From Pseudanabaena sp. lw0831 (GTDB taxonomy: Bacteria; Cyanobacteriota; Cyanobacteriia; Pseudanabaenales; Pseudanabaenaceae): a stretch of DNA of 49,107 nucleotides. The position numbers and the translations under genes were made by a program. Each line of letters starts with the position of its first letter. Position 1 is the first letter of the stretch. The notes under the pieces were generated by a model that made no database searches, was not told where the DNA came from, and saw only the letters and a program-made list of their open reading frames with translations. The stretch lies in NCBI RefSeq assembly GCF_016584665.1, contig NZ_BBJB01000063.1:1-49107 (forward strand), in the 5' to 3' direction. Shown here one piece after another: positions 1-49,107 of the stretch.

Positions 1-26
1 CCCGCCACAACGGTTTTGGGTTTTGA

Positions 27-1952
27 TTAGCTTAAATAGGTGTAACCATTTAAGCAATGCTCGTATTTTTGCAAAAACAACCTTGCTTCATCAAGAGTAA
101 TTTGCTTCTCTTGAAGAGCGCGTTCTGTCTCTTGACGAATATTTTCCAACATCGCATCGCGATTGTACTGCACATATTCTAGAACCTCGGTCATAGAGTC
201 ACCCTTGATTACATGCTCAACCTTATAACCGTCAGAAGTTGCATGAATATGGACTGCATCAGTGTCGCCAAACAAATTATGCAAATCGCCAAGAATTTCT
301 TGATAGGCTCCACCGAGAAACAAAGCCAGAAAATAAGGCTCTTCCGAAATGAAAGGATGTAGCTCTAGAGTGGACTTAACATCGCGCAAATCGATGAAAC
401 GATCGATTTTGCCATCACTGTCACAGGTGAGATCGGCGATCGTGCCGCGACAGTTCGGTTCTTCATTCAGTCGATGGATTGGCATAATGGGGAACAGTTG
501 ATCGATCGCCCAACTATCGGGAGCAGACTGAAATACTGAGAAATTGCAATAGTAAGTCAGCGCCATCGCCTTCTCTAGATCTTCAAGATCATCGGGAACA
601 TAGTTCAGTTTGCGAGTTACCTTGAGAATGCGATCGCAACATTCCCAAAACAGTCGCTCAACTCTGGCGCGTTGTCTGAGCGTGAGATAGCCAAAGGTAA
701 ATAGACTGATCGCCTCTTGATTAAACTGGACAGCATCATGATAAATCTCTTGATAGTTATTCTCATTGATGTTTTCTAGTGTCTCGAAGAGATTGCGGAT
801 AATTAAATGTTCATCTTCTTTTAGTGGCTCAATTGCTTGATTAGGAATTCCGCTAATCCCAACCACATCAAAAACTAAAACTGACTGATGCGAAGCGATC
901 GCCCGACCACTCTCGCTAGTGAGCGTCGGCACAGGCACACCTTTCTCTCCACAAGCATCTTTAATCGCCGCGACAATATCGTAAGCATAGTTCTGCATAC
1001 TATAGTTTTTGGACGCATAGAAATTAGTTTTGGAACCATCATAGTCAACTCCCAAACCACCACCAACATCGAGATGTCCCATCGGTGCACCCAGAGCCGA
1101 AAGCTGCACATAAATCTGTCCCGCCTCCTTTAGAGCATCTTTGATGGTGCTGATGTTGCTAATTTGAGAGCCGATATGGAAGTGCAACAACTTGAGCGAA
1201 TCCAGCATACTTGCAGCTTCCAATTGCTCTACAGCTTCCAAAATTTCCCACATGCTCAAACCAAACTTAGCGCGATCGCCTGTCGAATCCTCCCAATGTC
1301 CCAACCCTTTGGCACTCAGTTTCGCTCTTACGCCAACCACAGGCGCAATTCCCAGCTTAGTTGCAGCGCGGATGATCATTTCTACTTCTTCCAGTTGCTC
1401 GATCACAATGATCGTATTTTGTCCCAACTTTCGTGCTAGTAAAGCCGTCTCAATATATTCGGCATCTTTGTAACCATTGCAGATTAGTAAAGAACCTGGG
1501 GTGCGTAAAGTGGCAAGAGCAATCAATAGTTCAGGCTTAGAACCTGCTTCTAGACCAAACTGAAACGGTTTACCATATTTTGCAATTTCTTCAACCAATT
1601 GACGCTGCTGATTGACTTTGACAGGGAAAACGCCACGATAAACGCCATTGTAGTTATAGCGGGCGATCGCCTTGGCAAATGTAGAGTTAATGCGCTCAAT
1701 GCGATCGGCTAAGATATCCGAAAATCTCACTAATATCGGCAGACGCAACCCTCTCTGCTTCAGATCGTTAACCAAATCAAAGAGGTCAATGCAACCACCG
1801 CGATCGCCCTTGGGGGAGACGGTCACATTACCCGCCTCGTTAATACTGAAATAAGGTTCCCCCCAGCCATTAATGCGATAAAGCGCTTCACTATCTTGAA
1901 TAGTCCACTTTTTCGTATCTGCAACAACAGGTAATTGAATCTCTTGCAACAT
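27..1952 (-). CDS. speA: Biosynthetic arginine decarboxylase (SpeA)
   Basis: PLP-dependent decarboxylase that converts arginine to agmatine, the first step of polyamine synthesis. The 641-residue length fits the SpeA family (about 630-670). The PLP lysine lies in the motif FPVKVNQ (K112), and HFHIGSQ and GGGLGVDYDG belong to the alanine-racemase-type barrel. The C-terminal part (about 480-641) matches the SpeA-specific extension. The ATG start gives the expected N-terminus; the upstream ribosome site is weak. It stands alone and is transcribed away from the Uma2 genes. Function is assigned from family knowledge; the motifs are seen directly. Confidence 0.97.
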   Translation of the reverse strand: MLQEIQLPVVADTKKWTIQDSEALYRINGWGEPYFSINEAGNVTVSPKGDRGGCIDLFDLVNDLKQRGLRLPILVRFSDILADRIERINSTFAKAIARYNYNGVYRGVFPVKVNQQRQLVEEIAKYGKPFQFGLEAGSKPELLIALATLRTPGSLLICNGYKDAEYIETALLARKLGQNTIIVIEQLEEVEMIIRAATKLGIAPVVGVRAKLSAKGLGHWEDSTGDRAKFGLSMWEILEAVEQLEAASMLDSLKLLHFHIGSQISNISTIKDALKEAGQIYVQLSALGAPMGHLDVGGGLGVDYDGSKTNFYASKNYSMQNYAYDIVAAIKDACGEKGVPVPTLTSESGRAIASHQSVLVFDVVGISGIPNQAIEPLKEDEHLIIRNLFETLENINENNYQEIYHDAVQFNQEAISLFTFGYLTLRQRARVERLFWECCDRILKVTRKLNYVPDDLEDLEKAMALTYYCNFSVFQSAPDSWAIDQLFPIMPIHRLNEEPNCRGTIADLTCDSDGKIDRFIDLRDVKSTLELHPFISEEPYFLALFLGGAYQEILGDLHNLFGDTDAVHIHATSDGYKVEHVIKGDSMTEVLEYVQYNRDAMLENIRQETERALQEKQITLDEARLFLQKYEHCLNGYTYLS

Positions 1953-2057
1953 TGTTAATAAACCCTATACACCTTAGATCTACATGCTGGAATAGGCTAC
2001 GCTTTGCGCTGACCGTATCAACTTTAGCACTATCAACGACAGTATCCTAGATGAATT

Positions 2058-2217
2058 GTGCCAAGAGCTAGCAATTCTCATTGTGAAACCGATTTTGGTG
2101 TTTCCAGCGCCTACGGCGCTGGAAACACCAAAATCGGTTTTTTGAAAGCAAGCCATAGGAGTGCTTTCAAAAAACCGATTTTTATAATGAGAATTGCTGG
2201 TGTCAAGAGCTAGCAAT
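2058..2217. repeat. Nested, mutually exclusive hairpins within an 18-bp direct repeat
   Basis: This spacer (1953-2446) has no convincing gene. It holds three stems: A pairs 2071-2082 with 2186-2197, B pairs 2086-2110 with 2116-2140, and C pairs 2131-2150 with 2162-2181. B and C share 2131-2140, so both cannot form at once. The block is bounded by GTGCCAAGAGCTAGCAAT (2058-2075) and a copy with one mismatch (2200-2217). Confidence 0.8.
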
Positions 2218-2314
2218 AAGCAGAGATAAAGAAGTTAGCTGGTCAACGATTTGTCCAGAAACATTGTGTTTTGATTGTTTATCTTGAGCGTTACAGCGCT
2301 TAGCGCTCAAACCC

Positions 2315-2373
2315 GAACCAAGAAATTTTTGAAAGTGTTGCTTTGCAACACTTTCAAAAATTTCTTGTGGTTC
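2315..2373. repeat. Palindromic intergenic repeat
   Basis: Long hairpin with arms around GAACCAAGAAATTTTTGAAA and a loop near TGCTTTGCA. It is preceded by a short GCGCTTAGCGC palindrome. The leader and loop resemble the hairpin at 12220-12270, although the stem sequences differ. Confidence 0.8.
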
Positions 2374-2446
2374 GTTTGATCGGAAATTGCTGTAAAATCT
2401 AGGATAATATATCTTCAATCTCTGCGGAAAGTAAGGATGGAATTAA

Positions 2447-3010
2447 ATGACTACCACCAGTACCAGACCCATCACCTTTGAGCAATATCTGATTTATGAT
2501 GACAGCACAGAAAGGCGTTTTGAATTTGATCATGGAAAATTGGTAGAAATGCCTCCAGCAACTAGACTTCATAACCTTGTGATGATGTTTTTGGCTTTCT
2601 GCTTGCAAACAGAAATTAAAAACTCCCATTATCCATATTGCGTTTCTGTCAATAGTACAAAAATATTTAATGGTTACAGAACTCGTCGTCCAGACATTTT
2701 GGTAATGACGATCGCCCAGTCGCAGAGTTTGGGAAATCAGCCAGATATCCTATATGAACCTTGTTTGCTTGTGGTTGAAGTTGTTAGTCCCACCTGCCGT
2801 TCTGTTGATACCATCGAAAAGCGTGATGAATATGCAAAATTCGGCATTCCTGAATATTGGATCGTTGATTTTACATTGAGTGTTTTCTCAGTTTTAGCTT
2901 TGGATCATGGAGTTTATGTCGAAAGAATTTATAAACAAGACGAACCAATTGTCTCTAATCTATTTCCTGAGATTTTCTTGACTATGAATCAGGTGATACA
3001 GAGCATTTAA
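2447..3010 (+). CDS. Uma2 family (DUF820) endonuclease-fold protein
   Basis: 187-residue Uma2/DUF820 protein of the PD-(D/E)XK nuclease fold, a family greatly expanded in cyanobacteria and of unknown cellular role. Visible family features are the N-terminal FEFDHGKLVEMPPAT segment, RRPDILVM, and LLVVEVVSP followed by KRDEYAKFGIPEYWIVD. It is convergent with a second Uma2 gene (end at 3029), with only 18 bp between the stops. The two proteins are clearly different in sequence, so this is not a recent duplication. The family is secure; activity is inferred. Confidence 0.92.
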   Translation: MTTTSTRPITFEQYLIYDDSTERRFEFDHGKLVEMPPATRLHNLVMMFLAFCLQTEIKNSHYPYCVSVNSTKIFNGYRTRRPDILVMTIAQSQSLGNQPDILYEPCLLVVEVVSPTCRSVDTIEKRDEYAKFGIPEYWIVDFTLSVFSVLALDHGVYVERIYKQDEPIVSNLFPEIFLTMNQVIQSI

Positions 3011-3028
3011 ACCCGAATCGAAAAATAG

Positions 3029-3592
3029 CTACATTTCTAACCAACTAAACAATTCACCAACTGTAAGCTGTAATCCTTCTGCAAAAGCTGGCATAGGCAA
3101 AAGGTCACTTTTATCTTCAAATATAGCTAATGTGCGATCGCTGAAATACACAAATACAATCTCTTCATTGGGGTCGATTAACCAGCCCATCTGTGAGCCA
3201 TGATTGAGGCAATGGATAATATTGCGAATAACTTTAGTTTGGCTTTGGTCAGGAGAGAGGATTTCAATTGTCCAGTCTGGAGCGATCTCAAAAAGATTCG
3301 ATACTTTGCGATCTAGATCGCGAGGAATATGCTCCCAAATAAATACTGAGATGTCAGGTATAATTGACCTACCACCAAAGGTACAACGCAATTCTGAGTA
3401 AGCACGAGCAATGCGTTGAGTCTTGAGTGCGAGGTTAATACTAGAACCAAGATCGAGTTGCAAACTACTGTGTTTTCCTTGGGGCATTGGCTTCTGGATG
3501 ATGTCACCATCAATAAATTCACTAGCGGGCTTAGTTTCAGGAATTTGAAGAAACTCAGTAAGGGTCAAAGGTTTAGTGAGAGTTTGAACCAT
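3029..3592 (-). CDS. Uma2 family (DUF820) endonuclease-fold protein
   Basis: Second Uma2 protein, 187 residues from the chosen start. It has the usual opening VQTLTKPLTLTEFLQIPETK, then PDISVFIWEHIPRD, WTIEILSPDQSQTK, and NHGSQMGWLIDPNE. The frame extends upstream to 3643, but that would leave only a few bases before the divergent ycf46 start. The Met at 3592 gives the family-typical N-terminus; 3604 is also possible. No clear ribosome site supports any of the starts. Confidence 0.9.
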   Translation of the reverse strand: MVQTLTKPLTLTEFLQIPETKPASEFIDGDIIQKPMPQGKHSSLQLDLGSSINLALKTQRIARAYSELRCTFGGRSIIPDISVFIWEHIPRDLDRKVSNLFEIAPDWTIEILSPDQSQTKVIRNIIHCLNHGSQMGWLIDPNEEIVFVYFSDRTLAIFEDKSDLLPMPAFAEGLQLTVGELFSWLEM

Positions 3593-3669
3593 TGCTGTTG
3601 CCATTGTTGCTATAGTTTGCTTTAGATTATAGGCTATAGACATTCTAGCGTTTTATGGCTTGCCGATCG

Positions 3670-5175
3670 ATGAATTTTGAAGCTGACTTAAATCTCACAC
3701 TCCGCGCTCGCTATCCTTTGATTTACATACCTTCAGCAGAAGAAGAACGAGTCGAAGCCGTAATTGCCAATGTGGCAAAATCCCTAGGACGCAGCATATT
3801 TGTATGGGATTTTGTCGATGGTTATCAATCCAATCCCACAGATGCAGGGATGGGTAAGCGTAATCCTTTGCAGGCTCTAGAATTTGTCGATAAAATTCCC
3901 AAAGGTGCGGTGTTTGTATTGCGAGATTTCGATCGCTTTCTTGACGACGTTGCGATCGCACGTAAGCTGAAAAATCTTGCCCGTAGGCTCAAAAGCGAAG
4001 CCCAAAATATCATTGTGATTGCCTCACAGATTAATATTCCTGATAGCCTCAGTGAATTTTTCTCGATTTTAGAATTCCCCCTTCCCAATCCTAATGAATT
4101 AAGAACTGAAATCGATCAAATTGCTTGTTCTGTTAGTTATGCCAATCCGACTTGCGATATTCAACTTGACAAACAAGCGATCGACGATTTGGTTCGCGCT
4201 GGACAAGGCTTATCGCTTGAGAAAATGCGGCGCGTATTAGCAAAGGCGATCGCAGAAAATGGCAGATTACGTCCTGAAGATGTGGAACTAATTCTTGAAG
4301 AAAAGCGCCAAAGTATTCGCCAAACTCAGATTTTAGAATTCTATCCATCGACGACAGAAATTAGTGATATTGGCGGTTTAGATAATCTCAAAGAATGGCT
4401 CTTGCGACGGGGTAGTGCCTTTAGCGATCGCGCCCGTAAGTATGGACTGCCACATCCACGCGGTTTACTTCTCGCAGGAATCCAAGGCACTGGCAAATCC
4501 CTCACAGCTAAAGCAATTTCTCACCATTGGCATTTGCCACTATTGCGCCTTGATGTTGGTCGTCTCTTCGCAGGCTTAGTCGGTGAGAGCGAATCCCGCA
4601 CCCGTCAAATGATTCAGCTTGCTGAAGCTCTTTCTCCCTGTGTATTGTGGATTGATGAAATCGACAAGGCTTTTGCGGGAACTGATGGACGTGGTGATTC
4701 GGGAACGACTAATCGCGTATTCGGTACATTTCTCACATGGATGGCAGAAAAGACTTCACCTGTATTCGTGGTAGCGACTGCGAATAATATTCGCACCTTG
4801 CCGCCCGAACTATTGCGAAAGGGTAGATTTGATGAGGTGTTTTTTGTGGGCTTACCCAATCAAGAAGAGCGATCGCAGATTTTCTCGGTGCATGTAAGCA
4901 AGTACCGCCCTCACAATACTCGCGCCTACGATATCGATCGCCTCGCCTACGAAACGCCAGATTTTTCTGGTGCGGAAATCGAGCAGGGTATTATTGAAGC
5001 AATGCATATTGGCTTCAGTCAAAATCGCGACTTTACCACCGATGATATCCTCGAAGCTGCTAGCCAAATCGTGCCACTGGCTCAAACTGCTCAACAGGAA
5101 ATTCAAGTTTTACAAGAATGGGCTGCTTCAGGTAAAGCAAGGCTTGCATCAAGACAGAATGTGTTCAACAAGTAA
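3670..5175 (+). CDS. ycf46: Ycf46-type AAA+ ATPase
   Basis: AAA+ protein of the Ycf46 family, found in cyanobacteria and red-algal plastids; a link to inorganic-carbon use and photosynthetic regulation has been proposed. Numbered from the upstream ATG at 3655, Walker A is GIQGTGKS (about 275-282), Walker B is LWIDEID (about 331-337), and RKGRFDE (about 388-394) is the arginine-finger region. A divergent N-terminal domain fills about 1-230. The start at 3670 gives MNFEADLNL, the usual Ycf46 N-terminus. The gene is divergent from the minus-strand Uma2 with under 80 bp between starts, so the promoters must be very close. Confidence 0.93.
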   Translation: MNFEADLNLTLRARYPLIYIPSAEEERVEAVIANVAKSLGRSIFVWDFVDGYQSNPTDAGMGKRNPLQALEFVDKIPKGAVFVLRDFDRFLDDVAIARKLKNLARRLKSEAQNIIVIASQINIPDSLSEFFSILEFPLPNPNELRTEIDQIACSVSYANPTCDIQLDKQAIDDLVRAGQGLSLEKMRRVLAKAIAENGRLRPEDVELILEEKRQSIRQTQILEFYPSTTEISDIGGLDNLKEWLLRRGSAFSDRARKYGLPHPRGLLLAGIQGTGKSLTAKAISHHWHLPLLRLDVGRLFAGLVGESESRTRQMIQLAEALSPCVLWIDEIDKAFAGTDGRGDSGTTNRVFGTFLTWMAEKTSPVFVVATANNIRTLPPELLRKGRFDEVFFVGLPNQEERSQIFSVHVSKYRPHNTRAYDIDRLAYETPDFSGAEIEQGIIEAMHIGFSQNRDFTTDDILEAASQIVPLAQTAQQEIQVLQEWAASGKARLASRQNVFNK

Positions 5176-5271
5176 AAACTAAGCTCCTGTAGCAAAGGGT
5201 TTGTAGGGGCTTCGCCCCCGTGCCATCCCCAGACCTCAGCTATCGCAGGAATTCTATCTGCGTAAGGTGAG

Positions 5272-5766
5272 TTAATAAACGGAGATAACTCTATGTCCAA
5301 TGTTTTCGAGAAGATATTGAGCCTGACTAGCGGAATGATCGGTAACAATTGCTGCTACTAAAAACTTGCCATTTTTGACTGCATCTTCAAATTGCGCAGC
5401 GGCAAACATATCCAGTCCTAATCCTGCTAACACATCTAGTAAACCGCTATCGGCAGCAATATATTCCCAGTTTATTGAATTTTCGTGTTCTTGATAATTC
5501 TTAGCAATGACGACAATCTGAGAGGAGCGCAAGCCTTGCCGTTGCAGTTCCGATATGGCTTTTCTAGCTTCTAGCCTAGAAGAAAAAATATCTACTACAG
5601 TAAATATTTTTTTTGATTGAGATGAGGTATTGCCATTTTCTGCATACATCTCTGACGCGATCGCACTTGTGTCTAAACATCTTGCACTAGTTTCTGCGTG
5701 GACAGCCTCCATTCCCAAATTACTAGCATGATCGGAATCAATAGTTTTGTACTGAGTTCGCATCAT
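5272..5766 (-). CDS. General-stress-protein-17M-like domain protein
   Basis: 164-residue protein with a variable N-terminus (about 1-50) and then a domain opening KIFTVVDIFSSRLEARKAIS, followed by QGLRSSQIVVIAKNYQ and NGKFLVAA. This layout resembles the GSP17M-like stress domain. It is clearly paralogous to the gene at 5897-6373: VVDIF, SINWE/K and NGKFLV align. The frame also has a TTG start two codons upstream; ATG at 5766 sits well behind a GGGAG ribosome site. Biochemical role is unknown. Confidence 0.8.
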   Translation of the reverse strand: MMRTQYKTIDSDHASNLGMEAVHAETSARCLDTSAIASEMYAENGNTSSQSKKIFTVVDIFSSRLEARKAISELQRQGLRSSQIVVIAKNYQEHENSINWEYIAADSGLLDVLAGLGLDMFAAAQFEDAVKNGKFLVAAIVTDHSASQAQYLLENIGHRVISVY

Positions 5767-5829
5767 CGTCAATTCTCTCCCTAAATATCTAGAATTGAAA
5801 TATAGAAATCTTAATTCATTAGGACTTAC

Positions 5830-5889
5830 GCATTAACCACAATTCGCAGGGGCAATTCATAAATTGCCCCCGCGAATTATGGTTAATGC
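5830..5889. repeat. Palindrome with GGCAATTCATAAATTGCC core
   Basis: Near-perfect 60-bp palindrome with outer arms GCATTAACCACAATTCGC and a core of the GGCAATTCATGAATTGCC family that recurs across the window. It lies just downstream of the gene at 5897-6373 and could serve as its terminator. Confidence 0.85.
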
Positions 5890-5896
5890 ACCGCCT

Positions 5897-6373
5897 TTAC
5901 TGCATGGTATGTCCAGCTTCTTCTAGGACATGCTGTACTTGACTAGCTTCGCGATCGTTGCCAATCTCGATCACCAAGAACTTGCCATTGTCAACGCCTT
6001 CTACGAATTTGGAAATCGACTGCTTGCTAATTCCTAATTTGGTTAAAACCGCAGTCAATCCACCTTCCTTAGTAATGGTTTTCCAATTGATTGAGCTTTT
6101 AGGGTCTTGATAGCTTTTAGCCACGATCGACATATTCGTAACTCGCAGCCCTTTTTGCTCCATTGTCAACACAGCGCTTTTAGCTTCTTCTTCAGAATCA
6201 AAGATGTCAACCACAGTGACCCTATTGATTAATTCAGATAGAGATCTGCCATCTTCTTCATACATTTCTGGCTCGATCGCATAGTTATTCAGTAAACCTT
6301 CAGTATCGACTGTTTGACCATGGGACTCATTAATTTCGTCAGGTCTAGTTTTTTGCTCAGTTGATATAGTCAT
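5897..6373 (-). CDS. General-stress-protein-17M-like domain protein, paralogue
   Basis: 158-residue paralogue of the gene at 5272-5766. It shares the layout VTVVDIFDSEEEAKSAVLTM, QKGLRVTNMSIVAKSYQ, SSINWKTI, LTKLGIS and NGKFLVIEIGNDREASQVQH. A clear AGGAG ribosome site precedes the ATG. No signal peptide or membrane helix is seen, so it is probably cytoplasmic. The gene is framed symmetrically by two palindromes and by 14-bp inverted repeats, suggesting it moved or was duplicated as a unit. Function unknown. Confidence 0.82.
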   Translation of the reverse strand: MTISTEQKTRPDEINESHGQTVDTEGLLNNYAIEPEMYEEDGRSLSELINRVTVVDIFDSEEEAKSAVLTMEQKGLRVTNMSIVAKSYQDPKSSINWKTITKEGGLTAVLTKLGISKQSISKFVEGVDNGKFLVIEIGNDREASQVQHVLEEAGHTMQ

Positions 6374-6482
6374 GGTATTTTCTCCTAAAGGTTGCTATAA
6401 ACTACTTTGTCAAAGCAATGATTGACTTGATGTTTGAGATCAAGAAATTGAATGACTTCATTGCAAAACTTATGAGACTTTC

Positions 6483-6544
6483 GCAAAATGTATTTCATCG
6501 TAGGGGCAATTCATGAATTGCCCCTACGATGAAATGCGTTTTGC
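6483..6544. repeat. Palindrome with GGCAATTCATGAATTGCC core
   Basis: 62-bp nearly perfect palindrome with outer arms GCAAAATGTATTTCATCGTA and the common core. Its core matches 5830-5889, 14502-14547 and 16080-16119, but its outer arms are unique. It lies in the upstream region of the 5897-6373 gene. Confidence 0.87.
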
Positions 6545-6584
6545 AAGAAATTATTGCGTAAGTCCTAACTTATAAAAGTGATTA

Positions 6585-6911
6585 ACTGGTGTTACGTGGA
6601 AGTTTCTACAGCCCTCACCCCTAGCCCCTCTCCCGCAGGCTACCGTGTACACACAAGTCTAACCGTCTACGTTTCGATTTATCTAAGCCCCCTAAATCCC
6701 CCAATTCTGGGGGACTTTGAAAGAATTTTATTTTCTTGTTCCCCCAGAATTGGGGGCTAGGGGGCGATTAATTGTTGACATGACTGGGTTTTATGACTTG
6801 TGTGTACACGGTAGCTCCCGCAGGAGAGGGGAATAAGAAAAAATATTGGTTTTGCTCCCCTTCTCCTGCGAGAGAAGGGGTTGGGGGATGAGGGTTCCAC
6901 GTAACATCAGT
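6585..6911. repeat. Three-layer nested palindromic element
   Basis: Outer inverted repeat GTTACGTGGAA (6591-6601) with TTCCACGTAAC (6895-6905). Inside is a CCCCTCTCC/GGAGAGGGG hairpin family. At the hairpin loop sits a 175-bp insert (6640-6814) whose ends CTACCGTGTACACACAAGTC and its complement form an inverted repeat, and which contains its own GCCCCCT/AGGGGGC palindrome. The insert is flanked by the 10-bp direct repeat CTCCCGCAGG (6630-6639 and 6815-6824). This is the same composite as 19233-19515 in reverse orientation. Confidence 0.85.
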
Positions 6912-6913
6912 GA

Positions 6914-6950
6914 TGAAGAAAGATATACTCTGTGGGTACATCTTTCTTCA
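6914..6950 (-). terminator. Possible stem-loop at the 3' end of the NACHT gene
   Basis: TGAAGAAAGAT (6914-6924) pairs with ATCTTTCTTCA (6940-6950), directly after the NACHT stop codon. There is no U-tract, so termination is uncertain. Confidence 0.4.
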
Positions 6951-9275
6951 TTACGTCCATTCTCGGATTTCTAGTTCTTTTTGTGGCAACAATAAACTTG
7001 CTTCTATTTCTTTACGAATACTTGTTGTGACTTCGCAATTACTATTGAGGCAATCGAGCAGCAACTGATTAGCATCGTAATAGCTTTGTAATACTAGCTT
7101 CTGATTAGAATCAAAGTTCCATTGATTACTAATGTCGCGATGGGTCGCGATCGATGATTGAAGCTGTTTTACCCAAGTTGCATAGTTGTTTTTGCACCAT
7201 TTCTCAAAGCTGTTTTTACTGTGATCGTTATTGGGTAATTTATCGATAAGTTGTTGCAGCGATTTATGAAATCCTAAATCTACCACCATCCCTAAAATAT
7301 TGCTCAGGGCATCGCTACAGGAATGTATACTGGCAAAGTCTTTGCTCTTATTTAACGCGCATTCTTGTAATAAGTCATCTAACGCCGCATCTAATAATGC
7401 ACCTTTATCTAAGGTACAGGCTAGAGCGAAATCAGGCACAAGATGCGGTGTACGGGATAAAGCCAAATAAAAGGCGCGTTCTGTAGCAGGTTTAGATTCA
7501 GGTGGATTGCTTTCTGCTTTATTGTTTGCCCAAGTCAAAAACTCTTGCAGATAAGGATCTTCAGAGACAATGGCATCAATTCCTAGCTTCATTAACTCCA
7601 CTAATCCGTCGGCACTGCGGAGCATACTTGCGGTCAGCAAAAAGATTTCTCGCCAATAGGGATCGGTCATATGGGTTACAAGTCCCTGCAAAGAGTCTCC
7701 TAATGATTGGAGATTATGACTAGCGACGATCTTTCGCGCCGTGAAATACTCTTGTAACGCCAAATAGGAGAAAGAGAAGATACCGCGTGCCCGTTCGGCT
7801 AGAAGCCCATGTTGAGACTCGATCGCCCTAAGTATTGCCGCACTTGCCTGTTGAATCTCTTCAGGGTCGTTACTTGCGTCAGGGAGATTTTGCATATAGT
7901 CACTGATATGTTGCTCAATCACGCCTTCTTCAAAAAAGTACTGACCTTTCTCGAAGGTTGCCGAGGCAATCTGACTCAATAGCTTTAGCTTCTGCGGCAG
8001 CAAAAAACCTTGATATATTTGATCCCGTTCAATGCCTCTTGCTTCATCCCATTTTCCTAATAGCAGATCCATGCCTTGCTTATAAAATTCCGATTGCTTC
8101 AGGGGAAATTTATCTTGACGTTGGAATATGGAACAGGCTAAATGTAAAAATAGCGGCGTGGTAATCAGTCGTCGGAATCGCCAATTTTCTGGTAATTCCA
8201 AATTTTCCATAAACTCTGATGCACTCGTCAGCCCTTTTGATTCATTCGTTCTGCTAAATTCGATAAACCATTTCTGGGCAAAGGCAGCTATTTGGGTTTC
8301 GGTAAAGGGAGCAATCTCTACATCAGTGAATCCATTGATTGATAGCCTCTGAGCCGCCGTGCGACATGCCACAACAAACTGATTTCGATGAAATTTGTCG
8401 CAAAATCGACGAATTTCATTTAAAACAATATGTTCATCTTCATGGCAGACTTCATCTATACCATCAATTAGGAGCAAAACTCGACCACTATGCAGGAGCT
8501 TCTTAATGATCGCTGGTTGGGAAATGTCTGAGGTGAGAAACTCTTGATGGATATATTCTAATAAATCTGCTTGATGGCTATCTCGACAGCTTTCGGCAAA
8601 GTCTCTTAACACTATAAAGATAGGGACTTTGTCTGAACTAAACCGATCGCGGTTACATTGCACTGCTAAATGTTTGAGAAATGTAGACTTGCCAGCTCCA
8701 GGTCCACCTAAGACTCGCAGTTTACTAAATTTTTCTACTGCTTGCATACCAGAAATTTGGCTTTCTGTGATTTTACCTAATCCGAAGCGATCGATATCTT
8801 CGGGCTTGAGGCTTTTAATTTCAGAGACTTCTAACCATTGCTGACTGGAGATTTGCTCTAAAATATTCAGGTCAATATAGATATGATCGATGGAAACAGG
8901 ACGATTAATATCTAATAGTTGCAGGATGCCGCATTGATGGTCTATCTTTTCCATTCGTTGCGATCGCACTATTTGCACTAAAGCATCTATTCCTAGTGTT
9001 GCTATATCATCACTAGTCTCATCGCTGTCAGTGAGATGGTTGTAGTCTAATGGAGGATTGAGAGCAATATCTCGCCAATCCAAATCTAGTCTTGTACAAA
9101 GCTCAAAAAAAGTATAACGTTCAATTGCTTGTCCCGCAAAAAAACGCCAAATTGGTTGTCTTGTTTTAATTCCTACTTCGTTAGCTAGATACTCCTGTGT
9201 CCATCCTTTAGAGATAAATTGCTGTTTAGCTTTTTTGGCTCCAGATGGCGACGTTTGCAGTGATCGCTTAGCCAT
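6951..9275 (-). CDS. NACHT-domain NTPase (bacterial NLR-like, putative defence)
   Basis: 774-residue STAND-type NTPase. Residues about 20-75 (GWTQEYLANEVGIKTRQPIW) look like the small HTH-like N-terminal domain of many cyanobacterial NACHT proteins. Walker A is GGPGAGKST (190-198) and Walker B is LLLIDGIDE (268-275), in NACHT context; a winged-helix region (LKLLSQIA, ALQEYFTAR) follows. The C-terminal helical region (about 555-774), including ELMKLGIDAIVSEDPYLQEF, resembles the NACHT C-terminal helical domains of conflict systems. Related bacterial NACHT proteins block phages; whether this one does is inferred. It appears to stand alone. Confidence 0.9.
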   Translation of the reverse strand: MAKRSLQTSPSGAKKAKQQFISKGWTQEYLANEVGIKTRQPIWRFFAGQAIERYTFFELCTRLDLDWRDIALNPPLDYNHLTDSDETSDDIATLGIDALVQIVRSQRMEKIDHQCGILQLLDINRPVSIDHIYIDLNILEQISSQQWLEVSEIKSLKPEDIDRFGLGKITESQISGMQAVEKFSKLRVLGGPGAGKSTFLKHLAVQCNRDRFSSDKVPIFIVLRDFAESCRDSHQADLLEYIHQEFLTSDISQPAIIKKLLHSGRVLLLIDGIDEVCHEDEHIVLNEIRRFCDKFHRNQFVVACRTAAQRLSINGFTDVEIAPFTETQIAAFAQKWFIEFSRTNESKGLTSASEFMENLELPENWRFRRLITTPLFLHLACSIFQRQDKFPLKQSEFYKQGMDLLLGKWDEARGIERDQIYQGFLLPQKLKLLSQIASATFEKGQYFFEEGVIEQHISDYMQNLPDASNDPEEIQQASAAILRAIESQHGLLAERARGIFSFSYLALQEYFTARKIVASHNLQSLGDSLQGLVTHMTDPYWREIFLLTASMLRSADGLVELMKLGIDAIVSEDPYLQEFLTWANNKAESNPPESKPATERAFYLALSRTPHLVPDFALACTLDKGALLDAALDDLLQECALNKSKDFASIHSCSDALSNILGMVVDLGFHKSLQQLIDKLPNNDHSKNSFEKWCKNNYATWVKQLQSSIATHRDISNQWNFDSNQKLVLQSYYDANQLLLDCLNSNCEVTTSIRKEIEASLLLPQKELEIREWT

Positions 9276-9638
9276 AGGTCGATAAGCTCCAACACTTTTT
9301 AATGCTTACGTTCTACAAATTGCAATCAAAAAAACATATATACGATTGAGATGTATACATATAATTTAATCACATTCAAACAATACGTCTACAAAACACG
9401 AATTGGTATTTAGTTAACTATCTATTCATGTTTTGCATAGGTAGAAGCGATTTGCAAATTACACTTGTAATTGTTTGACCGTAAACATTTTCAATAAAAA
9501 GCGATCGTCAGTCCCCCCTTTTTTTTAGGACTTAAATCTTAAATAAATATAAACAGCATAGCGATCGCGCCCTTCTTAGCTCGCTTTAAAGAGATATTAG
9601 TGTTTTTTTTCTGCGATCTTTGGGCTTTTGAGGGCTTA

Positions 9639-9790
9639 GAACCCATTTAAGAATTGTAGTTTTTGCCCCCTAGCCCCCCAATTCTGGGGGGAACCATATT
9701 TAAGTCTCCCAGAATTGGGGGATTTAAGGGGGCTAGACACCTAGAACTTTAAACGAGATTTTAGGTGTTACGTAATCCTTAAATGGGTTC
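9639..9790. repeat. Composite palindrome: outer GAACCCATTTAA arms with inner hairpin
   Basis: The spacer 9276-9819 has no gene; it holds this repeat and presumably the NACHT promoter. Outer arms GAACCCATTTAA (9639-9650) pair with TTAAATGGGTTC (9779-9790). Inside is a GCCCCCTAG/CTAGGGGGC-type hairpin (9665-9732), the same family as the core of the 6.7 and 19.4 kb elements. The outer arms recur at 19076-19217 around a different inner hairpin. Confidence 0.8.
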
Positions 9791-9819
9791 TTAAAAAGAA
9801 TGTTCATAGCATAGCTATG

Positions 9820-9999
9820 CTATGTAAGTCCTATAGAATTTACGTGGCGAGTATGAACACTGTTAACACATACACTTGTACAAGATGTTGATGCTGCTAA
9901 TCCCAAAAAAGCATCCCAACGGACGCGATCGCTGAAATCTCCAACATCAATAACTTGTCGCTCTGTAGAAGTTTCCCAAGGTCGTTCAGAATTAATCAT
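9820..9999 (-). CDS. 59-residue peptide with Ser/Thr/Cys-rich C-terminus
   Basis: ORF from ATG at 9999 to a TAG at 9820-9822, behind a good CAGGAG ribosome site. The N-terminal part (MINSERPWETSTERQVIDVG) is polar and acidic. The C-terminal part has the segment LGLAASTSCTSVCVNSVHT, with two cysteines and many Ser/Thr. That leader-plus-core look recalls RiPP precursors, but no modification enzyme or transporter is adjacent. The last codons (IGLT) run into a sequence like the AGGACTTAC repeat, so the true C-terminus may have been altered. I do not recognise a family. Confidence 0.5.
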   Translation of the reverse strand: MINSERPWETSTERQVIDVGDFSDRVRWDAFLGLAASTSCTSVCVNSVHTRHVNSIGLT

Positions 10000-10016
10000 G
10001 ATCTTCGCTCCTGTAA

Positions 10017-10109
10017 TATAGCAATCCTAAATAAATCGTGAGAAGTAAAAGTCCATAACAAGGGGCTTAAGCCCCTTGTCTTTCTCACATCTCATTTAGG
10101 ATCGCTATA
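10017..10109. repeat. 93-bp nested palindrome
   Basis: Outer arms TATAGCAATCCTAAAT pair with ATTTAGGATCGCTATA. An inner GTGAGAA/TTCTCAC pair and an apical hairpin ACAAGGGGCTTAAGCCCCTT (10058-10079) follow. It lies between the hemerythrin gene and the 59-residue ORF and covers much of that ORF's upstream region. Confidence 0.85.
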
Positions 10110-10134
10110 TGGTTTGATGCAAGAACTAGAAAAT

Positions 10135-11172
10135 CTAGTGAGAAGCAGAAACGAGTCGATGATCTTGAATCTTGCTCTTGGCAGTCTTAAAATCAGTCGC
10201 CAGTTGCTTCTGTTGTTCGTCGCCAAAACTACCGTTAATGCGGGGGAACATTTCATCCTCTTCTTCTTTGATATGAGCATTGACATCCGATGCCAAAAGA
10301 TCTACCGCAGCTTTAAAAGCCACCGTATCTTCGCAGTTCATGGCTTTGATCTGTTCAAGCTTTTGCTTCATTTCTGCTTGTTCGTCATACAGATGCTGAA
10401 TGTCGTTGTAGTAAGGACGCACAACTGGATAGATAACTTCCTCCTCGGCGGAAGAGTGAGCGCTCAAGTCTTGGTAGACCTGCCCAAAATACTCCTCTAG
10501 CTTTTGAGGATCGTCAGTGGCTTTAATCTGAGAAAGCAGAGCAAAGACCTTAGTATGATCGAGTCGAATCAAATCACAAATAGCGATCTCATGATCGCTG
10601 CCATTGATGAGACTGCCTGTAAGACCACTTAGCGCGGCGATGGTGTCTTGCACCCTTGACCACAGTCCACTGTCAGAAGGCTTACCCGTTAGCTCCATCG
10701 TACTCAGAGATTCCATGATTCCTTTGAGTTGCTCCTCATGTCCACGATTTTCAAAGTTAACCGCATTGAGGGGAGCGATCGCTACAGCAATGTCTGCACC
10801 AACTACTTGACCAGCCTTATGAACTAGAACTCCTGCCATCGCTTGAGTGTGTTTGAGGAGTTCATGCTTTGACACTTTATCAAACAAAGTGAGATCTGAA
10901 TTTTCCATCATTCTCTCGACTTCTTCAATCTCTCTCTGGACACTAGGTTTAGCTTCAGCTTTAATTCCATACTGAACGATCACAGTATCGATGATACCCA
11001 AGTTTTTCTGGTCGTCTCTGAGAAATCCTTCTAAACGATTAGTGATTTCGCGATCGGGACAGGCGGCGATTAAGCTCTTTTCATTTGCAATCAGCAAGTT
11101 TTGAGTAGCTTTCATATCTGCCAATTTGACTGCGATGGCAGTACGTTTGGTATCTTCGAGTGTTACTGACAT
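10135..11172 (-). CDS. Hemerythrin HHE cation-binding domain protein
   Basis: 345-residue protein with a C-terminal hemerythrin-like four-helix bundle (about 195-330). Candidate di-iron ligands are in IRLDHTKV, HSSAEEEVIYPVVR, HLYDEQ and HIKEEEDEMFPR. The N-terminal half (about 1-190) is also helical, with HELLKHTQ and HEEQLKGIM, and resembles the DUF892/ferritin-like helical domains seen in stress proteins. It probably binds oxygen or protects against oxidants or iron; this is inferred. A strong AAGGAG site precedes the ATG. Neighbours are stress-type genes on the same strand. Confidence 0.85.
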   Translation of the reverse strand: MSVTLEDTKRTAIAVKLADMKATQNLLIANEKSLIAACPDREITNRLEGFLRDDQKNLGIIDTVIVQYGIKAEAKPSVQREIEEVERMMENSDLTLFDKVSKHELLKHTQAMAGVLVHKAGQVVGADIAVAIAPLNAVNFENRGHEEQLKGIMESLSTMELTGKPSDSGLWSRVQDTIAALSGLTGSLINGSDHEIAICDLIRLDHTKVFALLSQIKATDDPQKLEEYFGQVYQDLSAHSSAEEEVIYPVVRPYYNDIQHLYDEQAEMKQKLEQIKAMNCEDTVAFKAAVDLLASDVNAHIKEEEDEMFPRINGSFGDEQQKQLATDFKTAKSKIQDHRLVSASH

Positions 11173-11278
11173 TTAGATTGCTCCTTTGTGTAGTTAAAAG
11201 ATTCTTACTTCTCTTTTATAAAATCATGGCATCGGAATGTCTAACTACTTGAGTGACTTGATTAACTTGCACCATTAC

Positions 11279-11322
11279 GAAACAAAGTGTAATAGAACTT
11301 TCGTTCTATTACACTTTGTTTC
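11279..11322. repeat. Perfect palindrome upstream of hemerythrin gene
   Basis: GAAACAAAGTGTAATAGAAC pairs perfectly with its complement across a 4-bp centre. It lies about 110 bp upstream of the hemerythrin start, within the gene-free spacer 11173-11529. Confidence 0.85.
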
Positions 11323-11353
11323 TAGTAACTCATGTTACATAGAATCTGAGAAA

Positions 11354-11413
11354 GAGGGCTTGGATACCAAGCCCCTACCTCTAACACTGTTGGGGCTTGG
11401 TCTCCAAGCCCTC
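11354..11413. repeat. Palindrome with GAGGGCTTGG arms
   Basis: GAGGGCTTGG (11354-11363) pairs with CCAAGCCCTC (11404-11413), with a further internal GGCTTGG/CCAAGCC pairing that permits alternative folds. It belongs to the intergenic hairpin repeats of this genome. Confidence 0.75.
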
Positions 11414-11529
11414 TGCCAAGATGATATTGAAACATTAGGATTATCTGTGTTCTACATAACATCAGTTAGTAATGAAAATTCATGAATTGCCACTATTACA
11501 GCGCAAAGCGCTGTAAGTACATCAGCATA

Positions 11530-11585
11530 GTTAAAAAAATAAAAAAGAGCCTGTGCTGCCCGATACATCGGGCAGCACAGGCTCT
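11530..11585 (-). terminator. Intrinsic terminator of the glycine-zipper gene
   Basis: On the minus strand a 40-bp perfect hairpin (11546-11585, arms AGAGCCTGTGCTGCCCGAT) is followed by a T-rich run TTTTTTATTTTTTTAA. It lies 21 bp after the stop of the minus-strand gene at 11607. This is the most convincing intrinsic terminator in the window. Confidence 0.85.
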
Positions 11586-11606
11586 TAGGTCTAAATGCAT
11601 CGTGAT

Positions 11607-12119
11607 TTAGCGACGAATTGCGGTAGCAGCGCGATCCCATGCATCTTTTACTGCATGTTTAGCTTGTTCCCAAGGTAAATTTCCAGTCTGATTTGTTTGA
11701 TAATCGCGCTGCAAATCTGTTTCAACTTCGCTGTAAGTCCGACCACTATGACCATAGCGATCGTAGCCTTCATAGCCAGTGCGGTAGGCTGGTTGATAAT
11801 CTTCGTAGGTTCTATCTGAATCTGCATAGGAGCTAGAAGTATAAGTCTCCTGCCAATTGGTTTCTTCAAAAGTTGGATTAACTTGTTCGGCAACATCCTT
11901 ACCAGCCAAACCACCAACTACTGAGCCGATGACAGCACCAACTACAGCACCAACTGGTCCACCAACTGCGCCACCGATGACTGTGGCTACAGTACCAGCA
12001 CCTGCGGCTCCCACACCTGTTCCGAGGGGATGCGCTCCTACTTCTCCAGAAAGTGGATCGAGATTCGCATCGCCTTGGTCAGTGGAATTGACATCTCTGT
12101 TTACAGTTCTATTAGTCAT
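11607..12119 (-). CDS. Glycine-zipper domain protein, stress-type
   Basis: 170 residues. The central segment (about 34-75) is an uninterrupted Gly/Ala/Val zipper (GAVGGPVGAVVGAVIGSVVG), able to form membrane-inserting hairpins. The C-terminal half is rich in Tyr, Asp, Ser and Thr (TYEDYQPAYRTGYEGYDRYG) and ends in an amphipathic helix (WEQAKHAVKDAWDRAATAIR). Proteins of this layout are usually annotated as hypothetical and sit near stress genes. No signal peptide is seen. Function unknown. Confidence 0.8.
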   Translation of the reverse strand: MTNRTVNRDVNSTDQGDANLDPLSGEVGAHPLGTGVGAAGAGTVATVIGGAVGGPVGAVVGAVIGSVVGGLAGKDVAEQVNPTFEETNWQETYTSSSYADSDRTYEDYQPAYRTGYEGYDRYGHSGRTYSEVETDLQRDYQTNQTGNLPWEQAKHAVKDAWDRAATAIRR

Positions 12120-12219
12120 TTTTACTTGTCCTATAAATAATTTGTTTGCAAGTTGTCCAAAATCTTGAAATTGGAAGCCTTTCTGTAATTCTTACAACGC
12201 TTTGCACTGAATCCAGAAC

Positions 12220-12270
12220 CAATATTTTTGTTAAAAGTACTGCTTTGCAGTACTTTTAACAAAAATATTG
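12220..12270. repeat. Palindromic intergenic repeat
   Basis: Perfect hairpin with arms CAATATTTTTGTTAAAAGTA and loop CTGCTTTGCAG. It is preceded by ACAACGCTTTGCACTGAATC, which resembles the leader of the 2315-2373 hairpin. It lies between the glycine-zipper and GlsB genes. Confidence 0.85.
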
Positions 12271-12283
12271 CTGTAAATAGCTT

Positions 12284-12529
12284 CTAAGCAGATCTAACTA
12301 GGCGAATCCCATATAGTAAAACCACCGCACCAATGGTTGCCACGATCAAGCTGCCAAGCAAGCCACCGCCTGTAGAGACACCAAATGTATTAAATAGGAA
12401 GCCGCCCAACAATGCGCCGATAATCCCGACAATAATATCGCCGACTACACCAAAGCCACCACCTCGAACTATTTGACCAGCTAAAGCTCCAGCCACTAGC
12501 CCGATCAAAATAAACCAAATAAATTCCAT
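12284..12529 (-). CDS. GlsB/YeaQ/YmgE family stress membrane protein
   Basis: 81-residue integral membrane protein of the transglycosylase-associated (GlsB/YeaQ/YmgE) family. It has three hydrophobic segments with the family's Gly-rich motifs: GLVAGALAGQIVRGGGFG, then DIIVGIIGALLGGFLF, then LLGSLIVATIGAVVLLYGIR. Family members are induced by general or envelope stress; the molecular role is not established. It lies between the glycine-zipper and LEA-like genes, separated by hairpin repeats, so the three genes are probably transcribed separately. Confidence 0.92.
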   Translation of the reverse strand: MEFIWFILIGLVAGALAGQIVRGGGFGVVGDIIVGIIGALLGGFLFNTFGVSTGGGLLGSLIVATIGAVVLLYGIRLVRSA

Positions 12530-12621
12530 GAGATTCTCTCCGTTTATCTATTTCAAGTATTTGTGAATGAGAGGATAGGCGGCGAAGATCTTCACCTATC
12601 CTTAGTTACCGAATTTCTACC

Positions 12622-12715
12622 AATTCACAAAAGTGTCGTTACACTTTTGTGAATTAAAAACCAAACCCAGTAAGGGTTTTAAAAGAACAAAATGGCGTAG
12701 CCATTTTGTTCTTTT
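12622..12715. repeat. Two consecutive palindromes
   Basis: Hairpin 1 spans 12622-12655, with arms AATTCACAAAAGTGT. Hairpin 2 spans 12681-12715, with arms AAAAGAACAAAATGGC and loop GTA. Both lie just downstream of the LEA-like gene (stop at 12719), and one may end its transcript. Confidence 0.82.
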
Positions 12716-12718
12716 GTG

Positions 12719-13177
12719 TTACTGACCTAAGAAGTTTTTGACAGAGTCAATTGCTTCTTCAACCTTGTTTCCAGCTTTATCAGATAGGTCTTTGGTATTT
12801 GCCTTAACTTCATTAGCGCGATCGCCTGCCATTGCCTTGGTTCTCTCAACACCATCACCAACTTTGTTCTTGGCATCTTTAGCCATATCCTTAGCTTTGC
12901 CCATATTTTCCTTGGTGCCTTCTTTCACGTTTTTGGCTAAGTCCTTAGCGCGATTTCCAGCTTCTTTCGCAAAGTCCTTAGAAGTATCGGCAATCGTCGG
13001 ATTACCAATGCTCGCCAAGGGAGATGCGATCGCCCCAGAACTAAAGAATGTCACTTGCAACATCAATACTAGCGCGAACCCAAAAGCGAAAAGGAGTCCT
13101 TTCTTGACACCATTTAGTACGGCAGTAACTGGATTATTAAAGTTACTAGCGTTGCCACTGTCTAAAATATTAGTCAT
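12719..13177 (-). CDS. Membrane-anchored LEA-like protein
   Basis: 152 residues. A hydrophobic segment (about 22-48, GLLFAFGFALVLMLQVTFF) is followed by a Lys/Asp/Ala-rich region made of 11-residue-like amphipathic repeats (AKDLAKNVKEGTKENMGKAK, AKDAKNKVGDG), typical of late-embryogenesis-abundant proteins. Such helices stabilise proteins or membranes in drying or osmotic stress; this is inferred. The frame has a GTG three codons upstream; the ATG at 13177 is preferred because AGGTG precedes it at good spacing. The opposite-strand ORF here is a compositional shadow. Confidence 0.8.
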   Translation of the reverse strand: MTNILDSGNASNFNNPVTAVLNGVKKGLLFAFGFALVLMLQVTFFSSGAIASPLASIGNPTIADTSKDFAKEAGNRAKDLAKNVKEGTKENMGKAKDMAKDAKNKVGDGVERTKAMAGDRANEVKANTKDLSDKAGNKVEEAIDSVKNFLGQ

Positions 13178-13362
13178 TTGTTTCACCTGTAAGTTTTGTC
13201 TGTAACTCGGTAGTCAATTCCTAAGCTAACAGGCATTTGTTTGATCTCATGCTTGAAGAGTGTATAAGTTGCATGATTTGTACTAAAACAAAATAAATCT
13301 TTACGATGCAAATATCTAATTTTTTTTAAGCTTAGCAAAAACAAAAAAAGCATCTCATCCTT

Positions 13363-13400
13363 AATGATTATAGGCAATTCATCAATTGCCTATAATCATT
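13363..13400. repeat. Palindrome with GGCAATTCATCAATTGCC core
   Basis: 38-bp palindrome with arms AATGATTATAGGCAATT. It belongs to the same core family as 5830-5889, 6483-6544 and 14502-14547. Confidence 0.85.
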
Positions 13401-13913
13401 TAATTGTTTCACCATAATTTAGACCTATATCAAAAACTATTGCCATCTATATATTGAACAGTATAGGTTTTAGGGTTTTATATTTAATCTAGCTTACTTA
13501 CCTAGTATAGAAAAACTCTCTTAGCTAATGATTTGAAATTACTACATGGATCAAAAGGAACAGAACTGTATTAGTTGTAACAATTTAAGTACTAATAAAC
13601 CATCTTATACAATTTGTTCATTTTTTAATGTCTGATTATACATGATTTATGACATGCAGGTGTGAGACTAGATTCACATAGGTAAATTACTAATATTAAC
13701 TCTATCTATTAATAGATTTGATGTTACTAGGAAGTCTTAATTGTTTGTGGAATGCGTTTAGTGCAACGTAACGCATCAACTATACCTCAATGATGGGTTG
13801 CGCTATCGCTAACCCATCCTACATTTAATTCCAACAACTTACATAACTTTAGTAAAGCCTATGTTTTCTTAAGTAAAACTAAGCCACTAATTGATTTAAC
13901 GGAGTAGAAAATT
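13401..13913. other. Gene-free AT-rich spacer between two divergent stress clusters
   Basis: No ORF with coding character was found. It contains a GATGGGTT/AACCCATC hairpin (13792-13818) of a type common in cyanobacterial spacers and is otherwise AT-rich. It separates minus-strand stress genes from plus-strand ones, so promoters in both directions are expected; no specific operator could be identified. Confidence 0.6.
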
Positions 13914-14501
13914 ATGATCGGACAATACAAGCGCGCTACGGGTACATTTTCTAATCATCAAAAAGCTGAATCGGCTCTTGGTGAATTGAGAGACAGTGGA
14001 TTTAATATGGATCAAATTTCGATCATTGGGAATAATGTCGATCGCAATTCTGATATTACTGCTGAGAAGCAAGTCCAGCATCTCAACGATCTTGACAACA
14101 AAGTGGGTGAAGGTGCTGCAACAGGTGCTGCATCAGGTGTTGCCGTTGGAGGATTAACGGGGCTACTAGTTGGGCTAGGACTTGTAGCTATTCCTGGAGT
14201 TGGGCCAGTGATGTTGGCTGGCGCTGTGGCTACGACTCTGGCTACTGCGCTAACGGGTGGTGCGATCGGCGCAGCCGCAGGTGGACTCATCGGCGGATTG
14301 GTTGGCTTAGGCATTCCTAAAGACCGTGCCAAGATATATAGCGATCGCGTAGATCAAGGAGATTGCTTGGTGATGGTTGATGGTTCGGAGCAAGAGATTC
14401 ATCAAGCCGAAGCAATTTTGCAACGTCACGGTATCCATGAATGGGGTATTTATGATTCTGCTGATGTTTCTAGTAGAACAGGTGCAGTCTCTTTGAGATA
14501 G
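13914..14501 (+). CDS. General-stress-protein-like with glycine-zipper membrane segment
   Basis: 195 residues. The N-terminus (QYKRATGTFSNHQKAESALG, then DSGFNMDQISIIGNN) matches the GSP17M-like fold seen in the two genes at 5.3-6.4 kb. It continues into a long Gly/Ala-rich hydrophobic zipper (about 63-135, GVAVGGLTGLLVGLGLVAIP, GGAIGAAAGGLIGGLVGLG). The C-terminus (IYSDRVDQGDCLVMVDGSEQ) completes the domain. The split domain around a glycine zipper is a known cyanobacterial arrangement. GGAG precedes the ATG. Role in stress is inferred. Confidence 0.85.
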   Translation: MIGQYKRATGTFSNHQKAESALGELRDSGFNMDQISIIGNNVDRNSDITAEKQVQHLNDLDNKVGEGAATGAASGVAVGGLTGLLVGLGLVAIPGVGPVMLAGAVATTLATALTGGAIGAAAGGLIGGLVGLGIPKDRAKIYSDRVDQGDCLVMVDGSEQEIHQAEAILQRHGIHEWGIYDSADVSSRTGAVSLR

Positions 14502-14547
14502 ATGAATTCAGTAAGGGCAATTCATGAATTGCCCTTACTGAATTCAT
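14502..14547. repeat. Palindrome with GGGCAATTCATGAATTGCCC core
   Basis: 46-bp perfect palindrome directly after the stop of the preceding gene, with outer arms ATGAATTCAGTAAG. Possible terminator. Confidence 0.87.
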
Positions 14548-14598
14548 AAATTTTTATCAAAGATAAGTAGCTAAGCCTAAGCAACCCTTAAACGGAGA

Positions 14599-14633
14599 AG
14601 CCTGTGCCGCCCGCTGCGCGGGCGTTACAGGCT
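14599..14633. repeat. GC-rich hairpin
   Basis: AGCCTGTGCCGCCCG pairs imperfectly with CGGGCGTTACAGGCT. It resembles the terminator hairpin at 11546-11585 (CCTGTGCTGCCCG). It lies upstream of the BON lipoprotein gene. Confidence 0.75.
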
Positions 14634-14687
14634 CTGACTTTAGATTTTTATTATGATTAAGTACTAATAAATTGAGGAATTTCTTCC

Positions 14688-15140
14688 ATGAATACAAAAA
14701 TTGCTTCTTTACTACTAACTAATTTTCTCTTAGTTACAGTAGTAGCTTGCTCTGATGCACGAACTACCTCTGAAGCTCCTGCTCCTAGTAGCACTATCAG
14801 CCCTACTGCCGCACCACAAAACACTCAAGCAGCTATGAGTGATGCTCAAAGTGAAACTCGCAAAAAACAATTGGATGCTGATATTCGCGCTCGCGAACAA
14901 CGCAATGATGCAATGGGTGACACGACCAAACGACCAGATAGCGATCTTGCTAGCGAAGTTCGGAGTAAGCTAGAGGCAAATATCCCTAAAGGTAATTTGA
15001 CTGTAGAGTCTAAGGATGCAAATGTTGTCGTATCAGGAACCGTTCCTTCACTAAATGACCTTGATAAAGTCAAAAGTTTGGCAATGGAGATCAAGGGAGT
15101 TAAGACTGTCACGATTAAGGCTGTGGTTGCATCTAAGTAA
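14688..15140 (+). CDS. BON-domain lipoprotein
   Basis: 150 residues. A lipoprotein signal peptide ends in the lipobox VVAC with the modified Cys at residue 21. A Pro/Ser/Thr-rich linker and a charged segment (about 50-85) follow. One BON domain lies at about 87-148 (DLASEVRSKLEANIPKGNLT, VVVSGTVPSLNDLDKVKSLA, VKTVTIKAVV). BON domains bind phospholipid and occur in OsmY-type osmotic-stress proteins. The protein is likely anchored in the outer or inner membrane facing the periplasm. The family call is secure; the stress role is inferred from neighbours. Confidence 0.9.
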   Translation: MNTKIASLLLTNFLLVTVVACSDARTTSEAPAPSSTISPTAAPQNTQAAMSDAQSETRKKQLDADIRAREQRNDAMGDTTKRPDSDLASEVRSKLEANIPKGNLTVESKDANVVVSGTVPSLNDLDKVKSLAMEIKGVKTVTIKAVVASK

Positions 15141-15162
15141 TTCACCTTACGCAGAAGTTTCT

Positions 15163-15430
15163 AAGCCCCTCACCCCTAGCCACTCTCCCAAGGCAAGCTA
15201 ACGTTACATACAAGTCTCAAAACCCCCTTTAATTCCCCCTTGCAAAGGGGGAAAACTAGAAATTTAGTTCCCTCCCCTTTGCAAGGGGAGGGCTAGGGAG
15301 GGGTAATTAATGAGATTTGAAAATTTCTTTAGTTGCGAGTACACGGCAGATCCCAAGGAGAGAGGGGAGCAAGAAAACTTGAATAAATTGCTGTTGCTCC
15401 CCTTCTCCCGCTCTGAGAGAAGAGGATGAA
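15163..15430. repeat. Nested palindromic element with loop insertion
   Basis: Host hairpin of the CCCCTCACCCCTAGCC family interrupted by a 157-bp insert (15194-15350) that is flanked by the 8-bp direct repeat TCCCAAGG (15186-15193 and 15351-15358). Insert ends (ACATACAAGTC and GAGTACACGGC) resemble those of the 6.6 and 19.3 kb inserts, but the innermost hairpin differs (CCCCCTTTAATTCCCCCTTG). No gene is seen in the spacer 15141-15563. Confidence 0.8.
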
Positions 15431-15470
15431 GGCAAATCTTCGCTAATCTGCTATTACATTTTATTTCAGA

Positions 15471-15520
15471 ATCAATCAACTCATTCAACAAATCAAACAT
15501 CGGTTTGCAATAGTGTTTGC
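15471..15520 (+). repeat. Dispersed upstream repeat, copy a
   Basis: ATCAATCAACTCATTCA, then AAATCAAACATCGGTTTGCA and ATAGTG. It lies 44 bp before the secreted LEA-like gene. Together with CTGCTATTACATTTTAT just upstream it closely matches copy c (21.4 kb). Confidence 0.75.
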
Positions 15521-15563
15521 AGGAACCAAGTTCCAATTATCAATTAAATCATGAGGAAATTCT

Positions 15564-16046
15564 ATGAAAATTGTACAATTTTTAAAGCGCTTTGTGGTCA
15601 TGGTCGTTGTCTGTGGATTAATCGCATTTGCTAGTGTCAATCCTGCGATCGCAGCTCAAAATGCTCCAGATCAAATCACTGACAATCTGACTATGCCTAA
15701 CATCCAGAAGAAAGCTGAAGATGCGGTAAAGGGTAGTACATACGATACTAATCCAGAATACACGTCTGACGATTCATCGAATCAAGGTTTAAATGAAATT
15801 CAAGGAACCTCTGATTTTGACAAAATGAAGCGAAGCTCAAATGAAGATACCCCACCTGTAGTGAAGCAAGCAGAAAAGGCTTTTAACAAAGCTGGAAACA
15901 ACATTAACTCTGCAAAAGACAGCACCTTAGATAAGGCTGGTGATGCAGCGAGCTATATCAAAGACAAGACAGGAGACGCTCTCAAATCATTGACTGGGAA
16001 AGCTTCTGACACTGCTAAAGCGATCAAAAACAAAGTTAAATCCTAA
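15564..16046 (+). CDS. Secreted LEA-like protein
   Basis: 160 residues with a signal peptide (about 1-31; VVMVVVCGLIAFASVNPAIA, cleavage probably after AIA). The mature protein is hydrophilic. An acidic middle (about 40-95) is followed by Lys/Ala/Asp-rich amphipathic repeats at the end (KDSTLDKAGDAASYIKDKTG, then GKASDTAKAIKNKVKS). This resembles LEA-type protective proteins and parallels the LEA-like gene at 12719-13177 on the other arm of the island. GAGGAAATT precedes the ATG. Periplasmic protection is inferred. Confidence 0.78.
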   Translation: MKIVQFLKRFVVMVVVCGLIAFASVNPAIAAQNAPDQITDNLTMPNIQKKAEDAVKGSTYDTNPEYTSDDSSNQGLNEIQGTSDFDKMKRSSNEDTPPVVKQAEKAFNKAGNNINSAKDSTLDKAGDAASYIKDKTGDALKSLTGKASDTAKAIKNKVKS

Positions 16047-16079
16047 TCTTGTTTAGGGTTTAAGTATCAAATACCTGCG

Positions 16080-16119
16080 TTAGAGATAGGGGCAATTCAT
16101 GATTTGCCCCTATCTCTAA
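16080..16119. repeat. Palindrome with GGGCAATTCATGATTTGCCC core
   Basis: 40-bp palindrome (arms TTAGAGATAGGGGCAA) 33 bp after the preceding stop. Possible terminator; member of the common core family. Confidence 0.85.
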
Positions 16120-16160
16120 AACGCTGTAGATAGAAGAAAAATCATAGTCTGGAGAAATAT

Positions 16161-16646
16161 ATGAGTAGTCTAATTGCTGTTGGATTTAAAGATGAGTTCA
16201 CGGCTGACGAGGTTATACTAGAACTACGAAAGCTGCAAAAAGAGCATCTGATTGATTTAGAAGATGCAGCGATCGTGATCAGAAATAAAGATGGAAAAGT
16301 AAAGATTAAACAGACTCAAGAACTAACTGCTGCGGGAGCATTAAGTGGAGGATTTTGGGGACTGCTATTTGGCTTCATCTTTTTTAATCCTCTCTTGGGT
16401 TGGGCTGTAGGTGCGATCGCAGGTGGGATTTCTGGTGCATTGACAGACATTGGGATTGATGACAACTTTATCCGAGAAGTAGGCAGTACTATTGAGCCTA
16501 GTACTTCAGCAATTTTTGTGTTAGTCAGGAGAGCTACTCCTGACAAAGTACTGGAAGATCTCAGCAGATTTGAAGGCAAAGTTCTGAGGACTTCTCTATC
16601 AAATGAAGATGAGGCAAAGCTAAAAGCCGTTCTCACAAAATCATAA
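16161..16646 (+). CDS. DUF1269 family membrane-associated protein
   Basis: 161-residue DUF1269 protein. It has the family layout: an N-terminal strand-helix (SSLIAVGFKDEFTADEVILE), the segment DAAIVIRNKDGKVKIKQT, a central hydrophobic Gly-rich pair (about 56-92, SGGFWGLLFGFIFFNPLLGW, AVGAIAGGISGALTDIGID), then FIREVGSTIEPSTSAIFVLV. Domains of this group occur in stress-linked clusters; function is unknown. GGAG precedes the ATG. It is part of the plus-strand stress series. Confidence 0.9.
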   Translation: MSSLIAVGFKDEFTADEVILELRKLQKEHLIDLEDAAIVIRNKDGKVKIKQTQELTAAGALSGGFWGLLFGFIFFNPLLGWAVGAIAGGISGALTDIGIDDNFIREVGSTIEPSTSAIFVLVRRATPDKVLEDLSRFEGKVLRTSLSNEDEAKLKAVLTKS

Positions 16647-16656
16647 CTCCTAGAAT

Positions 16657-16677
16657 GGTCGGCGTAAAGCGCCGACC
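16657..16677. repeat. Short GC-rich hairpin
   Basis: GGTCGGCG pairs with CGCCGACC across a 5-bp loop, 10 bp after the DUF1269 stop. Possible terminator, though no T-run follows. Confidence 0.6.
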
Positions 16678-16725
16678 GTATACAGCCTAATACTATTTAG
16701 AATTTAAATAATTCAAGAAGGTTAT

Positions 16726-17190
16726 ATGTTTCTAAAATCATTTGAACTAAAGCTCTTAGTTGTTTTTGGATTGCTTCTAAGTTTATCTTTTGTATCCTCC
16801 GCTCAAGCAGACGAATGTTATCCTCTTAATGTAATCGGAGACACTGGCACGACTGTAAAAAAAACTGTTTCTCCTTTTAGCACATTGGTAACCAGTAATA
16901 ATTGGAATACAGATTTCTCTGTACCTAGCGATCGCTCTTTTAATAGTTATGAGGCAACTATTGTTCCTGAAAACAATGCTAACTATGATGTAGAGCTAAG
17001 CTTAAAGTATCGCGATCGCAGTTCTAGTCGGGCTTATAAAAAAGATAATGTAGCAGTTAAGGTTGGTCAACCGCTAAGACTAATGGGTGTACCACAATCG
17101 TCTAGCAATCCTTTTCAAGTCAATGTATTTGTGGGTGGACTCAATGCGATCGGCAATACCTACAGTGTTTCCGTTGAAGGATGTATTTAA
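16726..17190 (+). CDS. Secreted protein of unknown function
   Basis: 154 residues with a clear signal peptide (FGLLLSLSFVSSAQA; cleavage near residue 28). The mature part looks beta-rich (TTVKKTVSPFSTLVTSNNWN, ANYDVELSLKYRDRSS). It has just two cysteines, C31 and C153, at opposite ends, suggesting a disulfide that closes the fold. I do not recognise a family. AAGG precedes the ATG. Its place in the plus-strand series suggests an envelope or periplasmic stress role, but that is only context. Confidence 0.75.
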   Translation: MFLKSFELKLLVVFGLLLSLSFVSSAQADECYPLNVIGDTGTTVKKTVSPFSTLVTSNNWNTDFSVPSDRSFNSYEATIVPENNANYDVELSLKYRDRSSSRAYKKDNVAVKVGQPLRLMGVPQSSSNPFQVNVFVGGLNAIGNTYSVSVEGCI

Positions 17191-17202
17191 GACTGCGATC
17201 AG

Positions 17203-17255
17203 ACGCAAACCCGTAGAGTTGCGCCCCTTCGGGGCGCAACTCTACGGGTTTGCGT
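17203..17255. repeat. Strong palindrome with ACGCAAACCCGTAGAG arms
   Basis: 53-bp perfect palindrome with a TTGCGCCCC/GGGGCGCAA upper stem. The same family as 21298-21350: the shared part is CAAACCCGTA and GTTGCGCCCC, and the varying bases are matched on both arms. Both copies are followed by a TAATTTA-TTTTG-AAGTACTTA motif, which is also found at 19541-19569. Confidence 0.87.
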
Positions 17256-17322
17256 AATTTATTTTGTGAAAGTACTTACAAGCATAGATGGAAGTAGATT
17301 TTGTAACACTTTATTGCATAGT

Positions 17323-17380
17323 AAATCAATTCAATCAATTCAATCAAGAAACCAAACATTCTTCAGCAATAGTATATAAA
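17323..17380 (+). repeat. Dispersed upstream repeat, copy b
   Basis: AATCAATTCAATCAATTCAA followed by TCAAGAAACCAAACATT and GCAATAGTATATAAACAG. It shares the AATCAATTCAATCAA tract and the GCAATAG-TATAAAC tail with copies a and f. It lies 53 bp before the small membrane protein gene. Confidence 0.7.
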
Positions 17381-17432
17381 CAGAGAAATTTTAAATTTTT
17401 CTGTTTGTATACTATTACTTAAGAGAGAATAT

Positions 17433-17624
17433 ATGCCTAGACTTGTAGGAAAGAAAAACAACTCTGCTTTATATACTGGTTTAGCAATGCTTATTGCTGC
17501 TGCTGGAGTTGTAGCATTAGAATACTTTGGAGTAATTGATTTCGCTCCTAATTTTGGGAAAGATGCTGAAGTAAAGAGTGATTCTACTAACCAACCCATA
17601 AAGACCTCTAGACCGATTAATTAA
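17433..17624 (+). CDS. Small single-helix membrane protein
   Basis: 63 residues with one hydrophobic segment (about 13-35, ALYTGLAMLIAAAGVVALEY), a basic N-terminus and a polar C-terminus. It is probably inserted with the N-terminus in the cytoplasm. A purine-rich GAGAG precedes the ATG. The PRC-barrel gene begins 33 bp after its stop, with its own AGGAG site, so the two are likely co-transcribed. I do not recognise a family. Confidence 0.65.
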   Translation: MPRLVGKKNNSALYTGLAMLIAAAGVVALEYFGVIDFAPNFGKDAEVKSDSTNQPIKTSRPIN

Positions 17625-17656
17625 GGTTGACTTTCATCAAGTTTTAGGAGAATGAA

Positions 17657-19063
17657 ATGCGCAATGGTAAAGGAATGATTGGCAAACCTATAGTCGCCTA
17701 TGACTCTGGGGAAGAATTTAAGACAATTGTGGACTTGGTTTTTGATCAAGAGAGTAATCAATTATTAGGGTTTCTTGTTGATGAGAGTGGTTGGTTTAGT
17801 GATGCGTTGGTATTACCTTTAACTAATGTTCAGGCGATCGGAGCTGATGCTGTAATTGTTGCATCCAGAGATGCGATAGATTCTGCCAGTGAATTCCCGC
17901 AGATTCAAAACATTTTAGAAAGAGATAATACCTTGAAAGGCACGAGAATCATGACTCTTGATGGGCGTGATTTGGGGACAATGGTTGACCTTTACTTTGA
18001 CGATACTAGTGGAGCGATCGAAGGATATGAAGTGTCTGGTGGCATCTTCGCTGATGCCTACTCTGGACGCTCCTTTGTTCCTGCTCCTGACACCCTCAAG
18101 ATTGGCGAAGATATAGCCTTTGTGCCTTCTGAAACTGCTGACTTGATGCAAGAGCAAGTAGGCGGAATTAGAGGCGCTATGCAAACTGCAAGCGGAAAAG
18201 TGCAGGAAATGGCGCAACTTACAGGAGAAAAGGCTCAAGAAGCTGTTCAATTTACAGGAGAGAAGTTTCAAGAAGCGACGACATTTGCAGGTACTAGCTT
18301 TACTAATGCTGTTGTTGATCCTGAAGAACAAGAAATTTTTGTATTAGGAAAAGTTGCTCAAAAAACTGTAGAAACTACTGATGGCATAACTTTAATTCAT
18401 GAAGGACAGATTGTGACTTCATCACATATCTTGGCTGCTCGGAACCTTAATATGACCAACGATCTCTATCATTCAGCAGGAGGAAATGCCACTGCTAAGT
18501 TAGGAGAAAAACTGACTGGTGTAGTGACAGGTATGAGCGCAAATATTGGTCTTGAGCAGGCGCAGGGTCGGCGTGTAAACAAGATGATTTTCACAACTGA
18601 AGGCTCGGTTGTTGCTGTAGAAGGTCAAATTGTAACTCCGAGAGTAATTGAAAGAGCCAAGACTCATCATCAAGAACAAGCGCTATTAGAGGCAGTTGGG
18701 TTAACCACTGGTGATGCTTTGCGAGTTACAGGATCTAATGTTGGACAACAGGTTAAGGACGGAGCTAAGGGATTATGGGAGCAGGTGAAAGAAACTGCCA
18801 GCAATCTCCAAGATCATGGTACTCAAGCATATGAGGATAAAAGAATTAAAGGTGCTTTGGGTCGTCCTGTAACTCGTGTGATTCTCGATCGCAATGATGA
18901 GGTGATTCTCAATGTTGGGGAATTAATTACACATCAAGCGATCGCCATTTCTCGTGATGCTGATGTCTTAGAAGTTCTATTGGACTCAGTTTATACTCAG
19001 ACACCAAAGCTTTCTCTAGATGAATTACGCGCTCCTGAATCTGGTAAAGCAGCTTTAAATTAA
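17657..19063 (+). CDS. PRC-barrel domain protein with C-terminal repeats
   Basis: 468 residues. PRC-barrel domains lie at about 5-75 (MIGKPIVAYDSGEEFKTIVD) and 95-165 (TRIMTLDGRDLGTMVDLYFD). A Gln/Glu/Ala amphipathic stretch (about 175-230) has the near repeats TGEKAQEAVQFTGEKFQEA. The C-terminal half has three repeats of one motif: KVAQKTVE with HEGQIVTSSHI, RRVNKMIF with VEGQIVTPRVI, and RPVTRVIL with NVGELITHQAI. PRC barrels mediate protein assembly in photosynthetic complexes and RNA processing. The function here is unknown. AGGAG precedes the ATG. Confidence 0.85.
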   Translation: MRNGKGMIGKPIVAYDSGEEFKTIVDLVFDQESNQLLGFLVDESGWFSDALVLPLTNVQAIGADAVIVASRDAIDSASEFPQIQNILERDNTLKGTRIMTLDGRDLGTMVDLYFDDTSGAIEGYEVSGGIFADAYSGRSFVPAPDTLKIGEDIAFVPSETADLMQEQVGGIRGAMQTASGKVQEMAQLTGEKAQEAVQFTGEKFQEATTFAGTSFTNAVVDPEEQEIFVLGKVAQKTVETTDGITLIHEGQIVTSSHILAARNLNMTNDLYHSAGGNATAKLGEKLTGVVTGMSANIGLEQAQGRRVNKMIFTTEGSVVAVEGQIVTPRVIERAKTHHQEQALLEAVGLTTGDALRVTGSNVGQQVKDGAKGLWEQVKETASNLQDHGTQAYEDKRIKGALGRPVTRVILDRNDEVILNVGELITHQAIAISRDADVLEVLLDSVYTQTPKLSLDELRAPESGKAALN

Positions 19064-19075
19064 ATTAATTACCTT

Positions 19076-19217
19076 AGAAACCATTTAAGAATTACTTTCT
19101 GTGCTCAAAAGCCCTAAGAGATCCCCCTCAATCCCCCTTAAAAAGGGGGAAGAATTTAAATTCTCCCCCCTTTTTAAGGGGGGCTGGGGGGATCTAGACA
19201 ATTCTTAAATGAGTTCT
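19076..19217. repeat. Composite palindrome: GAACCCATTTAA-type arms with inner hairpin
   Basis: Outer arms AGAAACCATTTAAGAATT (19076-19093) and AATTCTTAAATGAGTTCT (19200-19217) match those at 9639-9790. The inner hairpin (19119-19195) is of a different type, AGATCCCCCTCAATCCCCCT. The same host palindrome thus carries different cargo in two places. Confidence 0.8.
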
Positions 19218-19232
19218 TACATCGAGCGAAAA

Positions 19233-19515
19233 TCTGCCCTCATCCCCCAACCCTTTCTCCCGCAAGAGAAGGGGAAGAAACCCCAATCATTTTCTTATTC
19301 CCCTCTCCTGCGGGCTACGGTGTACACACAAGTCATAAACCTAGCTAAGTCAACAATTAATCGCCCCCTAGCCCCCAATTCTGGGGGAACAAGAAAAGAA
19401 CTGTCTTTCAAAGTCCCCCAGAATTGGGGGATTTAGGGGGCTTAGATAAATCGAAACGAAGACAAATTGACTTGTGTGTGCACGGTAGCTCCTGCGGGAG
19501 AGGAGCTAAGGGTAA
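19233..19515. repeat. Three-layer nested palindromic element
   Basis: Reverse-oriented near copy of the 6585-6911 composite. The host hairpin arms CCCTCTCC and GGAGAGG are interrupted by a 174-bp insert (19315-19488) with ends CTACGGTGTACACACAAGTC and GACTTGTGTGTGCACGGTAG. The insert is flanked by the 10-bp direct repeat CTCCTGCGGG (19305-19314 and 19489-19498). No gene lies in 19064-19575. Confidence 0.85.
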
Positions 19516-19575
19516 GGGATCTGTAACCTTACAACCTTGAGTAATTTATTTTGTACAAGTACTTATTTAAAACTT

Positions 19576-21297
19576 ATGCACTATTTAATATTAGCTACAG
19601 ATTACGATGGAACCTTAGCGAAGGATGGAAAAGTATCAGAGACAACGCTAGATGCACTCAAGCGATTACAAAAGGCTGGACGGAAGCTGATTTTAGTTAC
19701 AGGAAGACAGTTAGAAGATATTTGGAAGATATTCCCCGAAGTCGATTTATTTGATTGTGTCGTAGCTGAAAATGGAGCCGTAATCTACTTCCCTGCAACT
19801 CGCGAAGAGTTATTGCTAGGTAGTTTACCTCCTGAAAAATTTGTGCAGGCTTTGCGATCGCGTAATATCAATCCCCTATCCATCGGCAAAGTAATCGTGG
19901 CAACATGGGAACCCAACGAAAACGAAGTACTGACTACAATTAGAGAACTGGGACTAGATCTGCAAGTAATCTTTAACAAAGGTGCAGTGATGGTTTTGCC
20001 AGCTGGAGTCAACAAAGCTTCGGGTTTAAGTGAAGCATTAAGCAAAATGGAATTGTCTGTCCGTAATACAGTAGCGGTTGGAGATGCTGAGAACGATCTT
20101 GCCTTCCTGAAATTATGTGAGTTTTCTGTAGCCGTATCTAATGCCTTACCATCAGTAAAGAGCGAAGTGGATTGGGTGACTCAATCAAGTCGAGGCGATG
20201 GTGTAGTTGAATTAATCGAGAGGTTATTAACTTTAGATCTGACTGAAGATCTCCGAGAATCCTCAATTTTGCCAGATCGTCATCGCATCATATTAGGTAA
20301 ACTTGATGGCGATCGCGATGTCTATATTCAGCCACTTAATCGCAATATTTTGTTAGCGGGTATCTCTGGCGGCGGCAAATCAACTTTAGCGACTGGATTG
20401 ATCGAGAGATTTATCGATAAAGGCTATCAGGTTTGCATTATCGATCCTGAAGGTGACTATCAAAAATTTGAACAGACAGTCGTATTAGGAAACGCTCAGC
20501 AGATTCCTAGTTCAGCAGAAGTTTTGACAGCATTGAGTAAGCCAGAACAGAACCTAATCGTTAATTTAATGGGAGTAAAAATCGACGATCGCCCTTTATT
20601 TTTAGCACAACTACTACCTTCACTATTAGAAATGCGGGTGCGGACAGGTAGACCCCATTGGATCGTTATTGATGAAGTACATCATATGTTCCCAACCTCT
20701 TGGGACGCAGCAGTAACTTTGCCACAATCTGTTAATGGTATTTTGATGGTTACAGTTCATCCCGAACATGTAGCAACTTCGGCATTATCCCTAATTGATA
20801 CGCTGATTGCCGTAAAGTCACCAATGCAAACATTTACCAATTTTTGTAATGCCATAGGACATCAGCTACCGAACGCTCAGCTACCTTCAGAACTTGCATC
20901 AGGATCGGGAGTAGCTTGGCTTCTCAACACCGAAGAGCAGCCATTTAAATTTGAAGTAATTCTACCCTTGCAAGAACGTCAACGGCATATGCGAACCTAT
21001 GCTGAAGGTAATTTGGGCAGCGATCGCTGTTTCTTTTTTAGAGGTGAAAATAACCAGCTAAATCTCAAAGCCCAGAATCTCAATATGTTTATCCAATTAG
21101 CGGCTGGAGTTGACGATCGCACTTGGTTACATCATCTACATTTGCATGATTACTCAAATTGGCTCCAAAATTCAATTAAAGACGAATCCTTAGCAAAAGA
21201 AGTCAGTGAGATTGAAACAACTACAGATCTTTCACCTGCGGATAGTCGAGATCGGATTAAATCTGCGATCGAGAACCGATATACCTTACCCGCTTAA
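19576..21297 (+). CDS. HAD-family phosphatase fused to HerA-like P-loop ATPase
   Basis: 573 residues from the chosen start. The N-terminal HAD-IIB (Cof-type) phosphatase (1-220) shows ATDYDGTLAKDG (D9, D11), VTGRQ, and VGDAENDLAFL (168-178). The C-terminal P-loop ATPase (about 235-500) has Walker A GISGGGKST (262-270), IIDPEGDYQKFE, and Walker B HWIVIDEVHH (361-370), as in DUF87/HerA/VirB4-type ATPases. The frame extends 13 codons upstream, but ATG at 19576 gives a canonical HAD start. Substrate unknown. Comparable HAD-ATPase fusions exist in bacteria. Confidence 0.85.
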   Translation: MHYLILATDYDGTLAKDGKVSETTLDALKRLQKAGRKLILVTGRQLEDIWKIFPEVDLFDCVVAENGAVIYFPATREELLLGSLPPEKFVQALRSRNINPLSIGKVIVATWEPNENEVLTTIRELGLDLQVIFNKGAVMVLPAGVNKASGLSEALSKMELSVRNTVAVGDAENDLAFLKLCEFSVAVSNALPSVKSEVDWVTQSSRGDGVVELIERLLTLDLTEDLRESSILPDRHRIILGKLDGDRDVYIQPLNRNILLAGISGGGKSTLATGLIERFIDKGYQVCIIDPEGDYQKFEQTVVLGNAQQIPSSAEVLTALSKPEQNLIVNLMGVKIDDRPLFLAQLLPSLLEMRVRTGRPHWIVIDEVHHMFPTSWDAAVTLPQSVNGILMVTVHPEHVATSALSLIDTLIAVKSPMQTFTNFCNAIGHQLPNAQLPSELASGSGVAWLLNTEEQPFKFEVILPLQERQRHMRTYAEGNLGSDRCFFFRGENNQLNLKAQNLNMFIQLAAGVDDRTWLHHLHLHDYSNWLQNSIKDESLAKEVSEIETTTDLSPADSRDRIKSAIENRYTLPA

Positions 21298-21350
21298 ACC
21301 CAAACCCGTAAAGTTGCGCCCCTGCGGGGCGCAACTTTACGGGTTTGGGT
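21298..21350. repeat. Strong palindrome with ACCCAAACCCGTAAAG arms
   Basis: 53-bp palindrome directly after the HAD-ATPase stop, same family as 17203-17255. Bases that differ between the two copies are matched on both arms. Confidence 0.87.
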
Positions 21351-21410
21351 AATTTAGTTTGCCCAAGTACTTATTTAGGCGATCCCCAGTCCCAATCCTT
21401 AAGCTGCTAT

Positions 21411-21470
21411 TAAACTTTATCTGTAATCAATCAACTCATTCACGATATCAAACATGGGTATGTCAAGTTA
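21411..21470 (+). repeat. Dispersed upstream repeat, copy c
   Basis: TAATCAATCAACTCATTCA then ATATCAAACATGGGTATG, preceded by GCTGCTATTAAACTTTATC. It aligns closely with copy a (15.47 kb). It ends about 40 bp before the secreted protein gene. Confidence 0.75.
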
Positions 21471-21508
21471 GAGATTAGAGAATTCAATGATTTGCAAAGA
21501 AAAAATCT

Positions 21509-22246
21509 ATGAAATTTAATCTTTTCGCTGGTATCGCTCTATTAATGATTGGTAATTCTGTTACTGGAGTAGAGGCGCAAACAACCAATTCATCAAATTC
21601 ATCTCCATGTGGATGGGTCTGTTTGAGTACACTCAATAAGAAAGAAATTCCTAAATCTATATCACCCTCAACAAGTTTAAAGACTGCTGAAAGTACCATT
21701 CAATTACCAGAAGGGAAAGTTTCAACAGTAGCAGAACTGACAACTGTACCTCAACGCAATTTAGGCATTCTTAAGAGATCTGACAACTTCATTTCTCAAA
21801 TCACCCCTCCGACTGATAGTAATGGCAACCGCATATTTAGGTCTACTCGTTCAGGTCCCAGCTATTTAGGGGGTGGCGCAAACTTCGGATTAACTGGTGG
21901 AAGTGATTTAGGCGGTACAAGCTTTGCACTTATTAGCAAACTTGGATTGACTGAAGTTATATCAGTGCGTCCAACTGTTCTAATACTGAGAGACTTTGCT
22001 ACCATTCTACTTCCTGTAACTTATGATTTTGCACCTCAACAGCCTTTTGGAGATTTTCAGTTCTCTCCCTATCTAGGTGGTGGAGTTGCAATTAATACTG
22101 GTTCTAACAGTAGTGTAGGTTTATTAATTACGGGAGGTATTGACATTCCTCTATCATCCACATTCACAATTAATGTGGCAGCAAATCTAGCCTTTTTGCG
22201 TACAACTGATTTGGGTATTTTGGTTGGTATTGGCTATAACTTTTGA
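21509..22246 (+). CDS. Putative outer-membrane beta-barrel protein
   Basis: 245 residues with a signal peptide (FAGIALLMIGNSVTGVEAQ; cleavage near residue 23) and a Ser/Thr-rich linker to about 110. The C-terminal half has Gly-rich alternating strands (SYLGGGANFGLTGGSDLGGT, SPYLGGGVAINTGSNSSVGL) and ends in GIGYNF, with the terminal Phe typical of outer-membrane barrels. Two Cys (CGWVC) lie after the signal peptide. I do not recognise a named family. A 10-codon upstream ORF (ATG at 21487) overlaps the start. Confidence 0.7.
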   Translation: MKFNLFAGIALLMIGNSVTGVEAQTTNSSNSSPCGWVCLSTLNKKEIPKSISPSTSLKTAESTIQLPEGKVSTVAELTTVPQRNLGILKRSDNFISQITPPTDSNGNRIFRSTRSGPSYLGGGANFGLTGGSDLGGTSFALISKLGLTEVISVRPTVLILRDFATILLPVTYDFAPQQPFGDFQFSPYLGGGVAINTGSNSSVGLLITGGIDIPLSSTFTINVAANLAFLRTTDLGILVGIGYNF

Positions 22247-22441
22247 ACTTTGCAAGTACAGTCCTATTGTCTACGACAAAATGAGAATATGCTCACTTGC
22301 AAGTTGCTACGATTAACATTTGAGAGGTATTCATACAGAGTATACGTTGTTGGCTATTCTGCAACATGATTTCCACCATAAGGATGTCATTCTATGTGAA
22401 GTTGTGAGACTAAACAGATTTTAATTTTTGGAGAAACTACT

Positions 22442-22648
22442 ATGCAAACTAACACGCCACAATCTGAAGCCGCCGAAGTAATGATGCGTAATGCTTGGAT
22501 TTCAGGATTTACCCCTCAAGCAGAACTTTGGAACGGTCGTCTTGCTATGATCGGCTTCATATCTGCGATCGCCATTGAATTGTTTACCCATCAAGGTGTT
22601 CTGCACTTTTGGGGTGTGCTGTCATCAGGCGTAACTCCAGTTTCATAG
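22442..22648 (+). CDS. High-light-inducible protein (Hlip/Scp)
   Basis: 68-residue one-helix chlorophyll-binding protein of the LHC superfamily. The signature AELWNGRLAMIGFISAIAIE contains the conserved E-x-x-N-G-R-x-A-M-x-G motif that binds chlorophyll. Hlips sit in the thylakoid membrane, associate with photosystem II assembly or pigment synthesis, and are induced by high light or other stress. GGAG lies at good spacing before the ATG. I could not find a good HLR1 pair upstream. It confirms a cyanobacterial host. Confidence 0.95.
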   Translation: MQTNTPQSEAAEVMMRNAWISGFTPQAELWNGRLAMIGFISAIAIELFTHQGVLHFWGVLSSGVTPVS

Positions 22649-22762
22649 ACTGGTTTCATCGTAAAAAGGAATCATAGAAATGAGGGGGATCTCCCTCTCA
22701 AAATCTGGAAGATATTCTATGAGATTTACATAATATTTTTACTTGATTTTTTTTAACTCGAC

Positions 22763-24277
22763 ATGACAAATCTATCTGGAAAACATGCCTCCTTTTGGAT
22801 TGATTCTACCCCTACAACCACTTATCCCTCCCTTGAGGATCGGGTCACAGTGGATGTGGCAATTATTGGCGGCGGTATTGTCGGACTGACCGCAGCGACA
22901 TTGCTAAAGCGCGCTGGAAAAACCGTCGCGGTGATTGAGTCTAGACTAGTTGCCGCAGGTGTGAGTGGTCATACAACTGCTAAAGTTACAGCATTACACC
23001 AATTGATTTATGCTGATTTAATTAAGCAAATCGGAGAACAAAAAGCAAAACTTTATGCAGAATCAAATCTAGCTGGAGTTGAGCAAGTTGCCACATTTGT
23101 CGCTGAAGAGCAGATTGATTGTGACTTTAGCCGTCAAAGCTCTTACACTTTTGCTGAGCCAGATAGTGAGCTAGAACAAGTTAAAGATGAAGTGGAAGCC
23201 GCTCTTAAACTTGGACTTCCCGCGACCTTTGTTACAGAAACTTCACTGCCATTTGCGATCGCGGGAGCAATCAAGCTTGATAACCAAGCTCAGTTTCATG
23301 TTCGCAAATATTTGCTACATCTTGCTAAAAATATTACTGGCGATGGCAGCTATTTATTTGAGAACACCAGAGTTCAGAAAGTTGATGAAGGTGATTCCTG
23401 TTACGTTGTTACTGATTTGGGTGTAATTACGGCTCATGATGTAATTGTCGCAACAAATCTACCGATTCTCAACCAAGGACTTTTCTTCGCCAAAACCTAT
23501 CCCGAACGCTCCTACATCGTGGGCGCAAAAATCGATCCCTCGAACGCTCCCGTAGGAATGTATATCGGCAGTGGCGAATCTTCTCATTCGATTCGTACTA
23601 CTCCCTATGAGGATGGACTACTCCTATTAGTTGGCGGTGAAGGTCATAAAGTTGGCACAGTTACTAATACTGAAGAGTGTTATCAAAAACTAGAATCTTA
23701 TGCTCGCGATCGCTTCAACATTGAATCGTTTGCGTATCGATGGTCAAACCAAGATATGGTGTCGTTCGACAAGTTACCCTATATCGGTAATTTAACTCCA
23801 TTCAATAAACACATTTATGTTGCCACAGGATTTAGTCTCTGGGGAATGTCAAAGGGAACCATGTCTGGCATGATCCTGACTGACTTGATTCTCGGAAAAG
23901 ATAATCCCTATACAGAGTTGTATGATTCACTGCGTGCGACTCCATTTGTAACAGCGGAATCGGTCAAACAAGAAGCTGATGTGGTAACTCGTTGGATCGG
24001 CGATCGCTTTAAAGGTTTATTATCTTCTTCCTTTAGCGAGGTTGCTACAGGCGAAGGCAAACTACTGACCATTGATAATGAGAAGGTCGCTGCTTACCGC
24101 GATGAGCAGGGAACTGTCCACGCTGTTTCAGCGACATGCACTCACCTCGCTTGTATCGTCAGTTGGAACAGCGCGGAAAAAAGTTGGGATTGTGCTTGCC
24201 ACGGTGCAAGATATAGCTGCGACGGCAAAGTAATTCAGGGACCTGCTGTCAAGGACTTGGAGCAAGTCGTTAGCTAA
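22763..24277 (+). CDS. FAD-dependent oxidoreductase with C-terminal Rieske domain
   Basis: 504 residues. The N-terminal dinucleotide fold [20 protein letters not shown] (about 29-48) belongs to the DAO-type FAD oxidoreductase family, with [16 protein letters not shown] following. The C-terminal Rieske [2Fe-2S] domain (about 410-504) has ligands in CTHLACIV and CACHGARY. This two-domain form is known in several bacteria; its substrate is not established. Rubredoxin follows at 24372 and Dps at 24673, giving an electron-transfer/iron-protection group. The start has no strong ribosome site. Confidence 0.92.
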
Positions 24278-24296
24278 ATTCACCTTGGTGGTGAGC

Positions 24297-24327
24297 ATAA
24301 TGAGCGGCGCATTGCGCTGCTCATTAT
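24297..24327. repeat. Hairpin between Rieske oxidoreductase and rubredoxin
   Basis: ATAATGAGC (24297-24305) pairs with GCTCATTAT (24319-24327), with GCGC-ATT-GCGC at the apex. Possible terminator or processing site. Confidence 0.65.
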
Positions 24328-24371
24328 CCGCTTCTAAAAGCATTTTTATATTTAGGAACTTGGAGTCAAAA

Positions 24372-24572
24372 ATGCAAAAGTATATCTGTAAAACCTGTGG
24401 ATATGTCTACGATCCCGCAGTCGGCGATCCAGACTCAGGTATTGAACCTGGCACTCCATTTGGCGCTTTGCCCGATGATTGGGTTTGTCCCAAATGTGGA
24501 ACCCCAAAGTCTGACTTTGAGCCAGAAGATGCAGCAGCAACAGATGTTCCATTAATGGAACCAGTCGTCTAG
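24372..24572 (+). CDS. Rubredoxin
   Basis: 66-residue rubredoxin, a small one-electron carrier. The four iron-ligating cysteines lie in YICKTCGY (C6, C9) and WVCPKCG (C39, C42), and the family core [12 protein letters not shown] is intact. A short acidic tail ([15 protein letters not shown]) follows and there is no membrane anchor, unlike the plant/cyanobacterial RubA form. The frame runs 29 codons upstream, but ATG at 24372 has GGAG at good spacing and the canonical N-terminus. Likely partner: the flavoprotein-Rieske enzyme just upstream (inferred). Confidence 0.95.
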
Positions 24573-24583
24573 TTCTTATTAGG

Positions 24584-24623
24584 CTAGCTTTAACAAGGAG
24601 CTTAAGCCTCTTGTTAAAGCTAG
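24584..24623 (+). terminator. Stem-loop after rubredoxin gene
   Basis: CTAGCTTTAACAAGGAGCTT pairs with its near complement (24584-24623). It lies just after the rubredoxin stop and before the Dps gene. No strong T-run follows, so it may only attenuate. Confidence 0.5.
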
Positions 24624-24672
24624 TAAGACTTCCAAAATGAATGCTATTACTATAATTCAAGGAGATTTACTC

Positions 24673-25209
24673 ATGCAGACAATCAATATTGGACTAACCG
24701 ATACCCAACGCCAAGGTGTGATCGATCTTCTCAACAACGACCTTGCCGACAGCTATTTGCTGCTAGTCAAAACCAAAAAATACCATTGGGATGTAGTTGG
24801 TCCTCAATTCATGACCTTGCACAAACTATGGCAAGCGCATTATGAAGCTCTCACGATTAATGTCGATGCGATCGCCGAACGGATTAGAACCCTCGGTGGA
24901 TATCCTGTAGGAACCATGGAAGGGTTTCTCAAAATCTGTTCTCTCAAAGAACATGCTGGCAAAATCCCGACAGCAACGGGTATGGTATCGCAACTGCTAG
25001 AAGATCATGAACAGGTTGTGCGGAACTTGCGTGAACATATTGAGAAATGTAGCGACAAGTTCAAAGATGATGGAACCGCCGACTTTCTCACTGGTTTGAT
25101 GGAGCAGCATGAACAAATCTCATGGATGCTACGCTCTTTTGTTGAAGGTGAAGCCCTAGAATCCAATGGTGCAAAGCCAGAGGCTAATAAAAAGATGGTA
25201 GGAGTTTAA
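24673..25209 (+). CDS. dps: Dps-family ferritin-like DNA protection protein
   Basis: 178 residues. Dps proteins form 12-mer shells that oxidise and store iron and protect DNA. Visible motifs: LLLVKTKKYHWDVVGPQFMT and LHKLWQAHYEALTINVDAIA with the ferroxidase-site His, Asp and Glu residues, then ERIRTLGGYPVGTM. The frame extends 12 codons upstream, but ATG at 24673 has an AAGGAG site. It follows rubredoxin, in keeping with iron and oxidative-stress control. Confidence 0.95.
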   Translation: MQTINIGLTDTQRQGVIDLLNNDLADSYLLLVKTKKYHWDVVGPQFMTLHKLWQAHYEALTINVDAIAERIRTLGGYPVGTMEGFLKICSLKEHAGKIPTATGMVSQLLEDHEQVVRNLREHIEKCSDKFKDDGTADFLTGLMEQHEQISWMLRSFVEGEALESNGAKPEANKKMVGV

Positions 25210-25220
25210 GAAACTACAAT

Positions 25221-25266
25221 ATTGACAAAGAAGGGGTAATTCATGAATTACCCCTTCTTTGTCAAT
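25221..25266. repeat. Palindrome with GGTAATTCATGAATTACC core
   Basis: 46-bp perfect palindrome 12 bp after the Dps stop, with arms ATTGACAAAGAAGG. The core differs from the GGCAATTC family by a paired change (C to T on one arm, G to A on the other). Possible Dps terminator. Confidence 0.87.
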
Positions 25267-25289
25267 GAATATACTAGGAGGGTAATTCG

Positions 25290-25961
25290 ATGATAACAGT
25301 TCACCACTTAAACAACTCTCGCTCTCAACGTGTGCTTTGGCTGCTAGAAGAACTTGGACTCTCATACGAAATCAAGTGCTACGAACGTGACCCAAAAACT
25401 ATGTTGGCTCCCACATCTCTACGTGAGGTACATCCACTCGGTAAATCACCTGTCATTACCGATGGGGAACTGACTCTTGCCGAATCTGGAGCCATTATCG
25501 AGTATCTAGTCAATCGCTACGGCAACGGAAGATTGGTTCCTGCTCCAGACACGCCAGAACATCTGCGTTACACCTACTGGCTGCATTATGCAGAAGGTTC
25601 TGCTATGCCACCACTATTACTGAAGCTTATCTTCGATCAAATTGAAAAGAATCCAATGCCCTTTTTTGTGCGCCCGATCGCTCGGTCAATCACAAATCGC
25701 GTCAAAAGTTCGTTTATTGAACCTCAGATTGCACGTCACCTAGATTATATGGAGGCGGAGATTGGAAAAAGCACATGGTTTGCTGGCAATGAATTTACCG
25801 CAGCCGATATCCAAATCAGTTTCCCACTGGAGGCATCGGTAGCACGAGCTGGACTGAACGCAAGTCGTCCAAAACTTATGGCATTCTTGAATCGCATTCA
25901 TAGCCGTCCTGCTTACCAGCAAGCACTAAAGCGTGGTGGTACATACGATCTTTTGAGTTGA
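25290..25961 (+). CDS. Glutathione S-transferase family protein
   Basis: 223-residue GST. N-terminal thioredoxin-like domain: ITVHHLNNSRSQRVLWLLEE with the Ser-Arg-Ser/Gln activation region, and LGKSPVITDGELTLAESGAI carrying the glutathione-binding Pro and Glu-Ser pair. The helical C-terminal domain (about 90-223) contains NEFTAADIQISFPLEA. It probably conjugates glutathione to electrophiles. A strong AGGAGG site precedes the ATG. It opens a run of small detoxification-type genes, each with its own ribosome site. Confidence 0.94.
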   Translation: MITVHHLNNSRSQRVLWLLEELGLSYEIKCYERDPKTMLAPTSLREVHPLGKSPVITDGELTLAESGAIIEYLVNRYGNGRLVPAPDTPEHLRYTYWLHYAEGSAMPPLLLKLIFDQIEKNPMPFFVRPIARSITNRVKSSFIEPQIARHLDYMEAEIGKSTWFAGNEFTAADIQISFPLEASVARAGLNASRPKLMAFLNRIHSRPAYQQALKRGGTYDLLS

Positions 25962-25977
25962 AGTTTGGGATATTCTC

Positions 25978-26226
25978 ATGCTCAATGTGTTCCGACGCGA
26001 TGGCGAAGTAATCTATCACTTTTGGGGTTCAGAACTACTCTATATGCCCCCAGAATCTGGACAGGAATATCGCCATAACGATTCCCTCGACTCGTTCTGG
26101 AATATGCTCGATCTCACTCCCGAAGGACGAGGAGATTTTCATACTCAGTTGAGTTATACACGATCCGCAAAAATTAGCTTAGCAATGCCTCGGAAACAAG
26201 CGTTTTTCAATTTAAGGAGAAAGCAC
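25978..26226 (+). pseudogene. C-terminal remnant of a DUF899 protein
   Basis: In this stretch the reading frame encodes RRDGEVIYHFWGSELLYMPP, then HNDSLDSFWNMLDLTPEGRG and HTQLSY, matching the last 55-60 residues of DUF899 (thioredoxin-like) proteins. The rest of that gene is missing; the GST gene ends 16 bp upstream. The frame then runs through unrelated codons into the GFA gene without a stop, producing a false 198-residue fusion ORF. Confidence 0.75.
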
Positions 26227-26574
26227 ATGAAATATAAAGGAAGTTGTCATTGTGGCAAGGTTGCCTTTGAAGTCGAAGGTGAAGTCACCGAAGCAATGTC
26301 TTGCAACTGCTCAATCTGCTCACGCAAAGGGTCGCTTCTCTGGTTCGTTCCACGGGACAAGCTGCGTTTACTCACTCCAGAGCAGGATGCAAGCACGTAT
26401 CTATTCAACAAGCACGTTATCAAGCATCGCTTCTGTTCAAACTGCGGCATCCATCCCTATGGAGAAGGCAGCGATCCAATCGGCAATGCAATGGCTGCGG
26501 TCAATATCCGATGCCTTGAAGACTTCGATCTGTCGTCCGTTCCCGTAAAACAGTTCGATGGACGCTCTGCTTGA
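26227..26574 (+). CDS. GFA family (glutathione-dependent formaldehyde-activating type) protein
   Basis: 115 residues. Zinc-binding cysteine motifs of the GFA/CENP-V fold are present: GSCHCGKVAFE, CNCSICSRKG and HRFCSNCGIHPY. Family members bind zinc and some have been reported to act with glutathione on formaldehyde, though that activity is disputed. The start at 26227 is set by an AAGGAGA ribosome site and gives the family-typical MKYKGSCHCG. An in-frame upstream extension is the DUF899 remnant, not part of this protein. Confidence 0.9.
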   Translation: MKYKGSCHCGKVAFEVEGEVTEAMSCNCSICSRKGSLLWFVPRDKLRLLTPEQDASTYLFNKHVIKHRFCSNCGIHPYGEGSDPIGNAMAAVNIRCLEDFDLSSVPVKQFDGRSA

Positions 26575-26613
26575 ATCAAATGCCGTAATCAAAAAATCAA
26601 AAGGAGATATAAA

Positions 26614-27117
26614 ATGCCACAAAAAACAATCGAAACTAAAAACCAGTCTCCAGAGATGTCCTTACCCAGTGTCGAACACAAGCAATTGGGCGTATGGGTC
26701 GGCAAATGGAATACTGAAGGACAGTCTTATGCAGAAGGAAATTCTAAGGAAAGCTTGAAAGTCTCATCCGTCAAAATGACATCATTGGAGACCTTCGAGT
26801 TGCTTTTGGACGGTTTTTTTCTGGTTCACCGCTGGGATGGGCATGTCGGTGATGCAGAGTTTAAGGGTATGGAAGTCATTGGCTATGATGCTTCGAGTCA
26901 GACATACTGCTCGCGCTTTTTCGATAATTCAGGCAATTCGCCGACTTATCAAGTGTCTGTCCGTGACAATGTTTGGACGTATATTGGAGAATTACAACGC
27001 GCCACATTTGAATTTAGCGATGACGGTAATACGATGACGACCCATTGGGATTGGAAAAAATCCGATGAGGAGAATTGTTTGCCCTTGTGTGATTTGAAGG
27101 TGACTAAGGTCAAGTAG
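26614..27117 (+). CDS. DUF1579-like small protein
   Basis: 167 residues. The pattern HKQLGVWVGKWNTEGQSYAE, FFLVHRWDGHVGD, and MEVIGYDASSQTYCSRFFDN is characteristic of DUF1579/heme-binding-like beta-barrel proteins of unknown function. No signal peptide is present. A very strong AAGGAGATAT ribosome site precedes the ATG. It lies in a series of separately translated accessory genes. Confidence 0.78.
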   Translation: MPQKTIETKNQSPEMSLPSVEHKQLGVWVGKWNTEGQSYAEGNSKESLKVSSVKMTSLETFELLLDGFFLVHRWDGHVGDAEFKGMEVIGYDASSQTYCSRFFDNSGNSPTYQVSVRDNVWTYIGELQRATFEFSDDGNTMTTHWDWKKSDEENCLPLCDLKVTKVK

Positions 27118-27189
27118 GAATATGGGTCACTCGCTTCTCGATCGCACCACGCATAGTTAAAACGTTCACTTAAACCTAGAGGAATTCAA

Positions 27190-27759
27190 ATGAGAAAATT
27201 AAAATTGCAAATGAACATAACCGTTGACAGTTTTGTGGCAAGACCAAACGGTGAATTGGACTGGATGAAGTTGGAAGATTGGGACGATGAGGTGAATAAC
27301 TGCGTAAACGAATTAATTGATTCATCTGACATTATCTTAATGGGCAGAAAAATGACCGATGAGTTCGCCAACTACTGGACAAAAGCAGTGGAAAATCCTG
27401 AAAGCCCTGAATATGAGTTCGCAAAAAAAATGCTTGATACCCCGAAAGTTGTTTTTACAAAAACACTCAATGAATCTCCTTGGGCAAACACGATGCTGGC
27501 AAAAGGCGATCTTGTAGAAGAAGTGAATCGCCTCAAAAATCAGACAGGTAAAGACATTCTCGTCTATGGCGGCGCGGACTTTGTGTCGTCTTTGATTAAG
27601 GAAAATCTGATTGATGAATACAATTTTTTCATCATCCCGACGGCAATCGGTCGTGGAATGACGTTATTCGGCAAATTGGAAGATAAAACTTTAAGTTTGA
27701 GACTAAACCGTTCGCAATCCTACAACTGCGGGATTGTGGTCAATACATATCTGAGATAG
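27190..27759 (+). CDS. RibD C-terminal/dihydrofolate-reductase-like protein
   Basis: 189 residues of the dihydrofolate-reductase fold as in the RibD C-terminal domain. Visible family motifs: KLQMNITVDSFVARPNGELD, SDIILMGRKMTDEFANYW, and ILVYGGADFVSSLIKENLID, with DEYNFFIIPTAIGRGMTLF near the end. Likely an NADPH-dependent reductase; substrate unknown. AGAGGAATT precedes the ATG. It is not part of a riboflavin operon here. Confidence 0.92.
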   Translation: MRKLKLQMNITVDSFVARPNGELDWMKLEDWDDEVNNCVNELIDSSDIILMGRKMTDEFANYWTKAVENPESPEYEFAKKMLDTPKVVFTKTLNESPWANTMLAKGDLVEEVNRLKNQTGKDILVYGGADFVSSLIKENLIDEYNFFIIPTAIGRGMTLFGKLEDKTLSLRLNRSQSYNCGIVVNTYLR

Positions 27760-27773
27760 CTGATAGACAGGAG

Positions 27774-27802
27774 TATCGCTTAACAGATGCAGCGATCTCA
27801 AT
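27774..27802 (+). repeat. Short dispersed repeat ATCGCTTAACAGATG, copy 1
   Basis: ATCGCTTAACAGATGCAGCG (27775-27794) recurs at 28684-28703 with one mismatch. Each copy lies 40-60 bp before the next gene. Confidence 0.6.
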
Positions 27803-27841
27803 ACGTTTAGTTAAAACATCAAATCAAATATAGGAGCAATT

Positions 27842-28645
27842 ATGACAACTGAAAATGGCAGAGCAAATGATCAAATAAGCATCTCTGATCTTGCTCGTAG
27901 GTGCTTTTCTGCTTACGAATTAAAAGATCGACAAATGATTGAGGATCTGCTGAGTGATGACTTCACTTTCACAAGTCCGCTTGACGATCGCATCGATCGT
28001 CAAGCGTATTTCAAGAGATGTTGGCCGAACAGTGAGATCATTCGTACTTTTCAAATCGAGAAGCTTTTTGAAAGCGGCGACGAAGCCTTTGTTCGTTATG
28101 AATGTGAAACTAAAGCAGGTAAAAAGTTTCGGAATACAGAGTGGTTTCGATTTGAGGGAGACAAGCTTAAGGAAGTTCAAGTCTACTTTGGAGAAGAAAC
28201 TCAAAGTGCAAACCAAGAAGAGACGGGTGAAACTGTAATCAGTGCGATAATCAATGAGCGCGTTCAAGCAGTGCGAGATAAGAATGTTAACGCGCTTTTA
28301 TCCAACCACGCGCCGAATATTTTGTCGTTCGATGTCATAAATCCACTGCACCGTATAGGAGTGGATATGATTAGAGAACGAGTTGAAAGGTGGCTCTCTT
28401 CATTCCAAAGCTCGATCGGCTATGAAGTTCGAGACTTGAGCATCAAGTCGAGCGATGAGTTGGCTTTCTGTCATTACCTTTATCGTGTAAGCGGAACATT
28501 AATAGAGGGAGGAAATGTTGAAATGTGGGTACGGGCAACTATTTGCTTTGAGAAGATTGATGACAAGTGGACGATTATTCATGAGCATCAATCAGTACCT
28601 TTCGACCCAGAGACAGGCAAAGCCTCGCTTAATCTTAAACCGTAG
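27842..28645 (+). CDS. Double SnoaL/NTF2-like domain protein
   Basis: 267 residues with two NTF2-fold domains in tandem. Domain 1 (about 13-123): DLARRCFSAYELKDRQMIED, LLSDDFTFTSPLDDRIDRQA. Domain 2 (about 135-260): INERVQAVRDKNVNALLSNH, RATICFEKIDDKWTIIHEHQ. NTF2-like proteins may be enzymes or ligand binders; no catalytic set is clear. GGAGC precedes the ATG. The two-domain form may be a fusion of two small genes. Confidence 0.82.
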   Translation: MTTENGRANDQISISDLARRCFSAYELKDRQMIEDLLSDDFTFTSPLDDRIDRQAYFKRCWPNSEIIRTFQIEKLFESGDEAFVRYECETKAGKKFRNTEWFRFEGDKLKEVQVYFGEETQSANQEETGETVISAIINERVQAVRDKNVNALLSNHAPNILSFDVINPLHRIGVDMIRERVERWLSSFQSSIGYEVRDLSIKSSDELAFCHYLYRVSGTLIEGGNVEMWVRATICFEKIDDKWTIIHEHQSVPFDPETGKASLNLKP

Positions 28646-28682
28646 CACCTCGTGAACCCCGAATAAAATGCAGAGTAGCAGC

Positions 28683-28710
28683 GATCGCTTAACAGATGTA
28701 GCGATCGCAA
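28683..28710 (+). repeat. Short dispersed repeat ATCGCTTAACAGATG, copy 2
   Basis: GATCGCTTAACAGATGTAGC, flanked by two HIP1 sites. See copy 1 at 27774-27802. Confidence 0.6.
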
Positions 28711-28744
28711 ATAAATAAATTCTTAAATTTACTAGAGAAAATAT

Positions 28745-29014
28745 ATGACAAACCCACAACCAAATTCGCTAACAGGTGCAGATTCAGCCGACGACGCTGA
28801 GAATGATGCATATCGAGCAGAAGTGAATGGTGATGAAGCCGTTGGCGGTAGCACCGCAGTTCCCAGCCAAAATGACACGGAAGAATTAGCGGAAGCGGTG
28901 GGGATTGTGGTAAATGATAATACTCCCATTGACACCGAAGAAATGCTCCTAAAGCGCGATCGCAATCGCTGGGAATTAGATTCTGCATCGGCTGGACGCA
29001 ACAACCCCGATTGA
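28745..29014 (+). CDS. DUF6335-like acidic protein
   Basis: 89-residue, highly acidic protein. The segment DDAENDAYRAEVNGDEAVGG, the linker TAVPSQNDTEELAEAVGIVV, and the end TEEMLLKRDRNRWELDSASA agree with the DUF6335 family found in cyanobacteria. Function unknown. A GAGAAAATAT region precedes the ATG. The opposite-strand ORFs are shadows. Confidence 0.8.
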   Translation: MTNPQPNSLTGADSADDAENDAYRAEVNGDEAVGGSTAVPSQNDTEELAEAVGIVVNDNTPIDTEEMLLKRDRNRWELDSASAGRNNPD

Positions 29015-29084
29015 ATCTCGGCATCTATAAACTTGCTTCGCGAACGATCGCTGTCTCAAATAATTTTATATCAGACAAAACAAA

Positions 29085-29615
29085 ATGATATTCATCCGAG
29101 TTTGGCGATTCATTACGCTGATGCTGGCTGCGTTTAGTCTAAGTTTGTCGATGACACATTTACTAGAGTTACCGCAAAGAATGCAGTTTGACCAGCAACT
29201 TTGGGTGAGAGTGACAGTGATTGAGAATATTTATAAGTTGTTTGGTACAGTCGGTGCAGTCTTTGAAATGGCTGCTATTTTGACCGCAATTATTCTCGTA
29301 TTTCTAATTCGCAAACATGGTTCAACATTCTACTGGACATTTGGCGGAGCAATGCTCTTAGCGATCGCGTTTGTAAGTTGGATTATATTTATCGCGCCAA
29401 TGAATGCTGAATTTGCTAAATGGTTAACTTTTCCCATTCCATCAAACTGGATGCAGTATCGCGATCGATGGGAATATGCCCACGCAGCTAATGCCTTAAT
29501 CAAAATTATGGGACTAAGTTTTCTTGTAATTTCTGTACTTGTAAAAACAACAGAAGAGAGAGATTTAATGAGAAACACATTACTTGATCGAGCTGTTTTG
29601 CGATCGCAAAGGTAA
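29085..29615 (+). CDS. DUF1772-like integral membrane protein
   Basis: 176 residues with four predicted helices: about 4-26, 49-76, 81-103 and 135-156. The motif AFSLSLSMTHLLELPQRMQF near the N-terminus and AHAANALIKIMGLSFLVISV near the end resemble DUF1772 (anthrone-oxygenase-like) membrane proteins. Function unknown. No strong ribosome site precedes the ATG. Confidence 0.7.
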   Translation: MIFIRVWRFITLMLAAFSLSLSMTHLLELPQRMQFDQQLWVRVTVIENIYKLFGTVGAVFEMAAILTAIILVFLIRKHGSTFYWTFGGAMLLAIAFVSWIIFIAPMNAEFAKWLTFPIPSNWMQYRDRWEYAHAANALIKIMGLSFLVISVLVKTTEERDLMRNTLLDRAVLRSQR

Positions 29616-29690
29616 GGTTGTTCTAGCACAGATACCGAATTTGCCTTCGCGATCGCTTGGATTGTATTTAGTTAACTAGATCTGAACCTT

Positions 29691-30806
29691 ATGAATAGAA
29701 CGAAATTTATTGGTATTGCTGGCGGCTCAATCATTGCAACTTTAGTTACAAGTTATTTATTAAGCGATAGAAGTAATCTTTTAAGGAAGGATTTGAAATT
29801 GATAAACTCTAACAATGCAACTTTCAAACCAGATGAAAACGAGATTCTACATCTCGCATCCCTCGCACCCAGTGGTCACAACACTCAGCCTTGGTTTGTC
29901 CAATACCTCGAACCCTATAACTGGATTATCGGTAACGATAAAAGTAAGTGGCTACCAGCCGTTGACCCAACTCAGCGGGAAACGATTTTATCAATTGGAG
30001 CGTTCATTCAAAATCTGGAATATGCAGCTAGCTCTATGGGCTATATCTGCCACTGGACTTTACTTGCCAAAACCAATCAGGATGAACAGGTAGTCAAAGT
30101 TAAATTAAATAAAATTGAATCGAAAAATCCATTTGATATCTCTAAAATCAAAGATCGCCGCACTGTGCGTTCCAATTTCTTAAATGATGAGCTAAAAACA
30201 GAAGATCTCCAATATCTTACTAATTCAGAACCAGAATTTATTCACTATCTACCTACTATTAGCAAAGAAGGTCAATTTATCAACGAACAAACCATGGTCG
30301 CTAATCGCCTACAAACTTATCGAGACCCAGCACAGCAGGAACTCGCGGACTGGATCAGGTTTTCCACTAAGGATGCTGATAAGTATCGCGACGGGCTGAC
30401 AACGGCAAGCATGGAAATTGAAGGGTTCTCTGGTTGGGTAGTGCGGAACTTTTATGACAAAGAAAATGTGATGAAAAAGGATTTTCGAGAAGTGGGGCTT
30501 AACAAAGTTAAACAGCAAGTATCGGAGTCAGCAGGTTGGATTCTCATCACTAGCAGAGATAATTCAGTAGCGACATTGCTAGAAACTGGTCGCAGAATGC
30601 AACGGCTTTTTCTTAAAGTGCGAGAAAAGAACATTGCCATTCATCCAATGACTCAGATTTTGGAGGAGCCAGCAACGAATGAAATGCTCAATAAATCAAT
30701 CGGAATCGGCGAAAATATTCAGTTTATTTTGCGGGCCGGTTATTTGAAAAATTATCCACCGTCGGTTTCATTAAGACGACCTGTTGAGTGGTTTCTGAGG
30801 AGCTAA
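29691..30806 (+). CDS. Acg-family FMN nitroreductase-like protein
   Basis: 371 residues with an N-terminal hydrophobic segment (about 6-24, possible signal or anchor). Nitroreductase-fold motifs of the Acg family follow: LASLAPSGHNTQPWFVQYL, RRTVRSNFL, SAGWILITSRDN and IAIHPMTQILEEP. Acg proteins look like FMN enzymes but may bind flavin without turning over. A second copy of the gene's last codons survives at 32093-32152 behind the following gene. Confidence 0.88.
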   Translation: MNRTKFIGIAGGSIIATLVTSYLLSDRSNLLRKDLKLINSNNATFKPDENEILHLASLAPSGHNTQPWFVQYLEPYNWIIGNDKSKWLPAVDPTQRETILSIGAFIQNLEYAASSMGYICHWTLLAKTNQDEQVVKVKLNKIESKNPFDISKIKDRRTVRSNFLNDELKTEDLQYLTNSEPEFIHYLPTISKEGQFINEQTMVANRLQTYRDPAQQELADWIRFSTKDADKYRDGLTTASMEIEGFSGWVVRNFYDKENVMKKDFREVGLNKVKQQVSESAGWILITSRDNSVATLLETGRRMQRLFLKVREKNIAIHPMTQILEEPATNEMLNKSIGIGENIQFILRAGYLKNYPPSVSLRRPVEWFLRS

Positions 30807-30863
30807 AACAAATCTACTAACGTTTTGGGGAATGAGAAAGTTTTTGAAAAGAAAGGAGTTGAA

Positions 30864-32093
30864 ATGAAAACACTAACAAGAAACAATAACGATGCGATGT
30901 CAGCCGAATCTTCGGTCGAAATTCACGGAATTGTGAAGGAAGGTTTTGAAGCGGTGCGCGAGGCGTTCGCCGAGAATTTCTCCAAGCGGCGCGAGGTGGG
31001 CGCGGCTTGCTGCGTGTATCACAAAGGCGAAAAAGTGGTCGATTTGTGGGGCGGCGTGCGAAACGTGGCGACAGGCGAGCTTTGGGGAAAAGACACGATG
31101 GCTCTAGTTTATTCGACGACCAAAGGTTTGTCGGCGATGACTCTAGCGATCGCCCATTCGCGGGGCTGGCTCGATTATGACGCGCTGGTATCTAGATACT
31201 GGGCGGAGTTTGCCCAAAACGGAAAGGAAAAAATTACCGTCCGACAACTTCTGGCGCACCAAGCAGGACTGTTCGCTTTCGACGAGCCAGTTGATAAAAA
31301 CATAGTCGCCGATCTTGACCGTTTGGCGGAAGTTATGGCGCGTCAGAAACCTGAGTGGGAGCCGGGAACGCGGCAGGCTTATCACGCCATTACGCTCGGC
31401 TTTTACGAAAGCGAGTTGCTCCGACGCATTGATCCGGAGCATCGCAGTCTTGGACAGTTTTTTCACGACGAAATAGCCACACCTTTGGGGCTGGATTTTT
31501 ACATCAATCTACCAGAAGCAATCCCCGATTCGAGACTCGCGCCGCTCATTAACCCCTCGCCTTCCGAAATGCTGTTCGGATTCCCGCTAAGGATGACGCT
31601 CGCAGTTTGGAATCATCGATCGCCTTTGTATCGGGCGTTGATGGTCAATCCGGGTTCGGCTCTGCCGCACGACGAGCAGCGCATCTACACCCGCAATCTC
31701 GAAGTGCCATCGGGCAGTGGTGTTGGGACGGCGCGAGCGATCGCGCAAGCCTACAGCGTTTTCGCCACTGGAGGAAAGGAACTGGGGCTGCGCGAGGAAA
31801 CTTTGCAGGAGTTGACCGCATCGGCAATTCCCGCCGCACAAGGTTTTTACGATGAATGTATGAAGGGCGAAGTAGAGTTTTCGCTAGGCTTTATGAAAAG
31901 CTGCCCGAATTGGTCGTTCGGAAATCTTGGTTCATTTGGCTCGCCAGGCGCGGGCGGTTCACTCGGCTTTGCCGACCCGCAAGCGCAAATCGGCTATGGA
32001 TATATCCCCAACCGAATAGGCACAACAATGACGGGCGACCCGCGAGATGTAGCGATTAGAAAAGCTTTGTATTCGGCAACGCCGATTATCTAA
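30864..32093 (+). CDS. Serine hydrolase, beta-lactamase/esterase (EstB-like)
   Basis: 409 residues. The serine beta-lactamase-like fold has the SxxK motif STTK in VYSTTKGLSAMT, a Tyr-motif candidate YHAITLGFYESELL, and a C-terminal GSPGAGGSLGFADPQ region where KTG-like motifs lie. EstB-type esterases and carboxypeptidases share this layout. ATG at 30864 has AAAGGAG; an upstream in-frame extension of 13 codons is rejected. The gene is visibly more GC-rich than both neighbours (e.g. GGCGCGAGGTGGGCGCGG), suggesting recent transfer, though HIP1 sites already occur in it (31146, 31736 area). Confidence 0.9.
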   Translation: MKTLTRNNNDAMSAESSVEIHGIVKEGFEAVREAFAENFSKRREVGAACCVYHKGEKVVDLWGGVRNVATGELWGKDTMALVYSTTKGLSAMTLAIAHSRGWLDYDALVSRYWAEFAQNGKEKITVRQLLAHQAGLFAFDEPVDKNIVADLDRLAEVMARQKPEWEPGTRQAYHAITLGFYESELLRRIDPEHRSLGQFFHDEIATPLGLDFYINLPEAIPDSRLAPLINPSPSEMLFGFPLRMTLAVWNHRSPLYRALMVNPGSALPHDEQRIYTRNLEVPSGSGVGTARAIAQAYSVFATGGKELGLREETLQELTASAIPAAQGFYDECMKGEVEFSLGFMKSCPNWSFGNLGSFGSPGAGGSLGFADPQAQIGYGYIPNRIGTTMTGDPRDVAIRKALYSATPII

Positions 32094-32152
32094 AAAATTA
32101 TCCCGAACTTGTTTAATTAGGACGACCTGTGGACTGGTTTATAAGGAAATAA
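32093..32152 (+). pseudogene. Second 3' end of an Acg nitroreductase gene
   Basis: Directly behind the serine hydrolase stop the bases encode KNYPELV, a stop, then LGRPVDWFIRK and a final stop. This parallels the last residues KNYPPSVSLRRPVEWFLRS of the intact Acg gene at 29691-30806. It has an in-frame stop and no upstream part, so it is a relic of a duplicated or related gene. Confidence 0.75.
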
Positions 32153-32172
32153 ATTAAGTGAACTAACCTATT

Positions 32173-32769
32173 ATGAATAAATTAAGACTTTCTGGTTTAT
32201 TATTCTTTCTTGCTGGTTCATTTGCCTTAATGGGCATTATCACTGCTGAAGTATTTTATCCATCTGGATACACAACTTTTAGCAACGAAATAAGCGATCT
32301 TGGTGCAACAAAACCACCCAACAGCTTAATCTATCAACCATCCGCTAGCATTTTTAATATCACCATGCTGTTATCTGGCTTATTGGCTTTGATGGCAACA
32401 TTTTATCAGCATAGATATTTCAAAAAAATACTTTTCACTATTCCACTTAGTCTATTTGGGTTAGGTCTAGTGGGTATTGGCTTCTTTTCTGGTGATAAAG
32501 TCCCGTATCACGGAATATTCTCTTTGCTCACTTTCATATCAGGTGGGGTATCAGCGATTATGTCTTTTAAAATTGTTTCTGCACCATTTAAGTTTATCGG
32601 AATTTTCTTTGGAGCTATATCATTAATGACATGGTGTGCTGTTGTGGTTGCCCCTAATATTATTGTTCCATTTATCGGTCTGGGTGGAACAGAAAGATGG
32701 CTTGTTTATCCTATTGTGCTATGGATAACTGGCTTGGGCGGTTATTTTATGAATAAAACAATAATTTAA
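32173..32769 (+). CDS. DUF998 family membrane protein
   Basis: 198 residues with six predicted helices. DUF998 features: AGSFALMGIITAEVFYPSGY near the start, NEISDLGATKPPNSLIYQPS, and a final LGGTERWLVYPIVLWITGLG. Integral membrane protein of unknown function. The gene is AT-rich in contrast to the GC-rich gene just before it. No strong ribosome site is seen. Confidence 0.87.
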   Translation: MNKLRLSGLLFFLAGSFALMGIITAEVFYPSGYTTFSNEISDLGATKPPNSLIYQPSASIFNITMLLSGLLALMATFYQHRYFKKILFTIPLSLFGLGLVGIGFFSGDKVPYHGIFSLLTFISGGVSAIMSFKIVSAPFKFIGIFFGAISLMTWCAVVVAPNIIVPFIGLGGTERWLVYPIVLWITGLGGYFMNKTII

Positions 32770-32779
32770 AGATAAAACA

Positions 32780-33358
32780 ATGAAAAAAATACTCATTATC
32801 AACGGACATCCCGACAAGGAAAGTTTCTGTTTTGCCCTCGCAGAAGGCTACAAAAAAGGCGCTGATTCATCTGGAGCAGATTGTAAATTGGTGCATCTAA
32901 TTGATTTAGATTTCAATCCCATTTTGACTTTTGGATACAGAGAAATAAGCGAGTTAGAACCCGATCTAGTAAAAATGCAACAAGAAATCTTAGCAGCAGG
33001 CCATTTGGTTTTGGTTTATCCGAATTGGTGGGCAACTTTTCCTGCGCTTTTAAAAGGATTTATTGATAGAGTTTTTGTACCTGGCTTTGCCTTCAAATAC
33101 CGTAAAAATTCTCCATTTTGGGACAAGTTATTGGCAGGAAAAACTGCAAGGATGATTGTCACAATGGACACCCCAAAATGGTATTACTTCTTGATGAATA
33201 AAAATGCTGGACACAATGCAATGAGAATTGGCGTATTAGAATTCTGCGGTATAAAACCCGTAAAAATCATCTCATTTGCTCCTGTAAAATCATCTGATGG
33301 AGTGAAAAGAAGAAAATGGTTGGCTGAAGTTGAAGAACTAGGAAAAGAGCAGAAATAA
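32780..33358 (+). CDS. NAD(P)H-dependent oxidoreductase, flavodoxin-like fold (copy 1)
   Basis: 192 residues of the NQO1/KefF-type flavodoxin-like fold. It shows ILIINGHPDKESFCFALAEG, YPNWWATFPALLKGFIDRVF and AGKTARMIVTMDTPKWYY. Probably an FMN/FAD quinone or nitro reductase. It is 91% identical (18 differences in 192) to the gene at 40277-40855. It begins 10 bp after DUF998 and is probably co-transcribed with it. Confidence 0.93.
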   Translation: MKKILIINGHPDKESFCFALAEGYKKGADSSGADCKLVHLIDLDFNPILTFGYREISELEPDLVKMQQEILAAGHLVLVYPNWWATFPALLKGFIDRVFVPGFAFKYRKNSPFWDKLLAGKTARMIVTMDTPKWYYFLMNKNAGHNAMRIGVLEFCGIKPVKIISFAPVKSSDGVKRRKWLAEVEELGKEQK

Positions 33359-33398
33359 GATAGAAGATGAATATTTTAAATCAAAAAGTACGATCGCA

Positions 33399-34088
33399 TT
33401 ACTTCCCAATTTTCGCTGTTTCCACGATCGCACCATCTTGCATATTAATGATCCGCTTGGTCTGTGCTGCCACTCCCGCATCATGGGTAACGATCGCAAT
33501 TGTCGTACCATTTTGATTTAATTCGGTTAACAGAGCCATAATCTCATGGGAAGTTTTGGAGTCCAAAGCTCCCGTGGGTTCATCTGCCAATACTAAAGCA
33601 GGATGATTTACCAATGCACGGGCGATCGCCACACGTTGTTGTTGTCCTCCCGAAAGTTGACTAGGGCGATTATTTAGGCGATCGCCTAATCCCATTTTCT
33701 CTAAAGCTTCCGTTGCCGATTCTATTCGTTCTGTTCTCGATACATCAGCATAAATCATTGGCAACATTACATTTTCTAGGGCAGTCAACCTTGGTAGGAG
33801 ATTGAATTGTTGAAACACGAAGCCAATGTACTGATTGCGAATATCGGCAAGCTCATCATCATCTAGGGTGGTCAGGTCTCGCCCGTCTAGAATGTACGAT
33901 CCGCTACTGGGACGATCTAAGCAGCCAATGATATTCATCAGGGTTGATTTTCCTGAACCTGAAGCACCCATAATGGCAACATATTCGCCATTTTTCACTG
34001 AAAAATTAATTCCCTTAAGCACTGGTACATCTAGTTCTCCCAAGTGAAAGGTCTTGGTAAGGCTTTCGATCTCGATCATAGTTGCCAT
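33399..34088 (-). CDS. ABC transporter ATP-binding protein, MacB/LolD type
   Basis: 229 residues. Walker A GASGSGKST, Q-loop VFQQFNLLPRLTALEN, signature LSGGQQQR and Walker B LVLADEPTGALDS are all intact. This is the cytoplasmic ATPase of a MacB-type exporter whose permease and adaptor lie upstream on the same strand. GGGAG precedes the ATG at good spacing. It is separate from the permease, unlike E. coli MacB, where the two are fused. Confidence 0.96.
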   Translation of the reverse strand: MATMIEIESLTKTFHLGELDVPVLKGINFSVKNGEYVAIMGASGSGKSTLMNIIGCLDRPSSGSYILDGRDLTTLDDDELADIRNQYIGFVFQQFNLLPRLTALENVMLPMIYADVSRTERIESATEALEKMGLGDRLNNRPSQLSGGQQQRVAIARALVNHPALVLADEPTGALDSKTSHEIMALLTELNQNGTTIAIVTHDAGVAAQTKRIINMQDGAIVETAKIGK

Positions 34089-34109
34089 AGTGATTTACTC
34101 CCATCGTAA

Positions 34110-35402
34110 TTACTCATTGTGAAGGGCGGCGATCGGGTCTAATTTCGCTGCATTCCTTGCAGGGATTCCACCTGCCAAAACACCAACGATTAATGAGAGG
34201 GTGAACCCTGTCCCAATTGACCACAACGGTACAATAAACGGAAAGTTGAATATGGTTGCTGCTCCAAGTGCTAATCCCACGCCAAACCCTACGCCAATTA
34301 CGCCGCCGATAGTGGAGATGAGGATTGATTCGGTTAAAAACTGCCTCAAAATATCTCTGCCAGTTGCGCCTACAGCTTTACGAATCCCGATTTCTCGCGT
34401 TCGTTCCATCACCGAAACCAGCATGATATTGGCAATGCCAATGCCTCCCACTACCAGAGAAATACCTGCGATCGCTCCCACCATCAAAGTCAAATAACCC
34501 ATCACACTGGTGAAGGTGCTAATAATATCCACCAGATTTGTAATTACAAAATCATCAAGAGTAGGCGGACGAATGCGATGTCGCAGCCGTAAAATATTTG
34601 TCACCTGAAATTGAGCAGAGTTGAGTTGATCGGGATCGCTCGCTTCTACCCAAAATCCATTGATTGCCACACCCGTTAAGGCATTGTTTCCAACAATTTG
34701 GGCAGACATATTGGTCAAAGGAATATAAATCACATCATCCATGCTTTGCCCACCCATCGTTCCCTTCGATTCGGCTACTCCGACTACGGTGTAACGCTTG
34801 CCGCTAATCCGTAAATCTGCGCCAATTACCTTTTCACCCGATTTAAATAATTTCTCTCTCACTGTGGAACCCAGAAACGCCACTGGTTTAGCGGCATCCA
34901 AATCTGACTGATTAAAATAGAGTCCTTCTTGGACTTGAATGTTTCTGATCGCTGGAAGATTCAAATCTGCTCCGACTAGGATGGTAGAGATATTGGTATT
35001 GCCGCGCACCACCTGAATGGAGCCACGCTGTAAGTATGCCGTAACCAATTTAGCGGCTGGGACTTGCTTGGCGATCGCTTTAGCGTCTTCCCATGTGAGC
35101 GTACTAGCCGAACCATCACCTTGGCTAATACCACCTGTTCTAGCCGCTCCTGCTTGGACTAGCATTACGTTGGTTCCGAGTTCCTGAATTGTGAGTTCAG
35201 TTTGCTTCTGTACCCCTTGTCCGATGGAAGTAATGGCAATCACCGAGGCAATGCCAATAATCACGCCCAACATGGTTAACCCAGTCCGCAGTTTGTTACC
35301 CCACAAGGTTTCGACGGACATGATCAGAATTTGACTGAAAGAGACTTTATGCTTGCGAAGCGATCGCTTGGATGATTGAGATTTTGATTGAGATTTTTGC
35401 AT
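34110..35402 (-). CDS. ABC transporter permease, MacB/FtsX type
   Basis: 430 residues. One N-terminal helix (about 30-55, TMLGVIIGIASVIAITSIG), a large periplasmic MacB-like domain (about 60-290), and three C-terminal FtsX-type helices (about 300-425) with GIGIANIMLVSVMERTREIG and GGIPARNAAKLDPIAAL. It couples ATP use to periplasmic substrate handling. GGAGG precedes the ATG. It lies 14 bp behind the adaptor gene and 21 bp ahead of the ATPase gene: a three-gene operon. Confidence 0.95.
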   Translation of the reverse strand: MQKSQSKSQSSKRSLRKHKVSFSQILIMSVETLWGNKLRTGLTMLGVIIGIASVIAITSIGQGVQKQTELTIQELGTNVMLVQAGAARTGGISQGDGSASTLTWEDAKAIAKQVPAAKLVTAYLQRGSIQVVRGNTNISTILVGADLNLPAIRNIQVQEGLYFNQSDLDAAKPVAFLGSTVREKLFKSGEKVIGADLRISGKRYTVVGVAESKGTMGGQSMDDVIYIPLTNMSAQIVGNNALTGVAINGFWVEASDPDQLNSAQFQVTNILRLRHRIRPPTLDDFVITNLVDIISTFTSVMGYLTLMVGAIAGISLVVGGIGIANIMLVSVMERTREIGIRKAVGATGRDILRQFLTESILISTIGGVIGVGFGVGLALGAATIFNFPFIVPLWSIGTGFTLSLIVGVLAGGIPARNAAKLDPIAALHNE

Positions 35403-35416
35403 AGAGAGAAGCCTCC

Positions 35417-36772
35417 TTAACCGCCATTAGGGGTCGAAACCTTTCGAGTTCCTGGTGGAAAGCTGAGTAAAACCCGTTCGGTTCCAGTTAAACCAGATTT
35501 CACTTCGGTTTTATCATTCACCGTTGTCCCGACTGTAATTGGCACGAAAGCTGAACCACCTTTATCATTAGCGACAAACACTCCCTGAGCGCCATTCTGC
35601 TCGACGATCGCTCCAGTAGGAACCACCAGCACATTCGTCAACTCTCCAGCTTTAAACTGCACGTTTACATTCATTCCCGATCGCAATAAACCTTCAGGAT
35701 CGGGAACCGATGTTTTTACTTGAAAACTGGTCACATTCTGAGTCACATCGGACTGAGTAGCGATTTGGGTTACTTTCCCAATAAAGGTTTTATCAGAATA
35801 GGCATCTACTTGAATTGTCGCCTCTAAGTCCAGACGGATTTGGGAAATATTTGCTTCAGCGACCTGAGCCACAATCTCGTTTGTAGATGCAAGTGACAAA
35901 ATAGAAGATGAAGTTGCAGAAGTAACGGCGCTACCTGAAGTTGTGGGCGTAACAAAAGCTCCTGGGTCAGCAAATTTACGCCCAATCGTGCCATTAAAAG
36001 GCGCTCTTAGCACCATGTCATCAATGTTTGCCTGAATAACTCCCAACGCTCCTTGTGCCGCCATTACTTGAGCGCGGGCTTCATTGATGTCTTCCTGTTG
36101 CGCTCCTGCTTGTGAAAGATCGAGCGCTTCGAGATCTTGTTTGACCTGTGCTTGGGCGCGATCGCGAGTTGTTAGCGCCGTATCGTAAGCCTGTTTAGAA
36201 ATAGCTCCTTCCCGATTCAACGACTGATTGCGCTGTAGATCGTTTTCAGCTAAGCGCAGGGCAAATTCAGAATCCTCTAATTTGGCGTTCGCCTGAGCAG
36301 TGGCTTGTTGACGATTGCCACCAATTACTTTTTGCAGATTTGCTTCCGCCGCCGCCAGATTCCCTTGCGCCTGAAGTAATTGTCCCTGAAGATTCGTATC
36401 ATCCATATAAGCAAGGATCTGTCCTTCTTTGACAGCATCACCTTCTTTAACCAGTAATTGCTTCAAAATCCCTGATGTTTTTGGACTCACATTTACCGAT
36501 TGCTGTGGTTGCACAGTTCCATTTGCCGAAACTAAAATTGTAAGGTTACTCCGCTCGACGGGCGCTGTTTGAATCTTATTCTTTGCTTGCTGTTGAGGCA
36601 CTGTAACCACTTGGTTATAAACCAAATAGCTAATTCCCCCAATAGGAATCAATATGAGTAAGACAAGTAACCAATGATTCAGTTTTAGCTTGTGTAATTC
36701 CTGCGGTTTTGCTGGGAGTGCTACAGGGATTGTTGTAGGTGCGATCGCGGATAATACTTCTGTTTTTTGCAT
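35417..36772 (-). CDS. MacA/HlyD-type periplasmic adaptor of the exporter
   Basis: 451 residues from the chosen start. One N-terminal helix (HWLLVLLILIPIGGISYLVY), then lipoyl halves (LVSANGTVQPQQSVNVSPKT and MVLRAPFNGTIGRKFADPG) around a coiled coil (about 130-240), and a beta-barrel/MP domain. The full frame extends 45 codons further (to 36907) through codons unlike an adaptor N-terminus, so ATG at 36772 is preferred; neither has a good ribosome site. With permease and ATPase it forms a MacAB-like tripartite exporter. Confidence 0.92.
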   Translation of the reverse strand: MQKTEVLSAIAPTTIPVALPAKPQELHKLKLNHWLLVLLILIPIGGISYLVYNQVVTVPQQQAKNKIQTAPVERSNLTILVSANGTVQPQQSVNVSPKTSGILKQLLVKEGDAVKEGQILAYMDDTNLQGQLLQAQGNLAAAEANLQKVIGGNRQQATAQANAKLEDSEFALRLAENDLQRNQSLNREGAISKQAYDTALTTRDRAQAQVKQDLEALDLSQAGAQQEDINEARAQVMAAQGALGVIQANIDDMVLRAPFNGTIGRKFADPGAFVTPTTSGSAVTSATSSSILSLASTNEIVAQVAEANISQIRLDLEATIQVDAYSDKTFIGKVTQIATQSDVTQNVTSFQVKTSVPDPEGLLRSGMNVNVQFKAGELTNVLVVPTGAIVEQNGAQGVFVANDKGGSAFVPITVGTTVNDKTEVKSGLTGTERVLLSFPPGTRKVSTPNGG

Positions 36773-36949
36773 AGGGAATAGGTGTTGACCAGAATTTAGA
36801 CGAATCTGAGGCAACATGAAAAATAGAATACTAAGGTGATGCATATGCAAACGTTTGAGTTCCCTTAGTTGTATAGGAATGTACTTAATCTTAATAATCA
36901 AAAGCAAAAAGTGAAGACTTTTCTAATCATCAATTACGTTTTATCTCCT

Positions 36950-36993
36950 ATTCAATCAAATCACTCATTAGATCAAGCGATCTCTTGTTAGAG
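36950..36993 (+). repeat. Dispersed upstream repeat, copy d
   Basis: TTCAATCAAATCACTCATTA then GATCAAGCGATCTCTTGTTA. It lies about 100 bp before the alpha/beta hydrolase gene, in the divergent promoter region 36773-37092, which holds nothing else recognised. Confidence 0.65.
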
Positions 36994-37092
36994 TCAAATG
37001 GATTCAATCGAGTATATTGACTCACCTCAAGTTAAAGAATCTGTAGGGCGAGTCAAGAAACGGTAGTGTTTGTCCAAATAGTGAGATTTATC

Positions 37093-38403
37093 ATGGGTCA
37101 AATCCTGCATACTCCGATTCGCAAGCCCAATCGGTTATCCAAACTCCACATTGTGAAAGCGATCGCACTTATAGTGCTACGAATTCTAGTATTTATCCTG
37201 ATCGCTTTAGCTATTATCCCAGTCGCATTATTGCCCGTTAGCACCACCGTTCCCGCATCGATTCTAATTCTGTTTGCAATGGCAGAAGTCGCCCTTTTGA
37301 TAGCGGTGTTTCGACTTGGCTTTACCGTGCGCGTTGTTCTTGCCGAGCTTGCAGGGTTTGTGGCGATCGCCCTCCTCGCCATTTTCGCCTCACAAGTATT
37401 CGCATCTACACCGCCCATTGTCGATGCCAACGGCAAACCCATTTCCAACAGCATTGCGGTACTAGAAAAAGTGAAACTCGGCGGTTCCGAAGAATGGATC
37501 ACGATTCGCGGCAAGGATTCGCGCAATCCAGTGTTGCTTTTTCTGGCGGGTGGTCCTGGTGGTAGCCAACTTGTCAGTGAGCGACGCGCACTGGCGGGAT
37601 TGGAAGATCGCTTTGTTGTCGTCAACTGGGAGCAACCAGGGTCAGGCAAATCTTTCGATGCGGTAGACCGTTCCAAGTTGACACCCGATCGCTACATCAC
37701 CGATGCCCACGAACTGGTCTTGAATCTGCGGCAACGCTTTGGCAAAGAAAAAGTTTATGTATTGGGTGAGTCGTGGGGTAGCGCCCTTGGCATCATGGTG
37801 GTGCAACGCTACCCAGAATTGTTTCATGCTTTTATTGGCACGGGGCAGATGGTGGCATTTCTTGAAAACGATCTGATTTGCTATGACTTTGCTCTGCGTT
37901 TGGCACAGGAACGCGGAGATACAAAGAAAGTAGAACAACTTAAGCAACAGGGTTCGCCGCCTTATTACGGCAACGATGTTGCAATGAAAAGCGCGACCTA
38001 CCTCACGGAAACATTCAATTACATGAATGCGAATCCTGCGATCGCCAATGCAGGGTTCAACACGTTTCAAGACCTTGCAGGTTCCGAGTATGGATTGTAC
38101 GACAAAGTAAATTTTGTCCGAGGAGTGCTGGACACTTTCGGAATTGTTTACCAGCAATTGTGGGGTGTGGACTTTCGCAAGCAGGCGAAGCGCCTTGAAG
38201 TGCCAGTCTATTTTCTGATTGGTCGCCACGATGTCAATGCACCGCCTAAGCTGACCGAGGAGTATTTTAATCTCCTCACTGCGCCCCATAAAGAATTGAT
38301 TTGGTTTGAACATTCAGGTCACAGCCCCTGGATAAATGAGTCAGCCCAATTCATTGATGTGATGGTAAATCAGGTTCTGACGAATATTCCAGCCACGTCA
38401 TGA
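37093..38403 (+). CDS. Alpha/beta hydrolase with N-terminal membrane helices
   Basis: 436 residues. Hydrophobic segments fill about 20-110, then a proline-iminopeptidase-like (peptidase S33) hydrolase. The oxyanion region is LFLAGGPGGSQ, with NWEQPGSGKS, the nucleophile in LGESWGSALG, and the C-terminal catalytic His in EHSGHSPW. The catalytic domain probably sits outside the membrane anchor. The frame includes a GTG start nine codons upstream (37066); the ATG is preferred. No strong ribosome site. Confidence 0.88.
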   Translation: MGQILHTPIRKPNRLSKLHIVKAIALIVLRILVFILIALAIIPVALLPVSTTVPASILILFAMAEVALLIAVFRLGFTVRVVLAELAGFVAIALLAIFASQVFASTPPIVDANGKPISNSIAVLEKVKLGGSEEWITIRGKDSRNPVLLFLAGGPGGSQLVSERRALAGLEDRFVVVNWEQPGSGKSFDAVDRSKLTPDRYITDAHELVLNLRQRFGKEKVYVLGESWGSALGIMVVQRYPELFHAFIGTGQMVAFLENDLICYDFALRLAQERGDTKKVEQLKQQGSPPYYGNDVAMKSATYLTETFNYMNANPAIANAGFNTFQDLAGSEYGLYDKVNFVRGVLDTFGIVYQQLWGVDFRKQAKRLEVPVYFLIGRHDVNAPPKLTEEYFNLLTAPHKELIWFEHSGHSPWINESAQFIDVMVNQVLTNIPATS

Positions 38404-38447
38404 GGTCTCGTGAAATCAATGCGGAAGCGATCGAACCGACAACTCTT

Positions 38448-38476
38448 AGGAGATTAAAAATGGAGATTAAAAAATG
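38448..38476 (+). promoter_or_regulatory. Duplicated ribosome-binding region
   Basis: GGAGATTAAAAATG occurs twice in tandem. The first copy opens a five-codon ORF (MEIKK) whose TGA overlaps the ATG of the following gene. Translation of the next gene may be coupled to it. Confidence 0.6.
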
Positions 38477-39160
38477 AACGCGACATCCAAAATACCCATA
38501 ACTCGACAAACAGCGATCGCTTTGGGCTTTTGGTCGGCAATATTCGCAAGTGTATTTACGATTTTACTTGTCTTGATTGCCATTGGGACTTCTCTCATGT
38601 TCCCTATCAAAGCATGGAATGGAATACAAACTTATGCAGAGAATTTCAACTTTCTGGATATGACAAGCTTCATCCCTGCCTTCTTCCTCGCTCCGACTAT
38701 GGTTATCTTGATAGCTTGTATCAACGCGATCGCACCTGCATCGAAGAAGATTTTTAGCCAAATCGGTTTAGCATTTGCGATTGTGTATGCTGCCATTATT
38801 CCGACCAATTACTATCTCCAGTTATTCGTGGTGCGCCTGAACCTGCAAAGCGGCACACTGGAGGGATTAAGCATCCTCGCTCAGCCCAACTTACATTCCA
38901 TTTTTTTTGCACTAGAAACTCTTGGCTATGGGTTTCTAAGTTTGGCAACCATATTTATCAGTTTTGTTTTCACTAGCGGAAAGTTAGAGATTTGGATGCG
39001 ATCGCTATTTATTGTCAGTGGCGCGGTGGGAATCTTTGGTGTGTTGGTTGCTCCATTTGACCAGCCATATCTTATATTTGCAGGACTGGGGTTATGGTCT
39101 CTCGCTTTCCCTATTTCAACAATTTTGCTTAGCATTTTCTTCCACAGATCCCTAAAATAA
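38474..39160 (+). CDS. Six-helix membrane protein of unknown function
   Basis: 228 residues with six hydrophobic segments: about 16-40, 60-83, 92-113, 137-160, 170-190 and 197-221. No catalytic or binding motif is recognised; the pattern is similar to DUF4386-type membrane proteins, but I am not certain. The ATG follows a duplicated GGAGATTAAAA ribosome site. It lies between an alpha/beta hydrolase and a DUF6544-like gene, all plus strand and separately spaced. Confidence 0.75.
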   Translation: MNATSKIPITRQTAIALGFWSAIFASVFTILLVLIAIGTSLMFPIKAWNGIQTYAENFNFLDMTSFIPAFFLAPTMVILIACINAIAPASKKIFSQIGLAFAIVYAAIIPTNYYLQLFVVRLNLQSGTLEGLSILAQPNLHSIFFALETLGYGFLSLATIFISFVFTSGKLEIWMRSLFIVSGAVGIFGVLVAPFDQPYLIFAGLGLWSLAFPISTILLSIFFHRSLK

Positions 39161-39188
39161 GGCATTTCAGATTGTATTTTATATCGTT

Positions 39189-39240
39189 CTCAATCAATTC
39201 AATCAACTTATTCATGAAGTCATGCGATCTCCTGTCACGG
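39189..39240 (+). repeat. Dispersed upstream repeat, copy e
   Basis: CAATCAATTCAATCAACTTA then CATGAAGTCATGCGATCTCC and TGTCACGG. It lies between two plus-strand genes, 90 bp before the next gene, and matches copy g (46.0 kb) most closely. Confidence 0.75.
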
Positions 39241-39311
39241 TCAAGAAGATTATCTATACAACTATTTTCGGGATCATTTCGATTATCACCATCTATCAAA
39301 TTCTGAAGTAA
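39222..39311 (+). CDS. Possible 29-residue membrane peptide
   Basis: Short ORF starting inside repeat copy e: MRSPVTVKKIIYTTIFG then IISIITIYQILK, a basic head with one hydrophobic helix. There is no clear ribosome site. It may be a chance ORF or the start of a lost gene. Low confidence. Confidence 0.2.
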   Translation: MRSPVTVKKIIYTTIFGIISIITIYQILK

Positions 39312-39329
39312 CCAATATAGGTAAGTATC

Positions 39330-40178
39330 ATGTGGATTAAATCGATTGCAATTATTAGCGTTTTAATCATAGTTAGCTTTGGAATCGCTCTCACTTATGC
39401 TCGCGATCGCTGGCGGGTTGAAACTGACAAATTACGAGTCAAAATGATAAATGGACAGCAATCAATTCACCGTAAAACCTATGATCCAGAAGAGATTACA
39501 GGTTTACCAGAGCCTGTACAACGTTATTTTAAGACTGTTCTTCAGGATGGACAGGCAATCGTATCAAAAGTTGAACTCTCGCAGCAAGGATTTTTCAACA
39601 TGAATGAAAAGCTGGATAAGTGGAACAAGTTTATCGCCACTCAATTAGTGGTCACTCACCGACTAGGTTTTGATTGGGATGCCCGTATCCAGATGGCTCT
39701 AAAGCTGGAGGGCTTTGTCCATGATACTTACTTGTTGAGAGTAGGCAACTTACACGCATCATTATTGGGGCTTTTTACCCTTGCAAATATGTACGATACA
39801 CCCGAATTAAATCAAGGAGAATTATTGCGATTCTTTGCTGAGGCAGTTTGGTATCCTACTTCTCTATTACCCAGTCAGGGTGTAAGTTGGGAAGCAATTA
39901 ATGATAATTCTGCTCTTGCCACTTTGACCGATGGAGAGACAACTGCTTCAGTCGTATTTCAGTTTAACCCTGAAGGCTTGATCTCTAGTCTGCGGGCTGA
40001 GAAACGTTATCGTGATAAGACGACCGCTATGCCTTGGAGTGGTCGATTTGGGGAATATTCACTTCAGAGCGGGATGCTTATTCCTTTGTATGGCGAAATT
40101 GGATGGGAACATCCAGAAGGGCTTCGACTCTATTTTAAGGGAAAAATCACCAAGATTAGCTATGAGTTTGCATTGTAA
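39330..40178 (+). CDS. DUF6544/DUF6920-like protein
   Basis: 282 residues with an N-terminal anchor or signal (about 4-22, SIAIISVLIIVSFGIALTY). The conserved pattern EEITGLPEPVQRYFKTVLQD followed by a beta-rich domain (FNMNEKLDKWNKFIATQLVV, AEAVWYPTSLLPSQGVSWEA, YGEIGWEHPEGLRLYFKGK) fits the DUF6544/DUF6920 group. Function unknown; probably outside the membrane. No good ribosome site. Confidence 0.8.
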   Translation: MWIKSIAIISVLIIVSFGIALTYARDRWRVETDKLRVKMINGQQSIHRKTYDPEEITGLPEPVQRYFKTVLQDGQAIVSKVELSQQGFFNMNEKLDKWNKFIATQLVVTHRLGFDWDARIQMALKLEGFVHDTYLLRVGNLHASLLGLFTLANMYDTPELNQGELLRFFAEAVWYPTSLLPSQGVSWEAINDNSALATLTDGETTASVVFQFNPEGLISSLRAEKRYRDKTTAMPWSGRFGEYSLQSGMLIPLYGEIGWEHPEGLRLYFKGKITKISYEFAL

Positions 40179-40192
40179 ATTATATTTTGTGT

Positions 40193-40262
40193 TGTAATCA
40201 ATCAAATCAAGCAGGAAATCAAGCGATCGCCTGTCATGGTTAGATTTTTGCAATAGCGTATA
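40193..40262 (+). repeat. Dispersed upstream repeat, copy f
   Basis: TGTAATCAATCAAATCAAGC then GGAAATCAAGCGATCGCCTG, then a tail GCAATAGCGTATAAAC like those of copies a and b. It ends about 15 bp before the second oxidoreductase copy. Confidence 0.75.
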
Positions 40263-40276
40263 AACTGAGTGATTCC

Positions 40277-40855
40277 ATGAAAAAAGTACTCATTATCAAT
40301 GGACACCCAGACAAGGAAAGCTTCTGTTTTGCGATCGCAGAAAGTTATAAAAAAGGTGCTGATTTATCTGGAGCAGATTGCAAATTGGTGCATCTAATTG
40401 ATTTGGATTTCAATCCCATTTTGACTTTTGGATATAGAAAAGTAAGCGAGTTAGAACCTGATTTGGTAAAAATACAACAAGATATCCTAGCAGCAGACCA
40501 TTTAGTTTTGGTTTACCCGAATTGGTGGGCAACTTTTCCTGCACTTTTAAAAGGATTTGTCGATCGAGTTTTTGTGCCTAATTTTGCCTTCAAATACCGT
40601 GAGAATTCTCCATTTTGGGACAAATTATTGGTCGGGAAAACCGCAAGGATGATTGTCACAATGGATACGCCTAAATGGTATTACTTTTTGATGAATATAA
40701 ATGCTGGACACAATGCAATGAGAATTGGCGTATTAGAATTTTGCGGTATAAAACCCGTAAAAATCACCTCATTCGCTCCTGTAAAATCATCCGATGATGT
40801 AAAAAGAAGAAAATGGTTTGCTGAAGTTGAAAAATTAGGGAAAGAGCAAAAATAA
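40277..40855 (+). CDS. NAD(P)H-dependent oxidoreductase, flavodoxin-like fold (copy 2)
   Basis: 192 residues, 91% identical to the gene at 32780-33358, with the same motifs (VLIINGHPDKESFCFAIAES, YPNWWATFPALLKGFVDRVF). At the same place where copy 1 has GCCCTCGC, this copy has the HIP1 octamer GCGATCGC (40331-40338). The stop is 2 bp before the next ATG, so it is translationally close to the DUF6064 gene, whereas copy 1 has a different neighbour. The duplication is therefore of the gene, not the operon. Confidence 0.93.
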   Translation: MKKVLIINGHPDKESFCFAIAESYKKGADLSGADCKLVHLIDLDFNPILTFGYRKVSELEPDLVKIQQDILAADHLVLVYPNWWATFPALLKGFVDRVFVPNFAFKYRENSPFWDKLLVGKTARMIVTMDTPKWYYFLMNINAGHNAMRIGVLEFCGIKPVKITSFAPVKSSDDVKRRKWFAEVEKLGKEQK

Positions 40856-40857
40856 AA

Positions 40858-41511
40858 ATGAAACCGCCATTTACGATTGAACAATTTTTAGCAGTTTTTA
40901 AAAACTATAATCAGCAAGTTTTTCCAATGCAGGTTGTGTTTTGTTTGATAAGTGTCTTTGCAATCTATTTGATAATAAAACCTAACTCAAAATCCAATAA
41001 AATCATCAGTATTATTCTTTCATTTTTATGGATATGGATGGGATTTGTCTACCACATTATTTTTTTCACTGCAATAAATAAGGCAGCTTATTTATTTGGG
41101 GCATTGTTCATTGTTCAAGGTGCTTTATTTTTGATTTTTGGCATTTTTCAAAACACACTATCATTTCGATACCATTTTGATAAATTTGGGATTACAGGAA
41201 TGGGTTTGATTTTATTTGCACTGATTATTTATCCGATTTTAGGATATTTTTTCGGTCATATTTATCCTTCATCGCCCACCTTTGGTCTGCCTTGTCCGAC
41301 AACTATTTTCACTTTTGGTATTTTGCTAATAAATGGTAAAAAATGTTCGCTCACAATTCTTGTCATTCCTTTTTTCTGGTCAGTTATTAGTTTTATGGCA
41401 GCCTTTCAATTCGGCATATTGGAAGATATGGGATTATTAGTGGCAAGTCTAATTACAACCTCCTTATTAATCTATAGAAATAATAGACTGCTAGTTGGAA
41501 AAGTAAATTAA
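40858..41511 (+). CDS. DUF6064 family membrane protein
   Basis: 217 residues with about six hydrophobic segments. DUF6064 features: MKPPFTIEQFLAVFKNYNQQ at the start, LSFLWIWMGFVYHIIFFTAI, and GLPCPTTIFTFGILL near two-thirds. Unknown function. The ATG lies only 2 bp after the oxidoreductase stop, with that gene's GGGAAAGAGC end as a possible ribosome site. The gene is strongly AT-rich, unlike the HIP1-bearing genes around it. Confidence 0.85.
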   Translation: MKPPFTIEQFLAVFKNYNQQVFPMQVVFCLISVFAIYLIIKPNSKSNKIISIILSFLWIWMGFVYHIIFFTAINKAAYLFGALFIVQGALFLIFGIFQNTLSFRYHFDKFGITGMGLILFALIIYPILGYFFGHIYPSSPTFGLPCPTTIFTFGILLINGKKCSLTILVIPFFWSVISFMAAFQFGILEDMGLLVASLITTSLLIYRNNRLLVGKVN

Positions 41512-41575
41512 TTTTCAAAAATGGAACTTGACCTTTCATAAATAAAATCTAGAAAATCATGAGCATAATAAAAAC

Positions 41576-42397
41576 ATGAAACAGAAAAAGCGATCGCTAG
41601 AGCAAATTGGATTTTTTCTACTTTACACTTTCTCGATAACTTGGCTATCTTGGCTAGTTATAATCATTGGAAATACATATTTTAATGCTCTTTGGTATGG
41701 TGAGCCTTTATTTTGGATACCTTACTCGATCGGCAGTTGGGGAGCAGTCATTAGTTCCTACATTATTTATCGACAGTTCAAGGAAAATTTTAGAGAAGCA
41801 TCTTTTAGGAAGTTTGTCTTTGGCAAAACAATTGATAAAAAAGTATGGCAGATATTTGGACTATTTACAATTTGGCGATTATTGATGATTTGGATTGCTT
41901 TTGGTATCAATAAACCTATCTCAATTCTCTCGATTATTATTAATTTACCACTCCTCATTCTTTTAGGTGGGCTAGAAGAATTAGGTTGGCGGGGAATTTT
42001 GCAGCCTCAATTAGAAAAAGCAATTAATTATTTACCCTCTATCTTGATGGTAGGAACTATATGGAGTCTATGGCATTTGCCGTTATGGTTTATCAAAGGC
42101 TCACCTCAAAGTTCATTCCCCTTTGGATTGTATTTATTCTCAGGAGTAGTTTTAACTTCCAGTTTTACAACCCTTTATAAATACACAAACAACTTATTCC
42201 TTTGTGTATTAAGTCATGCTTGGTTTAATGGATGTATTGGATTAGCTCTATATATTGGTAATAATGGAGCTTTGCAGCTAAATCTGGATTGGAAAGCAAT
42301 TTTAGTTTTTTCAGTTGAGCTAATAGTATCAGTCATTTTAGGAATTGCCTATAGTCGCAAGAAATCCTCATATGTTAATCAACATTTTCAAAATTAA
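41576..42397 (+). CDS. CPBP family intramembrane metalloprotease
   Basis: 273 residues with about eight hydrophobic segments. The CPBP (Abi/CAAX-like) motifs are intact: motif 1 EELGWRG in LLGGLEELGWRGILQPQLEK, motif 2 WSLWHLPLWF, motif 3 LSHAWFNG. The protease acts within the membrane; members process prenylated or bacteriocin-like peptides or have unknown substrates. It ends 58 bp before the Mg2+ ATPase gene, with a second CPBP protein after that gene. Confidence 0.93.
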   Translation: MKQKKRSLEQIGFFLLYTFSITWLSWLVIIIGNTYFNALWYGEPLFWIPYSIGSWGAVISSYIIYRQFKENFREASFRKFVFGKTIDKKVWQIFGLFTIWRLLMIWIAFGINKPISILSIIINLPLLILLGGLEELGWRGILQPQLEKAINYLPSILMVGTIWSLWHLPLWFIKGSPQSSFPFGLYLFSGVVLTSSFTTLYKYTNNLFLCVLSHAWFNGCIGLALYIGNNGALQLNLDWKAILVFSVELIVSVILGIAYSRKKSSYVNQHFQN

Positions 42398-42455
42398 TTA
42401 AAAAGATATCACTCATCCAAACATGTCGATTTATGACACTTAAAACGGAAAATTT

Positions 42456-45122
42456 ATGAAAACATCCAATCATTCTAAAACAGAAAAGAATCATTCAGTT
42501 GATTCAGCCAAAGCGTTGATGAGTATTGCACAGAGCGACGTCAAAGAAGTTTTACATCTCTTCGATACTGAGTTGGATGGGCTGAGTGAGACTGAAGCAA
42601 AGCAGCGATTAGAGAAATATGGACTGAACGAGATCGATCGCGAAAAACCGATCGCATGGTATTTACAACTGTTGAAAACGGTGACTAATCCCCTCTCGCT
42701 TTTACTCATACTTCTAGCAGTGATTTCACTATTTACTGGAAGTGCGATCGCCGCGCTAATCATTTTTATCATGGTAATTTTTGGCGGGTTGTTGCGCTTT
42801 TCGCAGGAATTTAAATCAAATAAAGCTGCCGAAAAGTTACGCGAAATGGTCAGTGCAACGGCTACTGTTAACCGCAAGGATACTAATAAAGACGCAATAT
42901 CAAAATCTGCATCTAAAGAAGAAAAGGGAATAACCGCAGGAATAGAAATTGCGGTAAAGTTACTAGTCCCTGGTGATATTGTTTTTCTGTCCGCAGGAGA
43001 TATGATTCCTGCTGATGTCAGACTGATAGAGGCGAAAGATTTATTTCTCAGTCAGTCAACTCTCACAGGCGAGTCGCTACCTGCGGAGAAACATGTAGAT
43101 CTTCCAGATGACAAAGAGAAAAATCCCCTAGAGTTAGTCAATCTCTGTTTTATGGGAACAACGGTAGTTAGTGGGTCTGGAACCGCCGTTGTTGCCGAAA
43201 CTGGCAGTCGAACCTATCTTGCCTCATTAGCTAAAACCATCAGTGGACGCAAACCACGCACCAGTTTTGATAAAGGTGTGAATGGTGTGACCATGCTATT
43301 AATGCGCTTCATGTTGGTTATGGCTCCATTAGTGTTTGTGATTAATGGAATATTTAAAAAGAACTGGGTTGAGGCTTTTACCTTCGCTTTGTCGGTAGCG
43401 GTGGGACTAGCTCCAGAGATGTTGCCTGTGATTGTCACCGCAAATTTGGCGAAAGGGGCGATCGCGATGTCTGACAAAAAAGTAATTGTCAAAAACATTG
43501 ATGCAATTCAAGACTTTGGATCGATGAATATCCTTTGTACTGACAAAACAGGAACCCTCACTCAAGATAAAATCGTCTTGCAGAGACACTTAGATCCCTA
43601 CGGTCAAGAAAGTACCGATGTCTTAAAATATGCCTATCTCAATAGTTTTTATCAGACGGGTTTAAAAAATTTATTAGATATCGCGGTTCTCGATCACAAT
43701 CAAGAACTTGAATCTTTAGAAATCGAGAAAAACTATCAGAAATTTGATGAAATTCCTTTTGACTTCCTGCGTCGTCGGATGTCTGTTGTAGTCGAGGAAA
43801 AGGGAAATCAGCACGTTCTGATTTGCAAAGGTGCAGTTGAGGAAATCCTCAAAGTTTGTACTCAACTCAAAGTCGATGACAAGGTTGTGCAAATGGATGA
43901 ATCAGCCCATACTAAAGTTAGCAATTTGCAACATGCACTAAACGGTGATGGATTAAGGGTGATTGCGGTTGCCTACAAAGTAATGCCTCCAGAGCAATCG
44001 CATTATACGATCGCTGATGAGAGCAATCTAATTCTACTAGGCAATATCGCCTTTCTCGATCCGCCCAAAGATTCGGCTGCTGAAGCAATTAAAGCCTTAA
44101 AGCGCAATGGAGTTGATGTCAAAATTATCACTGGCGATAATGAAATCATCACTCGAAAAATATGTAAAGATGTGGGTTTACCTGTCCATCACATCTTGTT
44201 AGGAAGCGATGTTGAATCCTTATCAGATGATAAATTAGCCGAAGTTGCCGCAACTACGACTATTTTCGCAAAAGTCTCTCCAACCCAAAAAGCAAGAGTG
44301 ATTCAAGTATTACGCAAGAAAGGCAATGTTGTCGGATATATGGGAGATGGCATTAATGATGCCGCCGCTTTGAGAGAAGCAGATGTGGGTATCTCCGTAG
44401 ACACGGCGGTGGATATTGCCAAGGAGTCGGCTGATATCATTCTATTAGAAAAGAACTTATTGATTTTAGAGTCTGGAGTAACTGAAGGTCGCAGAACTTT
44501 TGCTAATATCATCAAATACATCAGGATGGGGACTAGTTCTAACTTTGGGAATATGTTTAGCGTCTTAGGTGCGAGTGCGCTATTGCCATTTTTGCCAATG
44601 CAACCAGTACAAATCCTGATCAATAATCTTCTCTACGATTTCTCTCAAACAGGTATTCCTTTTGACGATGTGGATCGAGAAGATCTAGCTAATCCACCAA
44701 AGTGGAAGATTGACAATATCCAGCGATTTATGATCTTCATTGGTCCCATTAGTTCCATCTTTGATTATGCAACCTATTCTCTAATGTGGTTTGTGTTTGG
44801 AGCAAATTCTATTGATAATCAAGCTTTGTTTCAAACAGGTTGGTTTGTGGAAAGCCTAATGACACAGACTCTAATTGTCCATGTAATCCGTACATCGAAG
44901 ATTCCATTTTTTCAAAGTCGAGCAGCTTTCCCCATGTTAGCAATTACTGCCGCTGTAATGGGGATTGCCATATATTTACCATTTTCCCCGATCGCATCCA
45001 GTTTAGGATTCGTTCCCTTGCCAGCCGTTTATTTTGTCTGGTTAGCACTTATCCTCACTAGCTACTGCGTATTAACTCAGTTTGTAAAAACTTGGTTCAT
45101 CAAAAAATATGGATATAACTAA
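42456..45122 (+). CDS. mgtA: Magnesium-translocating P-type ATPase (MgtA)
   Basis: 888-residue P3B-type ATPase importing Mg2+ across the inner membrane. It has LTGES (203-207), the MgtA-type PEMLP motif (320-324) in helix 4, the phosphorylation site DKTGTLT (D363), and MGDGINDAAALREADVGISV in the P domain. Length is close to E. coli MgtA. Ten or so helices are expected. In other bacteria mgtA is induced by low Mg2+; no leader switch could be identified in the 58-bp gap upstream. It is flanked on both sides by CPBP proteases. Confidence 0.96.
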   Translation: MKTSNHSKTEKNHSVDSAKALMSIAQSDVKEVLHLFDTELDGLSETEAKQRLEKYGLNEIDREKPIAWYLQLLKTVTNPLSLLLILLAVISLFTGSAIAALIIFIMVIFGGLLRFSQEFKSNKAAEKLREMVSATATVNRKDTNKDAISKSASKEEKGITAGIEIAVKLLVPGDIVFLSAGDMIPADVRLIEAKDLFLSQSTLTGESLPAEKHVDLPDDKEKNPLELVNLCFMGTTVVSGSGTAVVAETGSRTYLASLAKTISGRKPRTSFDKGVNGVTMLLMRFMLVMAPLVFVINGIFKKNWVEAFTFALSVAVGLAPEMLPVIVTANLAKGAIAMSDKKVIVKNIDAIQDFGSMNILCTDKTGTLTQDKIVLQRHLDPYGQESTDVLKYAYLNSFYQTGLKNLLDIAVLDHNQELESLEIEKNYQKFDEIPFDFLRRRMSVVVEEKGNQHVLICKGAVEEILKVCTQLKVDDKVVQMDESAHTKVSNLQHALNGDGLRVIAVAYKVMPPEQSHYTIADESNLILLGNIAFLDPPKDSAAEAIKALKRNGVDVKIITGDNEIITRKICKDVGLPVHHILLGSDVESLSDDKLAEVAATTTIFAKVSPTQKARVIQVLRKKGNVVGYMGDGINDAAALREADVGISVDTAVDIAKESADIILLEKNLLILESGVTEGRRTFANIIKYIRMGTSSNFGNMFSVLGASALLPFLPMQPVQILINNLLYDFSQTGIPFDDVDREDLANPPKWKIDNIQRFMIFIGPISSIFDYATYSLMWFVFGANSIDNQALFQTGWFVESLMTQTLIVHVIRTSKIPFFQSRAAFPMLAITAAVMGIAIYLPFSPIASSLGFVPLPAVYFVWLALILTSYCVLTQFVKTWFIKKYGYN

Positions 45123-45135
45123 TAATGTTTTACAT

Positions 45136-45156
45136 TTACAGCGCATTGCGCTGTAA
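45136..45156 (+). repeat. Short hairpin overlapping the next start
   Basis: TTACAGCGC pairs with GCGCTGTAA. It follows the mgtA stop and its last base is the A of the ATG at 45156, so it may block that start or terminate mgtA. The internal ATG at 45168 is an alternative start for the next gene. Confidence 0.55.
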
Positions 45157-45977
45157 TGGATAAAAAAATGGATAACAGCAAATCAGAAAACCGCTCACCA
45201 TTAAAATTCTTTCTACTTGTTTATGGACTGTCTATTCCGTTATGGATAATTGAAACAAGAATTGATATAAAAGGGCTACCGCTAGATATTCCTATAACAG
45301 ACATATTAGCTGCATTTACACCATTGATTGCCGCTAATATTCTCGTTTACAAAGAAGAAGGAATTATTGGTACTAACAAACTGTTTAAAAGAATTTTAGA
45401 TTTTTCAAGAATCACAAAAATGATATGGTACTTGCCGATCGCTTTGCTACCATTTTTAATATATTTGTTGATATACATAATAATCCACCTCATAGGATTG
45501 CCGCTTCCAATCGATTTTTCCATTCCTTTTCTTTCTATCCCTTTTCTTTTTTGTCTATTTTTCATCGGAGCCGTGGCGGAAGAAACTGGCTATATGGGTT
45601 ATGCGATCGATCCTATGCAAGAACAGTTTGGCGCTTTATCCGCAAGTATCCTTATGGGCATACCTTGGGCAGTATGGCATTATCCATCAATAATTCAACA
45701 GGGACACAATTTTATTTGGATAGCTTGGGCAACTCTTGGTACTGTTGCCGTGAGAGTTCTAATTGTTTGGATTTACAACAACACAGGGGAAAGTTTATTT
45801 GCTTGCATCCTATTTCACACCTTGTTGAATGTCGGAAGACTTTTGTTCCCAAGGGATGGAATACATAATCCATTGGTTGATTATCCTGAAGTTCACTATT
45901 CAATAATGGCAATTGCTGCTTTTATTGTTGTCTTTCTATGGGGATCGAAGACATTAGCTCAATATAGATACACCTGA
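45156..45977 (+). CDS. CPBP family intramembrane metalloprotease, variant motif
   Basis: 273 residues with about eight hydrophobic segments. CPBP motif 1 is AEETGYMGYAIDPMQEQFG, where Met replaces the usual Arg of EExxxR. Motif 2 is PWAVWHYPS and motif 3 is LFHTLLNVG. The metal-ligand Glu and His residues are present. Function unknown. The start overlaps a hairpin; the Met at 45168 is a second candidate. It is close behind mgtA. Confidence 0.9.
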   Translation: MDKKMDNSKSENRSPLKFFLLVYGLSIPLWIIETRIDIKGLPLDIPITDILAAFTPLIAANILVYKEEGIIGTNKLFKRILDFSRITKMIWYLPIALLPFLIYLLIYIIIHLIGLPLPIDFSIPFLSIPFLFCLFFIGAVAEETGYMGYAIDPMQEQFGALSASILMGIPWAVWHYPSIIQQGHNFIWIAWATLGTVAVRVLIVWIYNNTGESLFACILFHTLLNVGRLLFPRDGIHNPLVDYPEVHYSIMAIAAFIVVFLWGSKTLAQYRYT

Positions 45978-46005
45978 TTTGGCATCAAGTTTCATGTTTT
46001 GTACC

Positions 46006-46065
46006 GCAATCAATCAATTCAATCAACTCATTCAGGAAGTCATGCGATCGCCTACTGCAAACCTT
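46006..46065 (+). repeat. Dispersed upstream repeat, copy g
   Basis: CAATCAATCAATTCAATCAA then CTCATTCAGGAAGTCATGCG and ATCGCCTACTGCAAACC. It is close to copy e. It lies in the spacer before the DUF4365 gene. Confidence 0.75.
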
Positions 46066-46113
46066 TAGAAAATATATTGTTGAAGCGATCGCCCCATAAA
46101 TCACGACGCTTAA

Positions 46114-46290
46114 CTATTTCTGAGAACCGACATTGATCGGCGTAAACTGTACCGAAGCCGTATATGCCCAATCCAGAAATGATATGATCTCAAGAAAAGG
46201 ATTAAATACTGCGCTATCCAAACCAAAGCGATCGGCATCAGAAATTTGGGCGGAGTTTGATTCTATTCGCAATTCATTATTTCATTCACT
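46114..46290 (-). pseudogene. Possible C-terminal gene fragment on minus strand
   Basis: The minus strand reads SNSAQISDADRFGLDSAVFN, then PFLEIISFLDWAYTASVQFT and ends PINVGSQK with a TAG at 46114-46116. The composition is coding-like, but there is no start codon and a stop limits it upstream. It looks like the end of a lost gene; I do not recognise the family. Confidence 0.3.
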
Positions 46291-46301
46291 TGTTTCTTAA
46301 A

Positions 46302-47747
46302 ATGAACGACAACCGCAATCCATTGCCTAAAGCTGACAGTAATTCTCAATTACAAAGAAAGAGTATTATAAGCTTTCAAAAAATTTTACCAGTTAAGATG
46401 TTTGTCTTTCGAGATGAACGAGCAGATGATGCTGGAGTAGATGGTTCTCTAGAGATTCTGATCGACGGATGCTCCACTAACATGCGTGCTCAAGTTCAAC
46501 TTAAAAGTAGTCATCATAAGAAGGCAAGATTAGATGGAATTGTTACTTCTCCATCAATTGACATAAGCAATTTCAACTATTTACTGAATGGGGTTCTTGG
46601 ATTGTACGTTTTTTATGTTGAAGACGTAGATAAACTATTTTATGAATGGGCTACTGATGAAAATCGTCGCCTTAGTATGATTGATTCTGACTGGAGAAGT
46701 CAGGGGAAAATTTCTATTCCTCTCAAAGAGCTTAATGAAGCAGCGATTCAAGAAATATATGAGAGGATTAAGCGAGAAGCAGAGTTGCGTCGTGAAATGT
46801 TGGAAGCCTTAGCACATGCGCCCACAAATGATAATATATCGGTCTCTATCAACCCATCCACACTTGAAAGTGAAAATTCTGTTGAGATTGAAAAGATATT
46901 AAGTTCTGCTGGTATGACTTTAGTTGCATCAGGATATTCTAATTCTGTCCTTGAAAAGCTAAAACTAATAAGTCCGAAAGCTTCTGCTCATGCAAGATTT
47001 AAGCTGATAAGTGCCTATGCAAATTATTCTACTGGTAGATATCAACTTGCTTTAGGTTTGGTTGCCGATGCTATGATTACTAATACTAATAATAATAAGC
47101 TAAAAGAAGAAGATCAAAGACTTGCAGAAGGAATTCATTTAGCTTGCCAAAAAAATCTTGGCATAATCACAAACGATCAGTATTTTCAAGAGATTGAGGC
47201 TAAAGCTAAAGGCGATGAGATTCTACACATGGAGGTTGTACTACAGAGACTCACAAACAAAATTCGTTCTCAAATAGATCGCGATGAAGAAGCGTTACAA
47301 GAAATTCAAGAACTCAAAAGCAAAATTGTCTCTTCTGAGAAATCGTCAGATAATTCAAAACTCGGAGCAAGGGTTAAATATCTTGAAGTAATGGGATTTG
47401 ATGCTGTACGAGAAATTTTCTCGGAAATATTGAAAGCTGGTGCAAGAAAGGAAAGTTCAGTCCCTATTTCATTAATTGATCAGATATCTGATTTGAAAAC
47501 AGCTTTTAATCGATTTGAAGAATGGAATAAAGAGGCTGATGCTCTTATTCAAGATGCAATTAAAGTTAATCATCCTATTTTTGTGGCTGATGCGATTTCA
47601 ACTAAAGCTTTTATAAGCCTTATGGAGCTTATTTCTAACATATCCTATGCAGAATTTGAAGAATTGTCTTTTGACCAGTCAATTATTAAAGATAGAGTGC
47701 TTCTAATTCTTGATTGGTGTAAAATGGCTCAAGAAATTTACAAATAA
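46302..47747 (+). CDS. DUF4365 domain protein, N-terminal part of an interrupted gene
   Basis: 481 residues to a TAA. The N-terminal DUF4365 domain (about 20-160) is a restriction-endonuclease-like fold; ADDAGVDGSLEI (D47, E51) and AQVQLKSS (Q66, K68) supply a PD-(D/E)XK-like set. The remainder is helical and TPR-like (AHARFKLISAYANYSTGRYQ). DUF4365 proteins occur in defence islands; the target is unknown. The frame continues past the TAA without shift into 47754-48353. An in-frame extension to 46257 (MILFAIHYF) is unlikely to be real. Confidence 0.8.
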   Translation: MNDNRNPLPKADSNSQLQRKSIISFQKILPVKMFVFRDERADDAGVDGSLEILIDGCSTNMRAQVQLKSSHHKKARLDGIVTSPSIDISNFNYLLNGVLGLYVFYVEDVDKLFYEWATDENRRLSMIDSDWRSQGKISIPLKELNEAAIQEIYERIKREAELRREMLEALAHAPTNDNISVSINPSTLESENSVEIEKILSSAGMTLVASGYSNSVLEKLKLISPKASAHARFKLISAYANYSTGRYQLALGLVADAMITNTNNNKLKEEDQRLAEGIHLACQKNLGIITNDQYFQEIEAKAKGDEILHMEVVLQRLTNKIRSQIDRDEEALQEIQELKSKIVSSEKSSDNSKLGARVKYLEVMGFDAVREIFSEILKAGARKESSVPISLIDQISDLKTAFNRFEEWNKEADALIQDAIKVNHPIFVADAISTKAFISLMELISNISYAEFEELSFDQSIIKDRVLLILDWCKMAQEIYK

Positions 47748-48353
47748 GCCAATATGCTTGAGGGAGAAGTTCGTATTCAATTGATAATGGCTCAGGCATT
47801 TGAGATTATGGGGCAGTTAGAGCCAGCGAAAAAACTGGCTCAAGGTGTTTTAGGAAAAGCTAAGTTACTCGGATACAGGCTCCATATAGAAACTGCTAAT
47901 CAAGTTATCTCAGAAAAAACCTTGTTTTCTACGTGTATTCAAAGTGCTCGCATGGTGCTACTTCAGAAACAGTCTGATGAATATGATCCGTTAGATCTAG
48001 ATACAGAGGAGGATATACAGGATTTTACAAATCATCTGATGGAAACATACAAAATTCCAGAGGAACGTAGAAAGTATGTAGTAATACAAGCACTTTGTAC
48101 GAGAGATACTGCTAGAGAAAAATCTCAGTGGTGTAAATATCTAGAAATACAGCAAAATCGGACACATACTTTTTTGCCAGAAACCTATTATGCTGAAGAT
48201 CCTGATAGGCGAGTTATTTGTTCAAAGTTCAATTATTGTGTTGATAACAAGTCACCAGATTGGATTGAGCCTATTAAAGAATTAAAGAAAATTCATTGCT
48301 CTAATTGCCTTGATAGAGAGACAGCATGTATATCTAGCTCTGTTGTTCAATAA
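47748..48353 (+). pseudogene. C-terminal part of the interrupted DUF4365/TPR gene
   Basis: It continues in the same frame directly after TAA (GCC AAT ATG). The first residues MLEGEVRIQLIMAQAFEIMG then QLEPAKKLAQGVLGKAKLLG extend the TPR-like helices of the upstream part. The end has a Cys pattern (CSKFNYCV and CSNCLDRETAC). There is no ribosome site before ATG 47754, so independent translation is doubtful. Either a nonsense mutation (for example CAA to TAA), a sequencing error or readthrough explains it. Confidence 0.75.
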
Positions 48354-48512
48354 GTGCGATCGCCGATCTTGTCTGCTGCATTAATGAAGTGCGACGCACC
48401 TTATTTTTGTTTATACCGATACTGACTTGAACAAAGATACAATTTTTTAGTTAGACTAGAGTAAGTTCTTCCTCTACTAAACTGAGTAATAACTTTCAAT
48501 CTAGGAGCAGCC

Positions 48513-48725
48513 ATGCTAGACACAGCAACATTTGAGCAACGCTTGATAAACCTTGAACAAGTAGTATTCGATCTTCAACATAAATTTGAAAGTAATCCTA
48601 ACTCTGACAATTGGCTCGATAGTCTCGTAGGCTCAATCTCTGACGACTCAGCTTTTCTTGAATCTCTAGAATATGGACGTGCTTTTCGGCAGTCTGACAA
48701 ACCTATTGATGACACTGACAAATAA
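48513..48725 (+). CDS. Antitoxin partner of VapC-type toxin
   Basis: 70-residue acidic protein. The pattern FEQRLINLEQVVFDLQHKFE (coiled coil), DNWLDSLVGSISDDSAFLES and EYGRAFRQSDKPIDD is that of small proteins encoded just before PIN toxins in cyanobacteria. GGAGC precedes the ATG. Its stop is 2 bp from the GTG of the PIN gene, which suggests coupled translation. It probably binds and inhibits the toxin; no DNA-binding domain is obvious. Confidence 0.85.
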   Translation: MLDTATFEQRLINLEQVVFDLQHKFESNPNSDNWLDSLVGSISDDSAFLESLEYGRAFRQSDKPIDDTDK

Positions 48726-48727
48726 TC

Positions 48728-49107
48728 GTGAAATATTTGCTCGATACCGACCACATCAGTTTTCTTCAGCGCCGTTCCAGTTCAGAGTTTATTCGATTAA
48801 CTTTGCGGATGTCACAACATTCGCTCTCTGACTTTGCTTTATCAGTTATTAGTTTTCATGAGCAAGTAATTGGCGCTCATAGCTTCATCAATCGCGCCCA
48901 AACAAATACAGATATGGCTCGTGGATATGCGCTGTTGTTAGAAACTCTCAACAGTTTTGCAAAGGCTCCAGTTCTACCATTTGATGCTAAGGCGATCGCC
49001 ATATTTGATGAGATGCGAAATCAGAAAGTTCGTGTGTCTACAATGGACTTGCGAATTGCAGCGATCGCCATTTCTAACAACTTGGTATTACTTACCCGAA
49101 ATACTGG
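48728..49107 (+). CDS. PIN-domain (VapC-type) toxin, partial at window end
   Basis: 126 residues from a GTG start, running off the window. PIN-fold motifs: VKYLLDTDHISFLQR (acidic D6), VISFHEQVIG (E45), and VSTMDLRIAAIAISNNLVLL (D107), then LTRNTG at the edge. VapC toxins are RNases that cut tRNA or rRNA. The GTG start is used because the antitoxin stop is 2 bp upstream and the N-terminus is canonical. It is missing only its last few residues. Confidence 0.9.
   Translation, partial: MKYLLDTDHISFLQRRSSSEFIRLTLRMSQHSLSDFALSVISFHEQVIGAHSFINRAQTNTDMARGYALLLETLNSFAKAPVLPFDAKAIAIFDEMRNQKVRVSTMDLRIAAIAISNNLVLLTRNT

Follow-up and report, generated by a model that had tools for sequence, protein, structure and literature searches.

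Tn5 itself has a weak target preference; IS231 and the IS4-family element IS186 insert into GGGN5CCC and GGGGN6-8CCCC, respectively. In Table 1 of PMC2266710, IS231 duplications of 10-12 bp are given and the IS50 subgroup is characterized by ends CW------Y---CA-A--W-, a length of 1350-1550 and direct repeats of 8-9 bp. According to PMC1525189, ISPsy8 and ISRm22 insert into repetitive extragenic palindromes (REPs) at their axis of symmetry, the latter being an IS4-family element of Sinorhizobium meliloti with 6-bp repeats and some copies without matching duplications; ISPpu9, IS1397 and IS621 are named there as other REP-targeting ISs. For the cyanobacterial MITE Nezha, mobilization by ISNpu3-like elements has been proposed (PMC3049150). 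Passages of PMC3542288, on the genome of Anabaena sp. 90, report IS4 elements of the IS10 and ISPepr1 types and MITEs whose ends are not IS-like; these passages make no mention of hairpin targeting. The 20-bp end sequence of the elements described below, taken as four 13-letter pieces, was not found in the literature searched.

Insertions in the Window

The window, the whole stretch of 49,107 nucleotides analyzed from Pseudanabaena sp. lw0831, contains three non-coding inserts of 157-175 bp at 6640-6814 (175 bp), 15194-15350 (157 bp) and 19315-19488 (174 bp), each at the centre of a CCCCTCTCC..GGAGAGGGG-type hairpin and all placed between ORFs. They are flanked by the direct repeats CTCCCGCAGG, TCCCAAGG and CTCCTGCGGG, respectively; the positions, sizes and repeats given in a first-pass annotation were confirmed for all three. 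The features are as follows:

6589..6908, no strand: host palindromic repeat split by the insert, two C-tract/G-tract hairpins in inverted order, outer ends GTGTTACGTGG...CCACGTAACATC
6630..6639, + strand: target duplication CTCCCGCAGG, left copy (read from sequence)
6640..6814, + strand: MITE copy 1, 175 bp, 20-bp perfect inverted-repeat ends, CCCCC..GGGGG hairpins in the interior
6815..6824, + strand: target duplication CTCCCGCAGG, right copy (read from sequence)
15186..15193, + strand: target duplication TCCCAAGG, left copy
15194..15350, + strand: MITE copy 2, degenerate ends, other interior palindrome (L024/L028 type)
15351..15358, + strand: target duplication TCCCAAGG, right copy
19237..19510, - strand: host palindromic repeat split by the insert, orientation opposite to the 6.6 kb host, outer limits approximate
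19305..19314, + strand: target duplication CTCCTGCGGG, left copy (read from sequence)
19315..19488, - strand: MITE copy 3, 174 bp, 90.9% identical to copy 1 in reverse complement
19489..19498, + strand: target duplication CTCCTGCGGG, right copy (read from sequence)

The 20-bp ends (CTACCGTGTACACACAAGTC) of the 6.6 kb copy match each other at 20/20 positions, and each end of the 19.3 kb copy has one mismatch to that end. In the degenerate 15 kb copy, ends were not detected with up to 5 substitutions; it was recognized by eye and by its interior, whose identity is 87% to L024 (115 bp) and 91% to L028 (99 bp). The 6.6 and 19.3 kb inserts align as reverse complements over 175 bp, whereas the match of the 15 kb insert to the 6.6 kb one is limited to 29 bp near one end, in agreement with the annotation's remark that two inserts have their innermost palindrome in common and the 15 kb insert a different one. 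Its description of a small non-autonomous element with inverted-repeat ends was also supported, the duplications, put at 8-10 bp, being of ~10 bp. Nothing in Rfam matched within the window.

Copies and Target Duplications

The window and 20 further stretches of the same genome yielded 15 copies with both ends recognizable, and four copies in this genome are truncated at contig ends. A direct repeat of 9-11 bp flanks 12 of the 15 (one with a mismatch), and an apparent repeat was obtained for only 167 of 4830 pairs (3.5%) when left and right flanks were combined across different copies; thus, the repeats are not due to chance.

In the wider MITE count, end pairs within 450 bp were accepted with up to 5 mismatches, flanks shorter than 24 bp were excluded, and copies with identical 16-bp flanks were merged, which also merges independent hits on identical sites (e.g., L012 with the 6.6 kb copy). 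Target duplications of 8-12 bp were found in 70 of the 123 distinct MITE-size copies, which include some nested or false pairs, and were absent from 53; their lengths were 8 bp (3), 9 (15), 10 (33), 11 (17) and 12 bp (2). Of 34 full-length loci, 26 remained after removal of three duplicates and five loci without a usable end pair. Among these 26, 21 measure 1484-1488 bp, two 1479 and 1508 bp, and three 1572-1611 bp; duplications of 9-12 bp flank 15 copies (10-12 bp in 13 of them), and 11 have none. The short elements are MITEs by their features: non-coding, flanked by target duplications, and with inverted-repeat ends in common with an autonomous IS, which was found in relatives and not in the own genome.

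Full-Length Relative and Classification

A transposase gene between the same ends, which the annotation had proposed to look for, is present in a relative of the same genus, Pseudanabaena sp. UWO311 (L110), where a 1487-bp element with identical ends encodes a 443-aa ORF. This ORF matches the NCBIfam IS4 transposase model NF033590 (E 5.9e-112) and Tn5 transposase structures (E about 5e-28). The residues D58, D162 and E304 and the Y297-R300-E304-K311 signature are in place (motif YCWRWRIEQLFATLK), with 103 and 141 residues between the acidic residues, as in the IS4 pattern D(60-110)D(100-150)E with Y(2)R(3)E(6)K. The UWO311 copy may be broken because its ORF starts ~38 residues later than that of Tn5 (query residue 15 is paired with chain residue 53 in the alignment). 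This element has no target duplication and is one of the five loci excluded above, its left flank being too short for the script. In L247, a single 480-aa ORF was called mechanically with a TTG start; a single-ORF transposase with a duplication near one helix turn, as in the 15 full-length copies, is typical of IS4. The genome to which the window belongs is a draft assembly in 118 contigs; there, the P0001 search detected no such transposase, and NF033590 gave a 30-position match only, below the cut-off.

The transposase similarity, the ends, which fit all fixed positions of the subgroup consensus, and the usual element length connect the family with IS50/Tn5. The duplications (mode 10) are mostly longer than the 8-9 bp of the subgroup, so the element is called IS50-like here and is not placed in the subgroup. 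It also differs in a strong C-left/G-right target preference, and its target appears more sequence-guided than that of Tn5. The dyad-symmetric GC-tract target resembles those of IS231 and IS186, and the duplication length that of IS231; however, the polarity is reversed, with the C-tract on the left and the G-tract on the right.

ISPsy8 and ISRm22 are similar in hitting the palindrome axis, and ISRm22 also in its IS4 family and in copies without duplication; its repeats are 6 bp, in contrast to 8-12 bp in the present family, where MITEs dominate. Those REP-targeting ISs hit one REP kind each at a fixed position, whereas many different palindromes with common C-tract/G-tract arms are used here: 38 strong-hairpin targets comprise 11 outer-arm 5-mers and 34 centres. 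Nezha is likewise a cyanobacterial MITE with a presumed IS partner.

Uninterrupted Hairpins and Loci in Relatives

Uninterrupted CCCCTCTCC..GGAGAGGGG hairpins were found at 22 places elsewhere in the genome (backwards control, 1), five of them having exactly the 6.6 kb host centre on either strand (C24, C57, C86 and two on C115). Empty hairpins, suggested as a check by the annotation, thus exist as paralogues only. Neither a lack of empty hairpins nor random insert positions, which it had named as evidence against its reading, was observed, but no orthologous uninterrupted hairpin was found at the 6.6, 15 and 19.3 kb loci in the same-genus genomes G008 and G017. At 6.6 kb, G008 is collinear to window position 6585 and resumes at 6936, and G017 is collinear to 6475 and resumes at 6909, host and insert being absent from both. 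At 19.3 kb, 59 bp replace window positions 19068-19556 in G017, and nothing matched left of 19557 in G008; at 15 kb, both genomes have different repeat arrangements. Passages of PMC10969869 and PMC3733652 yielded no identification of the host repeat.

Target Site Preference

Of the 70 duplication-flanked MITE sites, 46 are hairpins whose centre is no more than 1 bp from that of the duplication, whereas the share was 2.2% for random positions (20,000) and 3.2% for intergenic ones (5000); 11 of the 15 full-length copies with a duplication are also in hairpins, e.g., CCTTAGCAAGG and CCTTATAAAGG in G381. The remaining 24 MITE sites form no hairpin at stem score 6. Insertion sites show C/T on the left and A/G on the right, and both target arms are present at 62/70 sites with and 41/53 without a duplication, compared with 1.7% of random pairs. 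With a search range of 3 bp around the middle of the duplication, the best dyad centre was at most 1 bp from that midpoint in 58/70. Ten of the 70 sites have low target-consensus scores and stem scores of 1-4.5; some of these may be false pairs.

Sequence and structure were not separated by a consensus-matched background; they were separated by hairpin polarity. In all 38 strong-hairpin targets, for which L202-L240 and the full-length loci were also used, the left arm is pyrimidine (C-rich) and the right arm purine (G-rich); the same holds for 71 of 500 background intergenic hairpins. These are counts, the sites being not fully independent. With GC-rich arms only, the numbers were 16/16 and 27/86. 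The background (about 500 hairpins; 497 and 500 in two runs) was taken from the window, 20 own-genome and 112 genome-contig stretches, excluding those below 300 bp and element surroundings.

According to the first-pass annotation, insertion targets hairpin loops, which would mean that the transposase recognizes an extruded hairpin or cruciform whatever its sequence. The centring on hairpin axes stands, and opposite arms match better than arms swapped between sites: the observed value was reached in 0/1000 swaps for all 70 sites, 1/1000 for a set of 46 sites in which each arm type is represented once, and 0/2000 for the arms alone of 85 sites. In L262, paired arms enclose an 11-bp centre that is not palindromic, and the palindrome hit by L248, a full-length insertion with the duplication GGCTGAAGCC, has the wrong base type. 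However, 429 of the 500 background hairpins, including window hairpins with 23 matched pairs, have another polarity that no strong-hairpin target shows. Palindromy adds little once sequence is matched, since at the best consensus scores hairpins make up 85% of 46 used and 76% of 82 unused intergenic background sites. Recognition of structure irrespective of sequence is thus unlikely. Given the uniform polarity and the 24 non-hairpin sites, hairpin structure alone is not the target; the best reading is a C-tract/G-tract sequence with dyad symmetry. Since the arms pair better than swapped ones, a property of every true palindrome, structure may also contribute to some extent.

Selection could also have produced the pattern if insertion occurred anywhere and only copies in dispensable intergenic repeats persisted. 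Such hairpin repeats are mostly intergenic, as are the three window copies, but the low share of hairpin centres among random intergenic positions contrasts with the insertions, and selection on gene function would not yield centring to 1 bp; this explanation is hardly credible. Joint spread of host hairpin and insert as a composite, with few insertion events behind the copies, would fit the 88% similarity of the 6.6 and 19.3 kb composites over 280 bp and the absence of both parts from the 6.6 kb locus in two relatives. On the other hand, in the same host orientation the duplications are CTCCCGCAGG at 6.6 kb and CCCGCAGGAG at 19.3 kb, shifted by 2 bp in register (read from sequence). The single event suggested for these composites by the annotation is rejected on account of this register, and, judged from their sequences, the two copies are separate insertions. 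In addition, the L014 insert occupies the same host position as the 6.6 kb insert in reversed orientation, and 34 different 19-bp centres are hit across loci among the 38 strong hairpins; joint spread is very improbable.

Interior Hairpins and Proposed Mechanism

A new feature of this family is that many of the elements carry a target-type hairpin inside and that copies nest in it. Such a hairpin was found in 87 of 120 elements, compared with 10 of 517 random segments, not limited to intergenic DNA, and 17 of 430 intergenic segments of 135 bp each. Nesting in the interior hairpin was observed at two loci, L294 (the same place as L147; duplication CCTTAAAAAG) and L213 (no clean duplication). 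In G049 (L292), one left end is followed by five right ends at 70 bp spacing.

The best explanation of the whole, with a probability of about 0.85, is that these are Tn5-like MITEs mobilized in trans, with a dyad C-tract/G-tract target and interior landing sites. An IS4-family DDE transposase of the Tn5 type would recognize the 20-bp ends, identical on the full-length relative, and move the MITEs by cut-and-paste. Probably as a dimer, it would paste them at staggered nicks with a spacing of ~10 bp, in the middle of a dyad-symmetric duplex sequence of roughly YCCCY-C-N7-9-G-RGGGR. In these genomes, the sequences that fit this pattern best lie mostly at the centre of C-tract/G-tract hairpin repeats, which gives the impression that the insert "hits the loop". 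Since one or two target hairpins are present in the interior of many copies, fresh landing sites can arrive with an insertion, and copies nest in them. More tentatively, at somewhat less than even odds, the MITE may be self-feeding, its cargo being its own landing site and the family growing by self-nesting away from genes. Equally tentative is the corresponding balance, in which each insertion might consume one C-tract/G-tract dyad and often supply one or two intergenic ones.

These results illustrate that a "hairpin target" can in fact be a disguised sequence target, and they explain some of the nested palindromic repeats found between genes in cyanobacteria. They point to a naturally sequence-guided family of Tn5-like transposases with many usable insertion sites. 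If the cargo is truly the landing site, this would be a simple route for a genomic parasite to expand while genes are spared.

Inserts and Host Repeats

The three MITE inserts of the window have Tn5-like 20-bp ends, CTACCGTGTACACACAAGTC paired with its complement; in the 15 kb copy these ends have decayed.

MITE inserts and the host repeat at 6.6 kb
6640-6814, 175 bp: MITE insert, 6.6 kb copy, centre of a hairpin of the CCCCTCTCC..GGAGAGGGG type
15194-15350, 157 bp: MITE insert, 15 kb copy, centre of a hairpin of the same type
19315-19488, 174 bp: MITE insert, 19.3 kb copy, centre of a hairpin of the same type
6589-6908: host hairpin repeat at 6.6 kb, outer inverted ends GTGTTACGTGG..CCACGTAACATC

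A copy-specific direct repeat was seen at all three mid-hairpin positions, as the first-pass annotation described. Its proposal that the 6.6 and 19.3 kb composites descend from one event was abandoned, the repeats in host orientation (CTCCCGCAGG and CCCGCAGGAG, respectively) being offset by 2 bp. Locus L012 is inserted at the position of the 6.6 kb copy, and L014 carries a reversed insert at that position. The offset and these two loci show that one host centre received insertions more than once.

At the 6.6 kb locus, host and insert are both missing in two same-genus genomes, G008 and G017, so the host repeat was itself gained or lost. This joint absence and the outer inverted ends suggest that the host is a putative second mobile element. 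A further inverted repeat (6476-6568, core GTAGGGGCAATTCATGAATTGCCCCTAC) has matches in many genus members and is present at its own locus in G008 and absent there in G017. An intact hairpin repeat, AGATCCCCC..CCCCCTTAAAAAGGGGG, occupies 19118-19205, roughly 100 bp away from the 19.3 kb copy, and represents a second host type. The minus-strand 774-aa ORF at 6951-9275 has a P-loop GGPGAGKST and an LLIDGIDE motif and appears NACHT/STAND-like by eye.

The window is contig C63 (bases 1-49107) of a 5.26 Mb draft genome in 118 contigs. Allowing at most 2 mismatches in 15 bases, this genome has 37 occurrences of the end motif (19 forward, 18 reverse), compared with 7 for the backwards control. Both ends (at most 5 mismatches) were present in 15 copies from the window and 20 fetched own-genome stretches; 12 have a 9-11 bp direct repeat and three (L013, L015, and L026) have none. 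The 15 kb copy is the 16th, and four more (L010, L019, L020, and L023) run off contig ends. The check for uninterrupted hairpins revealed five empty ones elsewhere in this genome that share the exact centre of the 6.6 kb host. The 20-base end (2 mismatches) was found in this genome and 28 of 57 relatives, with zero backwards-control matches in 58/58 genomes. The exact 19-base end occurs in at least 112 genome-contig stretches, and all 80 titles among the matches listed are cyanobacterial.

Target Site Analysis

The target set comprised the window and 20 own-genome, 112 genome-contig (among the matches listed), and 39 same-genus stretches. It contained 123 distinct MITE-size copies. Of these, 70 have an 8-12 bp direct repeat (mode 10 bp), which is exact in 49 and carries one mismatch in 21; the remaining 53 have none. 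Swapping flanks between copies gave an apparent repeat in 3.5% of 4830 pairs. When flanks were rejoined, a hairpin was centred on the repeat at 46 of the 70 sites (own genome 9/11, same genus 12/18, genome contigs 25/41), against background rates of 2.2% at random positions (n = 20,000) and 3.2% at intergenic ones (n = 5000). The dyad centre, taken as the best within 3 bp, lay within 1 bp of the duplication centre at 58/70 sites. At the repeat edges and the adjoining bases, C/T predominates on the left side and A/G on the right, and 41 of the 53 copies without a repeat still lie in such arms, versus 1.7% of random pairs. These copies could be explained by inter-copy recombination, as PMC1525189 proposes for ISRm22. 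Full-length elements behave like the MITEs: their 34 loci included 15 with both ends and a repeat (11 of them located in hairpins), 11 without a repeat, 5 with no usable end pair, and 3 duplicates.

The first-pass claim that hairpin loops are targeted stood as to position, most insertions being hairpin-centred; the cue is more probably the C-left/G-right sequence. Opposite arms pair better than arms swapped between sites, but any real palindrome must show this. In the top sequence-score class, hairpins make up 85% of the 46 used sites and 76% of the 82 intergenic sites that are unused; sequence-score matching thus takes away most of the used/unused hairpin difference. The clearest test of sequence versus structure is arm polarity. 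All 38 strong-hairpin targets (stem score at least 8; 29 MITE, 9 full-length) have a C/T left and A/G right arm, as against 71 of 500 intergenic background hairpins; the targets hold 34 distinct centres, so that sites are not fully independent and the values are counts only. With GC-rich arms only, the proportions were 16/16 and 27/86. Examples of the unused kind are the perfect hairpins at 2113, 17229, and 21324 in the window. Two observations count against the sequence reading: one insertion (L248) lies in a palindrome of another base type, which favours extrusion, and 10 of the 70 sites fit neither sequence nor structure. Extrusion has a smaller chance than duplex recognition, and we conclude from these comparisons that the recognised target is probably a dyad-symmetric C-tract/G-tract duplex.

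Full-Length Element and Transposase

A transposase gene with the same ends, also sought, was found in a relative, Pseudanabaena sp. UWO311 (L110); over 3000 bp, L110 and G008 are identical. This 1487-bp element has the identical 20 bases at either end and a 443-aa ORF assigned to the IS4 family by NCBIfam (E 5.9e-112); the only solved protein matched was Tn5 transposase (6 distinct sequences), and the catalytic D, D, E and YREK motif are all in place. Compared with the Tn5 protein, the ORF lacks about 38 residues at its start, and the element has no target duplication; therefore, this copy may be inactive. By eye, the ends are the only part common to it and the MITEs. A 96% identical piece adjoining an end occurs in G017, truncated by the contig end. 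Two remnants in the same-genus genome G024 (L203 and L204) each retain one end and the first 34 residues; they have long flanks in common, with half a hairpin alongside. In one other cyanobacterial family (217 genomes), the related transposase of another full-length locus, L247, had 29 matches at E ≤ 1e-150, spread over 17 genomes: 16 nearly whole without a stop, 5 with internal stops, and 8 partial. No transposase of the full-length element was found in the own 118-contig draft.

The full-length element has IS4-family features. Its ends match the IS50-subgroup consensus at all fixed positions (PMC2266710); however, the family's repeat (mode 10 bp among the MITEs) differs from the subgroup's 8-9 bp, and we therefore call the element IS50-like.

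Interior Hairpins and Nesting

At least one C-tract/G-tract hairpin is carried inside 87 of 120 elements longer than 100 bp (12/14 in the own genome), compared with 10/517 random and 17/430 intergenic segments. In L294, the interior hairpin of an outer copy holds an inner one; by its flanks L147 is the same place, with the repeat CCTTAAAAAG. L213 also has a copy nested in another's interior hairpin, where a clean repeat is absent. In L292 (361-825; genome G049), a single left end is accompanied by five right ends that recur every 70 bp, an array that may have arisen by serial nesting or by half elements duplicating in tandem.

ISs inserting at palindrome axes, including one IS4 element, are already known (PMC1525189). 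As far as the literature was searched, what is new is the C-left/G-right rule across many different palindromes, the MITE family with these ends, and a MITE cargo equal to its own target.
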